Shown one piece after another: positions 1-49,085 of a DNA stretch of 49,085 nt. The stretch covers positions 1 through 49,085 of the forward strand of contig DAIDHK010000010.1 of assembly GCA_027459725.1 (NCBI GenBank), read 5' to 3'. Source of the stretch: Candidatus Levyibacteriota bacterium. GTDB taxonomy: Bacteria; Patescibacteriota; Microgenomatia; Levybacterales; UBA12049. The translations under genes were made by a program, and so were the position numbers. Numbering within the stretch: the first letter of the stretch is position 1; every line of letters begins with the position of its first letter. The notes below the pieces were generated by a model. The model was not told where the DNA came from. It was given only the letters and a program-made list of their open reading frames with translations, and did not search any database.

Positions 1-85
1 CTTCTACAACAAAGATAAGTTATCCTAGAGAAATACTAAAGAGGATTAAATTTACCACACTAATTCTTAATTAAGCCAGAATCTA

Positions 86-2008
86 TTATTTCTCTGCAAA
101 TACTTCGTAATAATGATAGAAATTTGACGAGATTTTCCCAATTGTTTCTTCTCTGCTTGTTTTTTTATTGTAATAATCAACTATAGCATCCCAGAAAATA
201 GTACGACCCACTGCAAAGCCAATTATACCCGGAACCTTTGAACCCAAACGTATCCAATTATCAACCGTCTGTTCATCTGCACCACGACCTAACACGACAA
301 TGCCTACATTTTGTCTCTCTCCCATTTGGGATTGATGAACACAGTTCATATAATCTTCAACCGATTCCAAACCTTCCAATTTCCATACGTCCGGTTCAAC
401 ACCTGCATCCTGTAATTCTTTAATCATTTCTACTGTTAATCTCGGTCGAACTGTTCTATCGTACTCCTTTTTGTCTCCATTCACTTTGACTAATTGCTCA
501 TCATTTGCTCCCACTAAAACTTCAAGTAAAAATTTATGATTGTGTTCATGACAGTAATCACTAATTTTCTTCAATGTAACTTGCTGTTGTTGACGTAAAT
601 CTTGAGCATCAGCAGGATTATATTTAATCAATACCTTAGCAAAAGTCGGTTGATACTTTTCAATATGCTCGGGGAAATGTTCGCCATATTCAAAAGCTAA
701 TTCCTGCTGTCCGCTTTTCTCTGTGGTCAAAATGGTGACAAAACCCTTCTGACTGGCATCACGCAGTACAGCATCACCAAATTCTTCATCCACTAAAATA
801 CCTGCTTTTTCTTTGGGCAAACCTTTACTTATCGCCTCCTGAAAACCTTCATAAATAACCTGTTTGAAATCCTTAACAGCTTCTCGTTGTTCTTCATTCA
901 TCTCCTCCATTTTGACATTGAATAAATGCTGAGCAAAAGTATTTCGATGGTCAAAAGGTAGTATAAATAAATTATTATCGTAACCTAGTTTTAGTTTTGT
1001 CATAGAATATCCACCCTCAAGCGCTCTCTTTTCGGCCAGTTTAGTCACCATTCTATCCTGGGTGAGTAAACCTGCTTGTGCGCCCATCTGGCCAATCACA
1101 GACACAGCATTCTGAGTCCCCCATTCCATTGCATCATTGATGGATCTATTCATCTGCCACGCCGCCAGGAAAGCTCCCGTATATGCATCGCCTGCACCTG
1201 TTTTTTCGACAACTTTGATCTCAGGTGTCGGATGATAAAAATAACTACCCTCCTCATCCCGTACGTAAGATCCCTCTACACCATTAGTTATAACACAATT
1301 TTTCACTCCATGCCCAGCTAGCTTATTCATCAAACCCTGAATATACTCCTTACTGTTATCTGTTTTCTCCGGTTCCTTACCGAATAAAAGCTGCTCAGCT
1401 TCTTCTTTATTCACAAATAGTATCAATGTTCTCTTTAGAACTTCTCGACTCAATTCTAAGTCTTCATGAAGTTGTAAAGAACCAGGATTGAAGGCAAGAG
1501 GAATGTGTGTTTTATCCACTAGTTCAATTACCTGTTTGTAAACATGCTTCCATTCGTTTCCCAAACTCGTAAGAAAAATCATTTTTGCCTTCCTCAATCT
1601 GGAAAGATTGAAGAGATGCTCCCTCTCGGGTCTATCAGTAAACAAAGTCCTATCATTCTGATAACTAATACCTATACTTAATGACGCAGATTTGGTTGGA
1701 GTTTTTACCAAAAAACTTTCATCAATTTTCTCCTTACGCAAACCGGCTAAAATTAATTCTGATAGGCTATCATCACCCAGCTCAGCCGCTAACGCTGCAC
1801 TAACTCCCAGACGTGAAAGACCAACAGCTACATTGGATGCATTTCCTCCAATTGAAGTAGCACAATTATCGACATCAATCTTTTCTCCATACTTTACACA
1901 AAATTCTCTGGTGTCTGAATTCAAACGAATTTCACTATTCTCAGCTAAAAAATTCAAAAAAATATCTACTGTGGTATCACCTATAGAAACTACTTCAAAC
2001 TCGGGCAT
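86..2008 (-). CDS. PfkB sugar kinase (IolC-like) fused to DUF2090
   Basis: The N-terminal half (about residues 5-325) is a ribokinase/PfkB kinase, with GGNASN at 54-59 and the nucleotide/catalytic motif GAGDAYTGAF at 271-280. The C-terminal half (from about 337, 'LGYDNNLFILPFDHR') matches DUF2090, an aldolase-like TIM-barrel domain often fused to IolC. The family phosphorylates 5-dehydro-2-deoxy-D-gluconate in inositol breakdown; no other inositol gene is nearby, so the substrate here is open. The start is supported by TTGTTA-N17-TATGAT lying 6 bases upstream of ATG, which predicts a leaderless message. The gene is monocistronic and divergent from the NDH-2 gene. The domain calls are firm and the exact substrate is uncertain. 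Confidence 0.85.
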   Translation of the reverse strand: MPEFEVVSIGDTTVDIFLNFLAENSEIRLNSDTREFCVKYGEKIDVDNCATSIGGNASNVAVGLSRLGVSAALAAELGDDSLSELILAGLRKEKIDESFLVKTPTKSASLSIGISYQNDRTLFTDRPEREHLFNLSRLRKAKMIFLTSLGNEWKHVYKQVIELVDKTHIPLAFNPGSLQLHEDLELSREVLKRTLILFVNKEEAEQLLFGKEPEKTDNSKEYIQGLMNKLAGHGVKNCVITNGVEGSYVRDEEGSYFYHPTPEIKVVEKTGAGDAYTGAFLAAWQMNRSINDAMEWGTQNAVSVIGQMGAQAGLLTQDRMVTKLAEKRALEGGYSMTKLKLGYDNNLFILPFDHRNTFAQHLFNVKMEEMNEEQREAVKDFKQVIYEGFQEAISKGLPKEKAGILVDEEFGDAVLRDASQKGFVTILTTEKSGQQELAFEYGEHFPEHIEKYQPTFAKVLIKYNPADAQDLRQQQQVTLKKISDYCHEHNHKFLLEVLVGANDEQLVKVNGDKKEYDRTVRPRLTVEMIKELQDAGVEPDVWKLEGLESVEDYMNCVHQSQMGERQNVGIVVLGRGADEQTVDNWIRLGSKVPGIIGFAVGRTIFWDAIVDYYNKKTSREETIGKISSNFYHYYEVFAEK

Positions 2009-2014
2009 AAATCT

Positions 2015-2043
2015 ATCATAACTAATTTAATTTTTCATAACAA
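2015..2043 (-). promoter_or_regulatory. Predicted promoter of the PfkB-DUF2090 gene
   Basis: On the minus strand, TTGTTA (2043-2038) and TATGAT (2020-2015) are separated by 17 bases. Six bases separate the -10 box from the ATG at 2008, so transcription should begin at or next to the start codon. There is no room for a Shine-Dalgarno sequence. Confidence 0.6.
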
Positions 2044-2113
2044 GTCCTTGTACTGAGTCTTAAATCATAAACTGCAGAGTTTGTATTAACAGTGGAATCC
2101 TAGTAACATAAAT

Positions 2114-3403
2114 ATGTCTATGGAAAACAAAACAAATATTGTAGTCCTAGGTGGCGGATTTGCTGGTATAGCTGCTATCAAAGAATTATTACGGCATAAG
2201 TCAGAAATCAATGCCAATATAACCCTAATTGACAGAAACGATTATCATCTTTTTACTCCTTCCCTTTATGAAGTTGCCACATCTGAAGAACCTATGGGAA
2301 ATATCGCTATCCCCTTTTTTGAAATATTTGGTAAGAGTATAAATTATGTTAAAGGAAATGTCACCAAAATAGATCAGACAGATCACAAACTTTCTGTCAA
2401 TGAACAAACAGTAAATTATGATTATCTAATAATCTGTTTAGGCAGTGAACCAGCTTACTATCATATTCCCGGTCTACAGGAACACAGCTATGCCTTAAAA
2501 TCACTTGAGGATGCAGTTATTATTAAAGGTCGAATTAAAGATGCATGCTGCAAAGAAAATGAGTGTAATAAAAAAGCTCAGATTATAGTCGGTGGAGGTG
2601 GTTTCGCGGGAACAGAATTGGCAGCCGAACTTCTCAGCTATAAAGACAGACTATCCAAACAAAATCATCTTGACCCTAACTGTCTAGAACTGACTATCAT
2701 TCAAGGTTCAGACCGATTACTTAAAGAGTTGGACGATCATGTTTCCAAACTTGCCACAAAAAGAGTCAGCGGCCCACAGGTTCATCTGGCATTTGGAGGA
2801 CATATTAAAGAGGTAAATGACAAAGAGGTTCTTACTGATGATGGGAAGTCATATCTATATGATGTAATGCTCTGGACCGGTGGTGTACAGGCCAATTCGT
2901 GGGCTAAAACTAATGCTTTTGAAGTAAACAAACGTGGTCAAGTAAATGTTAACAATTTTCTACAGACAAAAGATCCCCATATCTTTGCAGCCGGTGATAT
3001 TGCAGGATATATTGATACACAAACACAAAAACCCGTTCCTAATGTAGCTCAAGTTGCCGAAGATCAAGGTAGAACAGCAGCCGGAAATGTCTATAATTTA
3101 TTAACTAAAAAAACTCTAGTCAATTATCACTTCAGACACTGGGGATATGTAGTCCCACTCAAGGGTAGATTTGCCGCTGCAGAGCTAGGAGGGAATCTAC
3201 ATTTTGATGGATTTTTGGGCTGGATACTTCAGGAATTTGTGTTCCTTTATTACCTTTTGGGTATTGTTGGTTTTGGAAAAGCCTTCAAGAGATGGGATAA
3301 GGTATTGATGGATTATGACAAAAACTCGAGAACCGATATAAGACAAGCAACGACTCTTAAACCTGCAACAATATTAATCAATAACTCTCTAGAAAAAAAT
3401 TAG
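2114..3403 (+). CDS. ndh: Type II NADH dehydrogenase (NDH-2-like FAD oxidoreductase)
   Basis: The protein has 429 residues and two Rossmann motifs: GGGFAG near residue 14 for FAD and GGGGFAGTE near 160 for NAD(P)H. The FAD-closing motif IFAAGDIAG lies near 295. The C-terminal segment with HWGYVVPLKGRFA and a hydrophobic patch (FLGWILQEFVFLYYLLGIVGFG) is characteristic of the membrane-attaching end of NDH-2. It should oxidise NADH and reduce a quinone or similar acceptor without pumping protons. No other respiratory gene is in the window. TTGTAT-N17-TAACAT lies 4 bases before this ATG. A second ATG at 2120 (MENKTN) may be the real start because transcription would begin inside the first codon. 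Confidence 0.88.
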   Translation: MSMENKTNIVVLGGGFAGIAAIKELLRHKSEINANITLIDRNDYHLFTPSLYEVATSEEPMGNIAIPFFEIFGKSINYVKGNVTKIDQTDHKLSVNEQTVNYDYLIICLGSEPAYYHIPGLQEHSYALKSLEDAVIIKGRIKDACCKENECNKKAQIIVGGGGFAGTELAAELLSYKDRLSKQNHLDPNCLELTIIQGSDRLLKELDDHVSKLATKRVSGPQVHLAFGGHIKEVNDKEVLTDDGKSYLYDVMLWTGGVQANSWAKTNAFEVNKRGQVNVNNFLQTKDPHIFAAGDIAGYIDTQTQKPVPNVAQVAEDQGRTAAGNVYNLLTKKTLVNYHFRHWGYVVPLKGRFAAAELGGNLHFDGFLGWILQEFVFLYYLLGIVGFGKAFKRWDKVLMDYDKNSRTDIRQATTLKPATILINNSLEKN

Positions 3404-3414
3404 TTACATTATTC

Positions 3415-5097
3415 TTACCAGCTTCCACCACCGCCACCCCCTCCACCACCACCTGAAAAACCGCCACTGGAAAAACCGGATGAGGAAGCCGGAGCGGCGT
3501 AACTTACACCATGACTTAATGAAGAATGAAAAGCTGGATACATCATATAGAAGCTGTTTCTTCCCGTATAGAAGGTGGGTTGATACTGCGGATTTAATAT
3601 TTGCAGTTGCTTCATAAAATGATCTATATAACCAAGTGCAATAGCATAAGGAATCATTTGTTCGACTACATAAACTTTTTCAGCCTGCCACTGATATTCC
3701 GGCTTCATATTCTTAAGGAAAAGCTCCAGACCGTCAATTTTCCAACTTGTCAAATCTCCCTCATCTGTGCGACTATTAAATTTGCTGCTTAGAAAAAGTA
3801 AGACACTACCCACCATAACATTTAAAGTAATAATAGCCATAATTCCTAGTGCTATCAAAGGAATTTTGCTTGGATTTAAAGCTTTATTATACAATCCCTT
3901 ATCTACCAGCATATTGTAGTTGGTGGTCTGTAAATCATTGAACTGAAGATAAGTAAGATTTACATCTGATAAATATATTTCTGATTTACTCTCAAACATA
4001 TCTGATACCAGCGTCTTTTCAAAATTGTTTAAGTCATCAAACGATTTTAATTTAGTAAGTTTATAGTCAGTTTTAGCTCCTATTCCAAGAATTCCTCCTT
4101 TTTCATCCGTCTCCTCGATCTTCAAATATTTTCTAACGGCAAGATCAAATATAGTGGCACTTAAACAGTTAGTATCTATTTGTGGCTGGTCAATTGTTGC
4201 GGCTTCACAAGGAGTGATACGCAAACCAGAAGTAGTTTTGGGCAAATCAAAATTTACTGTGATAGGACCAAACCGTTTTTTATGTTTATGTTTAAAATAC
4301 CAGATTACAGCAAAAATGGTACCTAAAATATTTATAACCAGCCAGCCCAGAATCAACCATTCCATCACAACTCCTTCCTGTGCATAATTAACAGGAGTTA
4401 TCTGTGTAATATTAGATTTAGGAAAAGTTCCAGGGGGAAAACCAACCACCACGCTCAACCCCTCAGAAGGATTTAATAAACTGTTTGTAGAAAAAGACTT
4501 GGCATTCGATGAGTCTGTAGTAATGGTGCAATCAGTCTGTCTGGATCCTTCAGGACCTGTATAACAAACTGCATTCTTGGAAGCTAGACCAAAATCAGTG
4601 CTAATTTTAGCAGATGCCTGATTAATAGGCACAGTCCAACTGTTGCCAGTAACATTCCAGTAAAGCTCATCATCATTAGTGTAGTTGCCTATTCCGTTAC
4701 TAACATCATATGTAATGACATATGTGTGTACACCGTTCATGGTGTAATTGGGATTCCCTATCTTAATCTGTAAATCATTATTACTGCTATTTCCTAGACT
4801 ATATTCTTCATTCTGGCCATCCATCTGTACTGAAGTCACAATTATATTTATATCCCGGTATAAGTTATTTCCCAATGTAGTATCCAAAGGAATGTCACGA
4901 ATAATTCCGTGTTTGTATAAATCTCCGAAATTATACTGAATATTCTCCTGCACAGTAAAAGTGCCATTCTGATGAATTATGATTGAATCATCAAAACTAT
5001 TAATATTTTCAGCAAAAACAGACTTAGCAGGCCAAACTAATCCTATAGTCGTCAGAAAAATTAAAAAGAAAAGAGATTTTATAAATTTACTTCTCAT
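3415..5097 (-). CDS. DUF2207 membrane protein with glycine-rich tail
   Basis: A signal peptide (about residues 8-30) leads into an extracytoplasmic DUF2207 domain ('IIHQNGTFTVQENIQYNF...GIIRDIP'). One transmembrane helix lies near 240-262, and a second hydrophobic segment near 410-430. The tail ends in a glycine run followed by SW, typical of this family. The function is unknown; these are surface or membrane proteins common in Patescibacteria and Gram-positives. An upstream TTG at 5100 could extend the protein by one residue, but ATG at 5097 is preferred. TTAACT-N17-TATAAT lies 10 bases before it. The gene is convergent with ndh, with an 11-base gap and no obvious terminator. Confidence 0.85.
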   Translation of the reverse strand: MRSKFIKSLFFLIFLTTIGLVWPAKSVFAENINSFDDSIIIHQNGTFTVQENIQYNFGDLYKHGIIRDIPLDTTLGNNLYRDINIIVTSVQMDGQNEEYSLGNSSNNDLQIKIGNPNYTMNGVHTYVITYDVSNGIGNYTNDDELYWNVTGNSWTVPINQASAKISTDFGLASKNAVCYTGPEGSRQTDCTITTDSSNAKSFSTNSLLNPSEGLSVVVGFPPGTFPKSNITQITPVNYAQEGVVMEWLILGWLVINILGTIFAVIWYFKHKHKKRFGPITVNFDLPKTTSGLRITPCEAATIDQPQIDTNCLSATIFDLAVRKYLKIEETDEKGGILGIGAKTDYKLTKLKSFDDLNNFEKTLVSDMFESKSEIYLSDVNLTYLQFNDLQTTNYNMLVDKGLYNKALNPSKIPLIALGIMAIITLNVMVGSVLLFLSSKFNSRTDEGDLTSWKIDGLELFLKNMKPEYQWQAEKVYVVEQMIPYAIALGYIDHFMKQLQILNPQYQPTFYTGRNSFYMMYPAFHSSLSHGVSYAAPASSSGFSSGGFSGGGGGGGGGGSW

Positions 5098-5145
5098 CAA
5101 TAACTACATTATATGAGATTGCGGCAAAATAGTTAATAAGCAGTC

Positions 5146-5487
5146 CTAATCGTCAAATACACTCGTTAAACTAACCATGATTCTGCCATTAAGCTGATAG
5201 ATCAGTTCAAATTCACCATGCTCTTTCTTGATACGGTCTATATATTTCTGATTTTTCTTGTCTCTAAACATTTCTTCCAGAGCATCTCGAGCATGTTCAA
5301 ATACTAATATTTCCATTGATAAATGTTCACTTTTTGCTTTATCACTTAAACTTTTGACTATCAGCTCATTCAGAAGAATTTTTTTCTCAATCTCATGAAT
5401 GTCAAATATTTCATTCGTTCTTTTGAGAATATAGAAAATCTTTACAGGGACAACAATCTCATAAAAAGTATCTTTATCTGCTCTCAT
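5146..5487 (-). CDS. Unknown 113-residue protein
   Basis: I do not recognise this protein. It is soluble, rich in charged residues, and has a helical middle ('DIHEIEKKILLNELIVKSL...EILVFEHARDALEEMF'). It lies directly downstream of the M32 peptidase. A TTG at 5535 overlapping the peptidase stop (TTGA) would give 129 residues with a Cys/Lys-rich extension. ATG at 5487 is chosen because it gives a more ordinary N-terminus, but neither start has a clear ribosome binding site. Co-transcription with the peptidase is likely. Confidence 0.6.
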   Translation of the reverse strand: MRADKDTFYEIVVPVKIFYILKRTNEIFDIHEIEKKILLNELIVKSLSDKAKSEHLSMEILVFEHARDALEEMFRDKKNQKYIDRIKKEHGEFELIYQLNGRIMVSLTSVFDD

Positions 5488-5531
5488 TCTAGGCTTATTG
5501 TAGCAAGATTTAGAGAAATGACAAGCTAGCT

Positions 5532-7055
5532 TCAACTGGAAGTTAAGTCGTAAATCTCTGAATACTTTTTGATAATATATTTTGTAAAGTAAGTATAATC
5601 CAATGGCTTACCAGTAATCTTTTTGATCAATTCTGTGGGGAAATATAAACTACCATACTGATGAAGATTATTATCCAACCAATTTTTAATTGGCTGTAGA
5701 TTCCCTTGTGCTAATTCTTGGTCTACTTTAACCTGCTTTTGCATAACTGACAAAATCTGGGCTCCGTATAGATTACCCATTGCATATGATGGAAAATAAC
5801 CAAAATTACCATAAGCCCAATGAACATCCTGCAAAACACCTTCACTATCAGTTTTAGGTTCTACACCCAATAGTTTTTTGGCTTTGTCCGCCCAGGCTTC
5901 AGGCGCATCTTTAACGGCAATCTTTCCGTTAATAATATCATTCTCCATTTCAAACCGTAAGATAATATGTAGTGAATAGGTCACTTCATCAGCATAAATA
6001 CGGATTAAACTGGGTTTTACCATATCAAATGTTTTAATTAAACCTTCAGCATCTATTCCTGCTAGCTGTTTATCATAAATAGATTTAAACACTGGCGTCA
6101 TGAAGCGCAGGAAATGAGGATTCTTGCCCACCATATTCTCCCAAAACCTGGACATTCCCTCATGCATTCCAAGTGATACGCCACCTTCCAGGGGCGTTGA
6201 AGCAAACTCGGGATTAATACCCAATTCATATAATGCATGCCCAGTTTCATGGATAGATGAGGTAAACGAATCACGGAAATCTATTTCACTATAAAAAGTG
6301 GTTGTACGAATATCATTCGTTCCAAGAGTCGTAGTAAAAGGATGCGCCGAAATATCCACTCTACCCCTAGAAAAATCGAAACCCATCTTCTCAATTGTAT
6401 AATTTAAAATCTTCTCCTGATCGGCCTTGGGATAATGCATTTGTCTGTTAATAAATTTCACGTTGTCGTTATATCCTTTACTTTTTGTAATTTTTTTAAT
6501 GAAGGGCACCAGTTCCCGTTTTACTCCGTTAAATAGCCTACTGCATTCTGCTGCTGTTAATTCGGGTTCGTATAAGTCCAGTAATGCATCATATGGATTA
6601 TTTTTATATCCCAGATATTGGGCTATTTGTTTATCTATTTCTACAATTTTAGTTAAATGCGGCTGAAATTTTTTAAAATTATTCTCTTCTTTTGCAGTTC
6701 TCCAATCTATAAAAGCGCCTGAAGTAACTTTCTCATTTTCAATAATAAGTTCTTTAGGAACTTTATAGTAGAACTTAGTAGCAACATTAAGATTACGTAC
6801 TATCGCTTTTTCTTCAAGTGTTAAATCATTCTCACAATTTGCTTTTTCAATAAGGGTGCGAAATTCACTATCCAGCCATTTATTGGTAATTAATTCTGTA
6901 ACATATGCAGATTCTTCTGACCGGTATGCACCTCCCTGCATAGGTAGATTAACATTTAAATCCCATCCAAGAAGCGCATTTACTTTTCCCAATAAAGCAA
7001 TCTCTTTATATTTCTCCAGAATCTTTTTAATCGTTGGATTTTTTACATTCTTCAT
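5532..7055 (-). CDS. M32 family metallocarboxypeptidase (Taq type)
   Basis: This Zn-dependent carboxypeptidase removes C-terminal residues from peptides. Counting from the longer start at 7076, the zinc motif HETGH is at 276-280, the third ligand Glu is in HEGMSRFWEN near 306, and the M32 signature HPFTTTLG is at 245-252. The length (507 or 514) is normal. ATG at 7055 is preferred over ATG at 7076. The stop of a small upstream ORF overlaps it as ATGA, and GGAGGA lies 13 bases upstream, inside that ORF. The following unknown gene abuts or overlaps its end. The enzyme is probably cytoplasmic because there is no signal peptide. Confidence 0.9.
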   Translation of the reverse strand: MKNVKNPTIKKILEKYKEIALLGKVNALLGWDLNVNLPMQGGAYRSEESAYVTELITNKWLDSEFRTLIEKANCENDLTLEEKAIVRNLNVATKFYYKVPKELIIENEKVTSGAFIDWRTAKEENNFKKFQPHLTKIVEIDKQIAQYLGYKNNPYDALLDLYEPELTAAECSRLFNGVKRELVPFIKKITKSKGYNDNVKFINRQMHYPKADQEKILNYTIEKMGFDFSRGRVDISAHPFTTTLGTNDIRTTTFYSEIDFRDSFTSSIHETGHALYELGINPEFASTPLEGGVSLGMHEGMSRFWENMVGKNPHFLRFMTPVFKSIYDKQLAGIDAEGLIKTFDMVKPSLIRIYADEVTYSLHIILRFEMENDIINGKIAVKDAPEAWADKAKKLLGVEPKTDSEGVLQDVHWAYGNFGYFPSYAMGNLYGAQILSVMQKQVKVDQELAQGNLQPIKNWLDNNLHQYGSLYFPTELIKKITGKPLDYTYFTKYIIKKYSEIYDLTSS

Positions 7056-7201
7056 ATAACTTTTATCTTCCTCCATTGTTTGAAATAATTACAAAAATCT
7101 TCATCATTTATACAAACTACAACTACTCCATCCATTTGAGCAGTACACCCTCTGTCATTAGTGCATATTAACAATTCTTTTTTTAAATTGCAATTTTTCG
7201 T
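7052..7201 (-). CDS. Possible small Cys-containing ORF coupled to the M32 peptidase
   Basis: A frame open for 49 codons runs into an ATGA overlap with the M32 start at 7055. The peptide contains four spaced cysteines (LICTNDRGCTAQ, VVVVCINDEDFC) and ends KQWRKIKVI. It also carries the GGAGG that would serve the next gene. The 5' end is uncertain: TTG at 7174 (40 residues) is the best conventional start, ATG at 7135 gives 27 residues, and the frame opens at an ACG codon at 7201. TTTACT-N17-TATACA (TATACA at 7219-7214) could drive it. The family is unknown. A chance open frame cannot be excluded. Confidence 0.35.
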   Translation of the reverse strand, partial: TKNCNLKKELLICTNDRGCTAQMDGVVVVCINDEDFCNYFKQWRKIKVI

Positions 7202-7242
7202 TTAACTTTAAGATGTATATTCACCTGAAATTATCGAGTAAA

Positions 7243-8178
7243 CTAAAATAATATAAAAGGTTTTAATCCGAACTCATAGACCCTATAAGGTTTAGGCCCA
7301 ACAAATGCTTTTCCATTGATAAACACTGTTGGAGTACCGTAAATTCCTGTATTCGTTAGCTGGTTTATCTGATAATTGACCAAATCTGTTGTTTTTGAAT
7401 TCTTTACACAAGCTTTAATTCGACCAACATCATAGCCATTTTTACTCAAAAGATTTTCAACATAACTCGCTTTAAGCAAATCGTTTTTATCTGAAGAAAA
7501 CATAGCATCATTCCACTGCCAGAATTTATGAGAATCCTGCTTATAGGCGCAGTCCATATAAGCAGTTAAATAAGCAGATCCTGTTTTGGTAGGATAAAGT
7601 GCAAAGGTATACTGCACATTGTTTTCTTTGACTAATTTCTTAATCAATGGATAAGCTTGACGGGAGTAATCACATAAATAACACCCGATAAAGACTACCT
7701 TGCTTTTTGCTTTTGTATTTTCAGTAGGAAAACTACTTAAATCTGTCTTATTTAAGCTCAAATCAGATTCTTTAGGTGGAGTCAGAGAGCAGGGTTTAGT
7801 TGCAACTGCCGATACTGCACTATTTTCTGCTTGTGGATCAAATGCACAAAAACCCGTGGAGTTCAAACCATTACAGTTGCCATAAACATAGACATTATAC
7901 ACATCCATAATAACCCAGGCAGTACTTGCGATAGAAAGGATAAAAAATATCCATGCCAAAAGTTCAAAATGATGATTCACAGCTTTGGCCAGCCGGGGTG
8001 AACGGGTAATTAATTTCCCCAGAATTTTAGATTGCATTTTTTCTTTAAAACCCGTATTGCACGGTCTTAAAGTCACCCTCCTGAAAACACAATCAAATGC
8101 CTCTTTGGCCAGTATGCGATGTGATGCGCTAAAAATTCCCAGAATTGCAAAAATAATTAAAGCAAAAAAACAGAACAT
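7243..8178 (-). CDS. Membrane-anchored DsbA/thioredoxin-like protein
   Basis: The N-terminus has a hydrophobic segment (residues 2-18), a conserved Cys-containing stretch (AFDCVFRRVTLRPCNTGF, 28-44) and a second membrane helix (72-97). The C-terminal part (from about 158) is a thioredoxin fold with the CxxC site C166-Y-L-C169 and the cis-proline motif YGTPTVFINGK. It resembles membrane thiol oxidoreductases known from archaea and some bacteria. The role is probably disulfide formation or reduction facing outside. It starts 3 bases after sufS, so the two are almost certainly one operon. The partner for the conserved N-terminal cysteines is not known. Confidence 0.8.
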   Translation of the reverse strand: MFCFFALIIFAILGIFSASHRILAKEAFDCVFRRVTLRPCNTGFKEKMQSKILGKLITRSPRLAKAVNHHFELLAWIFFILSIASTAWVIMDVYNVYVYGNCNGLNSTGFCAFDPQAENSAVSAVATKPCSLTPPKESDLSLNKTDLSSFPTENTKAKSKVVFIGCYLCDYSRQAYPLIKKLVKENNVQYTFALYPTKTGSAYLTAYMDCAYKQDSHKFWQWNDAMFSSDKNDLLKASYVENLLSKNGYDVGRIKACVKNSKTTDLVNYQINQLTNTGIYGTPTVFINGKAFVGPKPYRVYEFGLKPFILF

Positions 8179-8181
8179 AAG

Positions 8182-9384
8182 TTAAGACAAAATATCTACA
8201 ATTTTTTTAAGCTTTTCTACAAAAATATCTATCTCTCCTACGGTGTTATAAAAATAAAATGATACTCGTATTGTTCCTTTCAAATGATGAGCATTAAACC
8301 ATGAGTGCACACAGTGCTGCCCCGAACGAACCATAATATTCTGCTCACTTAACATCAGTGCAATTTGATGCACGTTTATCTTTTCAATATAAAAACTTAT
8401 TATTCCCCCTCGTAATTTAGCATCATGCGGACCGACAATTTTTACCTGAGGTAACTCTGTTAACTTAGTTGTTAAATAATCATTCAGCTCCACTTCTTTT
8501 TTGGCAATCTCTTCCATACCAATATTACGTAAGTACCTGAGTGCTTCGCCTAATCCAATTATCCCTGCATAATCCTGCAAACCTGCTTCAAATCTTTGTG
8601 GAATAGGCAAAAATTCATGTGTTTCATAAGTTGAATTTGCTACAGTATCTCCTCCAACTAAAAACGGCTGTAAACCCTCCAATAATTTTTGTTTACCATA
8701 TAAAATGCCTATTCCAGAAGGACCAAGCATTTTATGTCCGGAACAGACCAAAAAATCCGCATCTATTTTTCGCACATCAATTTTCTGATGTCCAGCGGAC
8801 TGAGCAGCATCAATTAAAACTAGAACATTATTCCGATGAGCAAGTTTTATAATTTGCTCAATAGGATTAGTTACACCGTCAAGATTGGACGTGTGAACTA
8901 TAGAAACCAACCTAACTTTATTTTCTTTCAACACACTTTCAAAAGATGATAAATCAAAAGTATTATCGCTCAAAGAAGAAATAATAAGATGCTTAATTCC
9001 CACTCTTTCAACCATCATTTGCCAGGGAATCAAATTGGAATTATGTTCTTTATCTGACGTAACTAATGTTTCTCCTGATTTAAAACCTATACTTTGAGCA
9101 ATTAAATTTATTCCCTCAGTCGTGTTACGAGTGAAAATAATTTCTTCTTTCTTTTTTGCGTTAAAAAACCCTGCAACTTCTTCCCGTGCCTTATCGACTT
9201 CCTCAGTAACCCTGGATGCCAGTTTATGCATACTTCTGCCTCCGCATGCAGGATAATCTGTATAGTATTCAACCAGCTTATCAATGACTACCTGCGGACG
9301 TAAACTCTGACATGCAGAGTCAAAATATAGAATTTTATCATTACGCAGCAGCGGAAAATCCTGTCTCACTTGCTTGAAATCCAT
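8182..9384 (-). CDS. sufS: SufS-type cysteine desulfurase
   Basis: This class V PLP aminotransferase fold has 400 residues. The PLP lysine is K218 in SGHKMLGPSG and the catalytic cysteine is C358 in RSGQHCVHSW, the short RxGxHC loop of group II (SufS/CsdA) enzymes. It releases sulfur from cysteine as an enzyme persulfide. No sufU, sufE or sufBCD is in the window, so the acceptor is unknown. The DsbA-like protein follows 3 bases later. The promoter carries a Crp/Fnr-type palindrome at -41.5, and only about 10 bases separate the predicted transcription start from the ATG. Confidence 0.9.
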   Translation of the reverse strand: MDFKQVRQDFPLLRNDKILYFDSACQSLRPQVVIDKLVEYYTDYPACGGRSMHKLASRVTEEVDKAREEVAGFFNAKKKEEIIFTRNTTEGINLIAQSIGFKSGETLVTSDKEHNSNLIPWQMMVERVGIKHLIISSLSDNTFDLSSFESVLKENKVRLVSIVHTSNLDGVTNPIEQIIKLAHRNNVLVLIDAAQSAGHQKIDVRKIDADFLVCSGHKMLGPSGIGILYGKQKLLEGLQPFLVGGDTVANSTYETHEFLPIPQRFEAGLQDYAGIIGLGEALRYLRNIGMEEIAKKEVELNDYLTTKLTELPQVKIVGPHDAKLRGGIISFYIEKINVHQIALMLSEQNIMVRSGQHCVHSWFNAHHLKGTIRVSFYFYNTVGEIDIFVEKLKKIVDILS

Positions 9385-9400
9385 ATTTAATACAATCCCA

Positions 9401-9452
9401 AGTATAATTCAAAATAAACTTAGCAGGTGTGACAAAGCTCACACGAAGCTAA
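9401..9452 (-). promoter_or_regulatory. Crp/Fnr-type class II operator and promoter of sufS
   Basis: The palindrome TGTGA-CAAAGC-TCACA occupies 9428-9443 and extends to GTGTGA/TCACAC, with outer TTAGC/GCTAA arms. The minus-strand -10 box TATACT is at 9406-9401, giving a start near 9394. The palindrome centre (9435.5) then falls at -41.5, the textbook class II activator position. The -35 hexamer is poor (CACCTG), as expected for activator dependence. The same inverted repeat could also fold at the end of the purD transcript as a weak terminator. Confidence 0.6.
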
Positions 9453-9491
9453 ATTAACTTTATAAATGATATTTTGTTTGAGAATCAGGGT

Positions 9492-10844
9492 TTAGCGTAA
9501 GGAGTTTAAGCGCTCTATATCTCTCCAGCCGATATCTGTTCTAAAATGCAGGTTATTTCCTTCAACGTTAATTAAAGAAATGGCATGGTATGCTCTCATT
9601 CTGGCTTCAATTACGTTCTTCCCTTCTCCTACAACATAAAAAAGTCTCCCACCGTTTGCAAAATATTTTTTATGTATAACCTTTACTCCTGCACCATAAA
9701 TTTTCACTCCGACAATTCTACTCGCTTTCTCCAAACCAAAAATCTGCTTACCCTTCACGTTTGAATAATTGCCAGGATAACCTCTGGAAGCGCCCGCAAT
9801 GACTACACGGGCTTTAGAATCTGGTTTTAACTTAACTTTATTCAGTCGTTGTTGTACAATCGCCATACTTACTTCATATAAATCATTTTTTAGACCAGGC
9901 AAAATCGCCTCCACTTCCGGATCTCCCCAACGGGCATTAAATTCAATCACATAGGGAACTAATTTACCTTTCTTTTTAACCACAATTCCTCCCAAATATA
10001 ATACTCCTTTATAAGGCCGTTTTTCTTCAATCAGTCCTGTAATTGTTTTATCGATGATTTCTTTTTTAATCTGCTTTAATAAACTGTTTCTCATCAATAA
10101 GGGTGGAGTGCTTACCCCCATACCTCCTGTATTCTCTCCCTCATCAAAATCATTTACTCGTTTATGATCTTGAGCAGTTCCTGCGATCTGATAATGCCTG
10201 CCGTCGCTTAAAATGAATAGAGAAAATTCCTCACCGTTTGATCCATCATCATTACATAGCCACTCTTCCAGTACAAAAACTTTTCCCGCTTCACCAAATC
10301 TGGATAATTCTTTTATCCTCTCAACTGCTTCATCATTATTGTTTGCTGGCAGAGCACCTTTTCCTTCGGCTAACCCCGAGGCTTTAACAAACCATGCTTT
10401 GTTCTTTTGAATTTTTAAGAAATTTTCTCCTTCTTCCAAAGAGTGACAAACTTTAAATTTTGGCTGAGGCAATCCATATCTCTGTCCAAAATCTCTAGCC
10501 CAACCCTTATCCCATTCAATCTGTCCTGCCGCTCTCGTTGGGCCTACGACTGGTATATTTAATGCTGTTAACTTATCTACTAACCCAGACTCGATGGCAT
10601 TATCCTGGGCTACATCTACCAACTGAACGTTTTCTTTTTTACAGATTTCTAATATTTCATCAATGCTGGTTGTTTTTAATTTCGGATAAATCTTAACCGG
10701 TTTTTTAGTATTAAAGCCCATCATGTCATTTCCTGGAACAGCCAGTATTTTTTTAACATATTTGCTCTTATCATAACCATCCACCAAAGCACTTCCCCTC
10801 CCTCCACCGTCAATGATTAAAACAATACTTCCCCCTTTTTTCAT
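9492..10844 (-). CDS. purD: Phosphoribosylamine-glycine ligase (PurD)
   Basis: This ATP-grasp enzyme joins phosphoribosylamine and glycine to make GAR, purine step 2. Visible are the N-terminal 'VLIIDGGGRGSALVDGY' (variant of the usual GxGGREHA), 'WFVKASGLAEGKGAL', 'GFD-like EENTGGMGVSTPP' and the metal/ATP segment 'EFNARWGDPE'. The length of 450 is slightly above the usual 420-430. It follows purN by 22 bases. A TATACT box 8 bases before ATG could give an additional short-leader transcript. The substrate glycine may come from the kbl pathway in this window. Confidence 0.9.
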   Translation of the reverse strand: MKKGGSIVLIIDGGGRGSALVDGYDKSKYVKKILAVPGNDMMGFNTKKPVKIYPKLKTTSIDEILEICKKENVQLVDVAQDNAIESGLVDKLTALNIPVVGPTRAAGQIEWDKGWARDFGQRYGLPQPKFKVCHSLEEGENFLKIQKNKAWFVKASGLAEGKGALPANNNDEAVERIKELSRFGEAGKVFVLEEWLCNDDGSNGEEFSLFILSDGRHYQIAGTAQDHKRVNDFDEGENTGGMGVSTPPLLMRNSLLKQIKKEIIDKTITGLIEEKRPYKGVLYLGGIVVKKKGKLVPYVIEFNARWGDPEVEAILPGLKNDLYEVSMAIVQQRLNKVKLKPDSKARVVIAGASRGYPGNYSNVKGKQIFGLEKASRIVGVKIYGAGVKVIHKKYFANGGRLFYVVGEGKNVIEARMRAYHAISLINVEGNNLHFRTDIGWRDIERLNSLR

Positions 10845-10866
10845 ATTCTATTAGTATATTAACCTA

Positions 10867-11598
10867 TTATGCATTAGGATAATCTTTAATTGCTCTTCTC
10901 TTACATCTCTCAAGTAATTCTTCTTCTCCTGGTTTGACAAAACTTATTTCATTTTTTATAACTTTTACCTTACCATTTACCACATCTTTTAACAACTCAA
11001 TCTGTACCTGATGCTCAACTGGTAATACTCTGTCTTGCAAGCTTTCTGGAGTATCGCTCCTGTTAATATCAACTTCTTTTAATTTAACTACTGCTCCCTG
11101 ATCAAATTTGCTATGGACCCGCTGAGCTATTGCTAAAGTCTTCCATTCTCTATCTACTTCTCTCGCGAAATATAACCTGGCTGCATGTACTCTAATACCA
11201 TACATTCCTTTGCCTCCAAATTCGGGTACCGGTCCAGGATGCTGGTTGAAAATATTATCTTCATAAGCATTTATGACATTTAGCGGCGTTAGAGGCAACC
11301 ATCCATTTTGCGTTACAACAGTGATATGTCTTTTTTGTAAATTAGTAAGCAATGCTTCTCCAAACTTTTGCTGATCAACCAATCCGGTCTGTTCTCTGTA
11401 ATTATCAGGATCTATCACTACTAAATTCTGCTGATCAATATCTAAATTACGAGCCTTTATTAATCCACCAGCAGTTTCTGAACTAGTGATTATACAGCCA
11501 ATTCGCACATCAGGAATGACCTGAGTCTGGCAAGCTTGAATAATAGCCTGCATTGTAGTACCTCCTCCAGAAATGAGAATACCTAATTGATGCCTCAT
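10867..11598 (-). CDS. purN: GAR formyltransferase-like protein (PurN family)
   Basis: The N-terminal 'GILISGGGTTMQAII' is the phosphate-binding loop of PurN. The catalytic Asn and His are kept in FNQHPGP, and the Asp in KFDQGAVV. It should formylate GAR using 10-formyl-tetrahydrofolate. At 243 residues it is longer than typical PurN (about 190-215), with extra C-terminal sequence and a GKGMYG insertion after the active site, so it is a divergent variant. It is divergent from purF and is followed by purD. Confidence 0.85.
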   Translation of the reverse strand: MRHQLGILISGGGTTMQAIIQACQTQVIPDVRIGCIITSSETAGGLIKARNLDIDQQNLVVIDPDNYREQTGLVDQQKFGEALLTNLQKRHITVVTQNGWLPLTPLNVINAYEDNIFNQHPGPVPEFGGKGMYGIRVHAARLYFAREVDREWKTLAIAQRVHSKFDQGAVVKLKEVDINRSDTPESLQDRVLPVEHQVQIELLKDVVNGKVKVIKNEISFVKPGEEELLERCKRRAIKDYPNA

Positions 11599-11662
11599 CA
11601 GTCAGTATTTTTATCTTAGCATATACTAATTGATTTTGAATTTACAGTAAATTTGTTTCCTC

Positions 11663-11692
11663 TTGTTGTAAAAGTTTATTTATGTCTATAAT
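11663..11692 (+). promoter_or_regulatory. Predicted purF promoter
   Basis: TTGTTG (11663-11668) and TATAAT (11687-11692) are spaced by 18 bases. Six bases after TATAAT is the ATG of a 20-codon reading frame, so the transcript would begin with that small ORF rather than with purF. Confidence 0.55.
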
Positions 11693-11698
11693 AAAATT

Positions 11699-11758
11699 AT
11701 GTATCCCCTGCCATGTAATAATTTATTTCGCTGCCTTCATAAAGGAGGACATAATTAA
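11699..11758 (+). CDS. Putative leaderless leader peptide of purF
   Basis: A 19-residue reading frame, MYPLPCNNLFRCLHKGGHN, begins exactly 6 bases after the TATAAT box and ends 3 bases before purF. The purF Shine-Dalgarno AAAGGAGG lies inside its last codons. Ribosomes translating this peptide would cover or expose the purF start region, suggesting coupling or attenuation. It is too short for statistical support; the arrangement is the evidence. Confidence 0.4.
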   Translation: MYPLPCNNLFRCLHKGGHN

Positions 11759-11761
11759 TTT

Positions 11762-13228
11762 ATGTGTGCAGTATTCGGCATTTTCGGTACAAAAGAACAG
11801 AATACTGCAATGATCACTGCCCAAGGCTTGTCTGCATTACAGCACAGGGGGCAGGAAAGTACAGGTATAACAACCTCTGATGGTAAGAATATCTACTCAC
11901 ACAAAAATCTAGGTCTGGTTTCTCATGTATATAATGAACAATCAACCAGTAATCTCAAAGGGCATATTGCTATCGGTCACAACCGTTATGGAACTTCCTC
12001 TAAAAGAAACCCTTCCCATCATATCCAGCCGGTCATGGGTGAAGATAAATTGTTTACCATGGCTCACAATGGAAATCTGCCAGATACATCTCCTTTAGAA
12101 ATTTTTCTGAAAACCCACGACATTCCTAATCCCGGCTTTAATGATTCAGAAATGATCTATGAATCCGTAGCATATTTTGTCCGTAAAGGTATTCCTCTAC
12201 GACAGGCGATTGTAGAAGCTTCTCCATTATTTACAGGTGTTTATTGTCTGTTATTTATGGATAAGAATAATCTTATTGCTTTACGCGATCCTTTTGGTAT
12301 TAGACCCCTTGCACTTGGCAGCTTACATGACAGTTATATTTTTGCTTCGGAAACTTGTGCCATCGACACTGTAAAAGGTACTTTTTTACGTGACGTCAAA
12401 CCGGGTGAAATGGTTATCGTTCACGACCGAAAGATCGAATCAGTACAGCTGAAAGAACCAAGTCCACGCTTGGATATTTTTGAATTTGTATACTTTGCTC
12501 GCCCTGATAGTCTTCTCATGGGACAAAATGTTTACCAGGTCCGTAAGAGATTTGGAGTCGAACTTGCCCGCGAACATCCTTTAAATGCTGACTTAGTAAT
12601 TCCAGTACCTGATTCAGGGATTCCTGCTGCCATTGGTTATGCCCAGTCACTAGGTTTGCCCTATGAAGAAGGACTGACTAAGAACCGCTATGTAGGAAGA
12701 ACTTTTATTCTGCCGAATCAGGAAGAAAGGGAAAAAAGCGTAGCCAGAAAACTAAATCCTATCCCTGAAGTAATTATGGGAAAAAAAGTTGTTTTAGTCG
12801 ATGATTCTATTGTACGGGGAACTACTTCACGCAATTTGGTCAGACGAGTTTTCGCAGCTGGAGCAAAAGAAGTTCACTTACTTATTACCTCTCCCAGGGT
12901 CCTGTTCCCCGATTTCTATGGAATAGATACACCTAACCAGTCCCAACTTATTGCAGCGCGTAAAACTTTATCAGAAATCCAACAATTTATCGGAGCAACT
13001 TCATTATATTATCTTTCCTATCAGGGATTAATTAAGGCCACTTCTATATCAGAGAATAATCTGACCACTTCCTGTTTCACAGGTGAATACCCCGCCGATA
13101 TCGGACGCCGACGTAGAGAAATTATTTATGAGAAAAACAGTATTGCACGTTATATCAAATTCTATCCGATTTGGGATGAGGACTTCAGCGAAGATCTAGT
13201 GTCTCCGCTTTATAAACCAGCTTTTTAG
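11762..13228 (+). CDS. purF: Amidophosphoribosyltransferase (PurF)
   Basis: The enzyme makes phosphoribosylamine from PRPP and glutamine, the first committed purine step. The start is certain: MCAVFGIFG places the N-terminal nucleophile Cys directly after Met. The glutaminase part (to about 235) has HNGNLPDT and FGIRPLALG. The PRPP motif is VVLVDDSIVRGTTS near 345-358. A C-terminal Cys (TSCFTGEYP) matches the Fe-S type region, but I cannot confirm a full cluster set. AAAGGAGG lies about 13 bases upstream. Its 3' end overlaps the convergent purM end by 44 bases, an unusually long overlap. Confidence 0.95.
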   Translation: MCAVFGIFGTKEQNTAMITAQGLSALQHRGQESTGITTSDGKNIYSHKNLGLVSHVYNEQSTSNLKGHIAIGHNRYGTSSKRNPSHHIQPVMGEDKLFTMAHNGNLPDTSPLEIFLKTHDIPNPGFNDSEMIYESVAYFVRKGIPLRQAIVEASPLFTGVYCLLFMDKNNLIALRDPFGIRPLALGSLHDSYIFASETCAIDTVKGTFLRDVKPGEMVIVHDRKIESVQLKEPSPRLDIFEFVYFARPDSLLMGQNVYQVRKRFGVELAREHPLNADLVIPVPDSGIPAAIGYAQSLGLPYEEGLTKNRYVGRTFILPNQEEREKSVARKLNPIPEVIMGKKVVLVDDSIVRGTTSRNLVRRVFAAGAKEVHLLITSPRVLFPDFYGIDTPNQSQLIAARKTLSEIQQFIGATSLYYLSYQGLIKATSISENNLTTSCFTGEYPADIGRRRREIIYEKNSIARYIKFYPIWDEDFSEDLVSPLYKPAF

Positions 13229-14285
13229 GCACAATAATTACCTGCCTCTCACCCTTCTCAACATATCCCGCCAGCCAACTTTTAAACTTAAGTTTTTTAG
13301 CTATCTTTTGTGCTTCCACAATATATTTTTCTTCCAGAAACATTGCAAATCCCGCCCCCATGTTGAAATTGCCATACATTTCCTGATCATCACTTCCTGA
13401 CTGCTGTTGGATAAAATCAAACAAAATTTGAGGCTGGGGAATGTTTTCCAGTAAATACGTAAATTTTTTCTCAGCTCGCATCAGTTTGCGCCAACCATGT
13501 CCAGTGATATTAACCATATAATGAATCTTTATTCCATTTGCCAGTAATTCTCTAATTAGTCTTGCATAAATATGGGTCGGTATCAGAAGTGATTCTCCGT
13601 ATGTTCTGCCGTTTGGTAAAACTGTAGCATAATTCATTTTCAATTTACCGGCAATTTTACGAGCCAGGGTCAATCCGTTCGCATGTATACCGCTGCTCTC
13701 AATTAATAAAATGGCATCTCCCGCTTTTAAATTATCACCCAGAACTAGATTTCTTTTTGGACGGATAATTCCCACTGCTGATCCCCCAAGATCTATGGAT
13801 TTGGGATTAATAATTTCCTTAAGCGTTGGCGTTTCTCCACCACCCCAGACAGCGCCAGCCTGTTTAACGGCTTGCGCCCACCCTTCTATCAAATCTTTAG
13901 CACGCTGTTTATCCGCAAACCAGTTAGAATCTCCAACTGCAAAATAAGCATTAACTATTTGCGGATCTGCACCAACTACAATCAAATCATTTACAATCAT
14001 GGCTACCGTATCTTGGGCAATAGCATCATAATACGTTTTCTTTCCGTATTTTCTCATAGCATCGGCAACCAGATTTTTTGTACCTAGTCCTTCGATCACG
14101 AATGCATGGAAAGCTTCTTTTTCTTCCCATACATACGCTGATTCACCACGACTGTCAGCCACTTCAAACATAGCAAGACGACGCAAATTAGTCGCGGTCG
14201 ATTTAGCCCGTATTTGCGCTAACTTTTTAATCGGATCCATTAGATTATAATCTACACCAGATGATGAGTAAGTAATTTTTTTCAT
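13185..14285 (-). CDS. purM: AIR synthase (PurM)
   Basis: This ATP-dependent enzyme closes the imidazole ring (FGAM to AIR). Visible are the AIRS-fold features 'AQDTVAMIVNDLIVVGADP', 'GGETPTLKEI' and 'GDAILLIESSGIHANGLTLAR', plus 'NITGHGWRKLMR'. The length of 366 is close to the usual 340-350. It is separated from purQ by 199 bases and has its own promoter, so it may be regulated apart from the purB-Q operon. It shares its last 44 bases with purF on the other strand. Confidence 0.92.
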   Translation of the reverse strand: MKKITYSSSGVDYNLMDPIKKLAQIRAKSTATNLRRLAMFEVADSRGESAYVWEEKEAFHAFVIEGLGTKNLVADAMRKYGKKTYYDAIAQDTVAMIVNDLIVVGADPQIVNAYFAVGDSNWFADKQRAKDLIEGWAQAVKQAGAVWGGGETPTLKEIINPKSIDLGGSAVGIIRPKRNLVLGDNLKAGDAILLIESSGIHANGLTLARKIAGKLKMNYATVLPNGRTYGESLLIPTHIYARLIRELLANGIKIHYMVNITGHGWRKLMRAEKKFTYLLENIPQPQILFDFIQQQSGSDDQEMYGNFNMGAGFAMFLEEKYIVEAQKIAKKLKFKSWLAGYVEKGERQVIIVPKKLVYKAETLDLR

Positions 14286-14418
14286 AGAGAAATAATTTAA
14301 TTAAATTCAATGATTTTATTTTTCATATCAATGTTAATTATTTAGTTTTTAGAACAAAACATAATGAACTGTTTATTGTCAGATCTGCTAGACTTTTCTT
14401 AATCACTCCCGTTCCGGA

Positions 14419-14447
14419 TTTAAATATCTATACAATTGTCCTGTCAA
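14419..14447 (-). promoter_or_regulatory. Predicted purM promoter
   Basis: On the minus strand, TTGACA (14447-14442) and TTTAAA (14424-14419) are 17 bases apart. The leader to purM would be about 125 bases. It contains a GTG-started 22-codon frame (14406-14338), followed by a 9-codon frame just before purM; either may be chance. No known purine riboswitch core was recognised. Confidence 0.5.
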
Positions 14448-14484
14448 AATCAAAAGCGATAAGATAGCTATGAGGAATCATAAT

Positions 14485-15273
14485 TTATGCTTTGTTGACA
14501 AACTTCACAGCATTTTTAAAAATCTGCAAGCCATGTGGATCTTCAATGCTTAATCTTCGCCAGTTGGGATACTGTTCGCGTAGTACAAATCTCTCAGGAT
14601 GAGGCATGAGACCAAAAATTCTACCCGAAGAATCTGTAATGCCTGCAATCGCGTTTAGCGAACCGTTGGGATTAGCGGGATAACTCATTGTTGCTTTTCC
14701 AGTTCCGTTAATGTAGCGCAAACCCACCAGATTCTCATCTTCTATGATATCCAGAATTTTTTCTTGTGTAAAAAACCTTCCTTCTCCATGGGCAACCTGA
14801 TAGCTGACTTTCTGACCTCCCATATCTCGCAAAAAAGGCGAATTATTCCTATCTTCTATCTGTAAGTTGACCCATCGGCATTCGAGATGACCACTGTAAT
14901 TATTAGCTAATGTTACATCCATTTGTCCAATTCTGGCAAAGGGTAATAAACCTGTACGCACTAATACTTGAAACCCATTGCAGATACCAATCGTCAGAGT
15001 ATCTTTGCGATCGATAAACTTTTTGATTGTTTCTGAAAAAAATGAAGTCATTTCTGTAGCTAAAATCTTACCCGAGGCAATATCATCTCCATAAGAAAAC
15101 CCACCAGGTAACGCTATTATTTTATAATCCAGTATTTTTTTTGGATTATTACGTAAATCATTTACGTGTACATACTCGGGATTCCCCCCAGCCAGCCTAA
15201 AAGCAAACTCCAGCTCTTCATCACAATTGATTCCGTCAGTTTTTAAAATTAATATTCTGGCTTTGGTCTTCAT
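14485..15273 (-). CDS. purQ: FGAM synthase glutaminase subunit (PurQ)
   Basis: This class I glutamine amidotransferase supplies ammonia to PurL. The nucleophile Cys is in GICNGFQVL near residue 98, and the His/Glu pair in GLMPHPERF near 228. 'LPGGFSYGDDIASGK' is typical. The length of 262 fits the longer bacterial PurQ type. It begins 2 bases after purL, so the two subunits are coupled. Confidence 0.93.
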   Translation of the reverse strand: MKTKARILILKTDGINCDEELEFAFRLAGGNPEYVHVNDLRNNPKKILDYKIIALPGGFSYGDDIASGKILATEMTSFFSETIKKFIDRKDTLTIGICNGFQVLVRTGLLPFARIGQMDVTLANNYSGHLECRWVNLQIEDRNNSPFLRDMGGQKVSYQVAHGEGRFFTQEKILDIIEDENLVGLRYINGTGKATMSYPANPNGSLNAIAGITDSSGRIFGLMPHPERFVLREQYPNWRRLSIEDPHGLQIFKNAVKFVNKA

Positions 15274-15275
15274 AT

Positions 15276-18128
15276 TTATCCAACACTACCAAATAAGTCT
15301 TCAAATGGTTTCTGCCATGATTTTTTTAAAACTGAAATATCTGCTGAGAAAACCTCTTTCTTATCCTGCATAACTGAAATTATCTGTTCTGTAGTAATTT
15401 CTCCAAGTAATCTATGTGGAATTTTGGAAAATAATTTTTCGCCTATTTTTCGACTTTCCACCTCTACTATAAAGCATCCAGCGGTCTCATTAAATAATGC
15501 ATACATTAACTGATCTCTTTGTGTTAATTTTATTCTTATACCAAGATTACCACCTATACACATCTCGAACAAACTTGCTATTAATCCTCCTTCACTAACG
15601 TCATGACAGGCTAAAATTCTGTTTTTACTGATTCCACTATAAACTACTGAAAATACTTGCTTAACTAGTTTTAAATCCATTTGAGGAACACGGTTTTCTG
15701 GAAATTTTGCCCTACTGATTTCCGAATATATAGAACCCTCCATTGCTTCCAAATCCTGCTTACCAACTAAATAGACAACAGAGCCTTCCTGTTTAAAATC
15801 AGCCGTAACCGTCCTGGAAACATCTGGTATTTTCCCAAACACTGACATGCACAGTACAGGAGGAATTTTAATTACTTCCCCGTCTGGTCCACGATATGTT
15901 GATGATAAACTGTCTTTGCCAGAAATAACTGGTATATTGAATGCTTTCATGACATCAACCACTGCATCAACTGATCTATCCAGAGTCCACAAGGCATCTT
16001 CATCTGGAAACGGCCATATGTAATTATTAATTAGAGCCGCCTGCCGATAATCTCCACCTACGCAAACATAATTAGCCAAAGCTTCCACCGATGCCCAGAT
16101 ACTTCCCCAGTAAGCATCATAATTATTTAAAACAGGATTTAATCCATGTGCAATAATCATGCCATATTGCTTATTTAGCATCGGTCTAATTACTGCAGCA
16201 TCCATGGGACCTTGTAGGGACAATCCCGCGTAAGGAGGTATAACACTAGTCCCCTGCACTGTGTGGTCATACTGTCTGACAATAGGTTCTTTTGAACATA
16301 CATTGCCATGAGACAGGACATTTTGTACGATTTTTATCCAGTCTTTTTGAGATCTTAAATTGACTGGGCTGTTAGGTGACTGTTTTGGAAGTGTGGAACT
16401 GTTTTCATTTTTCTTTGCCATCATTTTTCTTTGCGGTAAACCATGATGCAGGAAATTCATATCGAGATTACATACCAAATCCTTTCCATAATAAACCCGT
16501 AGCTTTTTACTTCCATCAAACTTCCCAAGTACAGCCGACTCTACGTTATGCCTATTACATAAGGCAACAAACTTTTTTAATTTTGATTTCTCCACAGCTA
16601 CTACCATTCTTTCCTGTGACTCAGAAATCCAGATTTCCCACGGAGACAATCCCTGATACTTCAAAGGGGCTTTGGACAAATCTACATTAACTCCTGTTTC
16701 CTCCCCCATTTCGCCAATCGCGGAGGAAAAACCTCCTGCTCCACAATCCTGAATTGTAGTAATAAGATTCCGATCCCGCGCTTCTATTAATGCATCGAAC
16801 ATTCGTTTTTCTTCAATCGCATTGCCAATCTGCACGGCTGAAGAATTAACCGAGATTGTACGATGACTCATCTCCCCACTGGAAAATGTAGCACCATGGA
16901 TTCCGTCCCTACCGGTTTTTCCACCAACTGCAACAACCACCTGACCAACTTTAGCCTTACGTTTTTTAGCCTTTTTAGTCGGCAAAGTCCCATAGGCACC
17001 CACAATAATAGTCGGTTTGGCACGAAAATCAGGATGAAAATGTATAGAACCATTATTGGTTGGAATACCCATCCGATTACCATAATCGCGCACTCCAGTA
17101 ACCACTCTCTTTAGTAAATACTCTGGTGGAAGACATCCGGTAGGTAATTCGCTGGAAGGTAAATTTACCGGCGCGAAACAGAACATATCTGTTGAAGCAA
17201 CCGTCTTACCACCCAGCCCGGTACCCAGAACATCACGAAATACTCCTCCGCTGCCTGTCATTGCGCCTCCATAGGGCTCAATAGCTGAGGGACTGTTATG
17301 GGTTTCAACTTTGCCGCAAATTGACAACCCATCATAAAACTCAAGTACCCCGGAATTATCCACAAATGCTGATACAATATTCTTATCATGCTTAAGAGCT
17401 TCATTCTGAAGTCGTTTAATCAAAGGCAACTTTTTCTTTCCATCCACCACCAAATCAGCTTTAAATGTTTTATGGGCACAATGTTCACTCCAGGTTTGAG
17501 CTAAGGTCTCCAGTTCACAATCCGTAGGATCACGTCTCAATTGCTTGAAGTATTTCTGAATAATTTTCATTTCCTCCAGATTGAGAAACAGTTTATCTCT
17601 GGATAGAGACATCAGAGTCTCATCACTCATTTTTCGCAAAGATATAACCGCTGTATGTCCCTTTGAGGGTTTAATAACTAAAGTAGATGGATCTTTATCT
17701 ACAATATACTCAACTGTATGATTTAGAAGATTTAATTTTTTACTTAAATTTGAAACATCCTCTTCTTTGCTTCTGCTATAGAAGTAATATTCCCAACTTG
17801 CGTCGGCAGCTACTAGATTAACTCCCAAATCTTTAGCGGCTTTAATAATAGATGCTACTTCAGGATTCATAACACCCGGCTTATAAGCGATTTCTATTTT
17901 TTGTCCACCATTAATAACATGCTTATTCAATGCATAATCCTGATTGATCTCCTCGCATAAAAGTTTTTTTGCCAGCCTTTCAGCGGCGGAAGCTGTAATT
18001 CCTTCCAAACGATATACTCTTACAGTGCGTACACTTGTGATAGCTGTACCAGACAGCTCGGATAATATCCCTTTACCTCTTAAATCCTCATCTGCGTATT
18101 TACTGGTAACTCTAATTGTCTGGATCAT
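15276..18128 (-). CDS. purL: FGAM synthase with PurS-like N-terminal region (PurL)
   Basis: The ATP-dependent synthase subunit converts FGAR to FGAM. At 950 residues it is longer than small PurL (about 740) and shorter than large PurL (about 1300). The first 150 residues look like two PurS-type ferredoxin-like repeats (TIRVTSKYADEDLRGKG and a second near 75-115). These are followed by the PurL core, with 'TWSEHCAHKTFK', 'VETHNSPSAIEPYGGA', 'GGKTGRDGIHGATFSS' and 'ISGKDSL'. No separate purS is present, consistent with fusion. It overlaps purC by 17 bases and precedes purQ by 2. Confidence 0.93.
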   Translation of the reverse strand: MIQTIRVTSKYADEDLRGKGILSELSGTAITSVRTVRVYRLEGITASAAERLAKKLLCEEINQDYALNKHVINGGQKIEIAYKPGVMNPEVASIIKAAKDLGVNLVAADASWEYYFYSRSKEEDVSNLSKKLNLLNHTVEYIVDKDPSTLVIKPSKGHTAVISLRKMSDETLMSLSRDKLFLNLEEMKIIQKYFKQLRRDPTDCELETLAQTWSEHCAHKTFKADLVVDGKKKLPLIKRLQNEALKHDKNIVSAFVDNSGVLEFYDGLSICGKVETHNSPSAIEPYGGAMTGSGGVFRDVLGTGLGGKTVASTDMFCFAPVNLPSSELPTGCLPPEYLLKRVVTGVRDYGNRMGIPTNNGSIHFHPDFRAKPTIIVGAYGTLPTKKAKKRKAKVGQVVVAVGGKTGRDGIHGATFSSGEMSHRTISVNSSAVQIGNAIEEKRMFDALIEARDRNLITTIQDCGAGGFSSAIGEMGEETGVNVDLSKAPLKYQGLSPWEIWISESQERMVVAVEKSKLKKFVALCNRHNVESAVLGKFDGSKKLRVYYGKDLVCNLDMNFLHHGLPQRKMMAKKNENSSTLPKQSPNSPVNLRSQKDWIKIVQNVLSHGNVCSKEPIVRQYDHTVQGTSVIPPYAGLSLQGPMDAAVIRPMLNKQYGMIIAHGLNPVLNNYDAYWGSIWASVEALANYVCVGGDYRQAALINNYIWPFPDEDALWTLDRSVDAVVDVMKAFNIPVISGKDSLSSTYRGPDGEVIKIPPVLCMSVFGKIPDVSRTVTADFKQEGSVVYLVGKQDLEAMEGSIYSEISRAKFPENRVPQMDLKLVKQVFSVVYSGISKNRILACHDVSEGGLIASLFEMCIGGNLGIRIKLTQRDQLMYALFNETAGCFIVEVESRKIGEKLFSKIPHRLLGEITTEQIISVMQDKKEVFSADISVLKKSWQKPFEDLFGSVG

Positions 18129-19038
18129 ATTTGAGTATTAGTTCTTTTGTTATTCTCCTTTTATCTGTAATAAACTTTTCCCCTGTTATTTTTTCATAAA
18201 TCGCAATATATCTTTTACTGATTTTATCGATAAATGACTTGGGCATTTTGGGTGGCTTCCCATCCCCGCTATAACCTTTCTTCTTAAACCAGATGCGCAT
18301 AAATTCTTTATCAAAATTTTCAGGCTCCTCACCCTTTTTAAATCTCTCTCTATAAGTTTCTCTTATCCAGAAACGTGATGAATCAGGAGTATGAATTTCA
18401 TCTATTAGCATTAACTTACCTTTATATATCCCGAATTCATATTTTGTATCAACTAAAATAATACCTGCCCTAGCACATATTTCTGTTCCTCTCTTGAAAA
18501 GATTCAAGGCAGCTTGTTCTAGTTGGGCATATTTTTTCGGGGTTAGGATTTTACGTTTAATGATTTCCTGTTTAGTAATTTTTTCATCATGTCCCTTTGT
18601 TGCTTTGGTTGTAGGAGTAATTACCGGTTGCATCAATTTCTGATTTTTACGCAATCCCTCAGGGAATTTAATACCATAAATAACTCTTTCCCCTTTTTCA
18701 TAAGCTCCCCATATAGATGTATTAGTCACACCTGATATATATCCCCTAACCACAATTTCCAGAGGAATCGGCTCGGCCTGGTGAGCAATCATTACATTGC
18801 TGTGTGGAACAGAAATCATCTGATTTGGTACAATATCAGCTGTCTTTTCAAACCAGAACTTGGACAATAATGTCAAAACCTGCCCCTTATATGGTATGAA
18901 ATCTAAAACCCTATCAAATGCAGAAATTCTATCTGTAGCTATCAGAATTTTGGTGTCATTCACATTATAACAATCGCGTACTTTACCGCTATATTTTTTA
19001 CCTAAACTTCTTAAATCTACTGACTTTAATACAGCCAT
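18112..19038 (-). CDS. purC: SAICAR synthetase (PurC)
   Basis: The enzyme joins CAIR and aspartate with ATP. Visible are 'GKVRDCYNVNDTKILIATDRISAFDRVL' near the N-terminus, 'EIVVRGYISG', and 'LVDTKYEFGI...LIDEIHTPDSSRFW' near 205-232. The length of 308 matches the longer bacterial/yeast-type PurC. It starts 1 base after purE and overlaps purL at its end, indicating one transcript. Confidence 0.94.
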   Translation of the reverse strand: MAVLKSVDLRSLGKKYSGKVRDCYNVNDTKILIATDRISAFDRVLDFIPYKGQVLTLLSKFWFEKTADIVPNQMISVPHSNVMIAHQAEPIPLEIVVRGYISGVTNTSIWGAYEKGERVIYGIKFPEGLRKNQKLMQPVITPTTKATKGHDEKITKQEIIKRKILTPKKYAQLEQAALNLFKRGTEICARAGIILVDTKYEFGIYKGKLMLIDEIHTPDSSRFWIRETYRERFKKGEEPENFDKEFMRIWFKKKGYSGDGKPPKMPKSFIDKISKRYIAIYEKITGEKFITDKRRITKELILKYDPDN

Positions 19039-19039
19039 T

Positions 19040-19564
19040 TTATTGTTTAAACTCTTTTAAATACCTTCTAAAACCCGTCTTTTCCAGCTTATTGGCTTTG
19101 TCGACAACTTCTTTTTCCATTTTTCCCATATATTGTTTAACTTTTTTTGTTAACACATCATCTGATACAGCCAGCATTTTTACTGCCAATAATCCGGCAT
19201 TTTTTGCTCCATTAATTGCCATTGTGGCAACAGGAACTCCGGGAGGCATTTGGACTATTGAATATAAAGAATCCAGGCCACTCATAGTTTTTGACTCCAC
19301 TGGAACGCCTATTACCGGGAGTGTAGTAACAGAGGCTACCATTCCCGGGAGATGAGCTGATCCACCTGCTCCAGCAATGATTATTTTTAAACCTTTTTCA
19401 CGAGCTTGTTTAGCATAATCAAACATTCTTTGTGGAGTTCTATGAGCGGATACGATAGTCAACTCATAAGGAATTGAAAATTCATCGAGAATAGTGGCAG
19501 CAGTAGACATGACCGTAAGGTCAGAATCCGAACCCATTATTATGCCGATTTGAGGTTTTCTCAT
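19040..19564 (-). CDS. purE: N5-CAIR mutase (PurE, class I)
   Basis: It rearranges N5-CAIR to CAIR. The signature '[14 protein letters not shown]' is at the N-terminus, followed by '[10 protein letters not shown]' and '[15 protein letters not shown]'. The length of 174 is standard. Presence of purK supports the class I (N5-CAIR) route. A 92-base gap from purK contains a good promoter, so purECLQ can probably be transcribed separately. Confidence 0.95.
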
Positions 19565-19577
19565 CTACAACAAACTT

Positions 19578-19605
19578 ATTATATGTTAAATAGTAATAAA
19601 TGCAA
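19578..19605 (-). promoter_or_regulatory. Predicted internal promoter ahead of purE
   Basis: TTGCAT (19605-19600) and TATAAT (19583-19578) are 16 bases apart on the minus strand, with 13 bases from the -10 box to the purE ATG. The leader would be only about 7 bases. Confidence 0.55.
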
Positions 19606-19656
19606 GAGTTTTAAAACTAAAATTTAAACAATAAATCTAAGTGATAAAAATCAGAC

Positions 19657-20784
19657 TTATATTGAAATAGTTTTTCTTGCTTTTTTAGCTTTATTTAAAC
19701 ATTCTTCAACTGATTTCCCTACTACGGTTATATGACCCATTTTTCGCTCCAACTTGGTTTCGGCTTTACCATAGAGATGAACTGAGACATTGCTCATCCG
19801 TAAAGCTTTTTCCAGGTTCTTTACATCTGCTGATCCTTTTCTTTCACCTAAAATATTTATCATTACAGCAGCCGGAACTTTCATGTCCGGATTACCCAGA
19901 GGTAGACCTGTAACAGCTCGAATGTGTTGCTCAAACTGTGATGTATAACATGCTTCGATTGTATAATGACCCGAATTATGTACACGTGGTGCAATTTCGT
20001 TAATCAATACTTCTCCTTTTTTTGTCAAAAACATTTCTATAGCAAAAACTCCTGCTCCTTTGAGATGATTCATAACTCGTGTCGCTAGTCGTTTTGCTTT
20101 TTGCTCGTATTTTTTATTTATTGGAGCCGGTGCCATTACGATATGACAAATATTATTCTTATGAATTGTCTCCACTACCGGATAAGAAATAAGCTTCCCC
20201 TTTATATCCCTGGCTATAACCACTGCAAGTTCTTTAACAAACGGAACGTATTTCTCAACGTATAAATCCTTTCCCCCCAGGCGCATAAACTCTTTGGCAA
20301 TATCTTCTTTTCTTTTAATTAATGCGTTTCCTCGTCCGTCAAAAGCATTTAATTTTGCTTTAAGTAAAAATGGAAATCCAAATTGTTTTGCAGCAGTCTC
20401 AATTTCTTTTATGCTGCTAACTTCCAAATATTTCGCAGTTGGAATTTTATTTTTTGCTAAGTATTCTTTCTGAGCAAGTTTATTTTTTATCATCTCAATC
20501 GTTCTGGGAGCAGGATTCACAATTGCACCTTCACTAGCTAACTTTTTAAGCGTATCTGTATTTATATGCTCTATCTCAACGGTTATAAAATCCGAAATAC
20601 CTGCCAGTTCTTCAGTTACTTCCGGATCTGAATAATCACCTTCCAGTTGTAAATCTACAACCTGGCCGGCCGGACTATGCGGAGTTGGATCCATTACTGA
20701 GACTATAAAGCCCATTCTTTTAGCTGCAAAACCGAGCATCCTACCCAGCTGTCCTCCACCAACAATACCAATTCGACTTTTCAT
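19657..20784 (-). CDS. purK: N5-carboxyaminoimidazole ribonucleotide synthase (PurK)
   Basis: This ATP-grasp enzyme carboxylates AIR. The N-terminal 'IGIVGGGQLGRMLGFAAKRMG' is the PurK signature. 'FPFLLKAKLNAFDGRGN' and 'EIAPRVHNSGHYTIEAC' are ATP-grasp landmarks. The length of 375 is standard. It starts 3 bases after purB and precedes purE. Confidence 0.95.
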   Translation of the reverse strand: MKSRIGIVGGGQLGRMLGFAAKRMGFIVSVMDPTPHSPAGQVVDLQLEGDYSDPEVTEELAGISDFITVEIEHINTDTLKKLASEGAIVNPAPRTIEMIKNKLAQKEYLAKNKIPTAKYLEVSSIKEIETAAKQFGFPFLLKAKLNAFDGRGNALIKRKEDIAKEFMRLGGKDLYVEKYVPFVKELAVVIARDIKGKLISYPVVETIHKNNICHIVMAPAPINKKYEQKAKRLATRVMNHLKGAGVFAIEMFLTKKGEVLINEIAPRVHNSGHYTIEACYTSQFEQHIRAVTGLPLGNPDMKVPAAVMINILGERKGSADVKNLEKALRMSNVSVHLYGKAETKLERKMGHITVVGKSVEECLNKAKKARKTISI

Positions 20785-20787
20785 AGA

Positions 20788-22200
20788 TTATCTTTTCCTG
20801 ATTTCTTTAACTGCTTTTTCAGTCAATTTTTCTGCCAGACCAGTATATGACTCTGGAGTGATTTTTTGGAGTAACTTTTTCTCATGGGGTTTGATTGGTA
20901 GTAATTCAATCCATTCCTCCCATTCTTTACGCTCAATATGAGTTCCCCTGCTAAGAGAGGCCACAAGAGAATAAGGATCAGTACTACCTGTTTTCCTTAA
21001 AATAGTCTGTACTCCTTCTGTCAATATAGTCCAGTCTTTATGTAAATCTTTTTCAATCTTATTAAAGTTAGGTTTTACCCGAGTTAAGCCTGAAAGGATA
21101 CTTTTATATCCTAATGTACAAAATCCAATAGCCGTTCCACTATTACGAATAACCGTGCTATCCGATAAATCTCTTTGCAAGCGCGATATCATTAATTTAC
21201 GTACAAAAAATTCCATCAATGAATTTGCTAACCCCAGATTACCCTCACTGTTTTCAAAATCGATCGGATTCACTTTTTGTGGCATGGTAGAAGATCCAAC
21301 TTCACCCTTCTTGGCTTCCTGGATAAACCATCCGTCACTGATATATCTCCACATATCCTGATCAAAATCGATAAGAATATTATTTATTCTTTGCAGAATT
21401 TGCCAATATTCACTTAAATCATCATAGGGGTTAATTTGTGTGGTTATATAATTTGTTTGTAGATCTAATGAACTAATAAACCGTTGAGAAAACTCTATCC
21501 AGTTTACTTTTGGAAAGGTCAAAAATAAGGCATTGTAGTTTCCCACAGCTCCGTTTAATTTCCCTGTTAATTTTTGTTTTTCCAATAACCTGACTTGTCT
21601 ATGTAGACGATAGGCAAACAATACTAATTCCTTGCCTAAAGTTGTGGGTACAGCTGCCTGTCCATGCGTTCTGGCCAGCAGGGTAACGCTTTTATATTCA
21701 TCCGCCTTATCAGTCAACTGAGTAACTATCTGATTAAGAGATGGTAAAACAACTTTTTGAACACCACGATAAACCATAAGACGATATGCTAAATTATTTA
21801 TATCTTCCGATGTCAAACCAAAATGAATTTTCTCAACGACATCGGCCAGCGAACTGTCATTGAATAAAGAACGCATAGTTCTTTCCATCGCTTTTACATC
21901 ATGCCTAGTCTGCTTCTCGATTTCTTTTACTCTATGCGCGACTTCAATAGTTATTCTGTCTGAGAAATTTAACAGTTCATTCTTTTCTTTGGAGGTTAAA
22001 GAGCGTAATATTTTTGCGTCAGACAACGCAATTAAATACTTCGCTTCAATCTCGAATCTTATTTTTATTAGACTATATTCTGAAAAATATTCGGCCAATT
22101 CAGCCAGTTTATTACGGTAACGTCCGTCCAGAGGCGTGATTGAGGTAAGTTCCTGTAAAGCTAATATTGAAGATGAATTATCAGAGACGGTTTTTTTCAT
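20788..22200 (-). CDS. purB: Adenylosuccinate lyase (PurB)
   Basis: This fumarase-superfamily lyase acts on SAICAR and adenylosuccinate. 'ITPLDGRYRNK' near residue 18 is the E. coli-type PurB start region. The superfamily signature 'GSSTMPQKVNPIDFENSEGN' lies near 300-320. 'TSEDINNLAY' and 'ARTHGQAAVPTTLGKE' are also present. The length of 470 is normal. It heads the purBKECLQ cluster; TTGTAA-N17-TAGAGT lies 19 bases upstream. Confidence 0.95.
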   Translation of the reverse strand: MKKTVSDNSSSILALQELTSITPLDGRYRNKLAELAEYFSEYSLIKIRFEIEAKYLIALSDAKILRSLTSKEKNELLNFSDRITIEVAHRVKEIEKQTRHDVKAMERTMRSLFNDSSLADVVEKIHFGLTSEDINNLAYRLMVYRGVQKVVLPSLNQIVTQLTDKADEYKSVTLLARTHGQAAVPTTLGKELVLFAYRLHRQVRLLEKQKLTGKLNGAVGNYNALFLTFPKVNWIEFSQRFISSLDLQTNYITTQINPYDDLSEYWQILQRINNILIDFDQDMWRYISDGWFIQEAKKGEVGSSTMPQKVNPIDFENSEGNLGLANSLMEFFVRKLMISRLQRDLSDSTVIRNSGTAIGFCTLGYKSILSGLTRVKPNFNKIEKDLHKDWTILTEGVQTILRKTGSTDPYSLVASLSRGTHIERKEWEEWIELLPIKPHEKKLLQKITPESYTGLAEKLTEKAVKEIRKR

Positions 22201-22219
22201 CCTGTAAATCTCAAATCAA

Positions 22220-22248
22220 ACTCTACCACACCTTAAAAAATATTACAA
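22220..22248 (-). promoter_or_regulatory. Predicted purB operon promoter
   Basis: TTGTAA (22248-22243) and TAGAGT (22225-22220) are 17 bases apart on the minus strand, giving a leader of about 12 bases to the purB ATG. Confidence 0.45.
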
Positions 22249-22254
22249 TAATTT

Positions 22255-23403
22255 TTAATGATGGTGTTCATGATGATGTCCTGGATTCTGATTCATCATT
22301 CTAAGCATCTCTACCCCTCCGGTGGTTATAAAACGATAAAATAAGAAAACTAAAACCATAAGCGCAATAACATTAAAAATCATGGTGTAATTAAAACTAA
22401 TAGCTCTGACAAACAGATCAATACTGCGAGAATTGGGAGTTATTCTTAACAGACTAAAGATAATTTCAATTGCATATCCTGATAATACAATGGAAATATA
22501 GAACGTAATTAGCAAATACCACATCATTTTCAATCCGTAGTATCTACGGTAGATATTAAGAATTGGCAAAATTAATAAATCAGAAAAAATAAAAGCTATC
22601 GCCCCACCAAAACTCATACCATCTCTCCACAAGACTGCAGCTAGAGGGATATTCCCCACTGAACAGACAAATGAGATAATCGCAACCAAAGGAGCAATTA
22701 AAGGCCCTAAAATAAATGCTAACGACTGATCATTTACGAAGAACAAATGATGCCAGAAATCAACCGGCACAAACTCAGTAATTAATCCCGCCAAAGCAAA
22801 ACCGAGAAGTAAATCAGTCCAAATAGAAGAAATGTCCATAAAAAAATAGTGACTGATAGCATTAATCCCTTTTATACTGAACAATTTATTCCAGAAGGAT
22901 TTACCCTCTAAACTCATATCCATACCAGCATGTCCCTCCATTCTCCCCGTTAAACCAAGATCGGCCTGTTTTCTAGCTGAGTTTACTAGACTTCTTGGCA
23001 AACTAAATTTAAATATTAAAGCCAAAATAATAAGCAGCATTATCCCCCCTATAACTTCAGCTAGTAAAAATTTCCAACCCAAGATTATTAAAAGAATAAC
23101 GCCTAATTCAATGACTAAGTTAGTAGAGGCCATTTGGAAAATCATTGAAGCAGTAAAACTGGCTCCTTTACGGAAAATGGAACGACTTAAAGCCACGGAA
23201 GCATAAGAACACGAAGAAGACGCAGCACCAAATAAAGAAGCAAGGGTTAAAGTCTGAAGAGAATTATTTCCCAACATTCTGACAATAGTTTTATGTGAGA
23301 CAACGCTTTGCACTACAGCAGAAAGGATTAATCCAAATTCCAGCGACCAAAACACATCCCACAACATCGTAAAAGCAATTCCAAAAGCCGAAATAATCTG
23401 CAT
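22255..23403 (-). CDS. YraQ/ArsP-like permease (COG0701) with His-rich tail
   Basis: This polytopic membrane protein of 382 residues has about 8-10 hydrophobic segments. Two related half-repeats carry a conserved Cys: 'FGAASSSCSYASVALSRS' near 60-77 and 'ISFVCSVGNIPLAAVLWRDG' near 240-260. This matches the COG0701 predicted permease family, some members of which export arsenicals. The C-terminus ends GHHHEHHH and a central loop carries 'MEGHAGMDMS', both suggestive of metal binding. It is the last gene of an operon headed by csoR, so copper export or handling is inferred. Transport substrate has not been shown for this subgroup as far as I know. Confidence 0.75.
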   Translation of the reverse strand: MQIISAFGIAFTMLWDVFWSLEFGLILSAVVQSVVSHKTIVRMLGNNSLQTLTLASLFGAASSSCSYASVALSRSIFRKGASFTASMIFQMASTNLVIELGVILLIILGWKFLLAEVIGGIMLLIILALIFKFSLPRSLVNSARKQADLGLTGRMEGHAGMDMSLEGKSFWNKLFSIKGINAISHYFFMDISSIWTDLLLGFALAGLITEFVPVDFWHHLFFVNDQSLAFILGPLIAPLVAIISFVCSVGNIPLAAVLWRDGMSFGGAIAFIFSDLLILPILNIYRRYYGLKMMWYLLITFYISIVLSGYAIEIIFSLLRITPNSRSIDLFVRAISFNYTMIFNVIALMVLVFLFYRFITTGGVEMLRMMNQNPGHHHEHHH

Positions 23404-23408
23404 AAATA

Positions 23409-24092
23409 TTACTTATGGCTTTTTATTTTCTTCCAGAGAAAAATACCTAATAATATAAGATCAATAAAAGCCACCAGCCAGAATATCACACCCAGAGCAG
23501 CAAAACCCCAGCCGAACCCTCCATTCATCATATTACCATATCCATAGCCATAACCACCCCATCCCATCATAGTCCCAAATTCACCTCCTCTTGTAGCATC
23601 TGTATTATTATTTTCAGGATTATTACCTGCATTATTGTTATACCCGCCAAACATCATAGGCATCCAGGAATAGCCACCATTATATCCATTTTCGTTTAAG
23701 TTACACCCAAGATACCTAAGTGCCATTTGTGTATGTGCGGCATCCAGACTCTGTGAACCATCTCCTCCCAGCATGTTATCCATTGCCTGGTGGGCTTGCT
23801 GATTAGGTATTTCCACATCCATCCAGGCATCCCCTAATTTAACCAACTCATCGCTAGCGATTTTCGCACAGTTGATCTGACTAACAGAAGTAACGTTTTG
23901 AGATTTAAGTAGATCATTAGTCATATTCTGGAGGGTTTGTTGATTTTTCTGTTCAATCTGGGTGATTGAACCTGAGTCTGAAGAATTAGCATCATAATAG
24001 TTTCCCATCATTCCCGATTGAGCAAATGTAAAATGTGGAAAAGCAATAATTAATAGTGCGCTAATACCTAAAATAATTATTGTTTTTTTCAT
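23409..24092 (-). CDS. Secreted/membrane Met-, Gly- and Asn-rich protein
   Basis: A signal peptide (residues 1-24, ending TFAQ) is followed by SGMMGNYY, a helical middle with two cysteines, and low-complexity Gly/Tyr/Asn/Met segments (WMPMMFGG, FGTMMGWGGYGYGYGNMM). A C-terminal membrane helix (about 197-218) and KKIKSHK tail anchor it. Met-rich patches like these commonly bind Cu(I) outside the cytoplasm. It begins almost on the csoR stop and 5 bases before the permease, with GGGG-type ribosome binding sequence. A copper-chaperone role is inferred from context. Confidence 0.75.
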   Translation of the reverse strand: MKKTIIILGISALLIIAFPHFTFAQSGMMGNYYDANSSDSGSITQIEQKNQQTLQNMTNDLLKSQNVTSVSQINCAKIASDELVKLGDAWMDVEIPNQQAHQAMDNMLGGDGSQSLDAAHTQMALRYLGCNLNENGYNGGYSWMPMMFGGYNNNAGNNPENNNTDATRGGEFGTMMGWGGYGYGYGNMMNGGFGWGFAALGVIFWLVAFIDLILLGIFLWKKIKSHK

Positions 24093-24093
24093 A

Positions 24094-24369
24094 TTATTTC
24101 CCCTGCCTTTTGAATACTTCCATTAATTCCTCTACGGCTTTTTGTGTCTGACCTGCTTTTATATGATCCACCACACAACTATTCAAATGGCTTTCTAAAA
24201 TCAGATTTTCAGTCTGTTGCAGCGCTTTAACCACAGCTTCTGACTGATGCAGTACATCAATACAGTAAGCATCTTCTTCAATCATTGAGATAACTTTATT
24301 AAGATGCCCTCTAGTTATTTTTAACCTATGCAGTATTCTCTCCTGTGTATCTTTAGGACGGTAAGCCAT
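24094..24369 (-). CDS. csoR: CsoR-family copper-sensing repressor
   Basis: This is a DUF156 (CsoR/RcnR) four-helix repressor of 91 residues. The Cu(I) ligand set Cys36, His61, Cys65 is intact (YCIDVL, ESHLNSC), with the same numbering as the mycobacterial CsoR. Copper binding should release it from DNA. A 33-base G-tract palindrome lies 5 bases upstream of its ATG and overlaps the promoter, so autoregulation is very likely. It is transcribed with the Met-rich protein and the permease. Confidence 0.92.
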   Translation of the reverse strand: MAYRPKDTQERILHRLKITRGHLNKVISMIEEDAYCIDVLHQSEAVVKALQQTENLILESHLNSCVVDHIKAGQTQKAVEELMEVFKRQGK

Positions 24370-24374
24370 ATGTT

Positions 24375-24407
24375 TTTGATATATCCCCTATGGGGGGATA
24401 TATCAAA
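24375..24407. promoter_or_regulatory. CsoR operator overlapping a symmetric promoter
   Basis: Arms TTTGATATATCCCC (24375-24388) and GGGGATATATCAAA (24394-24407) are perfect inverted repeats around TATGG. The C/G-tract core is like known CsoR operators. On each strand the palindrome spells TTGATA-N17-TATATC, a usable -35/-10 pair. The minus-strand copy ends 8 bases before csoR, and the plus-strand copy points at the hydrolase gene. Repressor binding would therefore block promoters in both directions. Confidence 0.7.
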
Positions 24408-24488
24408 TCTTAAAACGGTCTTATCAATATGTCAATAGTTATTTTTCTTCAGCCTCTTTTCAACTAGGTCTAATATTATAATAAGTTA

Positions 24489-25538
24489 ATGTCTACTCTT
24501 ACAAAAGTTATTTTAGTTATTGTTTTAATCATCATTATCTCAGTAGTTTTTCTCTATCCTAATTTCAATAAACAACAACTCAGCAAAAAGTTCAGTTCTA
24601 CTATCCCTTCTAAGTCTGTAAATCAAACGATATCAAATCCTTTAGCTATTCAAACTATGCGGAGCCAGACTTATCCCGGCAGTAAAATATCTATCGAACA
24701 AACACTTTCTCCTGGAAGTAATTACAATCAATATATTACCTCTTACCAATCTCAGGGTTTAAAAATTTATGCTTTGTTAGCAGTACCACAAGGTATACCT
24801 CCCAAAAATGGCTGGCCGGTTATTGTTTTTAATCATGGCTACATACCTCCAAATCAATATGTAACTGATCCAGTTGTGGGACAATATGCATCTTATTTTC
24901 CTGTTTTTGCAGAAAATGGATATGTGGTATTCAAACCTGATTACCGTGGAAATGGCAACTCACAAGGAAAACCTGAAGGAGCTTATTATTCCCCCGCCTA
25001 TACGATTGACGACTTAAATGCTATCGCATCAATAAAAAAATTTCCTAATGTAAACCCGAATAAACTGGGAATTTGGGGGCATTCCATGGGCGGAAATATT
25101 ACATTGCGTGATCTTGTAGTTTTGCCAAATGAAATTAAAGCTGCTGTCATATGGGGAGGAGTTGTGGGATCTTATGAAGATATGTTGCACTGGCACGATC
25201 CGTACTATCATCCCTCAGCCAATGAAAGACAATTACATAATCAAGTTCATCAAAACTTACAATCAAAGTATGGTACACCTTCAGCCCTATCTCCTTTCTG
25301 GCAAGCTATTGATCCTACATTTTATTTAAAAAATATTACAACACCAATTCAGCTTGATGTCGGTGGAGCAGATCAGGAGGTACCTCCTTTTTTTTCACAA
25401 AATCTGTATACACGACTTAAATCGTTGGGGAAAACAGTCGAATTTTATTCTTATCCAGGAGACAATCACAATATTTCCAATAACTTCAATCTGGCTATGG
25501 CGCGTAGTCTTGAGTTCTTTAATAAATACTTGAAATAA
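24489..25538 (+). CDS. Membrane-anchored alpha/beta hydrolase (S9/dienelactone type)
   Basis: An N-terminal hydrophobic anchor (residues 5-24) precedes an alpha/beta hydrolase. The nucleophile is Ser in GHSMGG near 200, with candidate acid Asp in GGADQEVP and His in GDNHNIS near 328. 'NHGYIPPNQY' forms the oxyanion region. It probably acts outside the membrane on esters or peptides; substrate is unknown. TATAAT lies 6 bases before ATG, predicting a leaderless message. The CsoR palindrome 80 bases upstream could give a second, copper-responsive transcript. Confidence 0.8.
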   Translation: MSTLTKVILVIVLIIIISVVFLYPNFNKQQLSKKFSSTIPSKSVNQTISNPLAIQTMRSQTYPGSKISIEQTLSPGSNYNQYITSYQSQGLKIYALLAVPQGIPPKNGWPVIVFNHGYIPPNQYVTDPVVGQYASYFPVFAENGYVVFKPDYRGNGNSQGKPEGAYYSPAYTIDDLNAIASIKKFPNVNPNKLGIWGHSMGGNITLRDLVVLPNEIKAAVIWGGVVGSYEDMLHWHDPYYHPSANERQLHNQVHQNLQSKYGTPSALSPFWQAIDPTFYLKNITTPIQLDVGGADQEVPPFFSQNLYTRLKSLGKTVEFYSYPGDNHNISNNFNLAMARSLEFFNKYLK

Positions 25539-25540
25539 TT

Positions 25541-25984
25541 CTACCTTCGAATCCGTCTAATAACTGACTTGCCAAAATCTATCCATCTCTTTCTATCTGC
25601 AGAAGCAGGAATATTAGGTTTTACCGGAAGTTCTGTTTTATTATAAGTAAACATATTCCCATACAGTTTTCTGGTTTCAGGATCAATATCTGGATTAGTA
25701 TTTATAAAATTAGTTATTTCACCTATGGTATGTTTTAGATCGTCACGCTCTTCCATCAATCCTGCGACATACTCCTTACGTCTTGAATTGACTTCTCTAC
25801 CTAAACCAATACCAACTGCTACCATACCTAAACTCACCCATACTTGTGTTACATCAGTACTTTCCATCAATCCGCTTAATCCACTCAACCCGAGTATCGT
25901 GGAGAATCCAATAGTAAGATCTCCATAAAAATTTTTATTTCTGAACCTTTCAAAATCCTTGGATGATCTATCTGCTTCAATCAT
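25541..25984 (-). CDS. Small membrane protein of unknown function
   Basis: The protein has 147 residues. Two hydrophobic helices (about 22-40 and 47-62, 'VWVSLGMVAVGIGLG') are followed by a charged helical tail. I do not recognise the family. TTGACT-N17-TATAGT lies 8 bases before ATG. It converges with the hydrolase gene with a 2-base gap. Confidence 0.65.
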   Translation of the reverse strand: MIEADRSSKDFERFRNKNFYGDLTIGFSTILGLSGLSGLMESTDVTQVWVSLGMVAVGIGLGREVNSRRKEYVAGLMEERDDLKHTIGEITNFINTNPDIDPETRKLYGNMFTYNKTELPVKPNIPASADRKRWIDFGKSVIRRIRR

Positions 25985-26032
25985 AATACAAGACTATAAT
26001 AAACAGACCTCTTAAAGTCAAATTGCACCTGT

Positions 26033-26108
26033 TATAATCTTCTCATGACTAATTACATTTTGCATGCCCTATGACAGGATCTTAAAAACAGGGTAATGAC
26101 TATTTTTT
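26033..26108 (+). ncRNA. Possible small transcript in the 25985-26259 gap
   Basis: TATAAT (26033-26038) sits 6 bases before an ATG that opens a 9-codon frame (26045-26074). The region ends in a T6 run at 26103-26108 after a weak CCCT/AGGG pairing. This could be a tiny RNA or a leader peptide. The rest of the gap shows only the probable -10 box (26226-26231) of the next gene. Confidence 0.2.
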
Positions 26109-26259
26109 CCAAGCGTTTATAGATGTAGCTAAGAACAATCTGCATTTATCCTTAACTATTTTACTAAAGAAAATAAGATGAATACTTGCCTATCAACAAA
26201 GAAAACATACCGGTAATCGTTTTAATATAATGTGACTAGACTACTATTGAAATATAAAT

Positions 26260-26760
26260 ATGGATTATCATAAGACCGTACAAACAATTTTAAATCTACT
26301 AAAACAAAACAATCTGTGGTATGAGACTTTTGAACACTTACCTGTACGAACCAGTGAAGAAGCTGCTCAACTTCGACACGGTTATACATTACATCAAGGT
26401 GCAAAAGCATTAATAATCAAAGTGATCAATAAAACCGGAGAAAGTAATTTTTTACAGATAGTCATTCCGGGAGATGAAAGATTTTCCAGTAAAAAGGTAA
26501 AGAAATATTTAAAAGCTAGGGATATTCGTTTTGCTTCACCGGATGAAGTAAGTGAATTAACTAAGGGTATCCTAGTCGGTGGAATTCCTCCTTTTGGCAA
26601 TCTCTTTAATCTTAAAGTGATAGTCGACCCTAGTCTGTTACAAAATAAGAAAATAATTTTTAATGCTGGTGATCGCAGTTTTTCTATTGCTATGAACTCT
26701 AATGATTATTTAAATTTAGTAAAACCAGAAGTAGTCGAAGTAACTGGTGAAAAAATTTAG
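26260..26760 (+). CDS. YbaK/ProX-type aminoacyl-tRNA deacylase family protein
   Basis: The YbaK/prolyl-tRNA editing domain covers the whole 166 residues. 'EEAAQLRHGYTLHQGAKALIIK' contains the conserved Lys, and 'GILVGGIPPFGNLF' is the conserved Gly-rich loop. Members hydrolyse mischarged aminoacyl-tRNA in trans; the specificity of this one cannot be read. Its end overlaps the convergent gpsA end by 4 bases, sharing stop bases. Confidence 0.85.
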   Translation: MDYHKTVQTILNLLKQNNLWYETFEHLPVRTSEEAAQLRHGYTLHQGAKALIIKVINKTGESNFLQIVIPGDERFSSKKVKKYLKARDIRFASPDEVSELTKGILVGGIPPFGNLFNLKVIVDPSLLQNKKIIFNAGDRSFSIAMNSNDYLNLVKPEVVEVTGEKI

Positions 26761-27650
26761 ATACTTTGATTTATTTTTTTTACAAACTCCAAAAACATTC
26801 CCCTTACTTGTGAAGGATCATTTTTATCTATAACTGATCTAATAAATCTTAGAACTTTCAAATTCATCTTGGCTTTCTGTTCGAAATACTCAACGGATGC
26901 CAAAGAGTGATAACCCTCTGTGGTACTGCCAACTCTTGTTATACTTTCCTCTACCTTGAATTTAGCCAGATATTTACCCAAAGTGTAATTTCTACTCTCA
27001 GAGCTGTTACATGTTAGAATTAAGTCACCAGTCATACCGATAGTTGCTGCAGGATCAACTATTATATTAAGCTTTTTGAAAAGCTCACTTATCTCTTCCA
27101 TCGCCATCACTATCAAGGCAACTCTGGTATTTACTCCATAACCCAATCCTTCTGAGAGCCCACATATCAGAGCATACATGTTCTTAAATGCACCCGACAA
27201 TTCAAGAGCTTCAACCCCTTTTGCCGGACGAACTATAAAAAAGTCCGTATGAAATAGATTTAATATCTCAGATAAATGCGAACAATTGCCGTTATATCCC
27301 AGGTTCACTACTGTTGGCATTTCGGTTATAACCTCTTGTGCAAAACTTGGACCCAATAATGCATAATATTCAATATGCTCTTTGATAACTTCTTTTATAA
27401 TTTGATATGGTAACAGATGACTCTCCCTTTCAATGCCTTTACTTGTATTAATTATTATTTTTGTGTTCGATTTTAATGATATATATTGTAAGGATGATCT
27501 AATAGATTGCACAGGTACTGCTATAATTAATATCTCCTGATCGTCAGAATATTCTTCACGATCAATAAAACTAATAGTTGTATTGTTTTTTTTTATTACC
27601 GATGCAACTGCTCCTCCCCACACACCTTTTCCCAGTATTTTTATTTTCAT
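26757..27650 (-). CDS. gpsA: Glycerol-3-phosphate dehydrogenase [NAD(P)+]
   Basis: The enzyme reduces dihydroxyacetone phosphate to sn-glycerol-3-phosphate for lipids. 'ILGKGVWGGAVASVIKKN' is the Rossmann loop, and 'LLGPSFAQEV' and 'VEALELSGAFKNMYALICGLSEGLGYG' contain the catalytic Lys region. 'TIGMTGDLILTCNS' and 'SRNYTLG' are also typical. It is a little short (297 against about 330). ATG at 27650 is preferred over the adjacent ATG at 27653 because TATAAT ends exactly 6 bases before it, the usual spacing in this window. Confidence 0.9.
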   Translation of the reverse strand: MKIKILGKGVWGGAVASVIKKNNTTISFIDREEYSDDQEILIIAVPVQSIRSSLQYISLKSNTKIIINTSKGIERESHLLPYQIIKEVIKEHIEYYALLGPSFAQEVITEMPTVVNLGYNGNCSHLSEILNLFHTDFFIVRPAKGVEALELSGAFKNMYALICGLSEGLGYGVNTRVALIVMAMEEISELFKKLNIIVDPAATIGMTGDLILTCNSSESRNYTLGKYLAKFKVEESITRVGSTTEGYHSLASVEYFEQKAKMNLKVLRFIRSVIDKNDPSQVRGMFLEFVKKINQSI

Positions 27651-27745
27651 CATTTGATTATAACCTCAAGCAGGGATAAATACCAAACACTGTTAGTATT
27701 TCTCTAAGATCATGTTGATTCAAGATTTTCATATTCTCTTTATTG

Positions 27746-27774
27746 TTGACATTATATTAAGATTAATATTTACT
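27746..27774 (+). promoter_or_regulatory. Promoter that fixes the start of the pilin-like gene
   Basis: TTGACA (27746-27751), 17 bases, TTTACT (27769-27774), then 6 bases to ATG at 27781. This places the upstream in-frame ATG at 27712 ahead of the promoter, so the apparent N-terminal extension is not translated. Confidence 0.6.
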
Positions 27775-27780
27775 ATATAT

Positions 27781-28398
27781 ATGGATACTGCACCAAATAA
27801 CACTGCTCCTGTTAATCAACCTGTATCTACCCCTCCTATTACACCCGTTAACCCTGTTTCTAATGGAACTTCAAATGACACCCGAACAATTGTGACAGCC
27901 TTGCTCTTACTTTTTCTATATCCGATCGGACTGATAGTTATGTGGAGTTGGACTAAATGGCCTTTATGGTTAAAGATATTATTATCTCTACCCATACTTT
28001 TGTTCGTTGTTGCTATTTTATTTGGCTTAGTTCTAATCGCAATAAATCCATCAAGTCAGTTTGCGACAGCCAACAACACTCAAAGAATGGCGGATATAAC
28101 CTCTATCGATCAAGCTCTTAGCGAATACATAGCCGATAATAAAGGAAAGTTACCTTCTCAAATTCCTTCTAATGCGCAAAACCTTGAAATATCTAAATCT
28201 GGCGCAGACATCTGCAGCGATATTGTAACTACTTACTTACCTAGTTTGCCCGTCGATCCATCCATAGCTGAAAAAAATATTACAGATTGTAACTCAAATT
28301 ATGACACTGGCTTTACCATAACTGTCGGAACTAACAATAAAATTACCATTTATGCTCCTCATGCTGAACTAGGTAAAAAAATCTTATATCCTCTTTAG
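27781..28398 (+). CDS. Membrane protein with pilin-like C-terminal domain
   Basis: A Pro/Asn/Thr-rich N-terminus (about 30 residues) leads to two hydrophobic segments (near 37-55 and 62-87) and then a periplasmic domain. Its 'TQRMADITSIDQALSEYIADNKGKLP' and spaced cysteines (DICSD, TDCNSN) resemble type IV pilin/pseudopilin heads seen in Patescibacteria. No prepilin cleavage site is evident at the N-terminus, so it is not a standard pilin. 205 residues from the promoter-supported start. Confidence 0.7.
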   Translation: MDTAPNNTAPVNQPVSTPPITPVNPVSNGTSNDTRTIVTALLLLFLYPIGLIVMWSWTKWPLWLKILLSLPILLFVVAILFGLVLIAINPSSQFATANNTQRMADITSIDQALSEYIADNKGKLPSQIPSNAQNLEISKSGADICSDIVTTYLPSLPVDPSIAEKNITDCNSNYDTGFTITVGTNNKITIYAPHAELGKKILYPL

Positions 28399-28413
28399 TT
28401 CACAATTGATAAC

Positions 28414-28443
28414 TTGACAATAATATCCTCAATAGTTTAATAT
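28414..28443 (+). promoter_or_regulatory. Promoter of the riboflavin transporter operon
   Basis: TTGACA (28414-28419) is followed after 17-18 bases by TTAATA/TAATAT (28437-28443). Transcription would start near 28450, exactly at the base of the riboswitch P1 stem. Confidence 0.6.
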
Positions 28444-28449
28444 CTATTT

Positions 28450-28571
28450 ATTCTTTCGGGGTTTTGTGTAAATCAAAATCGGTGGTAAACTCCACGAGTC
28501 CTTTTATATATTAAGGACACGAACTGGTGAAAATCCGGTAGCGACCGTACAGTCGGGATAAAAGAAAGATA
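28450..28571 (+). ncRNA. FMN riboswitch (RFN element)
   Basis: P1 pairs TCTTTC (28452-28457) with GAAAGA (28564-28569). Conserved internal parts are in order: TTTTG/CAAAA hairpin, GGTGGTAAACTCCACGAG (28481-28498), CTGGTGAAAATCCGG (28524-28538), GCGACCGTACAGTCGGGATA (28541-28560). These match the FMN aptamer, which binds FMN and usually shuts off riboflavin genes. The downstream genes are a riboflavin-type ECF transporter, which agrees. Cobalamin and other riboswitches were considered and do not fit. Confidence 0.92.
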
Positions 28572-28641
28572 TAATCTGAACATGATATATTGCGGTGTTA
28601 AATACAATGTATATCTTGTAATTAGATTATTGAATATTACA

Positions 28642-28663
28642 CCCCGAAAATCGGGGTTTTTTT
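28642..28663 (+). terminator. Riboswitch-controlled terminator / start-site hairpin
   Basis: CCCCGA-AAA-TCGGGG is followed by seven T and then directly by the ATG of the S-component. An antiterminator is visible: GGTGTTAAATA (28594-28604) can pair with TATTACACC (28636-28644). A further alternative pairs AAGATAT (28566-28572) with ATATCTT (28611-28617), which would open P1. The GGGG arm is the only Shine-Dalgarno-like sequence for the gene, so the same hairpin may also block translation. Confidence 0.8.
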
Positions 28664-29233
28664 ATGGGAAAAAATAGATTAACAACTAGAGAAATGGCAA
28701 TAGCAGCAGGACTTGCAGCTTTTTCAGCTGTTGTCCAGCTAATTCATATTGGTTACGAATCTCCACAGTTTGGCATGTGGATCGATATAGTCGCAGTAAC
28801 CTGGATCATAGGACTTTTCCTTTTTGGTCTGAGAGTTTCTTTCATTGTCTCTTTACTTGGCGCTATTATTATTACACTTTTTGCTCCAGATACATGGTTG
28901 GGTGCTATTACAAAATGGCTTGCCAGTTTTCCAGGCTGGTTTATTCTTGGAATATGGTTAATGAACAAGCAGACTCCTTATGAATATTATAAAAAATTTT
29001 CACATTTACTTATTCCTTTAATTGTGGCGATTATAATTAGATGTGCGATAATTATACCTGTTGACTATTATTATGCCATTCCAATCTGGACGGGAATGTC
29101 TGCAGCTAAGGCTATGATTGCCATACCTTGGTATATCATTGGTCTATTCAATATCGCTCAAAGCCTGGTAGATGTTATTTTAGCTTGGCTTTTGGTCTAT
29201 AAATTCCGCCTTGACCGATTCGCCTCTAAATAG
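28664..29233 (+). CDS. ECF transporter S-component, riboflavin (RibU-like)
   Basis: This is a 189-residue membrane protein with about six hydrophobic segments. The N-terminal 'LTTREMAIAAGLAAFSAVVQLI' is typical of ECF S-components. It binds vitamin outside and hands it to the T/ATPase module. Riboflavin specificity is inferred from the FMN riboswitch directly upstream and the riboflavin kinase nearby. It starts on the last T of the terminator and is followed 16 bases later by the ATPase gene. Confidence 0.85.
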   Translation: MGKNRLTTREMAIAAGLAAFSAVVQLIHIGYESPQFGMWIDIVAVTWIIGLFLFGLRVSFIVSLLGAIIITLFAPDTWLGAITKWLASFPGWFILGIWLMNKQTPYEYYKKFSHLLIPLIVAIIIRCAIIIPVDYYYAIPIWTGMSAAKAMIAIPWYIIGLFNIAQSLVDVILAWLLVYKFRLDRFASK

Positions 29234-29249
29234 GTTACAATAAATTTTT

Positions 29250-29987
29250 ATGAATGGTATTTCTTTAGAAAAAGTTTCCTTTCGTTACAGCACCAGTAAA
29301 GTATTACAATTAAAAGATGTTTCTTTTAATATTCCTGTCGGTAGTTTCTACGGTATCACTGGTTTGAATGGCTCCGGCAAAACAACTATCAGCTTAATGC
29401 TAAACGGTCTAATTCCCCATGAAATTCAAGGGAAATTAGACGGAACTATACTTATTGATAATGAAGATACTAAAAAACACCCACTTAGTTATTTCGCCCA
29501 AAAAGTAGGTATGCTGTTTCAAAATCCAGATTTTATGTTGTTTAACTTAACAGTTTATGAAGAAGTAGCATTTGGACTAAAAAACTTTCATCTGCCAGTC
29601 ACAGATGAGGCAATTGGTAAATCACTGGCCTCAGTGGGACTGGCTGGTTTCGAACAAAGAGATCCACAAACCCTATCACTAGGAGAAAAGCAAAAGGTTG
29701 CTTTAGCTTGTATTCTTGCCTTAAATACTCCCTATATTATTCTTGATGAACCTGTAGCCATGCTAGACTATAGAGGTGCTGTAAATCTTTATGAATTGCT
29801 GGAAAAATTAAACAAACAATCTGGCAAAACGATTATAGTTGTCGAGCATGACACCGAGTTTCTACTTCGACATACTCAGAGGACTTTGGTACTGCATGAG
29901 GGAGTTCCAATCTTTGATGATACAACCCAAAATGTTTTTAAAAATAAAAAAAAGCTACAAGAGATTGGCATAAAGGTCCCTAGATAA
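29250..29987 (+). CDS. ECF transporter ATPase
   Basis: This ABC ATPase of 245 residues has Walker A GLNGSGKTT near 39-47, Q-loop MLFQNPD, signature LSLGEKQKVA near 142, Walker B YIILDEPVAMLD and H-loop VVEHD. Only one ATPase gene is present, so it probably works as a homodimer rather than an EcfA1/A2 pair. It lies in an S-A-T operon dedicated to riboflavin under the FMN riboswitch. Confidence 0.9.
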   Translation: MNGISLEKVSFRYSTSKVLQLKDVSFNIPVGSFYGITGLNGSGKTTISLMLNGLIPHEIQGKLDGTILIDNEDTKKHPLSYFAQKVGMLFQNPDFMLFNLTVYEEVAFGLKNFHLPVTDEAIGKSLASVGLAGFEQRDPQTLSLGEKQKVALACILALNTPYIILDEPVAMLDYRGAVNLYELLEKLNKQSGKTIIVVEHDTEFLLRHTQRTLVLHEGVPIFDDTTQNVFKNKKKLQEIGIKVPR

Positions 29988-29991
29988 TTAT

Positions 29992-30573
29992 ATGAAAAAA
30001 ATGTGGTCAATTTTTAAGTTATTATCTCTATTTATATTTAATTCCTTAGTTATTTTTTTCCCAAATCCCATTTGGCTTTCTCTTATTTTTATTGTGGTTT
30101 TGGGATTACTTATAAGGCTTAAAAGTCCTCTTAGAAATCGCTTAAAAACTATTTTGATAATTGCTCTTATGATTGTAATTTTCCAGCTTATTTTTAATTC
30201 TGCCATTCCTTTGAGTCAACGTCTTTTGTTTGGCTATGTAAGTGCTCTGCGTATCACTCTTATAAGCTTGTCTGTCCTGTTATTTCTTTCAATAACATCT
30301 CTAGTAGCTATTATGGATATTTTTTCTTTTCTACCCAGGAATTGGCAGTTGCTCTTACTTTTAACTTTGTATATGATTCCTGCCATTCTTAGCGAAGCGG
30401 ATAAAATAAAAATAGTACAATACTCACGAGGAGCAACACTCAGAAACCGTAATTATTTCTCCAACCTTGCAGCGATACTTCTTCCTTTATTACATCGAGT
30501 CTTCCAACGTGCGGAAATACTATCTTTTACTATAGTTTCTCGTGGTTATGAGGAAAACACTACAACATCATAA
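29992..30573 (+). CDS. ECF transporter T-component (short)
   Basis: This is a 193-residue membrane protein, shorter than the usual 250-270. The coupling motifs that contact the ATPase are kept: QYSRGATLRNR and IVSRGYEEN near the C-terminus. Four to five hydrophobic helices precede them. It starts 4 bases after the ATPase stop and ends overlapping the convergent riboflavin kinase by 6 bases. Confidence 0.85.
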   Translation: MKKMWSIFKLLSLFIFNSLVIFFPNPIWLSLIFIVVLGLLIRLKSPLRNRLKTILIIALMIVIFQLIFNSAIPLSQRLLFGYVSALRITLISLSVLLFLSITSLVAIMDIFSFLPRNWQLLLLLTLYMIPAILSEADKIKIVQYSRGATLRNRNYFSNLAAILLPLLHRVFQRAEILSFTIVSRGYEENTTTS

Positions 30574-30936
30574 TTTAAACAATCTTTTAACGCTCTCCAC
30601 ATCTTCCTGCATTTGATCAATTAAAGCTTTTTCCGAATTAAATTTTTTACTTCCCCTTAATTTTTTGTATAATTTAACACTTATCCACTTATCATAAATT
30701 ATTTTGTCGAAGTGAAGTATATATGTTTCTGATTGATATTTTCTCTCATTAAACGTTTCAGCTCTTCCAATAAATGTAGCAGCGTAAAAAATCTTTTTGT
30801 CTATTAACACCTGTGAGGCATATACACCTTCAGTTATTTGTCGATGGATATAAACATTTGCCGTAGGAAACCCTAATCTTCTGCCACGTTTATTTCCATG
30901 TCTGACTTTTCCTCTAATTAAATTGAGATATTTCAT
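30568..30936 (-). CDS. Stand-alone riboflavin kinase
   Basis: The protein corresponds only to the C-terminal kinase domain of RibF (122 residues). 'GKVRHGNKRGRRLGFPTAN' is the nucleotide/flavin-binding signature. 'GVYASQVLID', 'ETFNERKYQSETYILHF' and the basic 'KLRGSKKFNSEKAL' follow. It makes FMN from riboflavin; the FAD synthetase domain is missing, so FAD must come from another gene. TATAAT lies 7 bases before ATG (leaderless). It is tail-to-tail with the riboflavin transporter operon. Confidence 0.88.
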   Translation of the reverse strand: MKYLNLIRGKVRHGNKRGRRLGFPTANVYIHRQITEGVYASQVLIDKKIFYAATFIGRAETFNERKYQSETYILHFDKIIYDKWISVKLYKKLRGSKKFNSEKALIDQMQEDVESVKRLFKL

Positions 30937-31021
30937 ATTATCAATTATACCCCATTAAACTACCAAAGATGTAAATTAAGATTGATAGCGTTTTATACTT
31001 TGATTTATTGATATATACATA

Positions 31022-31741
31022 TCAATACTCTTCAAGATATCCATCAAAACTATCTGTCTTAATGCGAATATTATTTATATGCATGCTTTCCAATATTTCT
31101 ATAGTTGCGTCTACAAACCCCGGAGGACCTGAGATATAACTTACTGTATCATTGTCAAATGAAACTATCTCTTCTAATTTTTCTTTCGTCAGTCTACCCT
31201 CTTTCTGTGTGACTATATAATGTATTTTTAGATTGTTTAATTCTCTCTGCAAAGTGTTTAATTCATTTTTGAAGATGAATTCTTCATTATTGTTAAGATA
31301 GATAAGCGTAATATCATCCTTTGTTATTTTTGGGTATTTGGGATAATTCTTCTGTTTTTTTTGAATTTTTTCAAAAACTAACATGGATCTAAAAGGTGTA
31401 ATTCCGATGCCACCCGCTATAAATATTGCTTTATGCTCTGGTAGATAATTAAATGTATTTCCATAAATCCTCATTAGCAAAACATCTCCAATTCTTAATT
31501 TTGCCAGTCTGCTTTTATATTCAGTTATACCCCTGCGAAATGTGATCACTAGATAATCTTCTGTTGGAGAAGAAGAGAAAGAGAAGGTTTTGAAATAGAC
31601 ACTTTGGTCTTCGAAACTTAAATCTGCGCATTCGCCCGGTGTAAAATCAAATCCCTGAGGTTTTATAAAATATATCGAAAGACAATCACTGCCTACTTGC
31701 ATTATCTTGTTTACTTTTATTTTAAATATGTTTTCACCCAT
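31022..31741 (-). CDS. Ferredoxin reductase-like flavoprotein (FNR superfamily)
   Basis: The FAD-binding beta barrel occupies residues 1-100. 'FKTFSFSSSP' takes the place of the RxYS motif. The NAD(P) domain follows with AGGIGITPFRSM near 111-122 and 'YISGPPGFVDA' near 203. The C-terminus 'IKTDSFDGY' is typical of the family. No iron-sulfur domain is attached, so the electron partner is unknown. It is divergent from the ATP-citrate lyase operon; TATAAT lies 16 bases upstream of its ATG. Confidence 0.85.
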   Translation of the reverse strand: MGENIFKIKVNKIMQVGSDCLSIYFIKPQGFDFTPGECADLSFEDQSVYFKTFSFSSSPTEDYLVITFRRGITEYKSRLAKLRIGDVLLMRIYGNTFNYLPEHKAIFIAGGIGITPFRSMLVFEKIQKKQKNYPKYPKITKDDITLIYLNNNEEFIFKNELNTLQRELNNLKIHYIVTQKEGRLTKEKLEEIVSFDNDTVSYISGPPGFVDATIEILESMHINNIRIKTDSFDGYLEEY

Positions 31742-31812
31742 ACAAATAACTTTTGTAATTATACATTCTGACTATGATTAAAACTACCTTTAGTTCATAT
31801 AACCATAACTGT

Positions 31813-31841
31813 TTGTAATAGAAATCACAAAAAGCTATACT
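31813..31841 (+). promoter_or_regulatory. Promoter of the ATP-citrate lyase operon
   Basis: TTGTAA (31813-31818), 17 bases, TATACT (31836-31841), then 7 bases to ATG at 31849. A leaderless transcript is predicted. Confidence 0.6.
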
Positions 31842-31848
31842 TTCACAT

Positions 31849-33057
31849 ATGGCAAGAGCAAAACTCAGTGAATTTAAAGCAAAACAGATACTAACACGGG
31901 CTTTAGGTATACCATTTACAGGATATGAAATTACCTCAGAAAACATACACAAAGTTGTAACAATAAATTCAGGGGATAAAAATAATCAGACATATGTCGT
32001 AAAGGTAGATCAGGGTGTTAAAGGTAGATTTAAAAAAGGCTTGGTAGCTATAGACAAACCCATAGAACAAATTCCCTCTATCATCAAAAAATGGGAACAA
32101 AATGGTTATAAACAATTTTATCTGGAACCTTTTATAAATCATTTGACTCAGGAAGAAAAATATTTATCAATTGAGAGGACCAGAGATGGATTTAAAATCC
32201 TATTCAGCCAAATTGGTGGTATTAATATTGAAGAACATCCCGAATCTATTCAAGAGATAGTCCTCCCCTATGAAAATAAATCAGGAGAAGATGTGCAAAA
32301 AATCATACATCATTTAAGTCTTCATGAGAAATCATTTACAAGTATGCTAAAGGCTTTTGATGATAATTATTTTGCATTTCTCGAGATAAATCCCTTGCTA
32401 ATAAATGCTGATCGAATTATTCTTTTAGACGCTGCTGTAGAAGTAGATAGTAGTGCTGAGTTTTTCTTGTCAGATGGATCCTGGACATCTAGAGATTTTA
32501 ATGACTACTCATCAAGCACTAAAACACAAGAAGAAAAAGTTGTTGCAGATCTTGCGAGACACAGTACTGCTGCTTTTAATTTAACACTTCTTAACCCTAA
32601 CAGCAACCTCTTCATGTTATTATCAGGCGGTGGTGCCAGTATTGTATTAGCAGATGAGGCTTTTAATCAAGGCTTTGGTAATATAATAGCCAACTATGGA
32701 GAAAGTAGCGGTAGCCCCACAACTGAAGAGTCATATTTATACTCAAAACAACTAATTTCTCTACTTAAAAAATCTACAGCTCCTAAAAAATCATTACTGA
32801 TTGCAGGCGGCGTAGCCAATTTTACTGATGTACGCAAAACTTTTCAGGGTGTCATTCAAGCTCTGGAGGAAGAGAAAACAAACCTGCAAAAATTAGGTGT
32901 AAAAATTTTTGTCCGCCGTGGTGGACCACATCAGGCAGAGGGACTAAACTTAATGCGTGACTTTTTGCAGAAAAATAATCTTTTTGGAGAAGTCGCCGGT
33001 CCTGAAATGATCTTAACTGGAATTGTTGATAAAACACTGAATTTTATACAAGAATAA
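31849..33057 (+). CDS. aclB: ATP-citrate lyase subunit, ATP-grasp type (AclB-like)
   Basis: At 402 residues it has the size and layout of the small ATP-citrate lyase subunit (about 398), related to succinyl-CoA synthetase beta. Visible are 'VVKVDQGVKGRFKKGLV', 'FYLEPFINH', 'YFAFLEINPLLI' and the C-terminal CoA-ligase part 'LLSGGGASIVLADEAF', 'NYGESSGSPTTEE', 'LIAGGVANFTDV'. With the next gene it would cleave citrate with ATP and CoA to acetyl-CoA and oxaloacetate. Gene order B-then-A matches green sulfur bacteria. A plain succinyl-CoA synthetase is unlikely given the citrate-synthase-type partner. Confidence 0.85.
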   Translation: MARAKLSEFKAKQILTRALGIPFTGYEITSENIHKVVTINSGDKNNQTYVVKVDQGVKGRFKKGLVAIDKPIEQIPSIIKKWEQNGYKQFYLEPFINHLTQEEKYLSIERTRDGFKILFSQIGGINIEEHPESIQEIVLPYENKSGEDVQKIIHHLSLHEKSFTSMLKAFDDNYFAFLEINPLLINADRIILLDAAVEVDSSAEFFLSDGSWTSRDFNDYSSSTKTQEEKVVADLARHSTAAFNLTLLNPNSNLFMLLSGGGASIVLADEAFNQGFGNIIANYGESSGSPTTEESYLYSKQLISLLKKSTAPKKSLLIAGGVANFTDVRKTFQGVIQALEEEKTNLQKLGVKIFVRRGGPHQAEGLNLMRDFLQKNNLFGEVAGPEMILTGIVDKTLNFIQE

Positions 33058-33068
33058 CTTTTTAAATT

Positions 33069-34859
33069 ATGCTAAATATATCAGCTATAAGGAATATTGA
33101 TCCTAAAATTCTTGTTTTGGGCAACTATCCTGTCATACAGTCAATACTGGATTTCGATTATCTCAGTAGAAAACAGAGTCCAAGTGTATTAGCAATTATT
33201 GCTTCAGGAAAAAAATTTCAGAAATATTTTTTTGGTAAGCAGCAAATCCTTATTCCTACCTATCCGGATATTAAAAACTTACCAGATGAATATAAAAAAC
33301 AAATAAACCTATGTCTGAATGTACTATCCAACCGACGTATACTTTCCAGTACTGAGGAAACTTTTATGACACTACCAAACTTGACAGGCGGTGTAATTTT
33401 CGCAGAAAATGTTCCTGAAAAACATGCTTTAGAAATCGAACAGCTAGCAAAAAAATATCAAAAATGGATAATAGGTCCTGCCAGTATAGGTTTACTAATC
33501 CCCCAACATTTAAAACTAGGAGTCATTGGCGGTGTGGACGCAAGACAATTCCTGCAGTCTAATCTGTTACAAGTTGGTGATATCGCTGTACTCTCTGCAT
33601 CAGGCGGAATGACCGGTGAGCTTATGAACGTAGTAGCTCAATCAGGCAGACATTTATCTTTTGCTCTGTCTTTTGGAGGCGATCGCTTCCCCGTTCTTAC
33701 TCCAAAAGATGCTTTTTTAACAGCTGAAGCTGACTCTCAAACCAGCACTATTATTTATTACGGAGAACTGGGAGGATATGATGAATATGAAATTATTGAA
33801 CTATTAAAAAATAAAAAGATCACTAAAGAAGTTATTTGTTACATAGGGGGAGCTATTGCCACTCTATTCCCTCAATCCCCACAGTTTGGTCATGCCAAAG
33901 CCATGGCCAAAAATGATAAAGAAACTGCACAAGCAAAACGGAAAGCTTTAAAATCTGCTGGAGCAAAAGTTGGAGAAACATTTAATGAATTTGTAGAGTT
34001 GATCAATCAGGGTAAACATGAGAAAATCAGATTGCATATAGTTTCCAACCTACAAAACATGATGGATAAAATTTCTCAGCGCAAAGAACCACTTATAACC
34101 ACTACCATTTCTGCAGATATTGATGGACAGCCTACCTTACTTGGACAACCACTTCTGGATCTGGCCAAAAACAATTCATTTGCAAACATTGTCGGCTCTT
34201 TATTCCTGGGAAGAAAGCTGTTATCTAAAGATACTGAGAATTTTATTGATATTGTGCTCAAAACGACAGTTGATCATGGGCCATATGTCTCAGGTGCAAT
34301 GAATACAATTGTTACCGCCCGGGCAGGCAAAGATTTAGTATCGTCACTAGCCGCTGGTCTTTTAACCATTGGCCCACGTTTCGGCGGAGCTACTAATGAA
34401 GCTGCCAATCATTGGCTAACTGGCGTAAGTAATAATATAAAACCTGAAGATTTCGTCGAACAGATTGCCAAACAGGGAAAAAGAATTCCCGGAATCGGAC
34501 ATCGAAAATATCGCGTAGATCATCCAGATCCTCGGGTAAAACTTCTATTGGATTATACAAAAAGTCTGACAGAAAAAAGATTTACTGAATACGCATTGCA
34601 TATCGAAAAAATCACGACAGTTAAAAAAGGTAATTTAATTTTGAATGTAGACGGTACAATCGCATGTATCATGCTGGATATACTTTCTGAGAAAGAGAAA
34701 CTGACTGATGAGCAACTAAAACAACTGGTAAATGCTGAATTTTTTAATACTCTTTTCGTGCTATCGAGGTCAGTTGGCTTTATCGCTCATTTTCTAGACC
34801 AAAAACGACTCGATGAGGGACTATTTAGGTTGCCGGAAGAATTGGTGGCTAAAATATAA
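33069..34859 (+). CDS. aclA: ATP-citrate lyase subunit with citryl-CoA lyase domain (AclA-like)
   Basis: The first part (to about 320) is CoA-ligase alpha-like, with 'LSASGGMTGELMNVVAQSGRH' and the phospho-His motif QFGHAKAM near 275. The C-terminal 270 residues are the citrate-synthase-like citryl-CoA lyase: 'LTIGPRFGGATNEAANHWL', 'GIGHRKYRVDHPDPRV' near 475, 'LILNVDGTIACIMLDIL', 'FLDQKRLDEGL'. These match the C-terminal half of animal ACLY closely. The length of 596 agrees with AclA (about 610). It lies 11 bases after aclB without a clear ribosome binding site. Confidence 0.9.
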   Translation: MLNISAIRNIDPKILVLGNYPVIQSILDFDYLSRKQSPSVLAIIASGKKFQKYFFGKQQILIPTYPDIKNLPDEYKKQINLCLNVLSNRRILSSTEETFMTLPNLTGGVIFAENVPEKHALEIEQLAKKYQKWIIGPASIGLLIPQHLKLGVIGGVDARQFLQSNLLQVGDIAVLSASGGMTGELMNVVAQSGRHLSFALSFGGDRFPVLTPKDAFLTAEADSQTSTIIYYGELGGYDEYEIIELLKNKKITKEVICYIGGAIATLFPQSPQFGHAKAMAKNDKETAQAKRKALKSAGAKVGETFNEFVELINQGKHEKIRLHIVSNLQNMMDKISQRKEPLITTTISADIDGQPTLLGQPLLDLAKNNSFANIVGSLFLGRKLLSKDTENFIDIVLKTTVDHGPYVSGAMNTIVTARAGKDLVSSLAAGLLTIGPRFGGATNEAANHWLTGVSNNIKPEDFVEQIAKQGKRIPGIGHRKYRVDHPDPRVKLLLDYTKSLTEKRFTEYALHIEKITTVKKGNLILNVDGTIACIMLDILSEKEKLTDEQLKQLVNAEFFNTLFVLSRSVGFIAHFLDQKRLDEGLFRLPEELVAKI

Positions 34860-34886
34860 GTATACTTTAGTATTAATGTGCATTTA

Positions 34887-34915
34887 TTGACATAACAAAA
34901 GCTAAAGTATATAAA
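34887..34915 (+). promoter_or_regulatory. Promoter of the threonine degradation pair
   Basis: A consensus TTGACA (34887-34892), 17 bases, and TATAAA (34910-34915) lie 15 bases before the ATG at 34931. The leader would be about 9 bases. Confidence 0.65.
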
Positions 34916-34930
34916 TACAGTATTGTAAAA

Positions 34931-35887
34931 ATGGGAAAGAGAAAAATACTCGTTACAGGTGCGTTTGGTTTAGTAGGTACTGATTTAGTATCAGAACTTC
35001 GTAAGAAATACTCTGCCAAAGACATTGTTGTTACCGCTCATAATACTATCCGGGATGGTTTTGATGTAATCGTTGAACATGGAGATGTCACTGATGAAAA
35101 TTTTCTTGAGAAAATAATCAAAAAACATCAAATTACAGATGTTTATCATCTCGCAGGACTATTATCAGTTGGTAGTGAAAAAGATCCTCAATTAGCCTGG
35201 AGAATTAATCTGGGAGGATTGAAAACTGTACTAGATCTGGCTGTAAAATATAAAGTTAAAGTATTCTGGCCAAGCTCAATTGCGGCATTTGGACCAACAA
35301 CACCTAAAGAAAATACACCACAACATACTGTTCTGGAACCAACAACGATGTATGGCGTAAATAAAGTTTCTGGAGAACTTCTGTGTCAATACTATAATTT
35401 ACGATATGGTCTAGATGTAAGGAGCTTGCGCTACCCAGGTTTAATAGCATATAAAGCACCTCCAGGAGACGGTACTACAGAATACTCTGTACATATTTTT
35501 TATGCAGCATTAAAAGATAAAAAATATACATGTTTTCTTGACAAAAACTCACGACTACCAATGATGTTTATTGACGATGCAATCAAGGGAACACTACAAC
35601 TAATGGCTGCACCACCGGAAAAAATTACTATTCGTACTAGTTACAATTTCGCTGCCATAAATTTCACTCCAGAAGAGTTAGTCGCAGAAATAAAAAAGAA
35701 TATGCCGGAGTTTACATGCGAATATAAACCTGACCATCGACAGAAAATTGCTGACTCCTGGCCCAAATCTTTGGATGATTCACAAGCTAAAAAAGATTGG
35801 GACTGGAAACCTGAGTATGATTTATCTAAAATGACTAAAGTAATGTTGAAGGAAGTGAGTAAAAAACTAAGATCTGGCAGTAAATAA
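34931..35887 (+). CDS. L-threonine 3-dehydrogenase, epimerase-like SDR type
   Basis: This extended SDR of 318 residues has the NAD loop TGAFGLVG at 9-16 and the catalytic Tyr/Lys in YGVNK near 145. 'LSVGSEKDPQLAWRINLGGL', 'WPSSIAAFGPTTP' and 'RYPGLIAYKAPPGDGTTEY' are signatures of the epimerase-like threonine dehydrogenases. It oxidises threonine to 2-amino-3-ketobutyrate. The kbl gene follows by 6 bases, which strongly supports this role over UDP-sugar epimerase. Confidence 0.88.
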   Translation: MGKRKILVTGAFGLVGTDLVSELRKKYSAKDIVVTAHNTIRDGFDVIVEHGDVTDENFLEKIIKKHQITDVYHLAGLLSVGSEKDPQLAWRINLGGLKTVLDLAVKYKVKVFWPSSIAAFGPTTPKENTPQHTVLEPTTMYGVNKVSGELLCQYYNLRYGLDVRSLRYPGLIAYKAPPGDGTTEYSVHIFYAALKDKKYTCFLDKNSRLPMMFIDDAIKGTLQLMAAPPEKITIRTSYNFAAINFTPEELVAEIKKNMPEFTCEYKPDHRQKIADSWPKSLDDSQAKKDWDWKPEYDLSKMTKVMLKEVSKKLRSGSK

Positions 35888-35893
35888 AACATT

Positions 35894-37147
35894 ATGAATA
35901 AGAACTTTAAACAGATACTATTGAGTGAGATCAAACGCATAGACACTGTCGGCAGTACAAAACGTGACGAGGTTATCATTGATGGTTTTACTAGAGAAGC
36001 TTCACCCAAAGCACTCATAAAAAATAAAAAATATCTTGTATTTAATTCCAATGATTATCTGGGCCTCAGATTTAATAAAGATGTTATTATTGCTGAGCAT
36101 AAAGCCTCTGATAAGTTTGGTGCTGGCCCAGGAGCTGTAAGATTCATTTCTGGAACATTAAAGATATATAAAGAACTTGAAGCTGCCATTGCCAAATTTC
36201 ATGATCGTGAGGAGGCTATGGTCTTTTCTTCTGCGTTCGCAACTAACGTTGCAGTAATGTCTTGCTTACTTAAAGCTCAGAGCAAAGACTCATTGCTTTC
36301 CAATGAAGTTTGCGTAATTTCTGATACTTTGAACCACCGCAGTATCATTGATGGTATCAGGGCGGCTAGTATTGAGAAAGATCAAAAATTTATCTACAAA
36401 CATTTGGACTTTGACGATTTAAGAAAAGTACTTATGGAAAATCAGACAAAATTTAAGCGTGCTGTAGTGGTAACAGATGGAATTTTTAGCATGATTGGTG
36501 AACATACGGATATCAACAAACTCAAAACAATTTGTCAGAAATTTGATAAGGAGTATGAACAAGGGGTCTTTCTGGTAGTTGATGACAGCCATGGAGTCGG
36601 CTCTTATGGAGCAACCGGACGGGGTTGTGAAGAAAAAAGTCATGGCATTGCTGATGCACTGGTGGGCACTTTTGGTAAAGCTTTCGGTAGTGATGGGGGT
36701 TATGTAGTGGGTGACAAAGTATTCATTGATTATCTAAGAGAATCAGCAGCTACTTACATATATTCCAACTCTATCTCCCCTTCTGTCGCCGGAGCAGCTT
36801 TGCAGTCAGTTAAGATTGTCTCATCTACTAAAGGTAAGACCTTATTTAAAAAATTGCAGGATAATATGCAGTATCTTAAACAGCAAATGGTTAAAGCTGG
36901 ACTACAATTTGCCGCAGAATCTGATCATCCTATTCAGCCTCTTCTTGTGGGAGACACAATGAAAGCCAAGCAGTTAAAAGATATGCTGTTTAAACAAGGA
37001 ATTATAGTCACCAATATTACTTACCCAGTTGTACCTAAGGGTAAAGACGAAATTCGCATTCAGATTAATGCTTCACATACAAGAAAAGATATAGATCAGC
37101 TTGTTAAATGTTCTGCTAAGTCCGCCAAACAGTTAGGTATTATCTAA
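35894..37147 (+). CDS. kbl: 2-amino-3-ketobutyrate CoA ligase (glycine C-acetyltransferase)
   Basis: This is an alpha-oxoamine synthase with PLP. 'NSNDYLGLRFNKDV', 'GAGPGAVRFISGT', 'VDDSHGVGSYGATGRG' and the PLP-Lys motif GTFGKAFGSDGG near 255 are visible. It splits 2-amino-3-ketobutyrate with CoA into glycine and acetyl-CoA. The length of 417 is slightly above the usual 398. Directly downstream of the threonine dehydrogenase, it completes the pathway. 8-amino-7-oxononanoate synthase (bioF) is a related alternative made unlikely by the context. Confidence 0.9.
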   Translation: MNKNFKQILLSEIKRIDTVGSTKRDEVIIDGFTREASPKALIKNKKYLVFNSNDYLGLRFNKDVIIAEHKASDKFGAGPGAVRFISGTLKIYKELEAAIAKFHDREEAMVFSSAFATNVAVMSCLLKAQSKDSLLSNEVCVISDTLNHRSIIDGIRAASIEKDQKFIYKHLDFDDLRKVLMENQTKFKRAVVVTDGIFSMIGEHTDINKLKTICQKFDKEYEQGVFLVVDDSHGVGSYGATGRGCEEKSHGIADALVGTFGKAFGSDGGYVVGDKVFIDYLRESAATYIYSNSISPSVAGAALQSVKIVSSTKGKTLFKKLQDNMQYLKQQMVKAGLQFAAESDHPIQPLLVGDTMKAKQLKDMLFKQGIIVTNITYPVVPKGKDEIRIQINASHTRKDIDQLVKCSAKSAKQLGII

Positions 37148-37154
37148 AAATTAG

Positions 37155-37187
37155 GTTTAATTAAACACTGATATTTAAAATATTCAG
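37155..37187. repeat. AT-rich inverted repeats between convergent genes
   Basis: GTTTAATTAAAC (37155-37166) is a perfect palindrome. A second imperfect repeat beginning CTGATATTT and ending ATATTCAG (37168-37187) follows. They lie between the ends of kbl and the DUF4342 gene and may help termination, but have no clear T-run. Confidence 0.25.
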
Positions 37188-37197
37188 ATAATTACAC

Positions 37198-37443
37198 TTA
37201 GCTTCTTTCCACTGATATAGTACACTCTGTTAATAGAGCAGCTACTGCACCAACAGCTGCCAGTGCGGGGGCTAAAACAGCTCCTACTATTCCTACAGTC
37301 AATGGAATGACAATAATTTCCTTACCAGCTTTATCTTTAATAGTAATCCTGCGCACATTTCCCTCAGAGATCAATTCCTTAACTTTCTTCAATAAATTTT
37401 CACCTTCGACTTTAAATGATTCTTCGTGTTTTACTTTTATCAT
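37198..37443 (-). CDS. DUF4342 small protein
   Basis: This 81-residue protein has an N-terminal charged helix ('FKVEGENLLKKVKELISEGNVRRITIKDKAG'). A hydrophobic segment 'IPLTVGIVGAVLAPALAAVGAVAALLTECTISVER' follows. This matches DUF4342, of unknown function. It starts 4 bases after the Crp/Fnr gene and is probably co-transcribed with it. Confidence 0.85.
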   Translation of the reverse strand: MIKVKHEESFKVEGENLLKKVKELISEGNVRRITIKDKAGKEIIVIPLTVGIVGAVLAPALAAVGAVAALLTECTISVERS

Positions 37444-37447
37444 AGTA

Positions 37448-38110
37448 TTATTTCATTTGCTCATAGTGCACATATAACTCCTGATCAAGCTTATCCAGAT
37501 TAATATTCATTATATGTTTTTTTTCATAATGTATAAAGCCCTGATTCTCTAGCGCCTGACATTCTCGGCTTACGGTTTCACGCGTAAGATTAATCGAGCT
37601 TGCGATATCGGAATGTGTAAGAGAAATAGGCAATTTTACCTTACCATCTCCTGTTTTTATACCTATCCTTTTGCCCAAAAGCAATAATCGATCAATCAAG
37701 CGTAACCGGGCATTGTTAAATTCTAAATTATCAACACGGGATATATAGATTGAGAACATCTTCATCACCATATTCAAAAATTCTAAACTAGCTTTATGAT
37801 TAGAATTAATAAATGAAACAAAATCTTTTCTGGGTAAGCGATATACTTCAACAGGGGTTATGGCTTTATAGAAAGAGCTGTTATCCCTTTGCATCCACGC
37901 CCATCGTACTGGAAATATTTCACCTGGTTTATAGATAAGAAACAAATGTTCATTACCATCTTTAGTGATATTATAAGCTTTAACGTATCCTCTGGAGATA
38001 TAATAAACGCCATCTGGATTCTGCCCCGCGTTTAAAATTGTTTCAGCTTTAGCATATTTTATCTTTTTTCCACTTCTGAAAAATTCAGCAATCGCAGTTG
38101 AAATTATCAT
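37448..38110 (-). CDS. Crp/Fnr family transcription regulator
   Basis: The cyclic-nucleotide-binding-like beta barrel occupies residues 10-120. The C-terminal winged helix carries 'LTHSDIASSINLTRETVSRECQALENQGFI'. The recognition helix RETVSR combines the CRP Arg (RETVGR) with the FNR Ser-Arg, compatible with TGTGA-type half sites. There are no N-terminal cysteines for an iron-sulfur cluster, and the cAMP pocket signature (GE...RxA) is not evident, so the signal is unknown. A TGTGA-N6-TCACA site precedes sufS in this window and is a candidate target. Confidence 0.88.
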   Translation of the reverse strand: MIISTAIAEFFRSGKKIKYAKAETILNAGQNPDGVYYISRGYVKAYNITKDGNEHLFLIYKPGEIFPVRWAWMQRDNSSFYKAITPVEVYRLPRKDFVSFINSNHKASLEFLNMVMKMFSIYISRVDNLEFNNARLRLIDRLLLLGKRIGIKTGDGKVKLPISLTHSDIASSINLTRETVSRECQALENQGFIHYEKKHIMNINLDKLDQELYVHYEQMK

Positions 38111-38197
38111 ATAGTCTATGTATTAGCACTTGTATTATACCACTATCATTATATTTAGAGGCTGAGCTGACTTTAAAGCTTAGATAGAAAAAGAAAC

Positions 38198-39007
38198 CTA
38201 CCTCAAAAAGATTTTAGTTAAATAATTAAAGAACTCACTTACATCAACTGGCGAAACCTGCATGTTTGGCATTTTATTTTGCAAAAGTTGGCTTATTTTA
38301 TACCCTACAAGAGGATAAAATACACCATGTGGCATCCTTATAGTTTTATCTAACCTTACAATCCCAACTTTCGTTTTATAATCAATCTTATTTTCTCCAT
38401 CAAACGCGTTATTGTATTCTGTTCCAATCGAATAATTTCTTACTTGCTCATCTTGCATATTTTCAGCTTTAACGGGATTTACAGACTTATATAACGACCC
38501 AATTATATTGTTAGTAAGCGCCAGAATCAGGTTTATATTACGATTTGCAAAATTTGCCAAGAAAACATCTGCTTCTGCCTGCCGACTGGCAGCTAACTGC
38601 TCTGTGGAAAAAGCTGCACTCTGAGCATCATTACTCATCAGATTAAATCCTATTTGCTCATTAAAACTTGTATTTTTCCACAGGTTATTTAAATCATCAA
38701 CATCCAAATTGACAGCCAGGGGTATACGAAAAGCATTCGTATTAACATATGGAGGATAGACATCTATCTCCCTAAAATCTAACATTCTTCTTAGTTTGTG
38801 GGAATCAGCAACTAGATAACCAAAGAGTGGTGCAGATCCTGACCCGGGATCAAAATGTGCTAAATATGTAGTTCTTGTATGTTTAAGACCATCAATCCCC
38901 GGTTCATGCCTCTCATTTAACATGGCCTTACCCCACATACCCACTTGCCACTTTATATTTTCAGGTATAACTATATTTGATGATGGGCTTTCCTTAGATC
39001 TTGGCAT
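38198..39007 (-). CDS. Unknown 269-residue protein
   Basis: I do not recognise a family. The protein is soluble with no signal peptide. It contains 'TRTTYLAHFDPGSGSAPLFGYLVADSH' and an Asn/Gln-rich helical middle. It stands alone between the Crp/Fnr gene and hflX. A TATAAT box lies about 28 bases upstream of its ATG. Confidence 0.65.
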   Translation of the reverse strand: MPRSKESPSSNIVIPENIKWQVGMWGKAMLNERHEPGIDGLKHTRTTYLAHFDPGSGSAPLFGYLVADSHKLRRMLDFREIDVYPPYVNTNAFRIPLAVNLDVDDLNNLWKNTSFNEQIGFNLMSNDAQSAAFSTEQLAASRQAEADVFLANFANRNINLILALTNNIIGSLYKSVNPVKAENMQDEQVRNYSIGTEYNNAFDGENKIDYKTKVGIVRLDKTIRMPHGVFYPLVGYKISQLLQNKMPNMQVSPVDVSEFFNYLTKIFLR

Positions 39008-39165
39008 ATTAAATACAAGGCATAACTAGCTTAGAATTATACTACAAGACTAATTATTTTACCATCTTATACTCTTTTATATTGGATTTTTATAAATAAC
39101 TTTTACTATGGGTGTATTTTTAGATTATGTTCTTTTACTAATGTAATTTATAAATGTATTTTTTT

Positions 39166-40293
39166 TTAGCCTTTGACCCCAGATAATAAGCGATGCTTAA
39201 TACGCTCTTTGACTCCCTCCACTCCTTCACCATTTTTAACTGATATCAAAATAGGCGAAAAGCGAGCATATTTTTCTAAAATTTCATGTTCATTTAAGTT
39301 TTTGACTAGATCGACTTTGTTAAATATATAAATCACATCGTCTATATTTCTGCCTAATTCACGCAAAATTTCATTCACTACTGAAATCTTGGCCTCCATC
39401 TCAGGATCAGACACATCAATGACATGCAACAAAACATCAGCATGTACTGATTCTAGCAGTGTCGATTTAAAAGCACTTATCAGTAGTGGCGGCAAATCAC
39501 GAATAAAACCAATCGTATCAGTAATCAACACTTCGGAGTGTAAATCTTCAAGATAAACCTTACCCACACTACTATCCAAAGTAGCAAATAACTCATTTTT
39601 AGTCAGATTATGTTTTCCAGTCAGTAGATTAAACAGTGAGCTTTTACCGGCGTTAGTATATCCAACAATTGAAACGGTTTTAAATCCTGCGCGTTTTCTT
39701 TGCTCCAATTGCACTTCTCGAGTCTGAGATATTTTTTCCAACTGTCTTTGTACTCTTTTTTTCTGATCACGCCAGTGCCTCTTCATCAGCTCAGTATTTG
39801 TTTCTCCTACTCCCCTGGTTCCTACACCACCCCCCTGTCTGGACATGATAAATCCCATACCATAGATACGAGGTCCCATATAGTTCATACGGGCAAGTTC
39901 AATCTGCAGCTTGGCTTCTTGCGTAGTAGCATGTAAATCAAAAATTTGTAATATAAGATCTACTCTATCCCAGACTTCGATAGTAGGTTTTACTTTCTGT
40001 AACTGAGTCTTTAATGCATGTACCTGACGTGGCTTCACCATTGCGTTAAGTACCACCACATCAATATTGTGTTGTAAAACTTTTTCTGCTACTTCATCTA
40101 TCTTCCCTTTACCAATATATGTTGCGTTATTCGGCTGGTCTAGTTTTTGTATGATACGGTCTGGAATATCCGCATCCAAGGTGTGTATTAATGATTCTAA
40201 TTCTTCTCCTATATTAATAGCTTTCTCTTTTTCCAAACGAGGATCAATAACATGTACAGGTAATACTCTTAACTTGCCGTTTATTTTAAACAT
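39166..40293 (-). CDS. hflX: GTPase HflX
   Basis: HflX is a ribosome-associated GTPase involved in rescue and splitting of stalled ribosomes. The N-terminal domain has 'GKGKIDEVAEKV' and 'ELARMNYMGPRIYGMG', then the Gly-rich linker GGGVGTRGVGE. The GTPase domain has G1 GYTNAGKSSL, G3 DTIGF and G4 NKVD. The length of 375 is at the short end of normal. TATAAT lies 7 bases before ATG. Confidence 0.93.
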   Translation of the reverse strand: MFKINGKLRVLPVHVIDPRLEKEKAINIGEELESLIHTLDADIPDRIIQKLDQPNNATYIGKGKIDEVAEKVLQHNIDVVVLNAMVKPRQVHALKTQLQKVKPTIEVWDRVDLILQIFDLHATTQEAKLQIELARMNYMGPRIYGMGFIMSRQGGGVGTRGVGETNTELMKRHWRDQKKRVQRQLEKISQTREVQLEQRKRAGFKTVSIVGYTNAGKSSLFNLLTGKHNLTKNELFATLDSSVGKVYLEDLHSEVLITDTIGFIRDLPPLLISAFKSTLLESVHADVLLHVIDVSDPEMEAKISVVNEILRELGRNIDDVIYIFNKVDLVKNLNEHEILEKYARFSPILISVKNGEGVEGVKERIKHRLLSGVKG

Positions 40294-40618
40294 CTAACAT
40301 ATTATATACCCACTGTCCATATTCACATAGCTTTATAAGTTCTAGATGTTCTATATTAAAAATATATTTACTAAAGTATTAATGTAAGCATAGGGTGTAT
40401 ATACGTCTTATTCGTTTCTGCTCTATTGGTTTTTCTAGATTATCGGTATATTTCCTCTTATTCTTGTGGCTCAATAGAACATTGCACACTCATTTGTGGC
40501 TTATGATACAAAAACGCAATTAAGATCACGCGTACTGTCATTTTATTGAGAATGCAATGGCTCTCTGTTTATACCTTATCATCTAGTCTTTTTACTCTTT
40601 ATCTTGTATAATTCCAAA
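40294..40618. other. 325-base intergenic region, mostly unexplained
   Basis: The right end holds the TATAAT box (40607-40612) of the next gene; the left end holds that of hflX (40301-40306). Between them is a protein-like 27-codon frame on the minus strand (40541-40458). The word TTGTGGCT occurs twice 27 bases apart. No known RNA family or repeat is recognised. Confidence 0.3.
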
Positions 40619-40993
40619 ATGCGAAAAGAATCATTTTCTGAAACTCAAAGGAAATTTAATCTCTTAGTAAAACAAATTCCTACCAAGGATTTACGTGCTG
40701 TAACAAATGAAGAGCTAAGGATAAAAAACCAAGTTATAAAGCAAGCAGAAATGAATCAGGCTATTGAGGTATTCCGATCTAATCTACCCACAAAGTCTCA
40801 TAAAAGCAATCTACGACTCGCCGGAAGAGATTTAGCAATAAAAACTGGAGTTGGAGCAGTCATCATCACAGGAATGGATGTTATGTATAGTAAAATAGGA
40901 ATTAATAATGCATGGGAGCAAATTGGTATAAATATCCCCATTCTTATACCAGCTATTGTAGCATTGGACTCTAAATTAAGAAGACGCAGATAA
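40619..40993 (+). CDS. Small membrane protein of unknown function
   Basis: This 124-residue protein has a charged helical N-terminal half and two hydrophobic segments (about 71-88 and 95-115), and ends KLRRRR. The family is not recognised. ATG at 40619 is chosen because TATAAT ends 6 bases before it; an in-frame TTG at 40604 lies upstream of the -10 box and cannot be translated from this promoter. Confidence 0.65.
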   Translation: MRKESFSETQRKFNLLVKQIPTKDLRAVTNEELRIKNQVIKQAEMNQAIEVFRSNLPTKSHKSNLRLAGRDLAIKTGVGAVIITGMDVMYSKIGINNAWEQIGINIPILIPAIVALDSKLRRRR

Positions 40994-41190
40994 TTTGTTG
41001 TACTTACAAACAATGATTAATTAATTTAGTGGTTAATTAATACTTACCTATATAAGCTTACACTTCTCACTTAACTTATACCCGTCAAAGTAATTACTCT
41101 TTACTAAGTAAGAGATATATAAATATAAAAAAGGATTAAATCTCCTATTATTTGTTTTAGACAATATAACTGATAAGATGTCACTACCAC

Positions 41191-42135
41191 ATGAAATATT
41201 TTAAACTTCTGCTTATATTACTAATACTCACAGCAATCCAAATTATACTTATCCCACCGACCCAATCATTTGCCCATTTAGGCTGTTGCTCCTATCATGG
41301 CGGTGTAAGAAGTGATGGATGCGGATGTAACGATGGAACTCCCCTATCTAGCACCTGCTCACCCTACTATACCTGTGCTCAAACGCAGCCTACTATCACT
41401 ACAACAACCAACATAAATACAAATAGCTACTCCACTCCTGCACCGACCTCTACACCCACATCCACCAATCAAATCTCCCCCAAACAATCTCTACTAGGCA
41501 AAAGCACCTCTACCCCAACTCTATCTTTTAGACCCACTTCCCCCATCCAACAATCATTAAAACATACACCAACCCCTCTCCCCAAAACTTCTTTTAACTT
41601 TTTCTCCTGGCTGTTCTCCCTCTTTTTCTCCCCAACTCAAAAAGATACTATCTTCACCTCCTCCTCTCAAACAAATGCCGGTCACACACAACCAAACAGC
41701 AACTGTAAGGACCATCTTATTAACCCATCAGATCCCCAGTCTTATCTCCCCGACTCAAACTGTACACCAGGAGTTATCAACCCTAACGTTACACAGGAAA
41801 ATATTGGCTCAACTATCTGTAGGTCTGGCTACACAGCCACCATTCGCCCGAGCGTCTCATATACGGACAAACTAAAAGTAGAACAAATCAAACAATATGG
41901 ATATACAGATACCAACACAAGAGACTATGAAGAAGATCACCTTATTTCCCTTGAGCTAGGCGGCAGTCCCACAGATCCTAAAAACCTCTGGCCAGAACCA
42001 CACGGCTCCCCTAATGAAAAAGATAGTGTAGAAAACTACCTTAGAAAACAAGTCTGTTCACACCAACTAACTCTTTCCCAAGCCCAAAAAGAAATCTCAC
42101 AAAACTGGTACACAGTATACCAATTTATAAAATAA
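41191..42135 (+). CDS. Secreted Cys-rich protein with C-terminal HNH-type nuclease domain
   Basis: A signal peptide (to about residue 27) is followed by a Cys/His-rich module (HLGCCSYHGGVRSDGCGCND). A long Thr/Pro/Ser linker runs from about 65 to 165, and the C-terminal domain from about 170. The latter has 'YEEDHLISLELGGSPTDPKN' near 245-262 and 'KDSVENYLRKQVC', matching a family of small extracellular HNH/His-Me endonucleases. It could degrade external DNA or RNA for nutrient uptake or defence. The linker is unusually C-rich compared with neighbours. The catalytic role is inferred from the DH motif. Confidence 0.75.
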   Translation: MKYFKLLLILLILTAIQIILIPPTQSFAHLGCCSYHGGVRSDGCGCNDGTPLSSTCSPYYTCAQTQPTITTTTNINTNSYSTPAPTSTPTSTNQISPKQSLLGKSTSTPTLSFRPTSPIQQSLKHTPTPLPKTSFNFFSWLFSLFFSPTQKDTIFTSSSQTNAGHTQPNSNCKDHLINPSDPQSYLPDSNCTPGVINPNVTQENIGSTICRSGYTATIRPSVSYTDKLKVEQIKQYGYTDTNTRDYEEDHLISLELGGSPTDPKNLWPEPHGSPNEKDSVENYLRKQVCSHQLTLSQAQKEISQNWYTVYQFIK

Positions 42136-42183
42136 CTCCCATGATTAGATAGGTCGATATACACTAACAATAGTTAAATACAC

Positions 42184-42223
42184 AAAAAAATAGTCCCACA
42201 CTTAATAAGTGCAGGACTATTTT
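42184..42223. terminator. Bidirectional terminator
   Basis: A 15-base stem (42189-42203 with 42207-42221, two internal mismatches) is flanked by A7 on the left and T4 on the right. Outer CACAAA and TTTGTG can extend the pairing. It lies between the ends of the convergent nuclease and beta-helix genes and can serve both. Confidence 0.85.
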
Positions 42224-42243
42224 AAGTTTGTGGATTTAAATGC

Positions 42244-44361
42244 TTAGTGAACATTTAAATTACCACTTGTTATATTAAATGGTCCATCAGCTGGAGATGT
42301 CATATTCATAACATCATTTGCAGCTGTAGTCTGATTTGTAAAGCTTCCCCAGATTTGACTTGGAGAATTCTTTGATATTTCGACTATTAACCATTGACCT
42401 ACCCAGGCAGAATTGCTAGCATGAACAACTTTCCCGGCAAACCAAGCCATCTTGCCTGATACTTTCAAGTCACGTACCATTACTTGATATCTTGCATGAT
42501 TGGCATCGGTATAAAAGAACATACCCATGGCTGACATGACTGATTTACCAGTATTTCTTACTTCAAAATCAGCTTGCCTCTTCAAATTAAATGCAGTATA
42601 TCTGACATTACCTTCCACATGACCAAGATGATCTTCTACATAGTCAATACATTTACCTTGGTTTTTGAATGAAGGGTTATTAAATGTCTTCCATCCATTA
42701 TCTTTGCATTGTGCAAAAGACACTGGAGGCCCAACTAAAGTTGGCGTAGGAGTCACATTTGGACATGTTTTGTTCCAGACAACCACAAACTCATTGGCGG
42801 TTAAGCCAGTAAAGTTAGGTGCCGTAGATGTCGGTGTTGCTCCTGCTGCAGCTAATAATGTACCACCCGTACTATAACCAACCAATTGAGTCATACCAGG
42901 TTGGCATGTCGCGTCGATTGGCAAAACATTTGAGGTATTATTTATATCATTTGTTACCTCTGATGTTTTGTAATTCGCTCCAGATGTCATGTAGGAAGTA
43001 GTGGCTTGATATGGATTAGCATTATTAAAACCACTTGGACTTAAAGTATAGTTTCCAGTACCTGACCCTATATTCGTAGCACTCCATGTTGAGACCATCG
43101 GATAGGACGCATTACTGGCTGAACCAGCCGTTGCCATCGAACCATTAAGATACTTGGCAATTGTTACTGTCACAGTACCACCTGTACAAGAACCATTAAG
43201 GTCAGACGAGACTAACCAGGGTGTGTATGTAACATTCGTGCTAACCTTAGAGCCGGTCCCGCTAGCAACCAAACCTGGCCCACTAGCATCACCCCACCAA
43301 TTACAGGTACCGTCCACAACAATAGATGCCGCATTTTCGTTATCGACACCATATACAGTATCACCTGAAAGATTATTCTTGTTTGTTATGACCTTTGCTC
43401 CTGAACTAAGAGCTTTAGCCGCAACATAAACGCCGCGTCCATTTCCGGACAAGTCGTTATTGACAATAGTAAATGTTCCAGTGTTGGCAGTATCACTTGT
43501 TATATCAGCACCATGTATAGAAATTGCACTACCTGCACCATTGACAATATCATTTCCGGTAATTGAAACATTACCTGATACGCTACCAAAGAAGAAAACA
43601 GCTGAACCCGAATTTGCAGTTCCTGTGACATGATTATTGGTAATCGATATGCCACCTGTTACGCCGCTGAATGCGGTGAAACTCGTACCTTTGCTATCAT
43701 TAAGTCCAGTATCTGTATTTCCTGAAACTGTTACATCGGTTGAATTACTTCCTGTACAGCTGAAGTTAATATCTGCACCACCGTTATTTGATGCTGCAGT
43801 AAAAACATTGTCATTTACTTCGGTACCATTACATCCACCTGTTGTTGAACCATCAGCTTTTATCTGAATAGCCTCTGAATTAGTCGCAGGACTTTGGAAA
43901 AGGTTCCTCGTAATCAAAAGATTACCAGCATTATAGGTAGGAAAACCTACAGAGCTATAACCACTGAATATATTGTTCTGAACCTTAACACCAGAAAGTG
44001 TTGTCGAGCCGTTGATATTCATTTGCACACCAGAATTGGTAAAGCTAAATCCATCAACAGTCACATTGCTTGCTGTGATATTAATGCTACTCACAGAAGC
44101 TTCTGACACACGTGTCCCGTTTCCTGTAATTCCTACATTTGGTCCATTCAAGATAACCGAATGGTTAATATTTACATTTTCATTATATGTACCTGCAGCA
44201 ACATCGATTGTTGTGCAGCCAGCAACGTTAACCGCTGCTTGAATTGTTGAATAATCAGTTGGTACTGAACAAGTAGGTCCACCTGCAGTAGCAAAGGCTG
44301 GGGCGATAGTAAAACCTAAAAGTAAACCTAAAGACGAAAAAAAAGTTAATATTCTTTTCAT
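42244..44361 (-). CDS. Secreted parallel beta-helix surface protein
   Basis: A signal peptide (about residues 1-25) precedes 'DYSTIQAAVNVAGCTTIDVAAGTYNENV', the usual start of right-handed beta-helix proteins. Repeated 'ITNN/VSGN/NNDLSGNG' turns continue to about residue 350. The C-terminal 150 residues contain 'CKDNGWKTFNNPSFKNQGKC', a motif found at the end of many secreted bacterial proteins. No membrane anchor or sortase motif is seen. The function is unknown; adhesion or polysaccharide binding is possible. GGGGGTG lies 10 bases before ATG, a clear ribosome binding site. Confidence 0.82.
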   Translation of the reverse strand: MKRILTFFSSLGLLLGFTIAPAFATAGGPTCSVPTDYSTIQAAVNVAGCTTIDVAAGTYNENVNINHSVILNGPNVGITGNGTRVSEASVSSINITASNVTVDGFSFTNSGVQMNINGSTTLSGVKVQNNIFSGYSSVGFPTYNAGNLLITRNLFQSPATNSEAIQIKADGSTTGGCNGTEVNDNVFTAASNNGGADINFSCTGSNSTDVTVSGNTDTGLNDSKGTSFTAFSGVTGGISITNNHVTGTANSGSAVFFFGSVSGNVSITGNDIVNGAGSAISIHGADITSDTANTGTFTIVNNDLSGNGRGVYVAAKALSSGAKVITNKNNLSGDTVYGVDNENAASIVVDGTCNWWGDASGPGLVASGTGSKVSTNVTYTPWLVSSDLNGSCTGGTVTVTIAKYLNGSMATAGSASNASYPMVSTWSATNIGSGTGNYTLSPSGFNNANPYQATTSYMTSGANYKTSEVTNDINNTSNVLPIDATCQPGMTQLVGYSTGGTLLAAAGATPTSTAPNFTGLTANEFVVVWNKTCPNVTPTPTLVGPPVSFAQCKDNGWKTFNNPSFKNQGKCIDYVEDHLGHVEGNVRYTAFNLKRQADFEVRNTGKSVMSAMGMFFYTDANHARYQVMVRDLKVSGKMAWFAGKVVHASNSAWVGQWLIVEISKNSPSQIWGSFTNQTTAANDVMNMTSPADGPFNITSGNLNVH

Positions 44362-44481
44362 AATTATTTTTCACCCCCTTCCCAGAAATGATTAAAAGAT
44401 TTAGAGTCAAAAATAAAATCCGAAGAAAAACGGAGCGAAATGAGAACCAGTAATAACAGAAATAACCCTGTCATCTATATC

Positions 44482-44511
44482 ATAATATCGTTACATGAAT
44501 CACCTTGTCAA
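44482..44511 (-). promoter_or_regulatory. Predicted promoter of the beta-helix gene
   Basis: TTGACA (44511-44506) and TATTAT (44487-44482) are 18 bases apart on the minus strand. The leader to the ATG at 44361 would be about 110 bases, far longer than most here. No known riboswitch is recognised in it. Confidence 0.45.
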
Positions 44512-44532
44512 TAATATTTACTATATAACATC

Positions 44533-44658
44533 TTATACTTCTGTATACCTATAACATTTCACCTGGTAATCATTAGCCATCCCTACCGCCTGCATTAATG
44601 CATAGCAAATAGTCAGACCCAGATACTTAAAAACTTTCTAAAATAAATCATTACACAT
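44533..44658 (-). pseudogene. Possible decayed small ORF with internal TAG
   Basis: From ATG at 44658 the frame reads MCNDLF, a TAG at 44640-44638, then 34 further residues (KVFKYLGLTICYALMQAVGM...) to a stop at 44533. The text is protein-like but short. It may be a remnant or chance. Confidence 0.2.
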
Positions 44659-44730
44659 TTACATAGGCTCTATTATTTTTGTAGGATAATAGCTTAAATG
44701 TGTTAAATAATGGCTTTTAATTTTTAATGA

Positions 44731-44983
44731 TTATTCTTCACCCAAACAACAACCAGTGTATGCGATAAACATAATAAGAGTTGAATCAAAAAATTCAAGT
44801 TGACTAAAATCAGCGATATTTCTATCTAAATACTTACGTTCTTCATTAATAAGTACATCTCTGTAGTGAGTATTTCTATATGGGGTCTGATCTTGGGAAA
44901 TGATTTTTATGCACTTAAATAAATCCCTCGTATAAAACCCTTAGTAAGATAGTAGCTGCATTACATGTAAAATCTTCAGACAT
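44731..44983 (-). pseudogene. Frameshifted small gene of unknown function
   Basis: ATG at 44983 has a Shine-Dalgarno-like AAGGA just upstream and opens MSEDFTCNAATILLRVLYE. One extra G in the GGG at 44927-44925 shifts it out of frame. Removing it restores an 83-residue protein continuing DLFKCIKIISQDQTPYRN and ending YTGCCLGEE at 44731. The downstream frame alone is open for 69 codons, unlikely by chance in DNA this AT-rich. Either a recent pseudogene, a sequencing error or a programmed shift. The family is not recognised. Confidence 0.5.
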
Positions 44984-45086
44984 TCTTCCTTTTTAATATT
45001 TTTTGCCGTGCGTATTTACATCCCTATAGTTTCATGATATAGTTCAGCCATCCTGCAACTGCTCATATATTATTTGTCGTGCATAT

Positions 45087-48032
45087 ATGAATAGCGGGAT
45101 AATGCCAACTCCAACGTTTACTCTAGAACAAGCCCAAACTGCGCAACAAATTATTAATCAGCTTCACTCTAACCAATTTAATAGTAATCAAGCATACTTC
45201 GCTTCTTTAGCATTCTTTAATCCATTTCCTTGGTCATGGAAATTTGCTATTTATCACTTCCTTTCATCATTGCCCATACCTCATCTACCAACAATCATGA
45301 TTATTATTCTCTTTATCTTTGGCCCATTCCTTGCGCTACTACTTCTTTTTGGATTAGTTTTCCTCACCTACAAACTGATCAAATGGCTCATTTCAGTACT
45401 AGTGGCTCGTTTCTCACCCCAACTGCTTGAAAAAACATTTTTACAAATCACCTTCCCAGCAGATACGTCAAAATCAGCTTATGCAACAGAACAGGTATAC
45501 AAACTCATTCACACTCTAGCCCGAAGAAAGATATCATTTTTTCAACCAATCAAAACATACTCACTGGAAATTGTCGCGACAAAAGAAGATGGGATCGTAT
45601 ACATTATTGGCACTCCGGTACAAGATACTGAGGTACTCTCTCGCTCACTTCTCTCCTATGTCCCAGGTATCCATATTAAAAAAATACCAGATTACTTATC
45701 CAAAGTAGTCTTTGAACCAACAAAAGAAAATAGCAAAATACAAACAAGTATAAATGAAGCTGATAAAGAAAATGAGGAAGAATCCAAAGAAGGCAGATCA
45801 TTAGGAGTGGTCGAGTTACAGTTTACTGACGATTACGCTCTTCCTTTACAAAATCAAAAAGCACTAACTCAACATGATCCAATCAGTTTTCTCATTGGCA
45901 ATATGACCAAATTAGAGGATGGCGAGTTAATAGCCTTCCAACTTGTTACAAGTCCTAGTATGCGCGTAAAAATAGCCCAACATACTCGACTCCTTCGTAA
46001 TGCCATTGCACAAAATAGACCACTAACACAGTATATTAGTAAAAAACAACTCCTGCCAGGTATGCCACATATTATCTGGTTTTTACTTAATCCCTTGCTC
46101 TGGTTAATCATGGCAAGTATTAAGCTTCTGGTATATTTACCATATTTAATTCTTAGTCCCACTGGACCTCAATCAAAATCATATTTTGCAACCAATCCAG
46201 ACGATGCAAAGCAAAATCTATTAAACCCCTATGAACAAGATTTAGCTGTGGTGATTAAAGAAAAGTTATCCCAACATTTATTTGAAAGTAGTATCAGAAT
46301 CCTTATCTTAGCGAATAATGCGGAAGAATTTGCTATTCGGGAAAGTGGACTAGTTTCTTCGTTTGGACAGTTTACCAGTAGCCATCAATCATTTATACCC
46401 AAAAATATAACAGCAATCCCTTGGTTCTCAACTCGTTCTCATAACAAACGATTACTGCAATTTGCCACGCGTTCGCTTGGGAAAACAAATATTGTCCTTT
46501 CCTCATCTGAGTTGTCTGACTTATACCATTTCCCCAACAGTGTAACATCTCTGGTTGAAGGACTTGCTAAAAGTAAAAGTCACGAATTGCCAGCACCACT
46601 ATCAATGCGAAAGAATACCTCACTTGATGTGGTAGTGGGAGAAAATACCTATGGTGGAGAACGAACACCTGTTGGTCTGACTAAGACTCAACGAGGGCAA
46701 CACACATATATTATTGGTAAAACAGGTACTGGGAAATCGACCATTATCGAGGGTATGGCGCTCCAAGATATACAGGCTGGAAAAGGAGTATGCGTTATTG
46801 ATCCTCATGGAGATATGATTGAGCATCTACTTCGTCTGATTCCTGCTTCTAGGCAAAAAGATGTCGTATACCTTAATCCCGCAGATAAAGCTTTTCCTGT
46901 TGGGTTAAATATATTAAATCCTAGGGTTTCGTTTAGTGATCAAGAAGAATTACATGCCTTTATTGCCAGACAAATCATGGGTATTTTTATGAAGATCACT
47001 CCTGAGAAAAATTGGGGACAAAGAATGGAACATATCTTGCGAAATGCAGTCTTAACAGTGTTACAAATGAAGAGTGGCACGCCAGAGACACCATACATTT
47101 CACTTTTTGCAATCCAAAAACTCTTAACTGATGATATCTATCGAAAACATATCATTGAAGATCTATCAGATCCCATTTTAAAACAATTTTGGAAGAAAGA
47201 ATTTAACCAATACAGAAAAAGCCAACAAGCAGAAATCATCTCACCCTTAACAAATAAAATTGGTGAATTTATTACCGATCCTCTTACTCGTCATATTGTT
47301 TTGCAGGAAGAAAGTACGATTAATATTTCAGAAATTATGGACAAAGGAAAGATACTTCTTGTTAATCTGTCAAAGGGGAATTTGGGTGAGGAACGATCTG
47401 CTTTCTTTGGAACAGTCATTACTTCTCTAATTCAGTTAGCAGTCTATGAGCGCTCCCAGACAAAAGAAGAAGACAGATCAGACTTTTTTGTATATATAGA
47501 TGAATTCCAGAATTTCGCAACACCTCTGTTTATTACCCTATTCTCAGAAGCGAGAAAATATCATGTCTTTTTTATTCCAAGTCATCAAAATATCGCCCAA
47601 ATTGATGACAGTAAAGTTGCCAAGATCATGCAAGGGAATGCCGGGACACTGATTGTTCTTCGTGGCAGTCCTGATGATGAAAAAACAATTCTTCCCTATC
47701 TTGAACCAGAAGTAAATAAAGGACAAATTGTAAACTTACCCTTGCATCATTTCTTCATGAAAGTAACTACTGATGTCAGTGAGGACGCCTTTACAGGTGT
47801 TACTATGCCAATCAAAGATAATGGATCAGAAACAGTTGCTAAAAAGATTATTGCTCGTTGCAGAATTGACTACTCAACAGAGAGAAATAATGTTGAGGAG
47901 CAATTGAAAAGAATATTTTCACTGCCAAGTATTTCTAAAAAGACAAAAAAAAGTGTAAGAAAAGATAGTCGAAAAAGTTTAACACATCGTCATAAAAAAG
48001 TTGCAATCCTTACCAAACAAATGGTGGTATAA
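45087..48032 (+). CDS. TraD/VirD4-like DNA-transfer coupling ATPase
   Basis: Two hydrophobic segments near the N-terminus (about 70-105), and a third near 330-350, are followed by a large ATPase. Walker A GKTGTGKST lies near 544-552, then 'GVCVIDPHGDMIEHLLRLIP', and the Walker B/coupling motif FFVYIDEFQNFATPLF near 800. This is the type IV secretion coupling/TraM-recognition family widespread in Patescibacteria. It should pump DNA or drive conjugation-like transfer. No VirB4 or relaxase nicking domain is in view. The length is 981 residues. It is followed by a replication-relaxation protein. Confidence 0.85.
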   Translation: MNSGIMPTPTFTLEQAQTAQQIINQLHSNQFNSNQAYFASLAFFNPFPWSWKFAIYHFLSSLPIPHLPTIMIIILFIFGPFLALLLLFGLVFLTYKLIKWLISVLVARFSPQLLEKTFLQITFPADTSKSAYATEQVYKLIHTLARRKISFFQPIKTYSLEIVATKEDGIVYIIGTPVQDTEVLSRSLLSYVPGIHIKKIPDYLSKVVFEPTKENSKIQTSINEADKENEEESKEGRSLGVVELQFTDDYALPLQNQKALTQHDPISFLIGNMTKLEDGELIAFQLVTSPSMRVKIAQHTRLLRNAIAQNRPLTQYISKKQLLPGMPHIIWFLLNPLLWLIMASIKLLVYLPYLILSPTGPQSKSYFATNPDDAKQNLLNPYEQDLAVVIKEKLSQHLFESSIRILILANNAEEFAIRESGLVSSFGQFTSSHQSFIPKNITAIPWFSTRSHNKRLLQFATRSLGKTNIVLSSSELSDLYHFPNSVTSLVEGLAKSKSHELPAPLSMRKNTSLDVVVGENTYGGERTPVGLTKTQRGQHTYIIGKTGTGKSTIIEGMALQDIQAGKGVCVIDPHGDMIEHLLRLIPASRQKDVVYLNPADKAFPVGLNILNPRVSFSDQEELHAFIARQIMGIFMKITPEKNWGQRMEHILRNAVLTVLQMKSGTPETPYISLFAIQKLLTDDIYRKHIIEDLSDPILKQFWKKEFNQYRKSQQAEIISPLTNKIGEFITDPLTRHIVLQEESTINISEIMDKGKILLVNLSKGNLGEERSAFFGTVITSLIQLAVYERSQTKEEDRSDFFVYIDEFQNFATPLFITLFSEARKYHVFFIPSHQNIAQIDDSKVAKIMQGNAGTLIVLRGSPDDEKTILPYLEPEVNKGQIVNLPLHHFFMKVTTDVSEDAFTGVTMPIKDNGSETVAKKIIARCRIDYSTERNNVEEQLKRIFSLPSISKKTKKSVRKDSRKSLTHRHKKVAILTKQMVV

Positions 48033-48033
48033 A

Positions 48034-48053
48034 TGTCCTCAACGTCGAGGACA
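48034..48053. promoter_or_regulatory. 20-base palindrome after the coupling ATPase
   Basis: TGTCCTC-A-ACGT-C-GAGGACA begins 1 base after the stop codon. Its arms are perfect; only the A/C pair next to the centre breaks symmetry. It is followed by a run of A rather than T, so it is not a plus-strand terminator. An operator or recombination/processing site is possible. Confidence 0.45.
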
Positions 48054-48117
48054 AAAAAATGACCTTTTTGAAGCTATTTAGTTATTAATTTGTATCGCCT
48101 ACCTTTAGAGATAAGGA

Positions 48118-48132
48118 GTATCTAATAGATAC
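48118..48132. promoter_or_regulatory. 15-base palindrome ahead of the replication-relaxation gene
   Basis: GTATCTA-A-TAGATAC is a perfect 7-1-7 inverted repeat, partly overlapping AAGGAG (48113-48118). It lies 32 bases before the ATG at 48165 and could be an operator or an RNA hairpin controlling translation. Confidence 0.4.
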
Positions 48133-48164
48133 GGTTGGGTCTGGCATTAATTAATAACTTGCAT

Positions 48165-48962
48165 ATGAATTTGAATAATTACAACATCACAAAAAAACAA
48201 TACGAAATACTAACCCTCCTCTTCCGATTTAGATTCTTAAACACTACCCATATCCAATCATTCCTCCACCACCAAGACAAACGACGAATCAATCACTGGC
48301 TGAAAGATTTAACAGAACAGAAATACCTTAAGAGATTTTATGATAAAAAGATTATTGGAGTGAATAGAATTCCTGCTATCTACTTTTTAGCTCCCCTTGG
48401 TATTCGCATTCTAAAAGCACATAACAATATCTCTATTATGTTGTGTCGTAAACGATATTATGACAAAGATCGTTCTGATTCTTTTATCTCACACTGTTTA
48501 TCTATATCAACTATTTGCTCTGAATTGAAATCAAATAGTTCTGAGATTAAAAAATATGAATATTTCACCTTCTCTGATCTGGAAGAATCAGATAACTCTT
48601 TTCATTTTTTAACAGATACATTACACAGTATTGACCTTATGTACAAAAAAACCGAAAAACGAAAGAAAACAAAGTATTATCTCCTAACCATTTTTGACGA
48701 AACACTACCAAAATACCGAATGCGAAAACGATTAAGAGATTACTATGCGTTTTATCTGAATAATGAATGGGAAGACACGCAACATACTCCTTTCCCTACT
48801 CTCTTTTTTGTCTGTGAAACAAAAGCGTTGATGATTTCTGCCAAAAGATATTTTAAACAACTTAAAAACAGTGATGTATCCAAAGACTTTAAAGTCTATT
48901 TTGCTATTTCTAAAGATGTCAAAGATTTAGGTGTGAGTGGACCTATATGGGAAGAGGGTTAG
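48165..48962 (+). CDS. Replication-relaxation family protein
   Basis: The N-terminal 'ITKKQYEILTLLFRFRFLNTTHIQSFL' is a winged-helix typical of Replic_Relax (plasmid replication/relaxation) proteins. 'RRINHWLKDLTEQKYLKRFY' and 'AIYFLAPLGIRIL' follow. The family is encoded next to coupling ATPases on plasmids and integrative elements, as here. An in-frame TTG at 48135 would add ten residues and has AAGGAG 16 bases before it; ATG at 48165 gives the family-like N-terminus. 265 residues. Confidence 0.75.
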   Translation: MNLNNYNITKKQYEILTLLFRFRFLNTTHIQSFLHHQDKRRINHWLKDLTEQKYLKRFYDKKIIGVNRIPAIYFLAPLGIRILKAHNNISIMLCRKRYYDKDRSDSFISHCLSISTICSELKSNSSEIKKYEYFTFSDLEESDNSFHFLTDTLHSIDLMYKKTEKRKKTKYYLLTIFDETLPKYRMRKRLRDYYAFYLNNEWEDTQHTPFPTLFFVCETKALMISAKRYFKQLKNSDVSKDFKVYFAISKDVKDLGVSGPIWEEG

Positions 48963-49043
48963 TCTTTATAACTAAGTATGAATAAAAGAGGCAGGTGGTG
49001 AATAAGTTGCGATACATTTCGGACGATGGCATAAAAACAGACT

Positions 49044-49085
49044 ATGCCAACAGATTTTAAACGAGTCAGATATTTACGACCAAAA
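49044..49085 (+). CDS. Possible gene start cut by the window end
   Basis: ATG at 49044 opens a frame of 14 codons to the window edge (MPTDFKRVRYLRPK). TTGCGA-N17-CATAAA lies 8 bases upstream. There is too little sequence to identify it. Confidence 0.3.
   Translation, partial: MPTDFKRVRYLRPK

Follow-up and report, generated by a model that had tools for sequence, protein, structure and literature searches.

The presence of ATP-citrate lyase (ACL) is usually read as evidence of CO2 fixation or of lipogenesis. Finding its genes in a candidate phyla radiation (CPR) bacterium raises the question of what the enzyme could do in a cell that has no TCA cycle. The window analyzed here, a stretch of 49,085 nucleotides, is contig C10 of a genome (G000) of 1,495,103 bases in 52 contigs that is 98.7% complete. 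An earlier note on this DNA had placed it in a probable CPR genome, and that assignment (Levybacteria, Microgenomatia) stands because the nearest relative of the window's AclA, at 78% identity, belongs to Candidatus Levyibacteriota isolate clean344 (locus L247). The window also carries purine genes at 9492 to 22200, whose identity we infer from their sequences.

The aclB-aclA pair and its neighbors in the window

The gene aclB (31849 to 33057, plus strand) encodes the 402-amino-acid (aa) small subunit, with ATP-grasp and citrate-binding domains; aclA (33069 to 34859, plus strand) encodes the 596-aa large subunit, with CoA-ligase and citryl-CoA lyase/citrate-synthase modules. Both reading frames are open over these coordinates, with an 11-bp gap between them, so the subunits are intact, as the earlier note had said; the order aclB-aclA is indeed that of known two-subunit ACLs. 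AclB matched the Pfam model Citrate_bind (PF16114) at 167 bits (cutoff, 26.8) and the ACL-specific ATP-grasp model Citrate_synth_N (PF24948) at 108 bits (cutoff, 83), and its match to human ACLY in the PDB was at 1e-60. AclA contains Ligase_CoA (PF00549) at residues 175 to 298 and Citrate_synt (PF00285) at residues 236 to 587. Its full-length matches in the PDB were to the Methanosaeta ACL (6hxi, 7e-113) and human ACLY (2e-110); that to the Chlorobium ACL (6hxj) was weaker (2e-80).

The same note had pointed to a phosphohistidine motif and a citryl-CoA lyase domain, with the proviso that catalytic residues might prove substituted in an alignment. When aligned, they proved to be conserved. The phosphohistidine is AclA H275 (QFGHAKA; codon at 33891 to 33893, plus strand), which is kept in 53/53 CPR sequences covering the position. 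The citryl-CoA lyase module has three catalytic residues, spanning 34275 to 34652 on the plus strand: H403 (34275 to 34277), H478 (34500 to 34502), and D528 (34650 to 34652). All four AclA residues match human, Sulfurovum, and Methanosaeta ACL. In AclB, alignment with the human and Sulfurovum proteins located the citrate-binding residues S287-G288 and N324-F325-T326 at 32707 to 32826 on the plus strand (human S308-G309 and N346-F347-T348); these residues and N181, D194, R356, and R357 match both. The catalytic and citrate-site residues that we checked are conserved in 52 to 54 of the CPR ACLs aligned; two Woesebacteria have Asn in place of His403. Its domains and residues identify the window pair as a heteromeric ATP-citrate lyase (EC 2.3.3.8). 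A relic without ACL activity, or an altered enzyme acting on another 2-hydroxy acid, might fit the lack of a known citrate source and the faster divergence of AclB than of AclA (62% versus 78% identity to the sister sequence). Either is improbable, however, since the residues needed to transfer the phosphoryl group, bind citrate, and cleave citryl-CoA are conserved across CPR.

The apparent operon is longer than the pair. The gene tdh (34931 to 35887, plus strand), 71 bp past aclA, encodes a 318-aa SDR-type L-threonine 3-dehydrogenase that matched PDB threonine dehydrogenases (7cgv and 2yy7) at 1e-120 to 6e-112. Six base pairs past tdh, kbl (35894 to 37147, plus strand) encodes a probable 2-amino-3-ketobutyrate CoA ligase (glycine C-acetyltransferase) of 417 aa, with PDB matches to 3tqx (1e-68) and E. 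coli Kbl (1fc4, 2e-65). Its best NCBIfam model, PRK06939, scored 334 bits, under the cutoff of 460; the placement after tdh supports its identity as Kbl. Together, Tdh and Kbl are predicted to convert threonine to glycine and acetyl-CoA. Thus, aclB-aclA-tdh-kbl appears to extend to 37147, beyond the end at 34859 given in the earlier note, which also missed the PEP carboxylase (PEPC) and acetyl-CoA synthetase found elsewhere in the genome. The same four-gene cluster is present in the sister species (L247). Promoter and terminator scans gave results no better than those with shuffled sequences. Adjoining aclB is a divergent gene (31022 to 31741, minus strand) for a ferredoxin/flavin reductase-like protein; it has the same position in L247, and its link to ACL is uncertain.

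Metabolic setting in the host genome

Our searches of G000 covered 1,491,156 of its 1,495,103 bases. As the earlier note had expected of a CPR bacterium, the TCA cycle is lacking. The only citrate-synthase domain in the genome is that of AclA, which was also the case in 17 other ACL-bearing genomes, so that all 18 that were examined yielded no citrate synthase. There was no aconitase-family protein in G000. Searches with E. coli proteins as queries, at a threshold of E ≤ 1e-3, found no ortholog of PDH, PFOR, PFL, SDH, SucC, MDH, fumarase, IDH, PEPCK, malic enzyme, Pta, AckA, ACC, FabH/F, AtoB, CitT, or ThrABC. The few matches to the PDH E1, Lpd, FumC, GltA, SucD, and AccC queries were a transketolase-like protein, flavoproteins, an adenylosuccinate-lyase-like protein, AclA, and a large open reading frame the size of a carbamoyl-phosphate synthase (names read from the sequences). 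In other genomes of the class, PF00330 matches of ∼470 aa are LeuC-like by length and score and were rejected as aconitases. A reverse TCA (rTCA) cycle in G000 was rejected as well: its partner enzymes (OGOR/PFOR, fumarate reductase, aconitase, IDH, and MDH) were absent in sequence searches made mostly with E. coli queries. Given the lack of a citrate synthase in these 18 genomes, it would be a mistake for metagenome surveys to treat ACL in CPR as a marker of carbon fixation.

G000 does have an archaeal-type PEPC (C2:43745-45262; TIGR02751, 474 bits) and, beside a PEP-synthase-like gene, an acetate-CoA ligase (Acs; C4:73195-74844; NF003313, over the cutoff). With Acs and Tdh-Kbl as sources of acetyl-CoA and PEPC as a source of oxaloacetate, ACL would not be the sole supplier of either product. 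The search for acetyl-CoA-using enzymes that had been suggested found GlmS and GlmU-type enzymes, their genes clustered on a contig other than the window, and a LysW-type amino-acid cluster whose homocitrate-synthase-like protein may also use acetyl-CoA. Since G000 also has NDH-2, cytochrome bo3, and an F-type ATPase and lacks TCA enzymes, the cell looks able to respire O2 without a TCA cycle.

We searched the 18 ACL genomes for four families of citrate transporters (PF03600, PF00939, PF01970, and PF03390). None had a DASS, TctA, or 2HCT family transporter; CitMHS gave a clear match in one genome (G137) and a weak match over the cutoff in another (G124), and none of the four families was present in G000. 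The missing transporters weaken a reading in which citrate is cleaved; the missing aconitase, and that of any other known citrate use, weakens one in which citrate is made.

Gene neighborhoods and the use of the enzyme

Next to aclBA, tdh-kbl occurs in four Levybacteria loci, in three layouts with two nonhomologous Tdh families: aclBA-tdh(SDR)-kbl in the window and L247, aclBA-tdh(MDR, E. coli type)-kbl in L213, and tdh(MDR)-x-kbl-aclBA in L211. Because the pairing was built from two unrelated dehydrogenase families, selection for linkage is suggested. Across the family, the distribution of kbl does not follow that of ACL (30/73 genomes). A further Levybacteria locus, L218, reads acs-aclB-aclA. 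The Tdh-Kbl and Acs neighbors can be read in two ways, as alternative suppliers of acetyl-CoA or as feeders of an ATP-forming ACL running in reverse.

Other recurrent neighbors concern the cell wall and amino sugars. MurB is directly downstream of aclA in six Levybacteria loci, and Ddl is upstream of aclB in two. Among Saccharibacteria-type loci, glmS lies within two genes downstream of aclA in seven, acyltransferase-3 lies upstream of aclB in four, and a phosphosugar mutase is found in five to six, with sugar nucleotidyltransferases also alongside. A wall or sugar gene on the same strand and no more than two genes away was present at 20/58 ACL loci; in 4,000 draws of other positions on the same contigs, the count averaged 3.3 and never exceeded 10. 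This count is descriptive, because the gene panel was chosen after the neighbors had been seen and because the loci are related. At L155 an aminotransferase near ACL was considered as an aspartate aminotransferase, but it was dropped as evidence because its G000 homolog scores best as an LL-diaminopimelate aminotransferase.

We lean toward the view that the cleavage of citrate provides acetyl-CoA, mostly for the acetylation of amino sugars, together with oxaloacetate. The adjoining amino-sugar and acetylation genes argue that ACL provides acetyl-CoA. AclAB would convert citrate, ATP, and CoA to acetyl-CoA and oxaloacetate via phospho-His275 and citryl-CoA, and Tdh and Kbl would be an alternative source, yielding acetyl-CoA and glycine from threonine. 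The acetyl-CoA would be mainly an acetyl donor for the cell envelope, through a GlmU-type acetyltransferase for UDP-GlcNAc and, in relatives, through O-acetylation; the oxaloacetate would feed aspartate. ACL would thus serve neither CO2 fixation nor a TCA cycle. The gene neighbors, the conserved residues, and the absence of a TCA cycle all favor a route to acetyl-CoA, proposed in the earlier note, as the likeliest use. It counts against a role in wall synthesis that the cell-wall neighbors are seen in relatives and not in the window. If the role is correct, the link to GlmS, GlmU acetyltransferase, O-acetylation, and MurB is a candidate answer to where reduced cells obtain acetyl groups for peptidoglycan, and citrate from hosts or groundwater is a candidate nutrient for ACL-bearing CPR.

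Our initial working idea was the opposite direction, in which ACL acts as an ATP-forming citrate synthase (acetyl-CoA + oxaloacetate + ADP + Pi → citrate + ATP + CoA). Acetyl-CoA would come from threonine (Tdh-Kbl) or acetate (Acs) and oxaloacetate from PEPC, and the citrate would be exported or serve as a chelator. G000 encodes suppliers of both substrates, with tdh-kbl in the operon itself, and no citrate transporter family that would feed cleavage. In Roizmanbacteria-type loci PEPC and aclBA are three genes apart, in the Saccharibacteria locus L243 PEPC lies three genes downstream, and there is a precedent in Desulfobacter postgatei, to go by the title of Moller et al. 1987 as cited in PMC12137691. 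However, no locus has PEPC within two genes of aclBA, the archaeal-type enzyme is missing from 10 of the 19 ACL-bearing genomes of the class, and by genus it shows no significant association with ACL (4/14 versus 30/266; P = 0.075). For these reasons, and because the GlmS, acyltransferase, and GlmU-acetyltransferase neighbors point to the use of acetyl-CoA, we demoted the idea; with no aconitase, IDH, or other citrate use in G000, we now consider it doubtful. If true, it would give an energy-poor CPR cell without a TCA cycle substrate-level phosphorylation through a citrate-producing energy route.

Citrate might also be cleaved mainly for oxaloacetate, as a source of aspartate and hence purines, with acetyl-CoA as a by-product. 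The purine genes of the window make up the whole pathway, an aminotransferase follows aclA in L243, and within one genus (g63) G283 has ACL without PEPC and G212 has PEPC without ACL, as if the two were alternative sources. Yet G000 itself has PEPC, and most of the recurrent neighbors have to do with acetyl-CoA or amino sugars rather than aspartate, so we regard this as unlikely.

Spread, phylogeny, and comparison with known systems

A Citrate_bind-family protein is present in 60/374 genomes of the class. In 19 of the 60 it scores 169 to 217 bits and is ACL of the window type; in the other ∼40 it scores 73 to 101 bits, and those examined are three-gene sets like citryl-CoA synthetase/lyase (Ccs/Ccl). 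The products of one such set, L172, match citryl-CoA synthetase (6hxq, 1e-56) and citryl-CoA lyase (6hxp, 1e-67), and a stand-alone GlmU acetyltransferase gene overlaps the first gene of this nonorthologous set. ACL or Ccs/Ccl-like enzymes are therefore common in some CPR lineages.

A scan across genomes with patterns from the CPR AclA alignment, which favor CPR sequences, found 54 loci in Levy-, Woese-, and Roizmanbacteria, Saccharibacteria, Magasanikbacteria, Parcubacteria, WWE3, other records labeled Patescibacteria or "bacterium," and one euryarchaeote. In the AclA tree, 54 sequences grouped in one CPR clade (support, 100/100; stem, 0.82). The window was sister to L247, and human, Methanosaeta, and Sulfurovum, the single rTCA bacterial sequence included, fell outside, as did three CPR loci with more conventional ACLs (L275, L277, and L279). 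Because the window ACL lies inside this clade, the tree gives no support to a recent acquisition from an rTCA organism. The aclB-aclA order as in rTCA bacteria and the small, isolated gene pair might suit such a transfer or contamination of the contig, but the long-stemmed clade, the same four-gene cluster in the sister species, and the GC content (36.2% in the window versus 35.6% in the genome) make both very improbable. The acquisition from rTCA organisms implied by the earlier note's "horizontally acquired route to cytosolic acetyl-CoA" found no support: the clade is CPR wide, and the Chlorobium ACL scores below the archaeal and human enzymes. The tree suggests that ACL is old within these CPR bacteria; an older, ancient transfer into CPR may have occurred.

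Our search of the open-access literature, to which the following statements apply, found nothing combining citryl-CoA and candidate phyla radiation and no description of ACL linked to tdh-kbl or to cell-wall genes. ACL in CPR has itself been published (PMC6851277 and PMC12577380), and, as far as searched, the gene-context pattern is new. Gracilibacterium BD1-5/Detritibacteria have a two-subunit ACL that was predicted to turn citrate from outside the cell into acetyl-CoA and oxaloacetate (Sieber et al. 2019, PMC6851277). That ACL, described as archaeal-like and laterally acquired, has the motif GHAGA and is accompanied by two putative citrate transporters, whereas the window ACL has GHAKA, belongs to CPR's own clade, has tdh-kbl attached, and comes from a genome with none of the four transporter families searched. 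In 2025, aclAB was reported to be enriched in Saccharimonadia MAGs (PMC12577380); this is the same CPR gene pair, also with ndh2, and in the available portion of that source the enriched annotation comes without context or phylogeny. Ccs and Ccl (6hxq and 6hxp), with homologs in other Microgenomatia such as L172, carry out the same net reaction as ACL, but as three separate proteins of a different group. Desulfobacter postgatei oxidizes acetate through the citric acid cycle; its ATP-forming ACL resembles that of the window in its possible reverse use, but G000 has no citric acid cycle. The Methanosaeta concilii (6hxi), Chlorobium limicola (6hxj), and fused human ACLY enzymes share AclB/AclA domains and catalytic and citrate residues with the window ACL. 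Compared to the known two-subunit ACLs, however, it belongs to a separate CPR clade, its host has neither a TCA nor an rTCA cycle, and its genes are clustered with tdh-kbl.

Split AclA genes and citryl-CoA synthetase/lyase-like sets

In five related loci (L228, L233, L258, L259, and L260), AclA of the two-subunit ATP-citrate lyase is encoded by two genes, one for the CoA-ligase half and one for the citryl-CoA-lyase half. These loci lie in a basal branch of the CPR clade in the AclA tree. Microgenomatia also carry three-gene sets resembling citryl-CoA synthetase plus citryl-CoA lyase; such sets are what the examined members of the low-scoring Citrate_bind group (73 to 101 bits; about 40 of the 374 class genomes) contain. 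In one related locus (L172:1827-5434), a GlmU acetyltransferase domain encoded on its own stands ahead of the set.

Biosynthetic and transport genes

At 9492-22200 the window holds what appears to be a full set of genes for making purines de novo (PurD, N, F, M, Q, L, C, E, K, and B, named from their sequences), which is unusual for CPR bacteria. At 28448-29233, an FMN riboswitch (Rfam, 88.5 bits) precedes a gene resembling those for ECF-type riboflavin transporters, followed by ABC-type transporter genes.

Elsewhere in the same genome (G000), contig C1 holds genes for a LysW-type carrier protein with the C-terminus EDWGE, LysX/Y/Z/J-like proteins, and a homocitrate-synthase-like protein (147090-152374). 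Despite this cluster, a genome search found no aconitase-family (homoaconitase) protein, pointing to a truncated or altered lysine/arginine pathway. On contig C2, CofD-like and CofE-like genes (F420 synthesis) and an F420-dependent-oxidoreductase-like gene, as judged from sequence, adjoin the PEP carboxylase gene (40962-43632).

Respiratory and ATPase genes

An NDH-2-like dehydrogenase (window 2114-3403) and cytochrome bo3 oxidase genes elsewhere in G000 (C6:8774-12288) would together give this Levybacterium a short chain for aerobic respiration. Besides the regular F-ATPase on C2, G000 has three additional clusters, outside the window, that encode alpha and beta subunits like those of F1-ATPase (C5:19013-25046, C7:8417-13705, and C18:6565-12663). 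In these three clusters ORFs also occupy the b, delta, gamma, and epsilon positions, and there is no obvious a or c subunit. The clusters call to mind the F1-like ATPases known from mycoplasmas.
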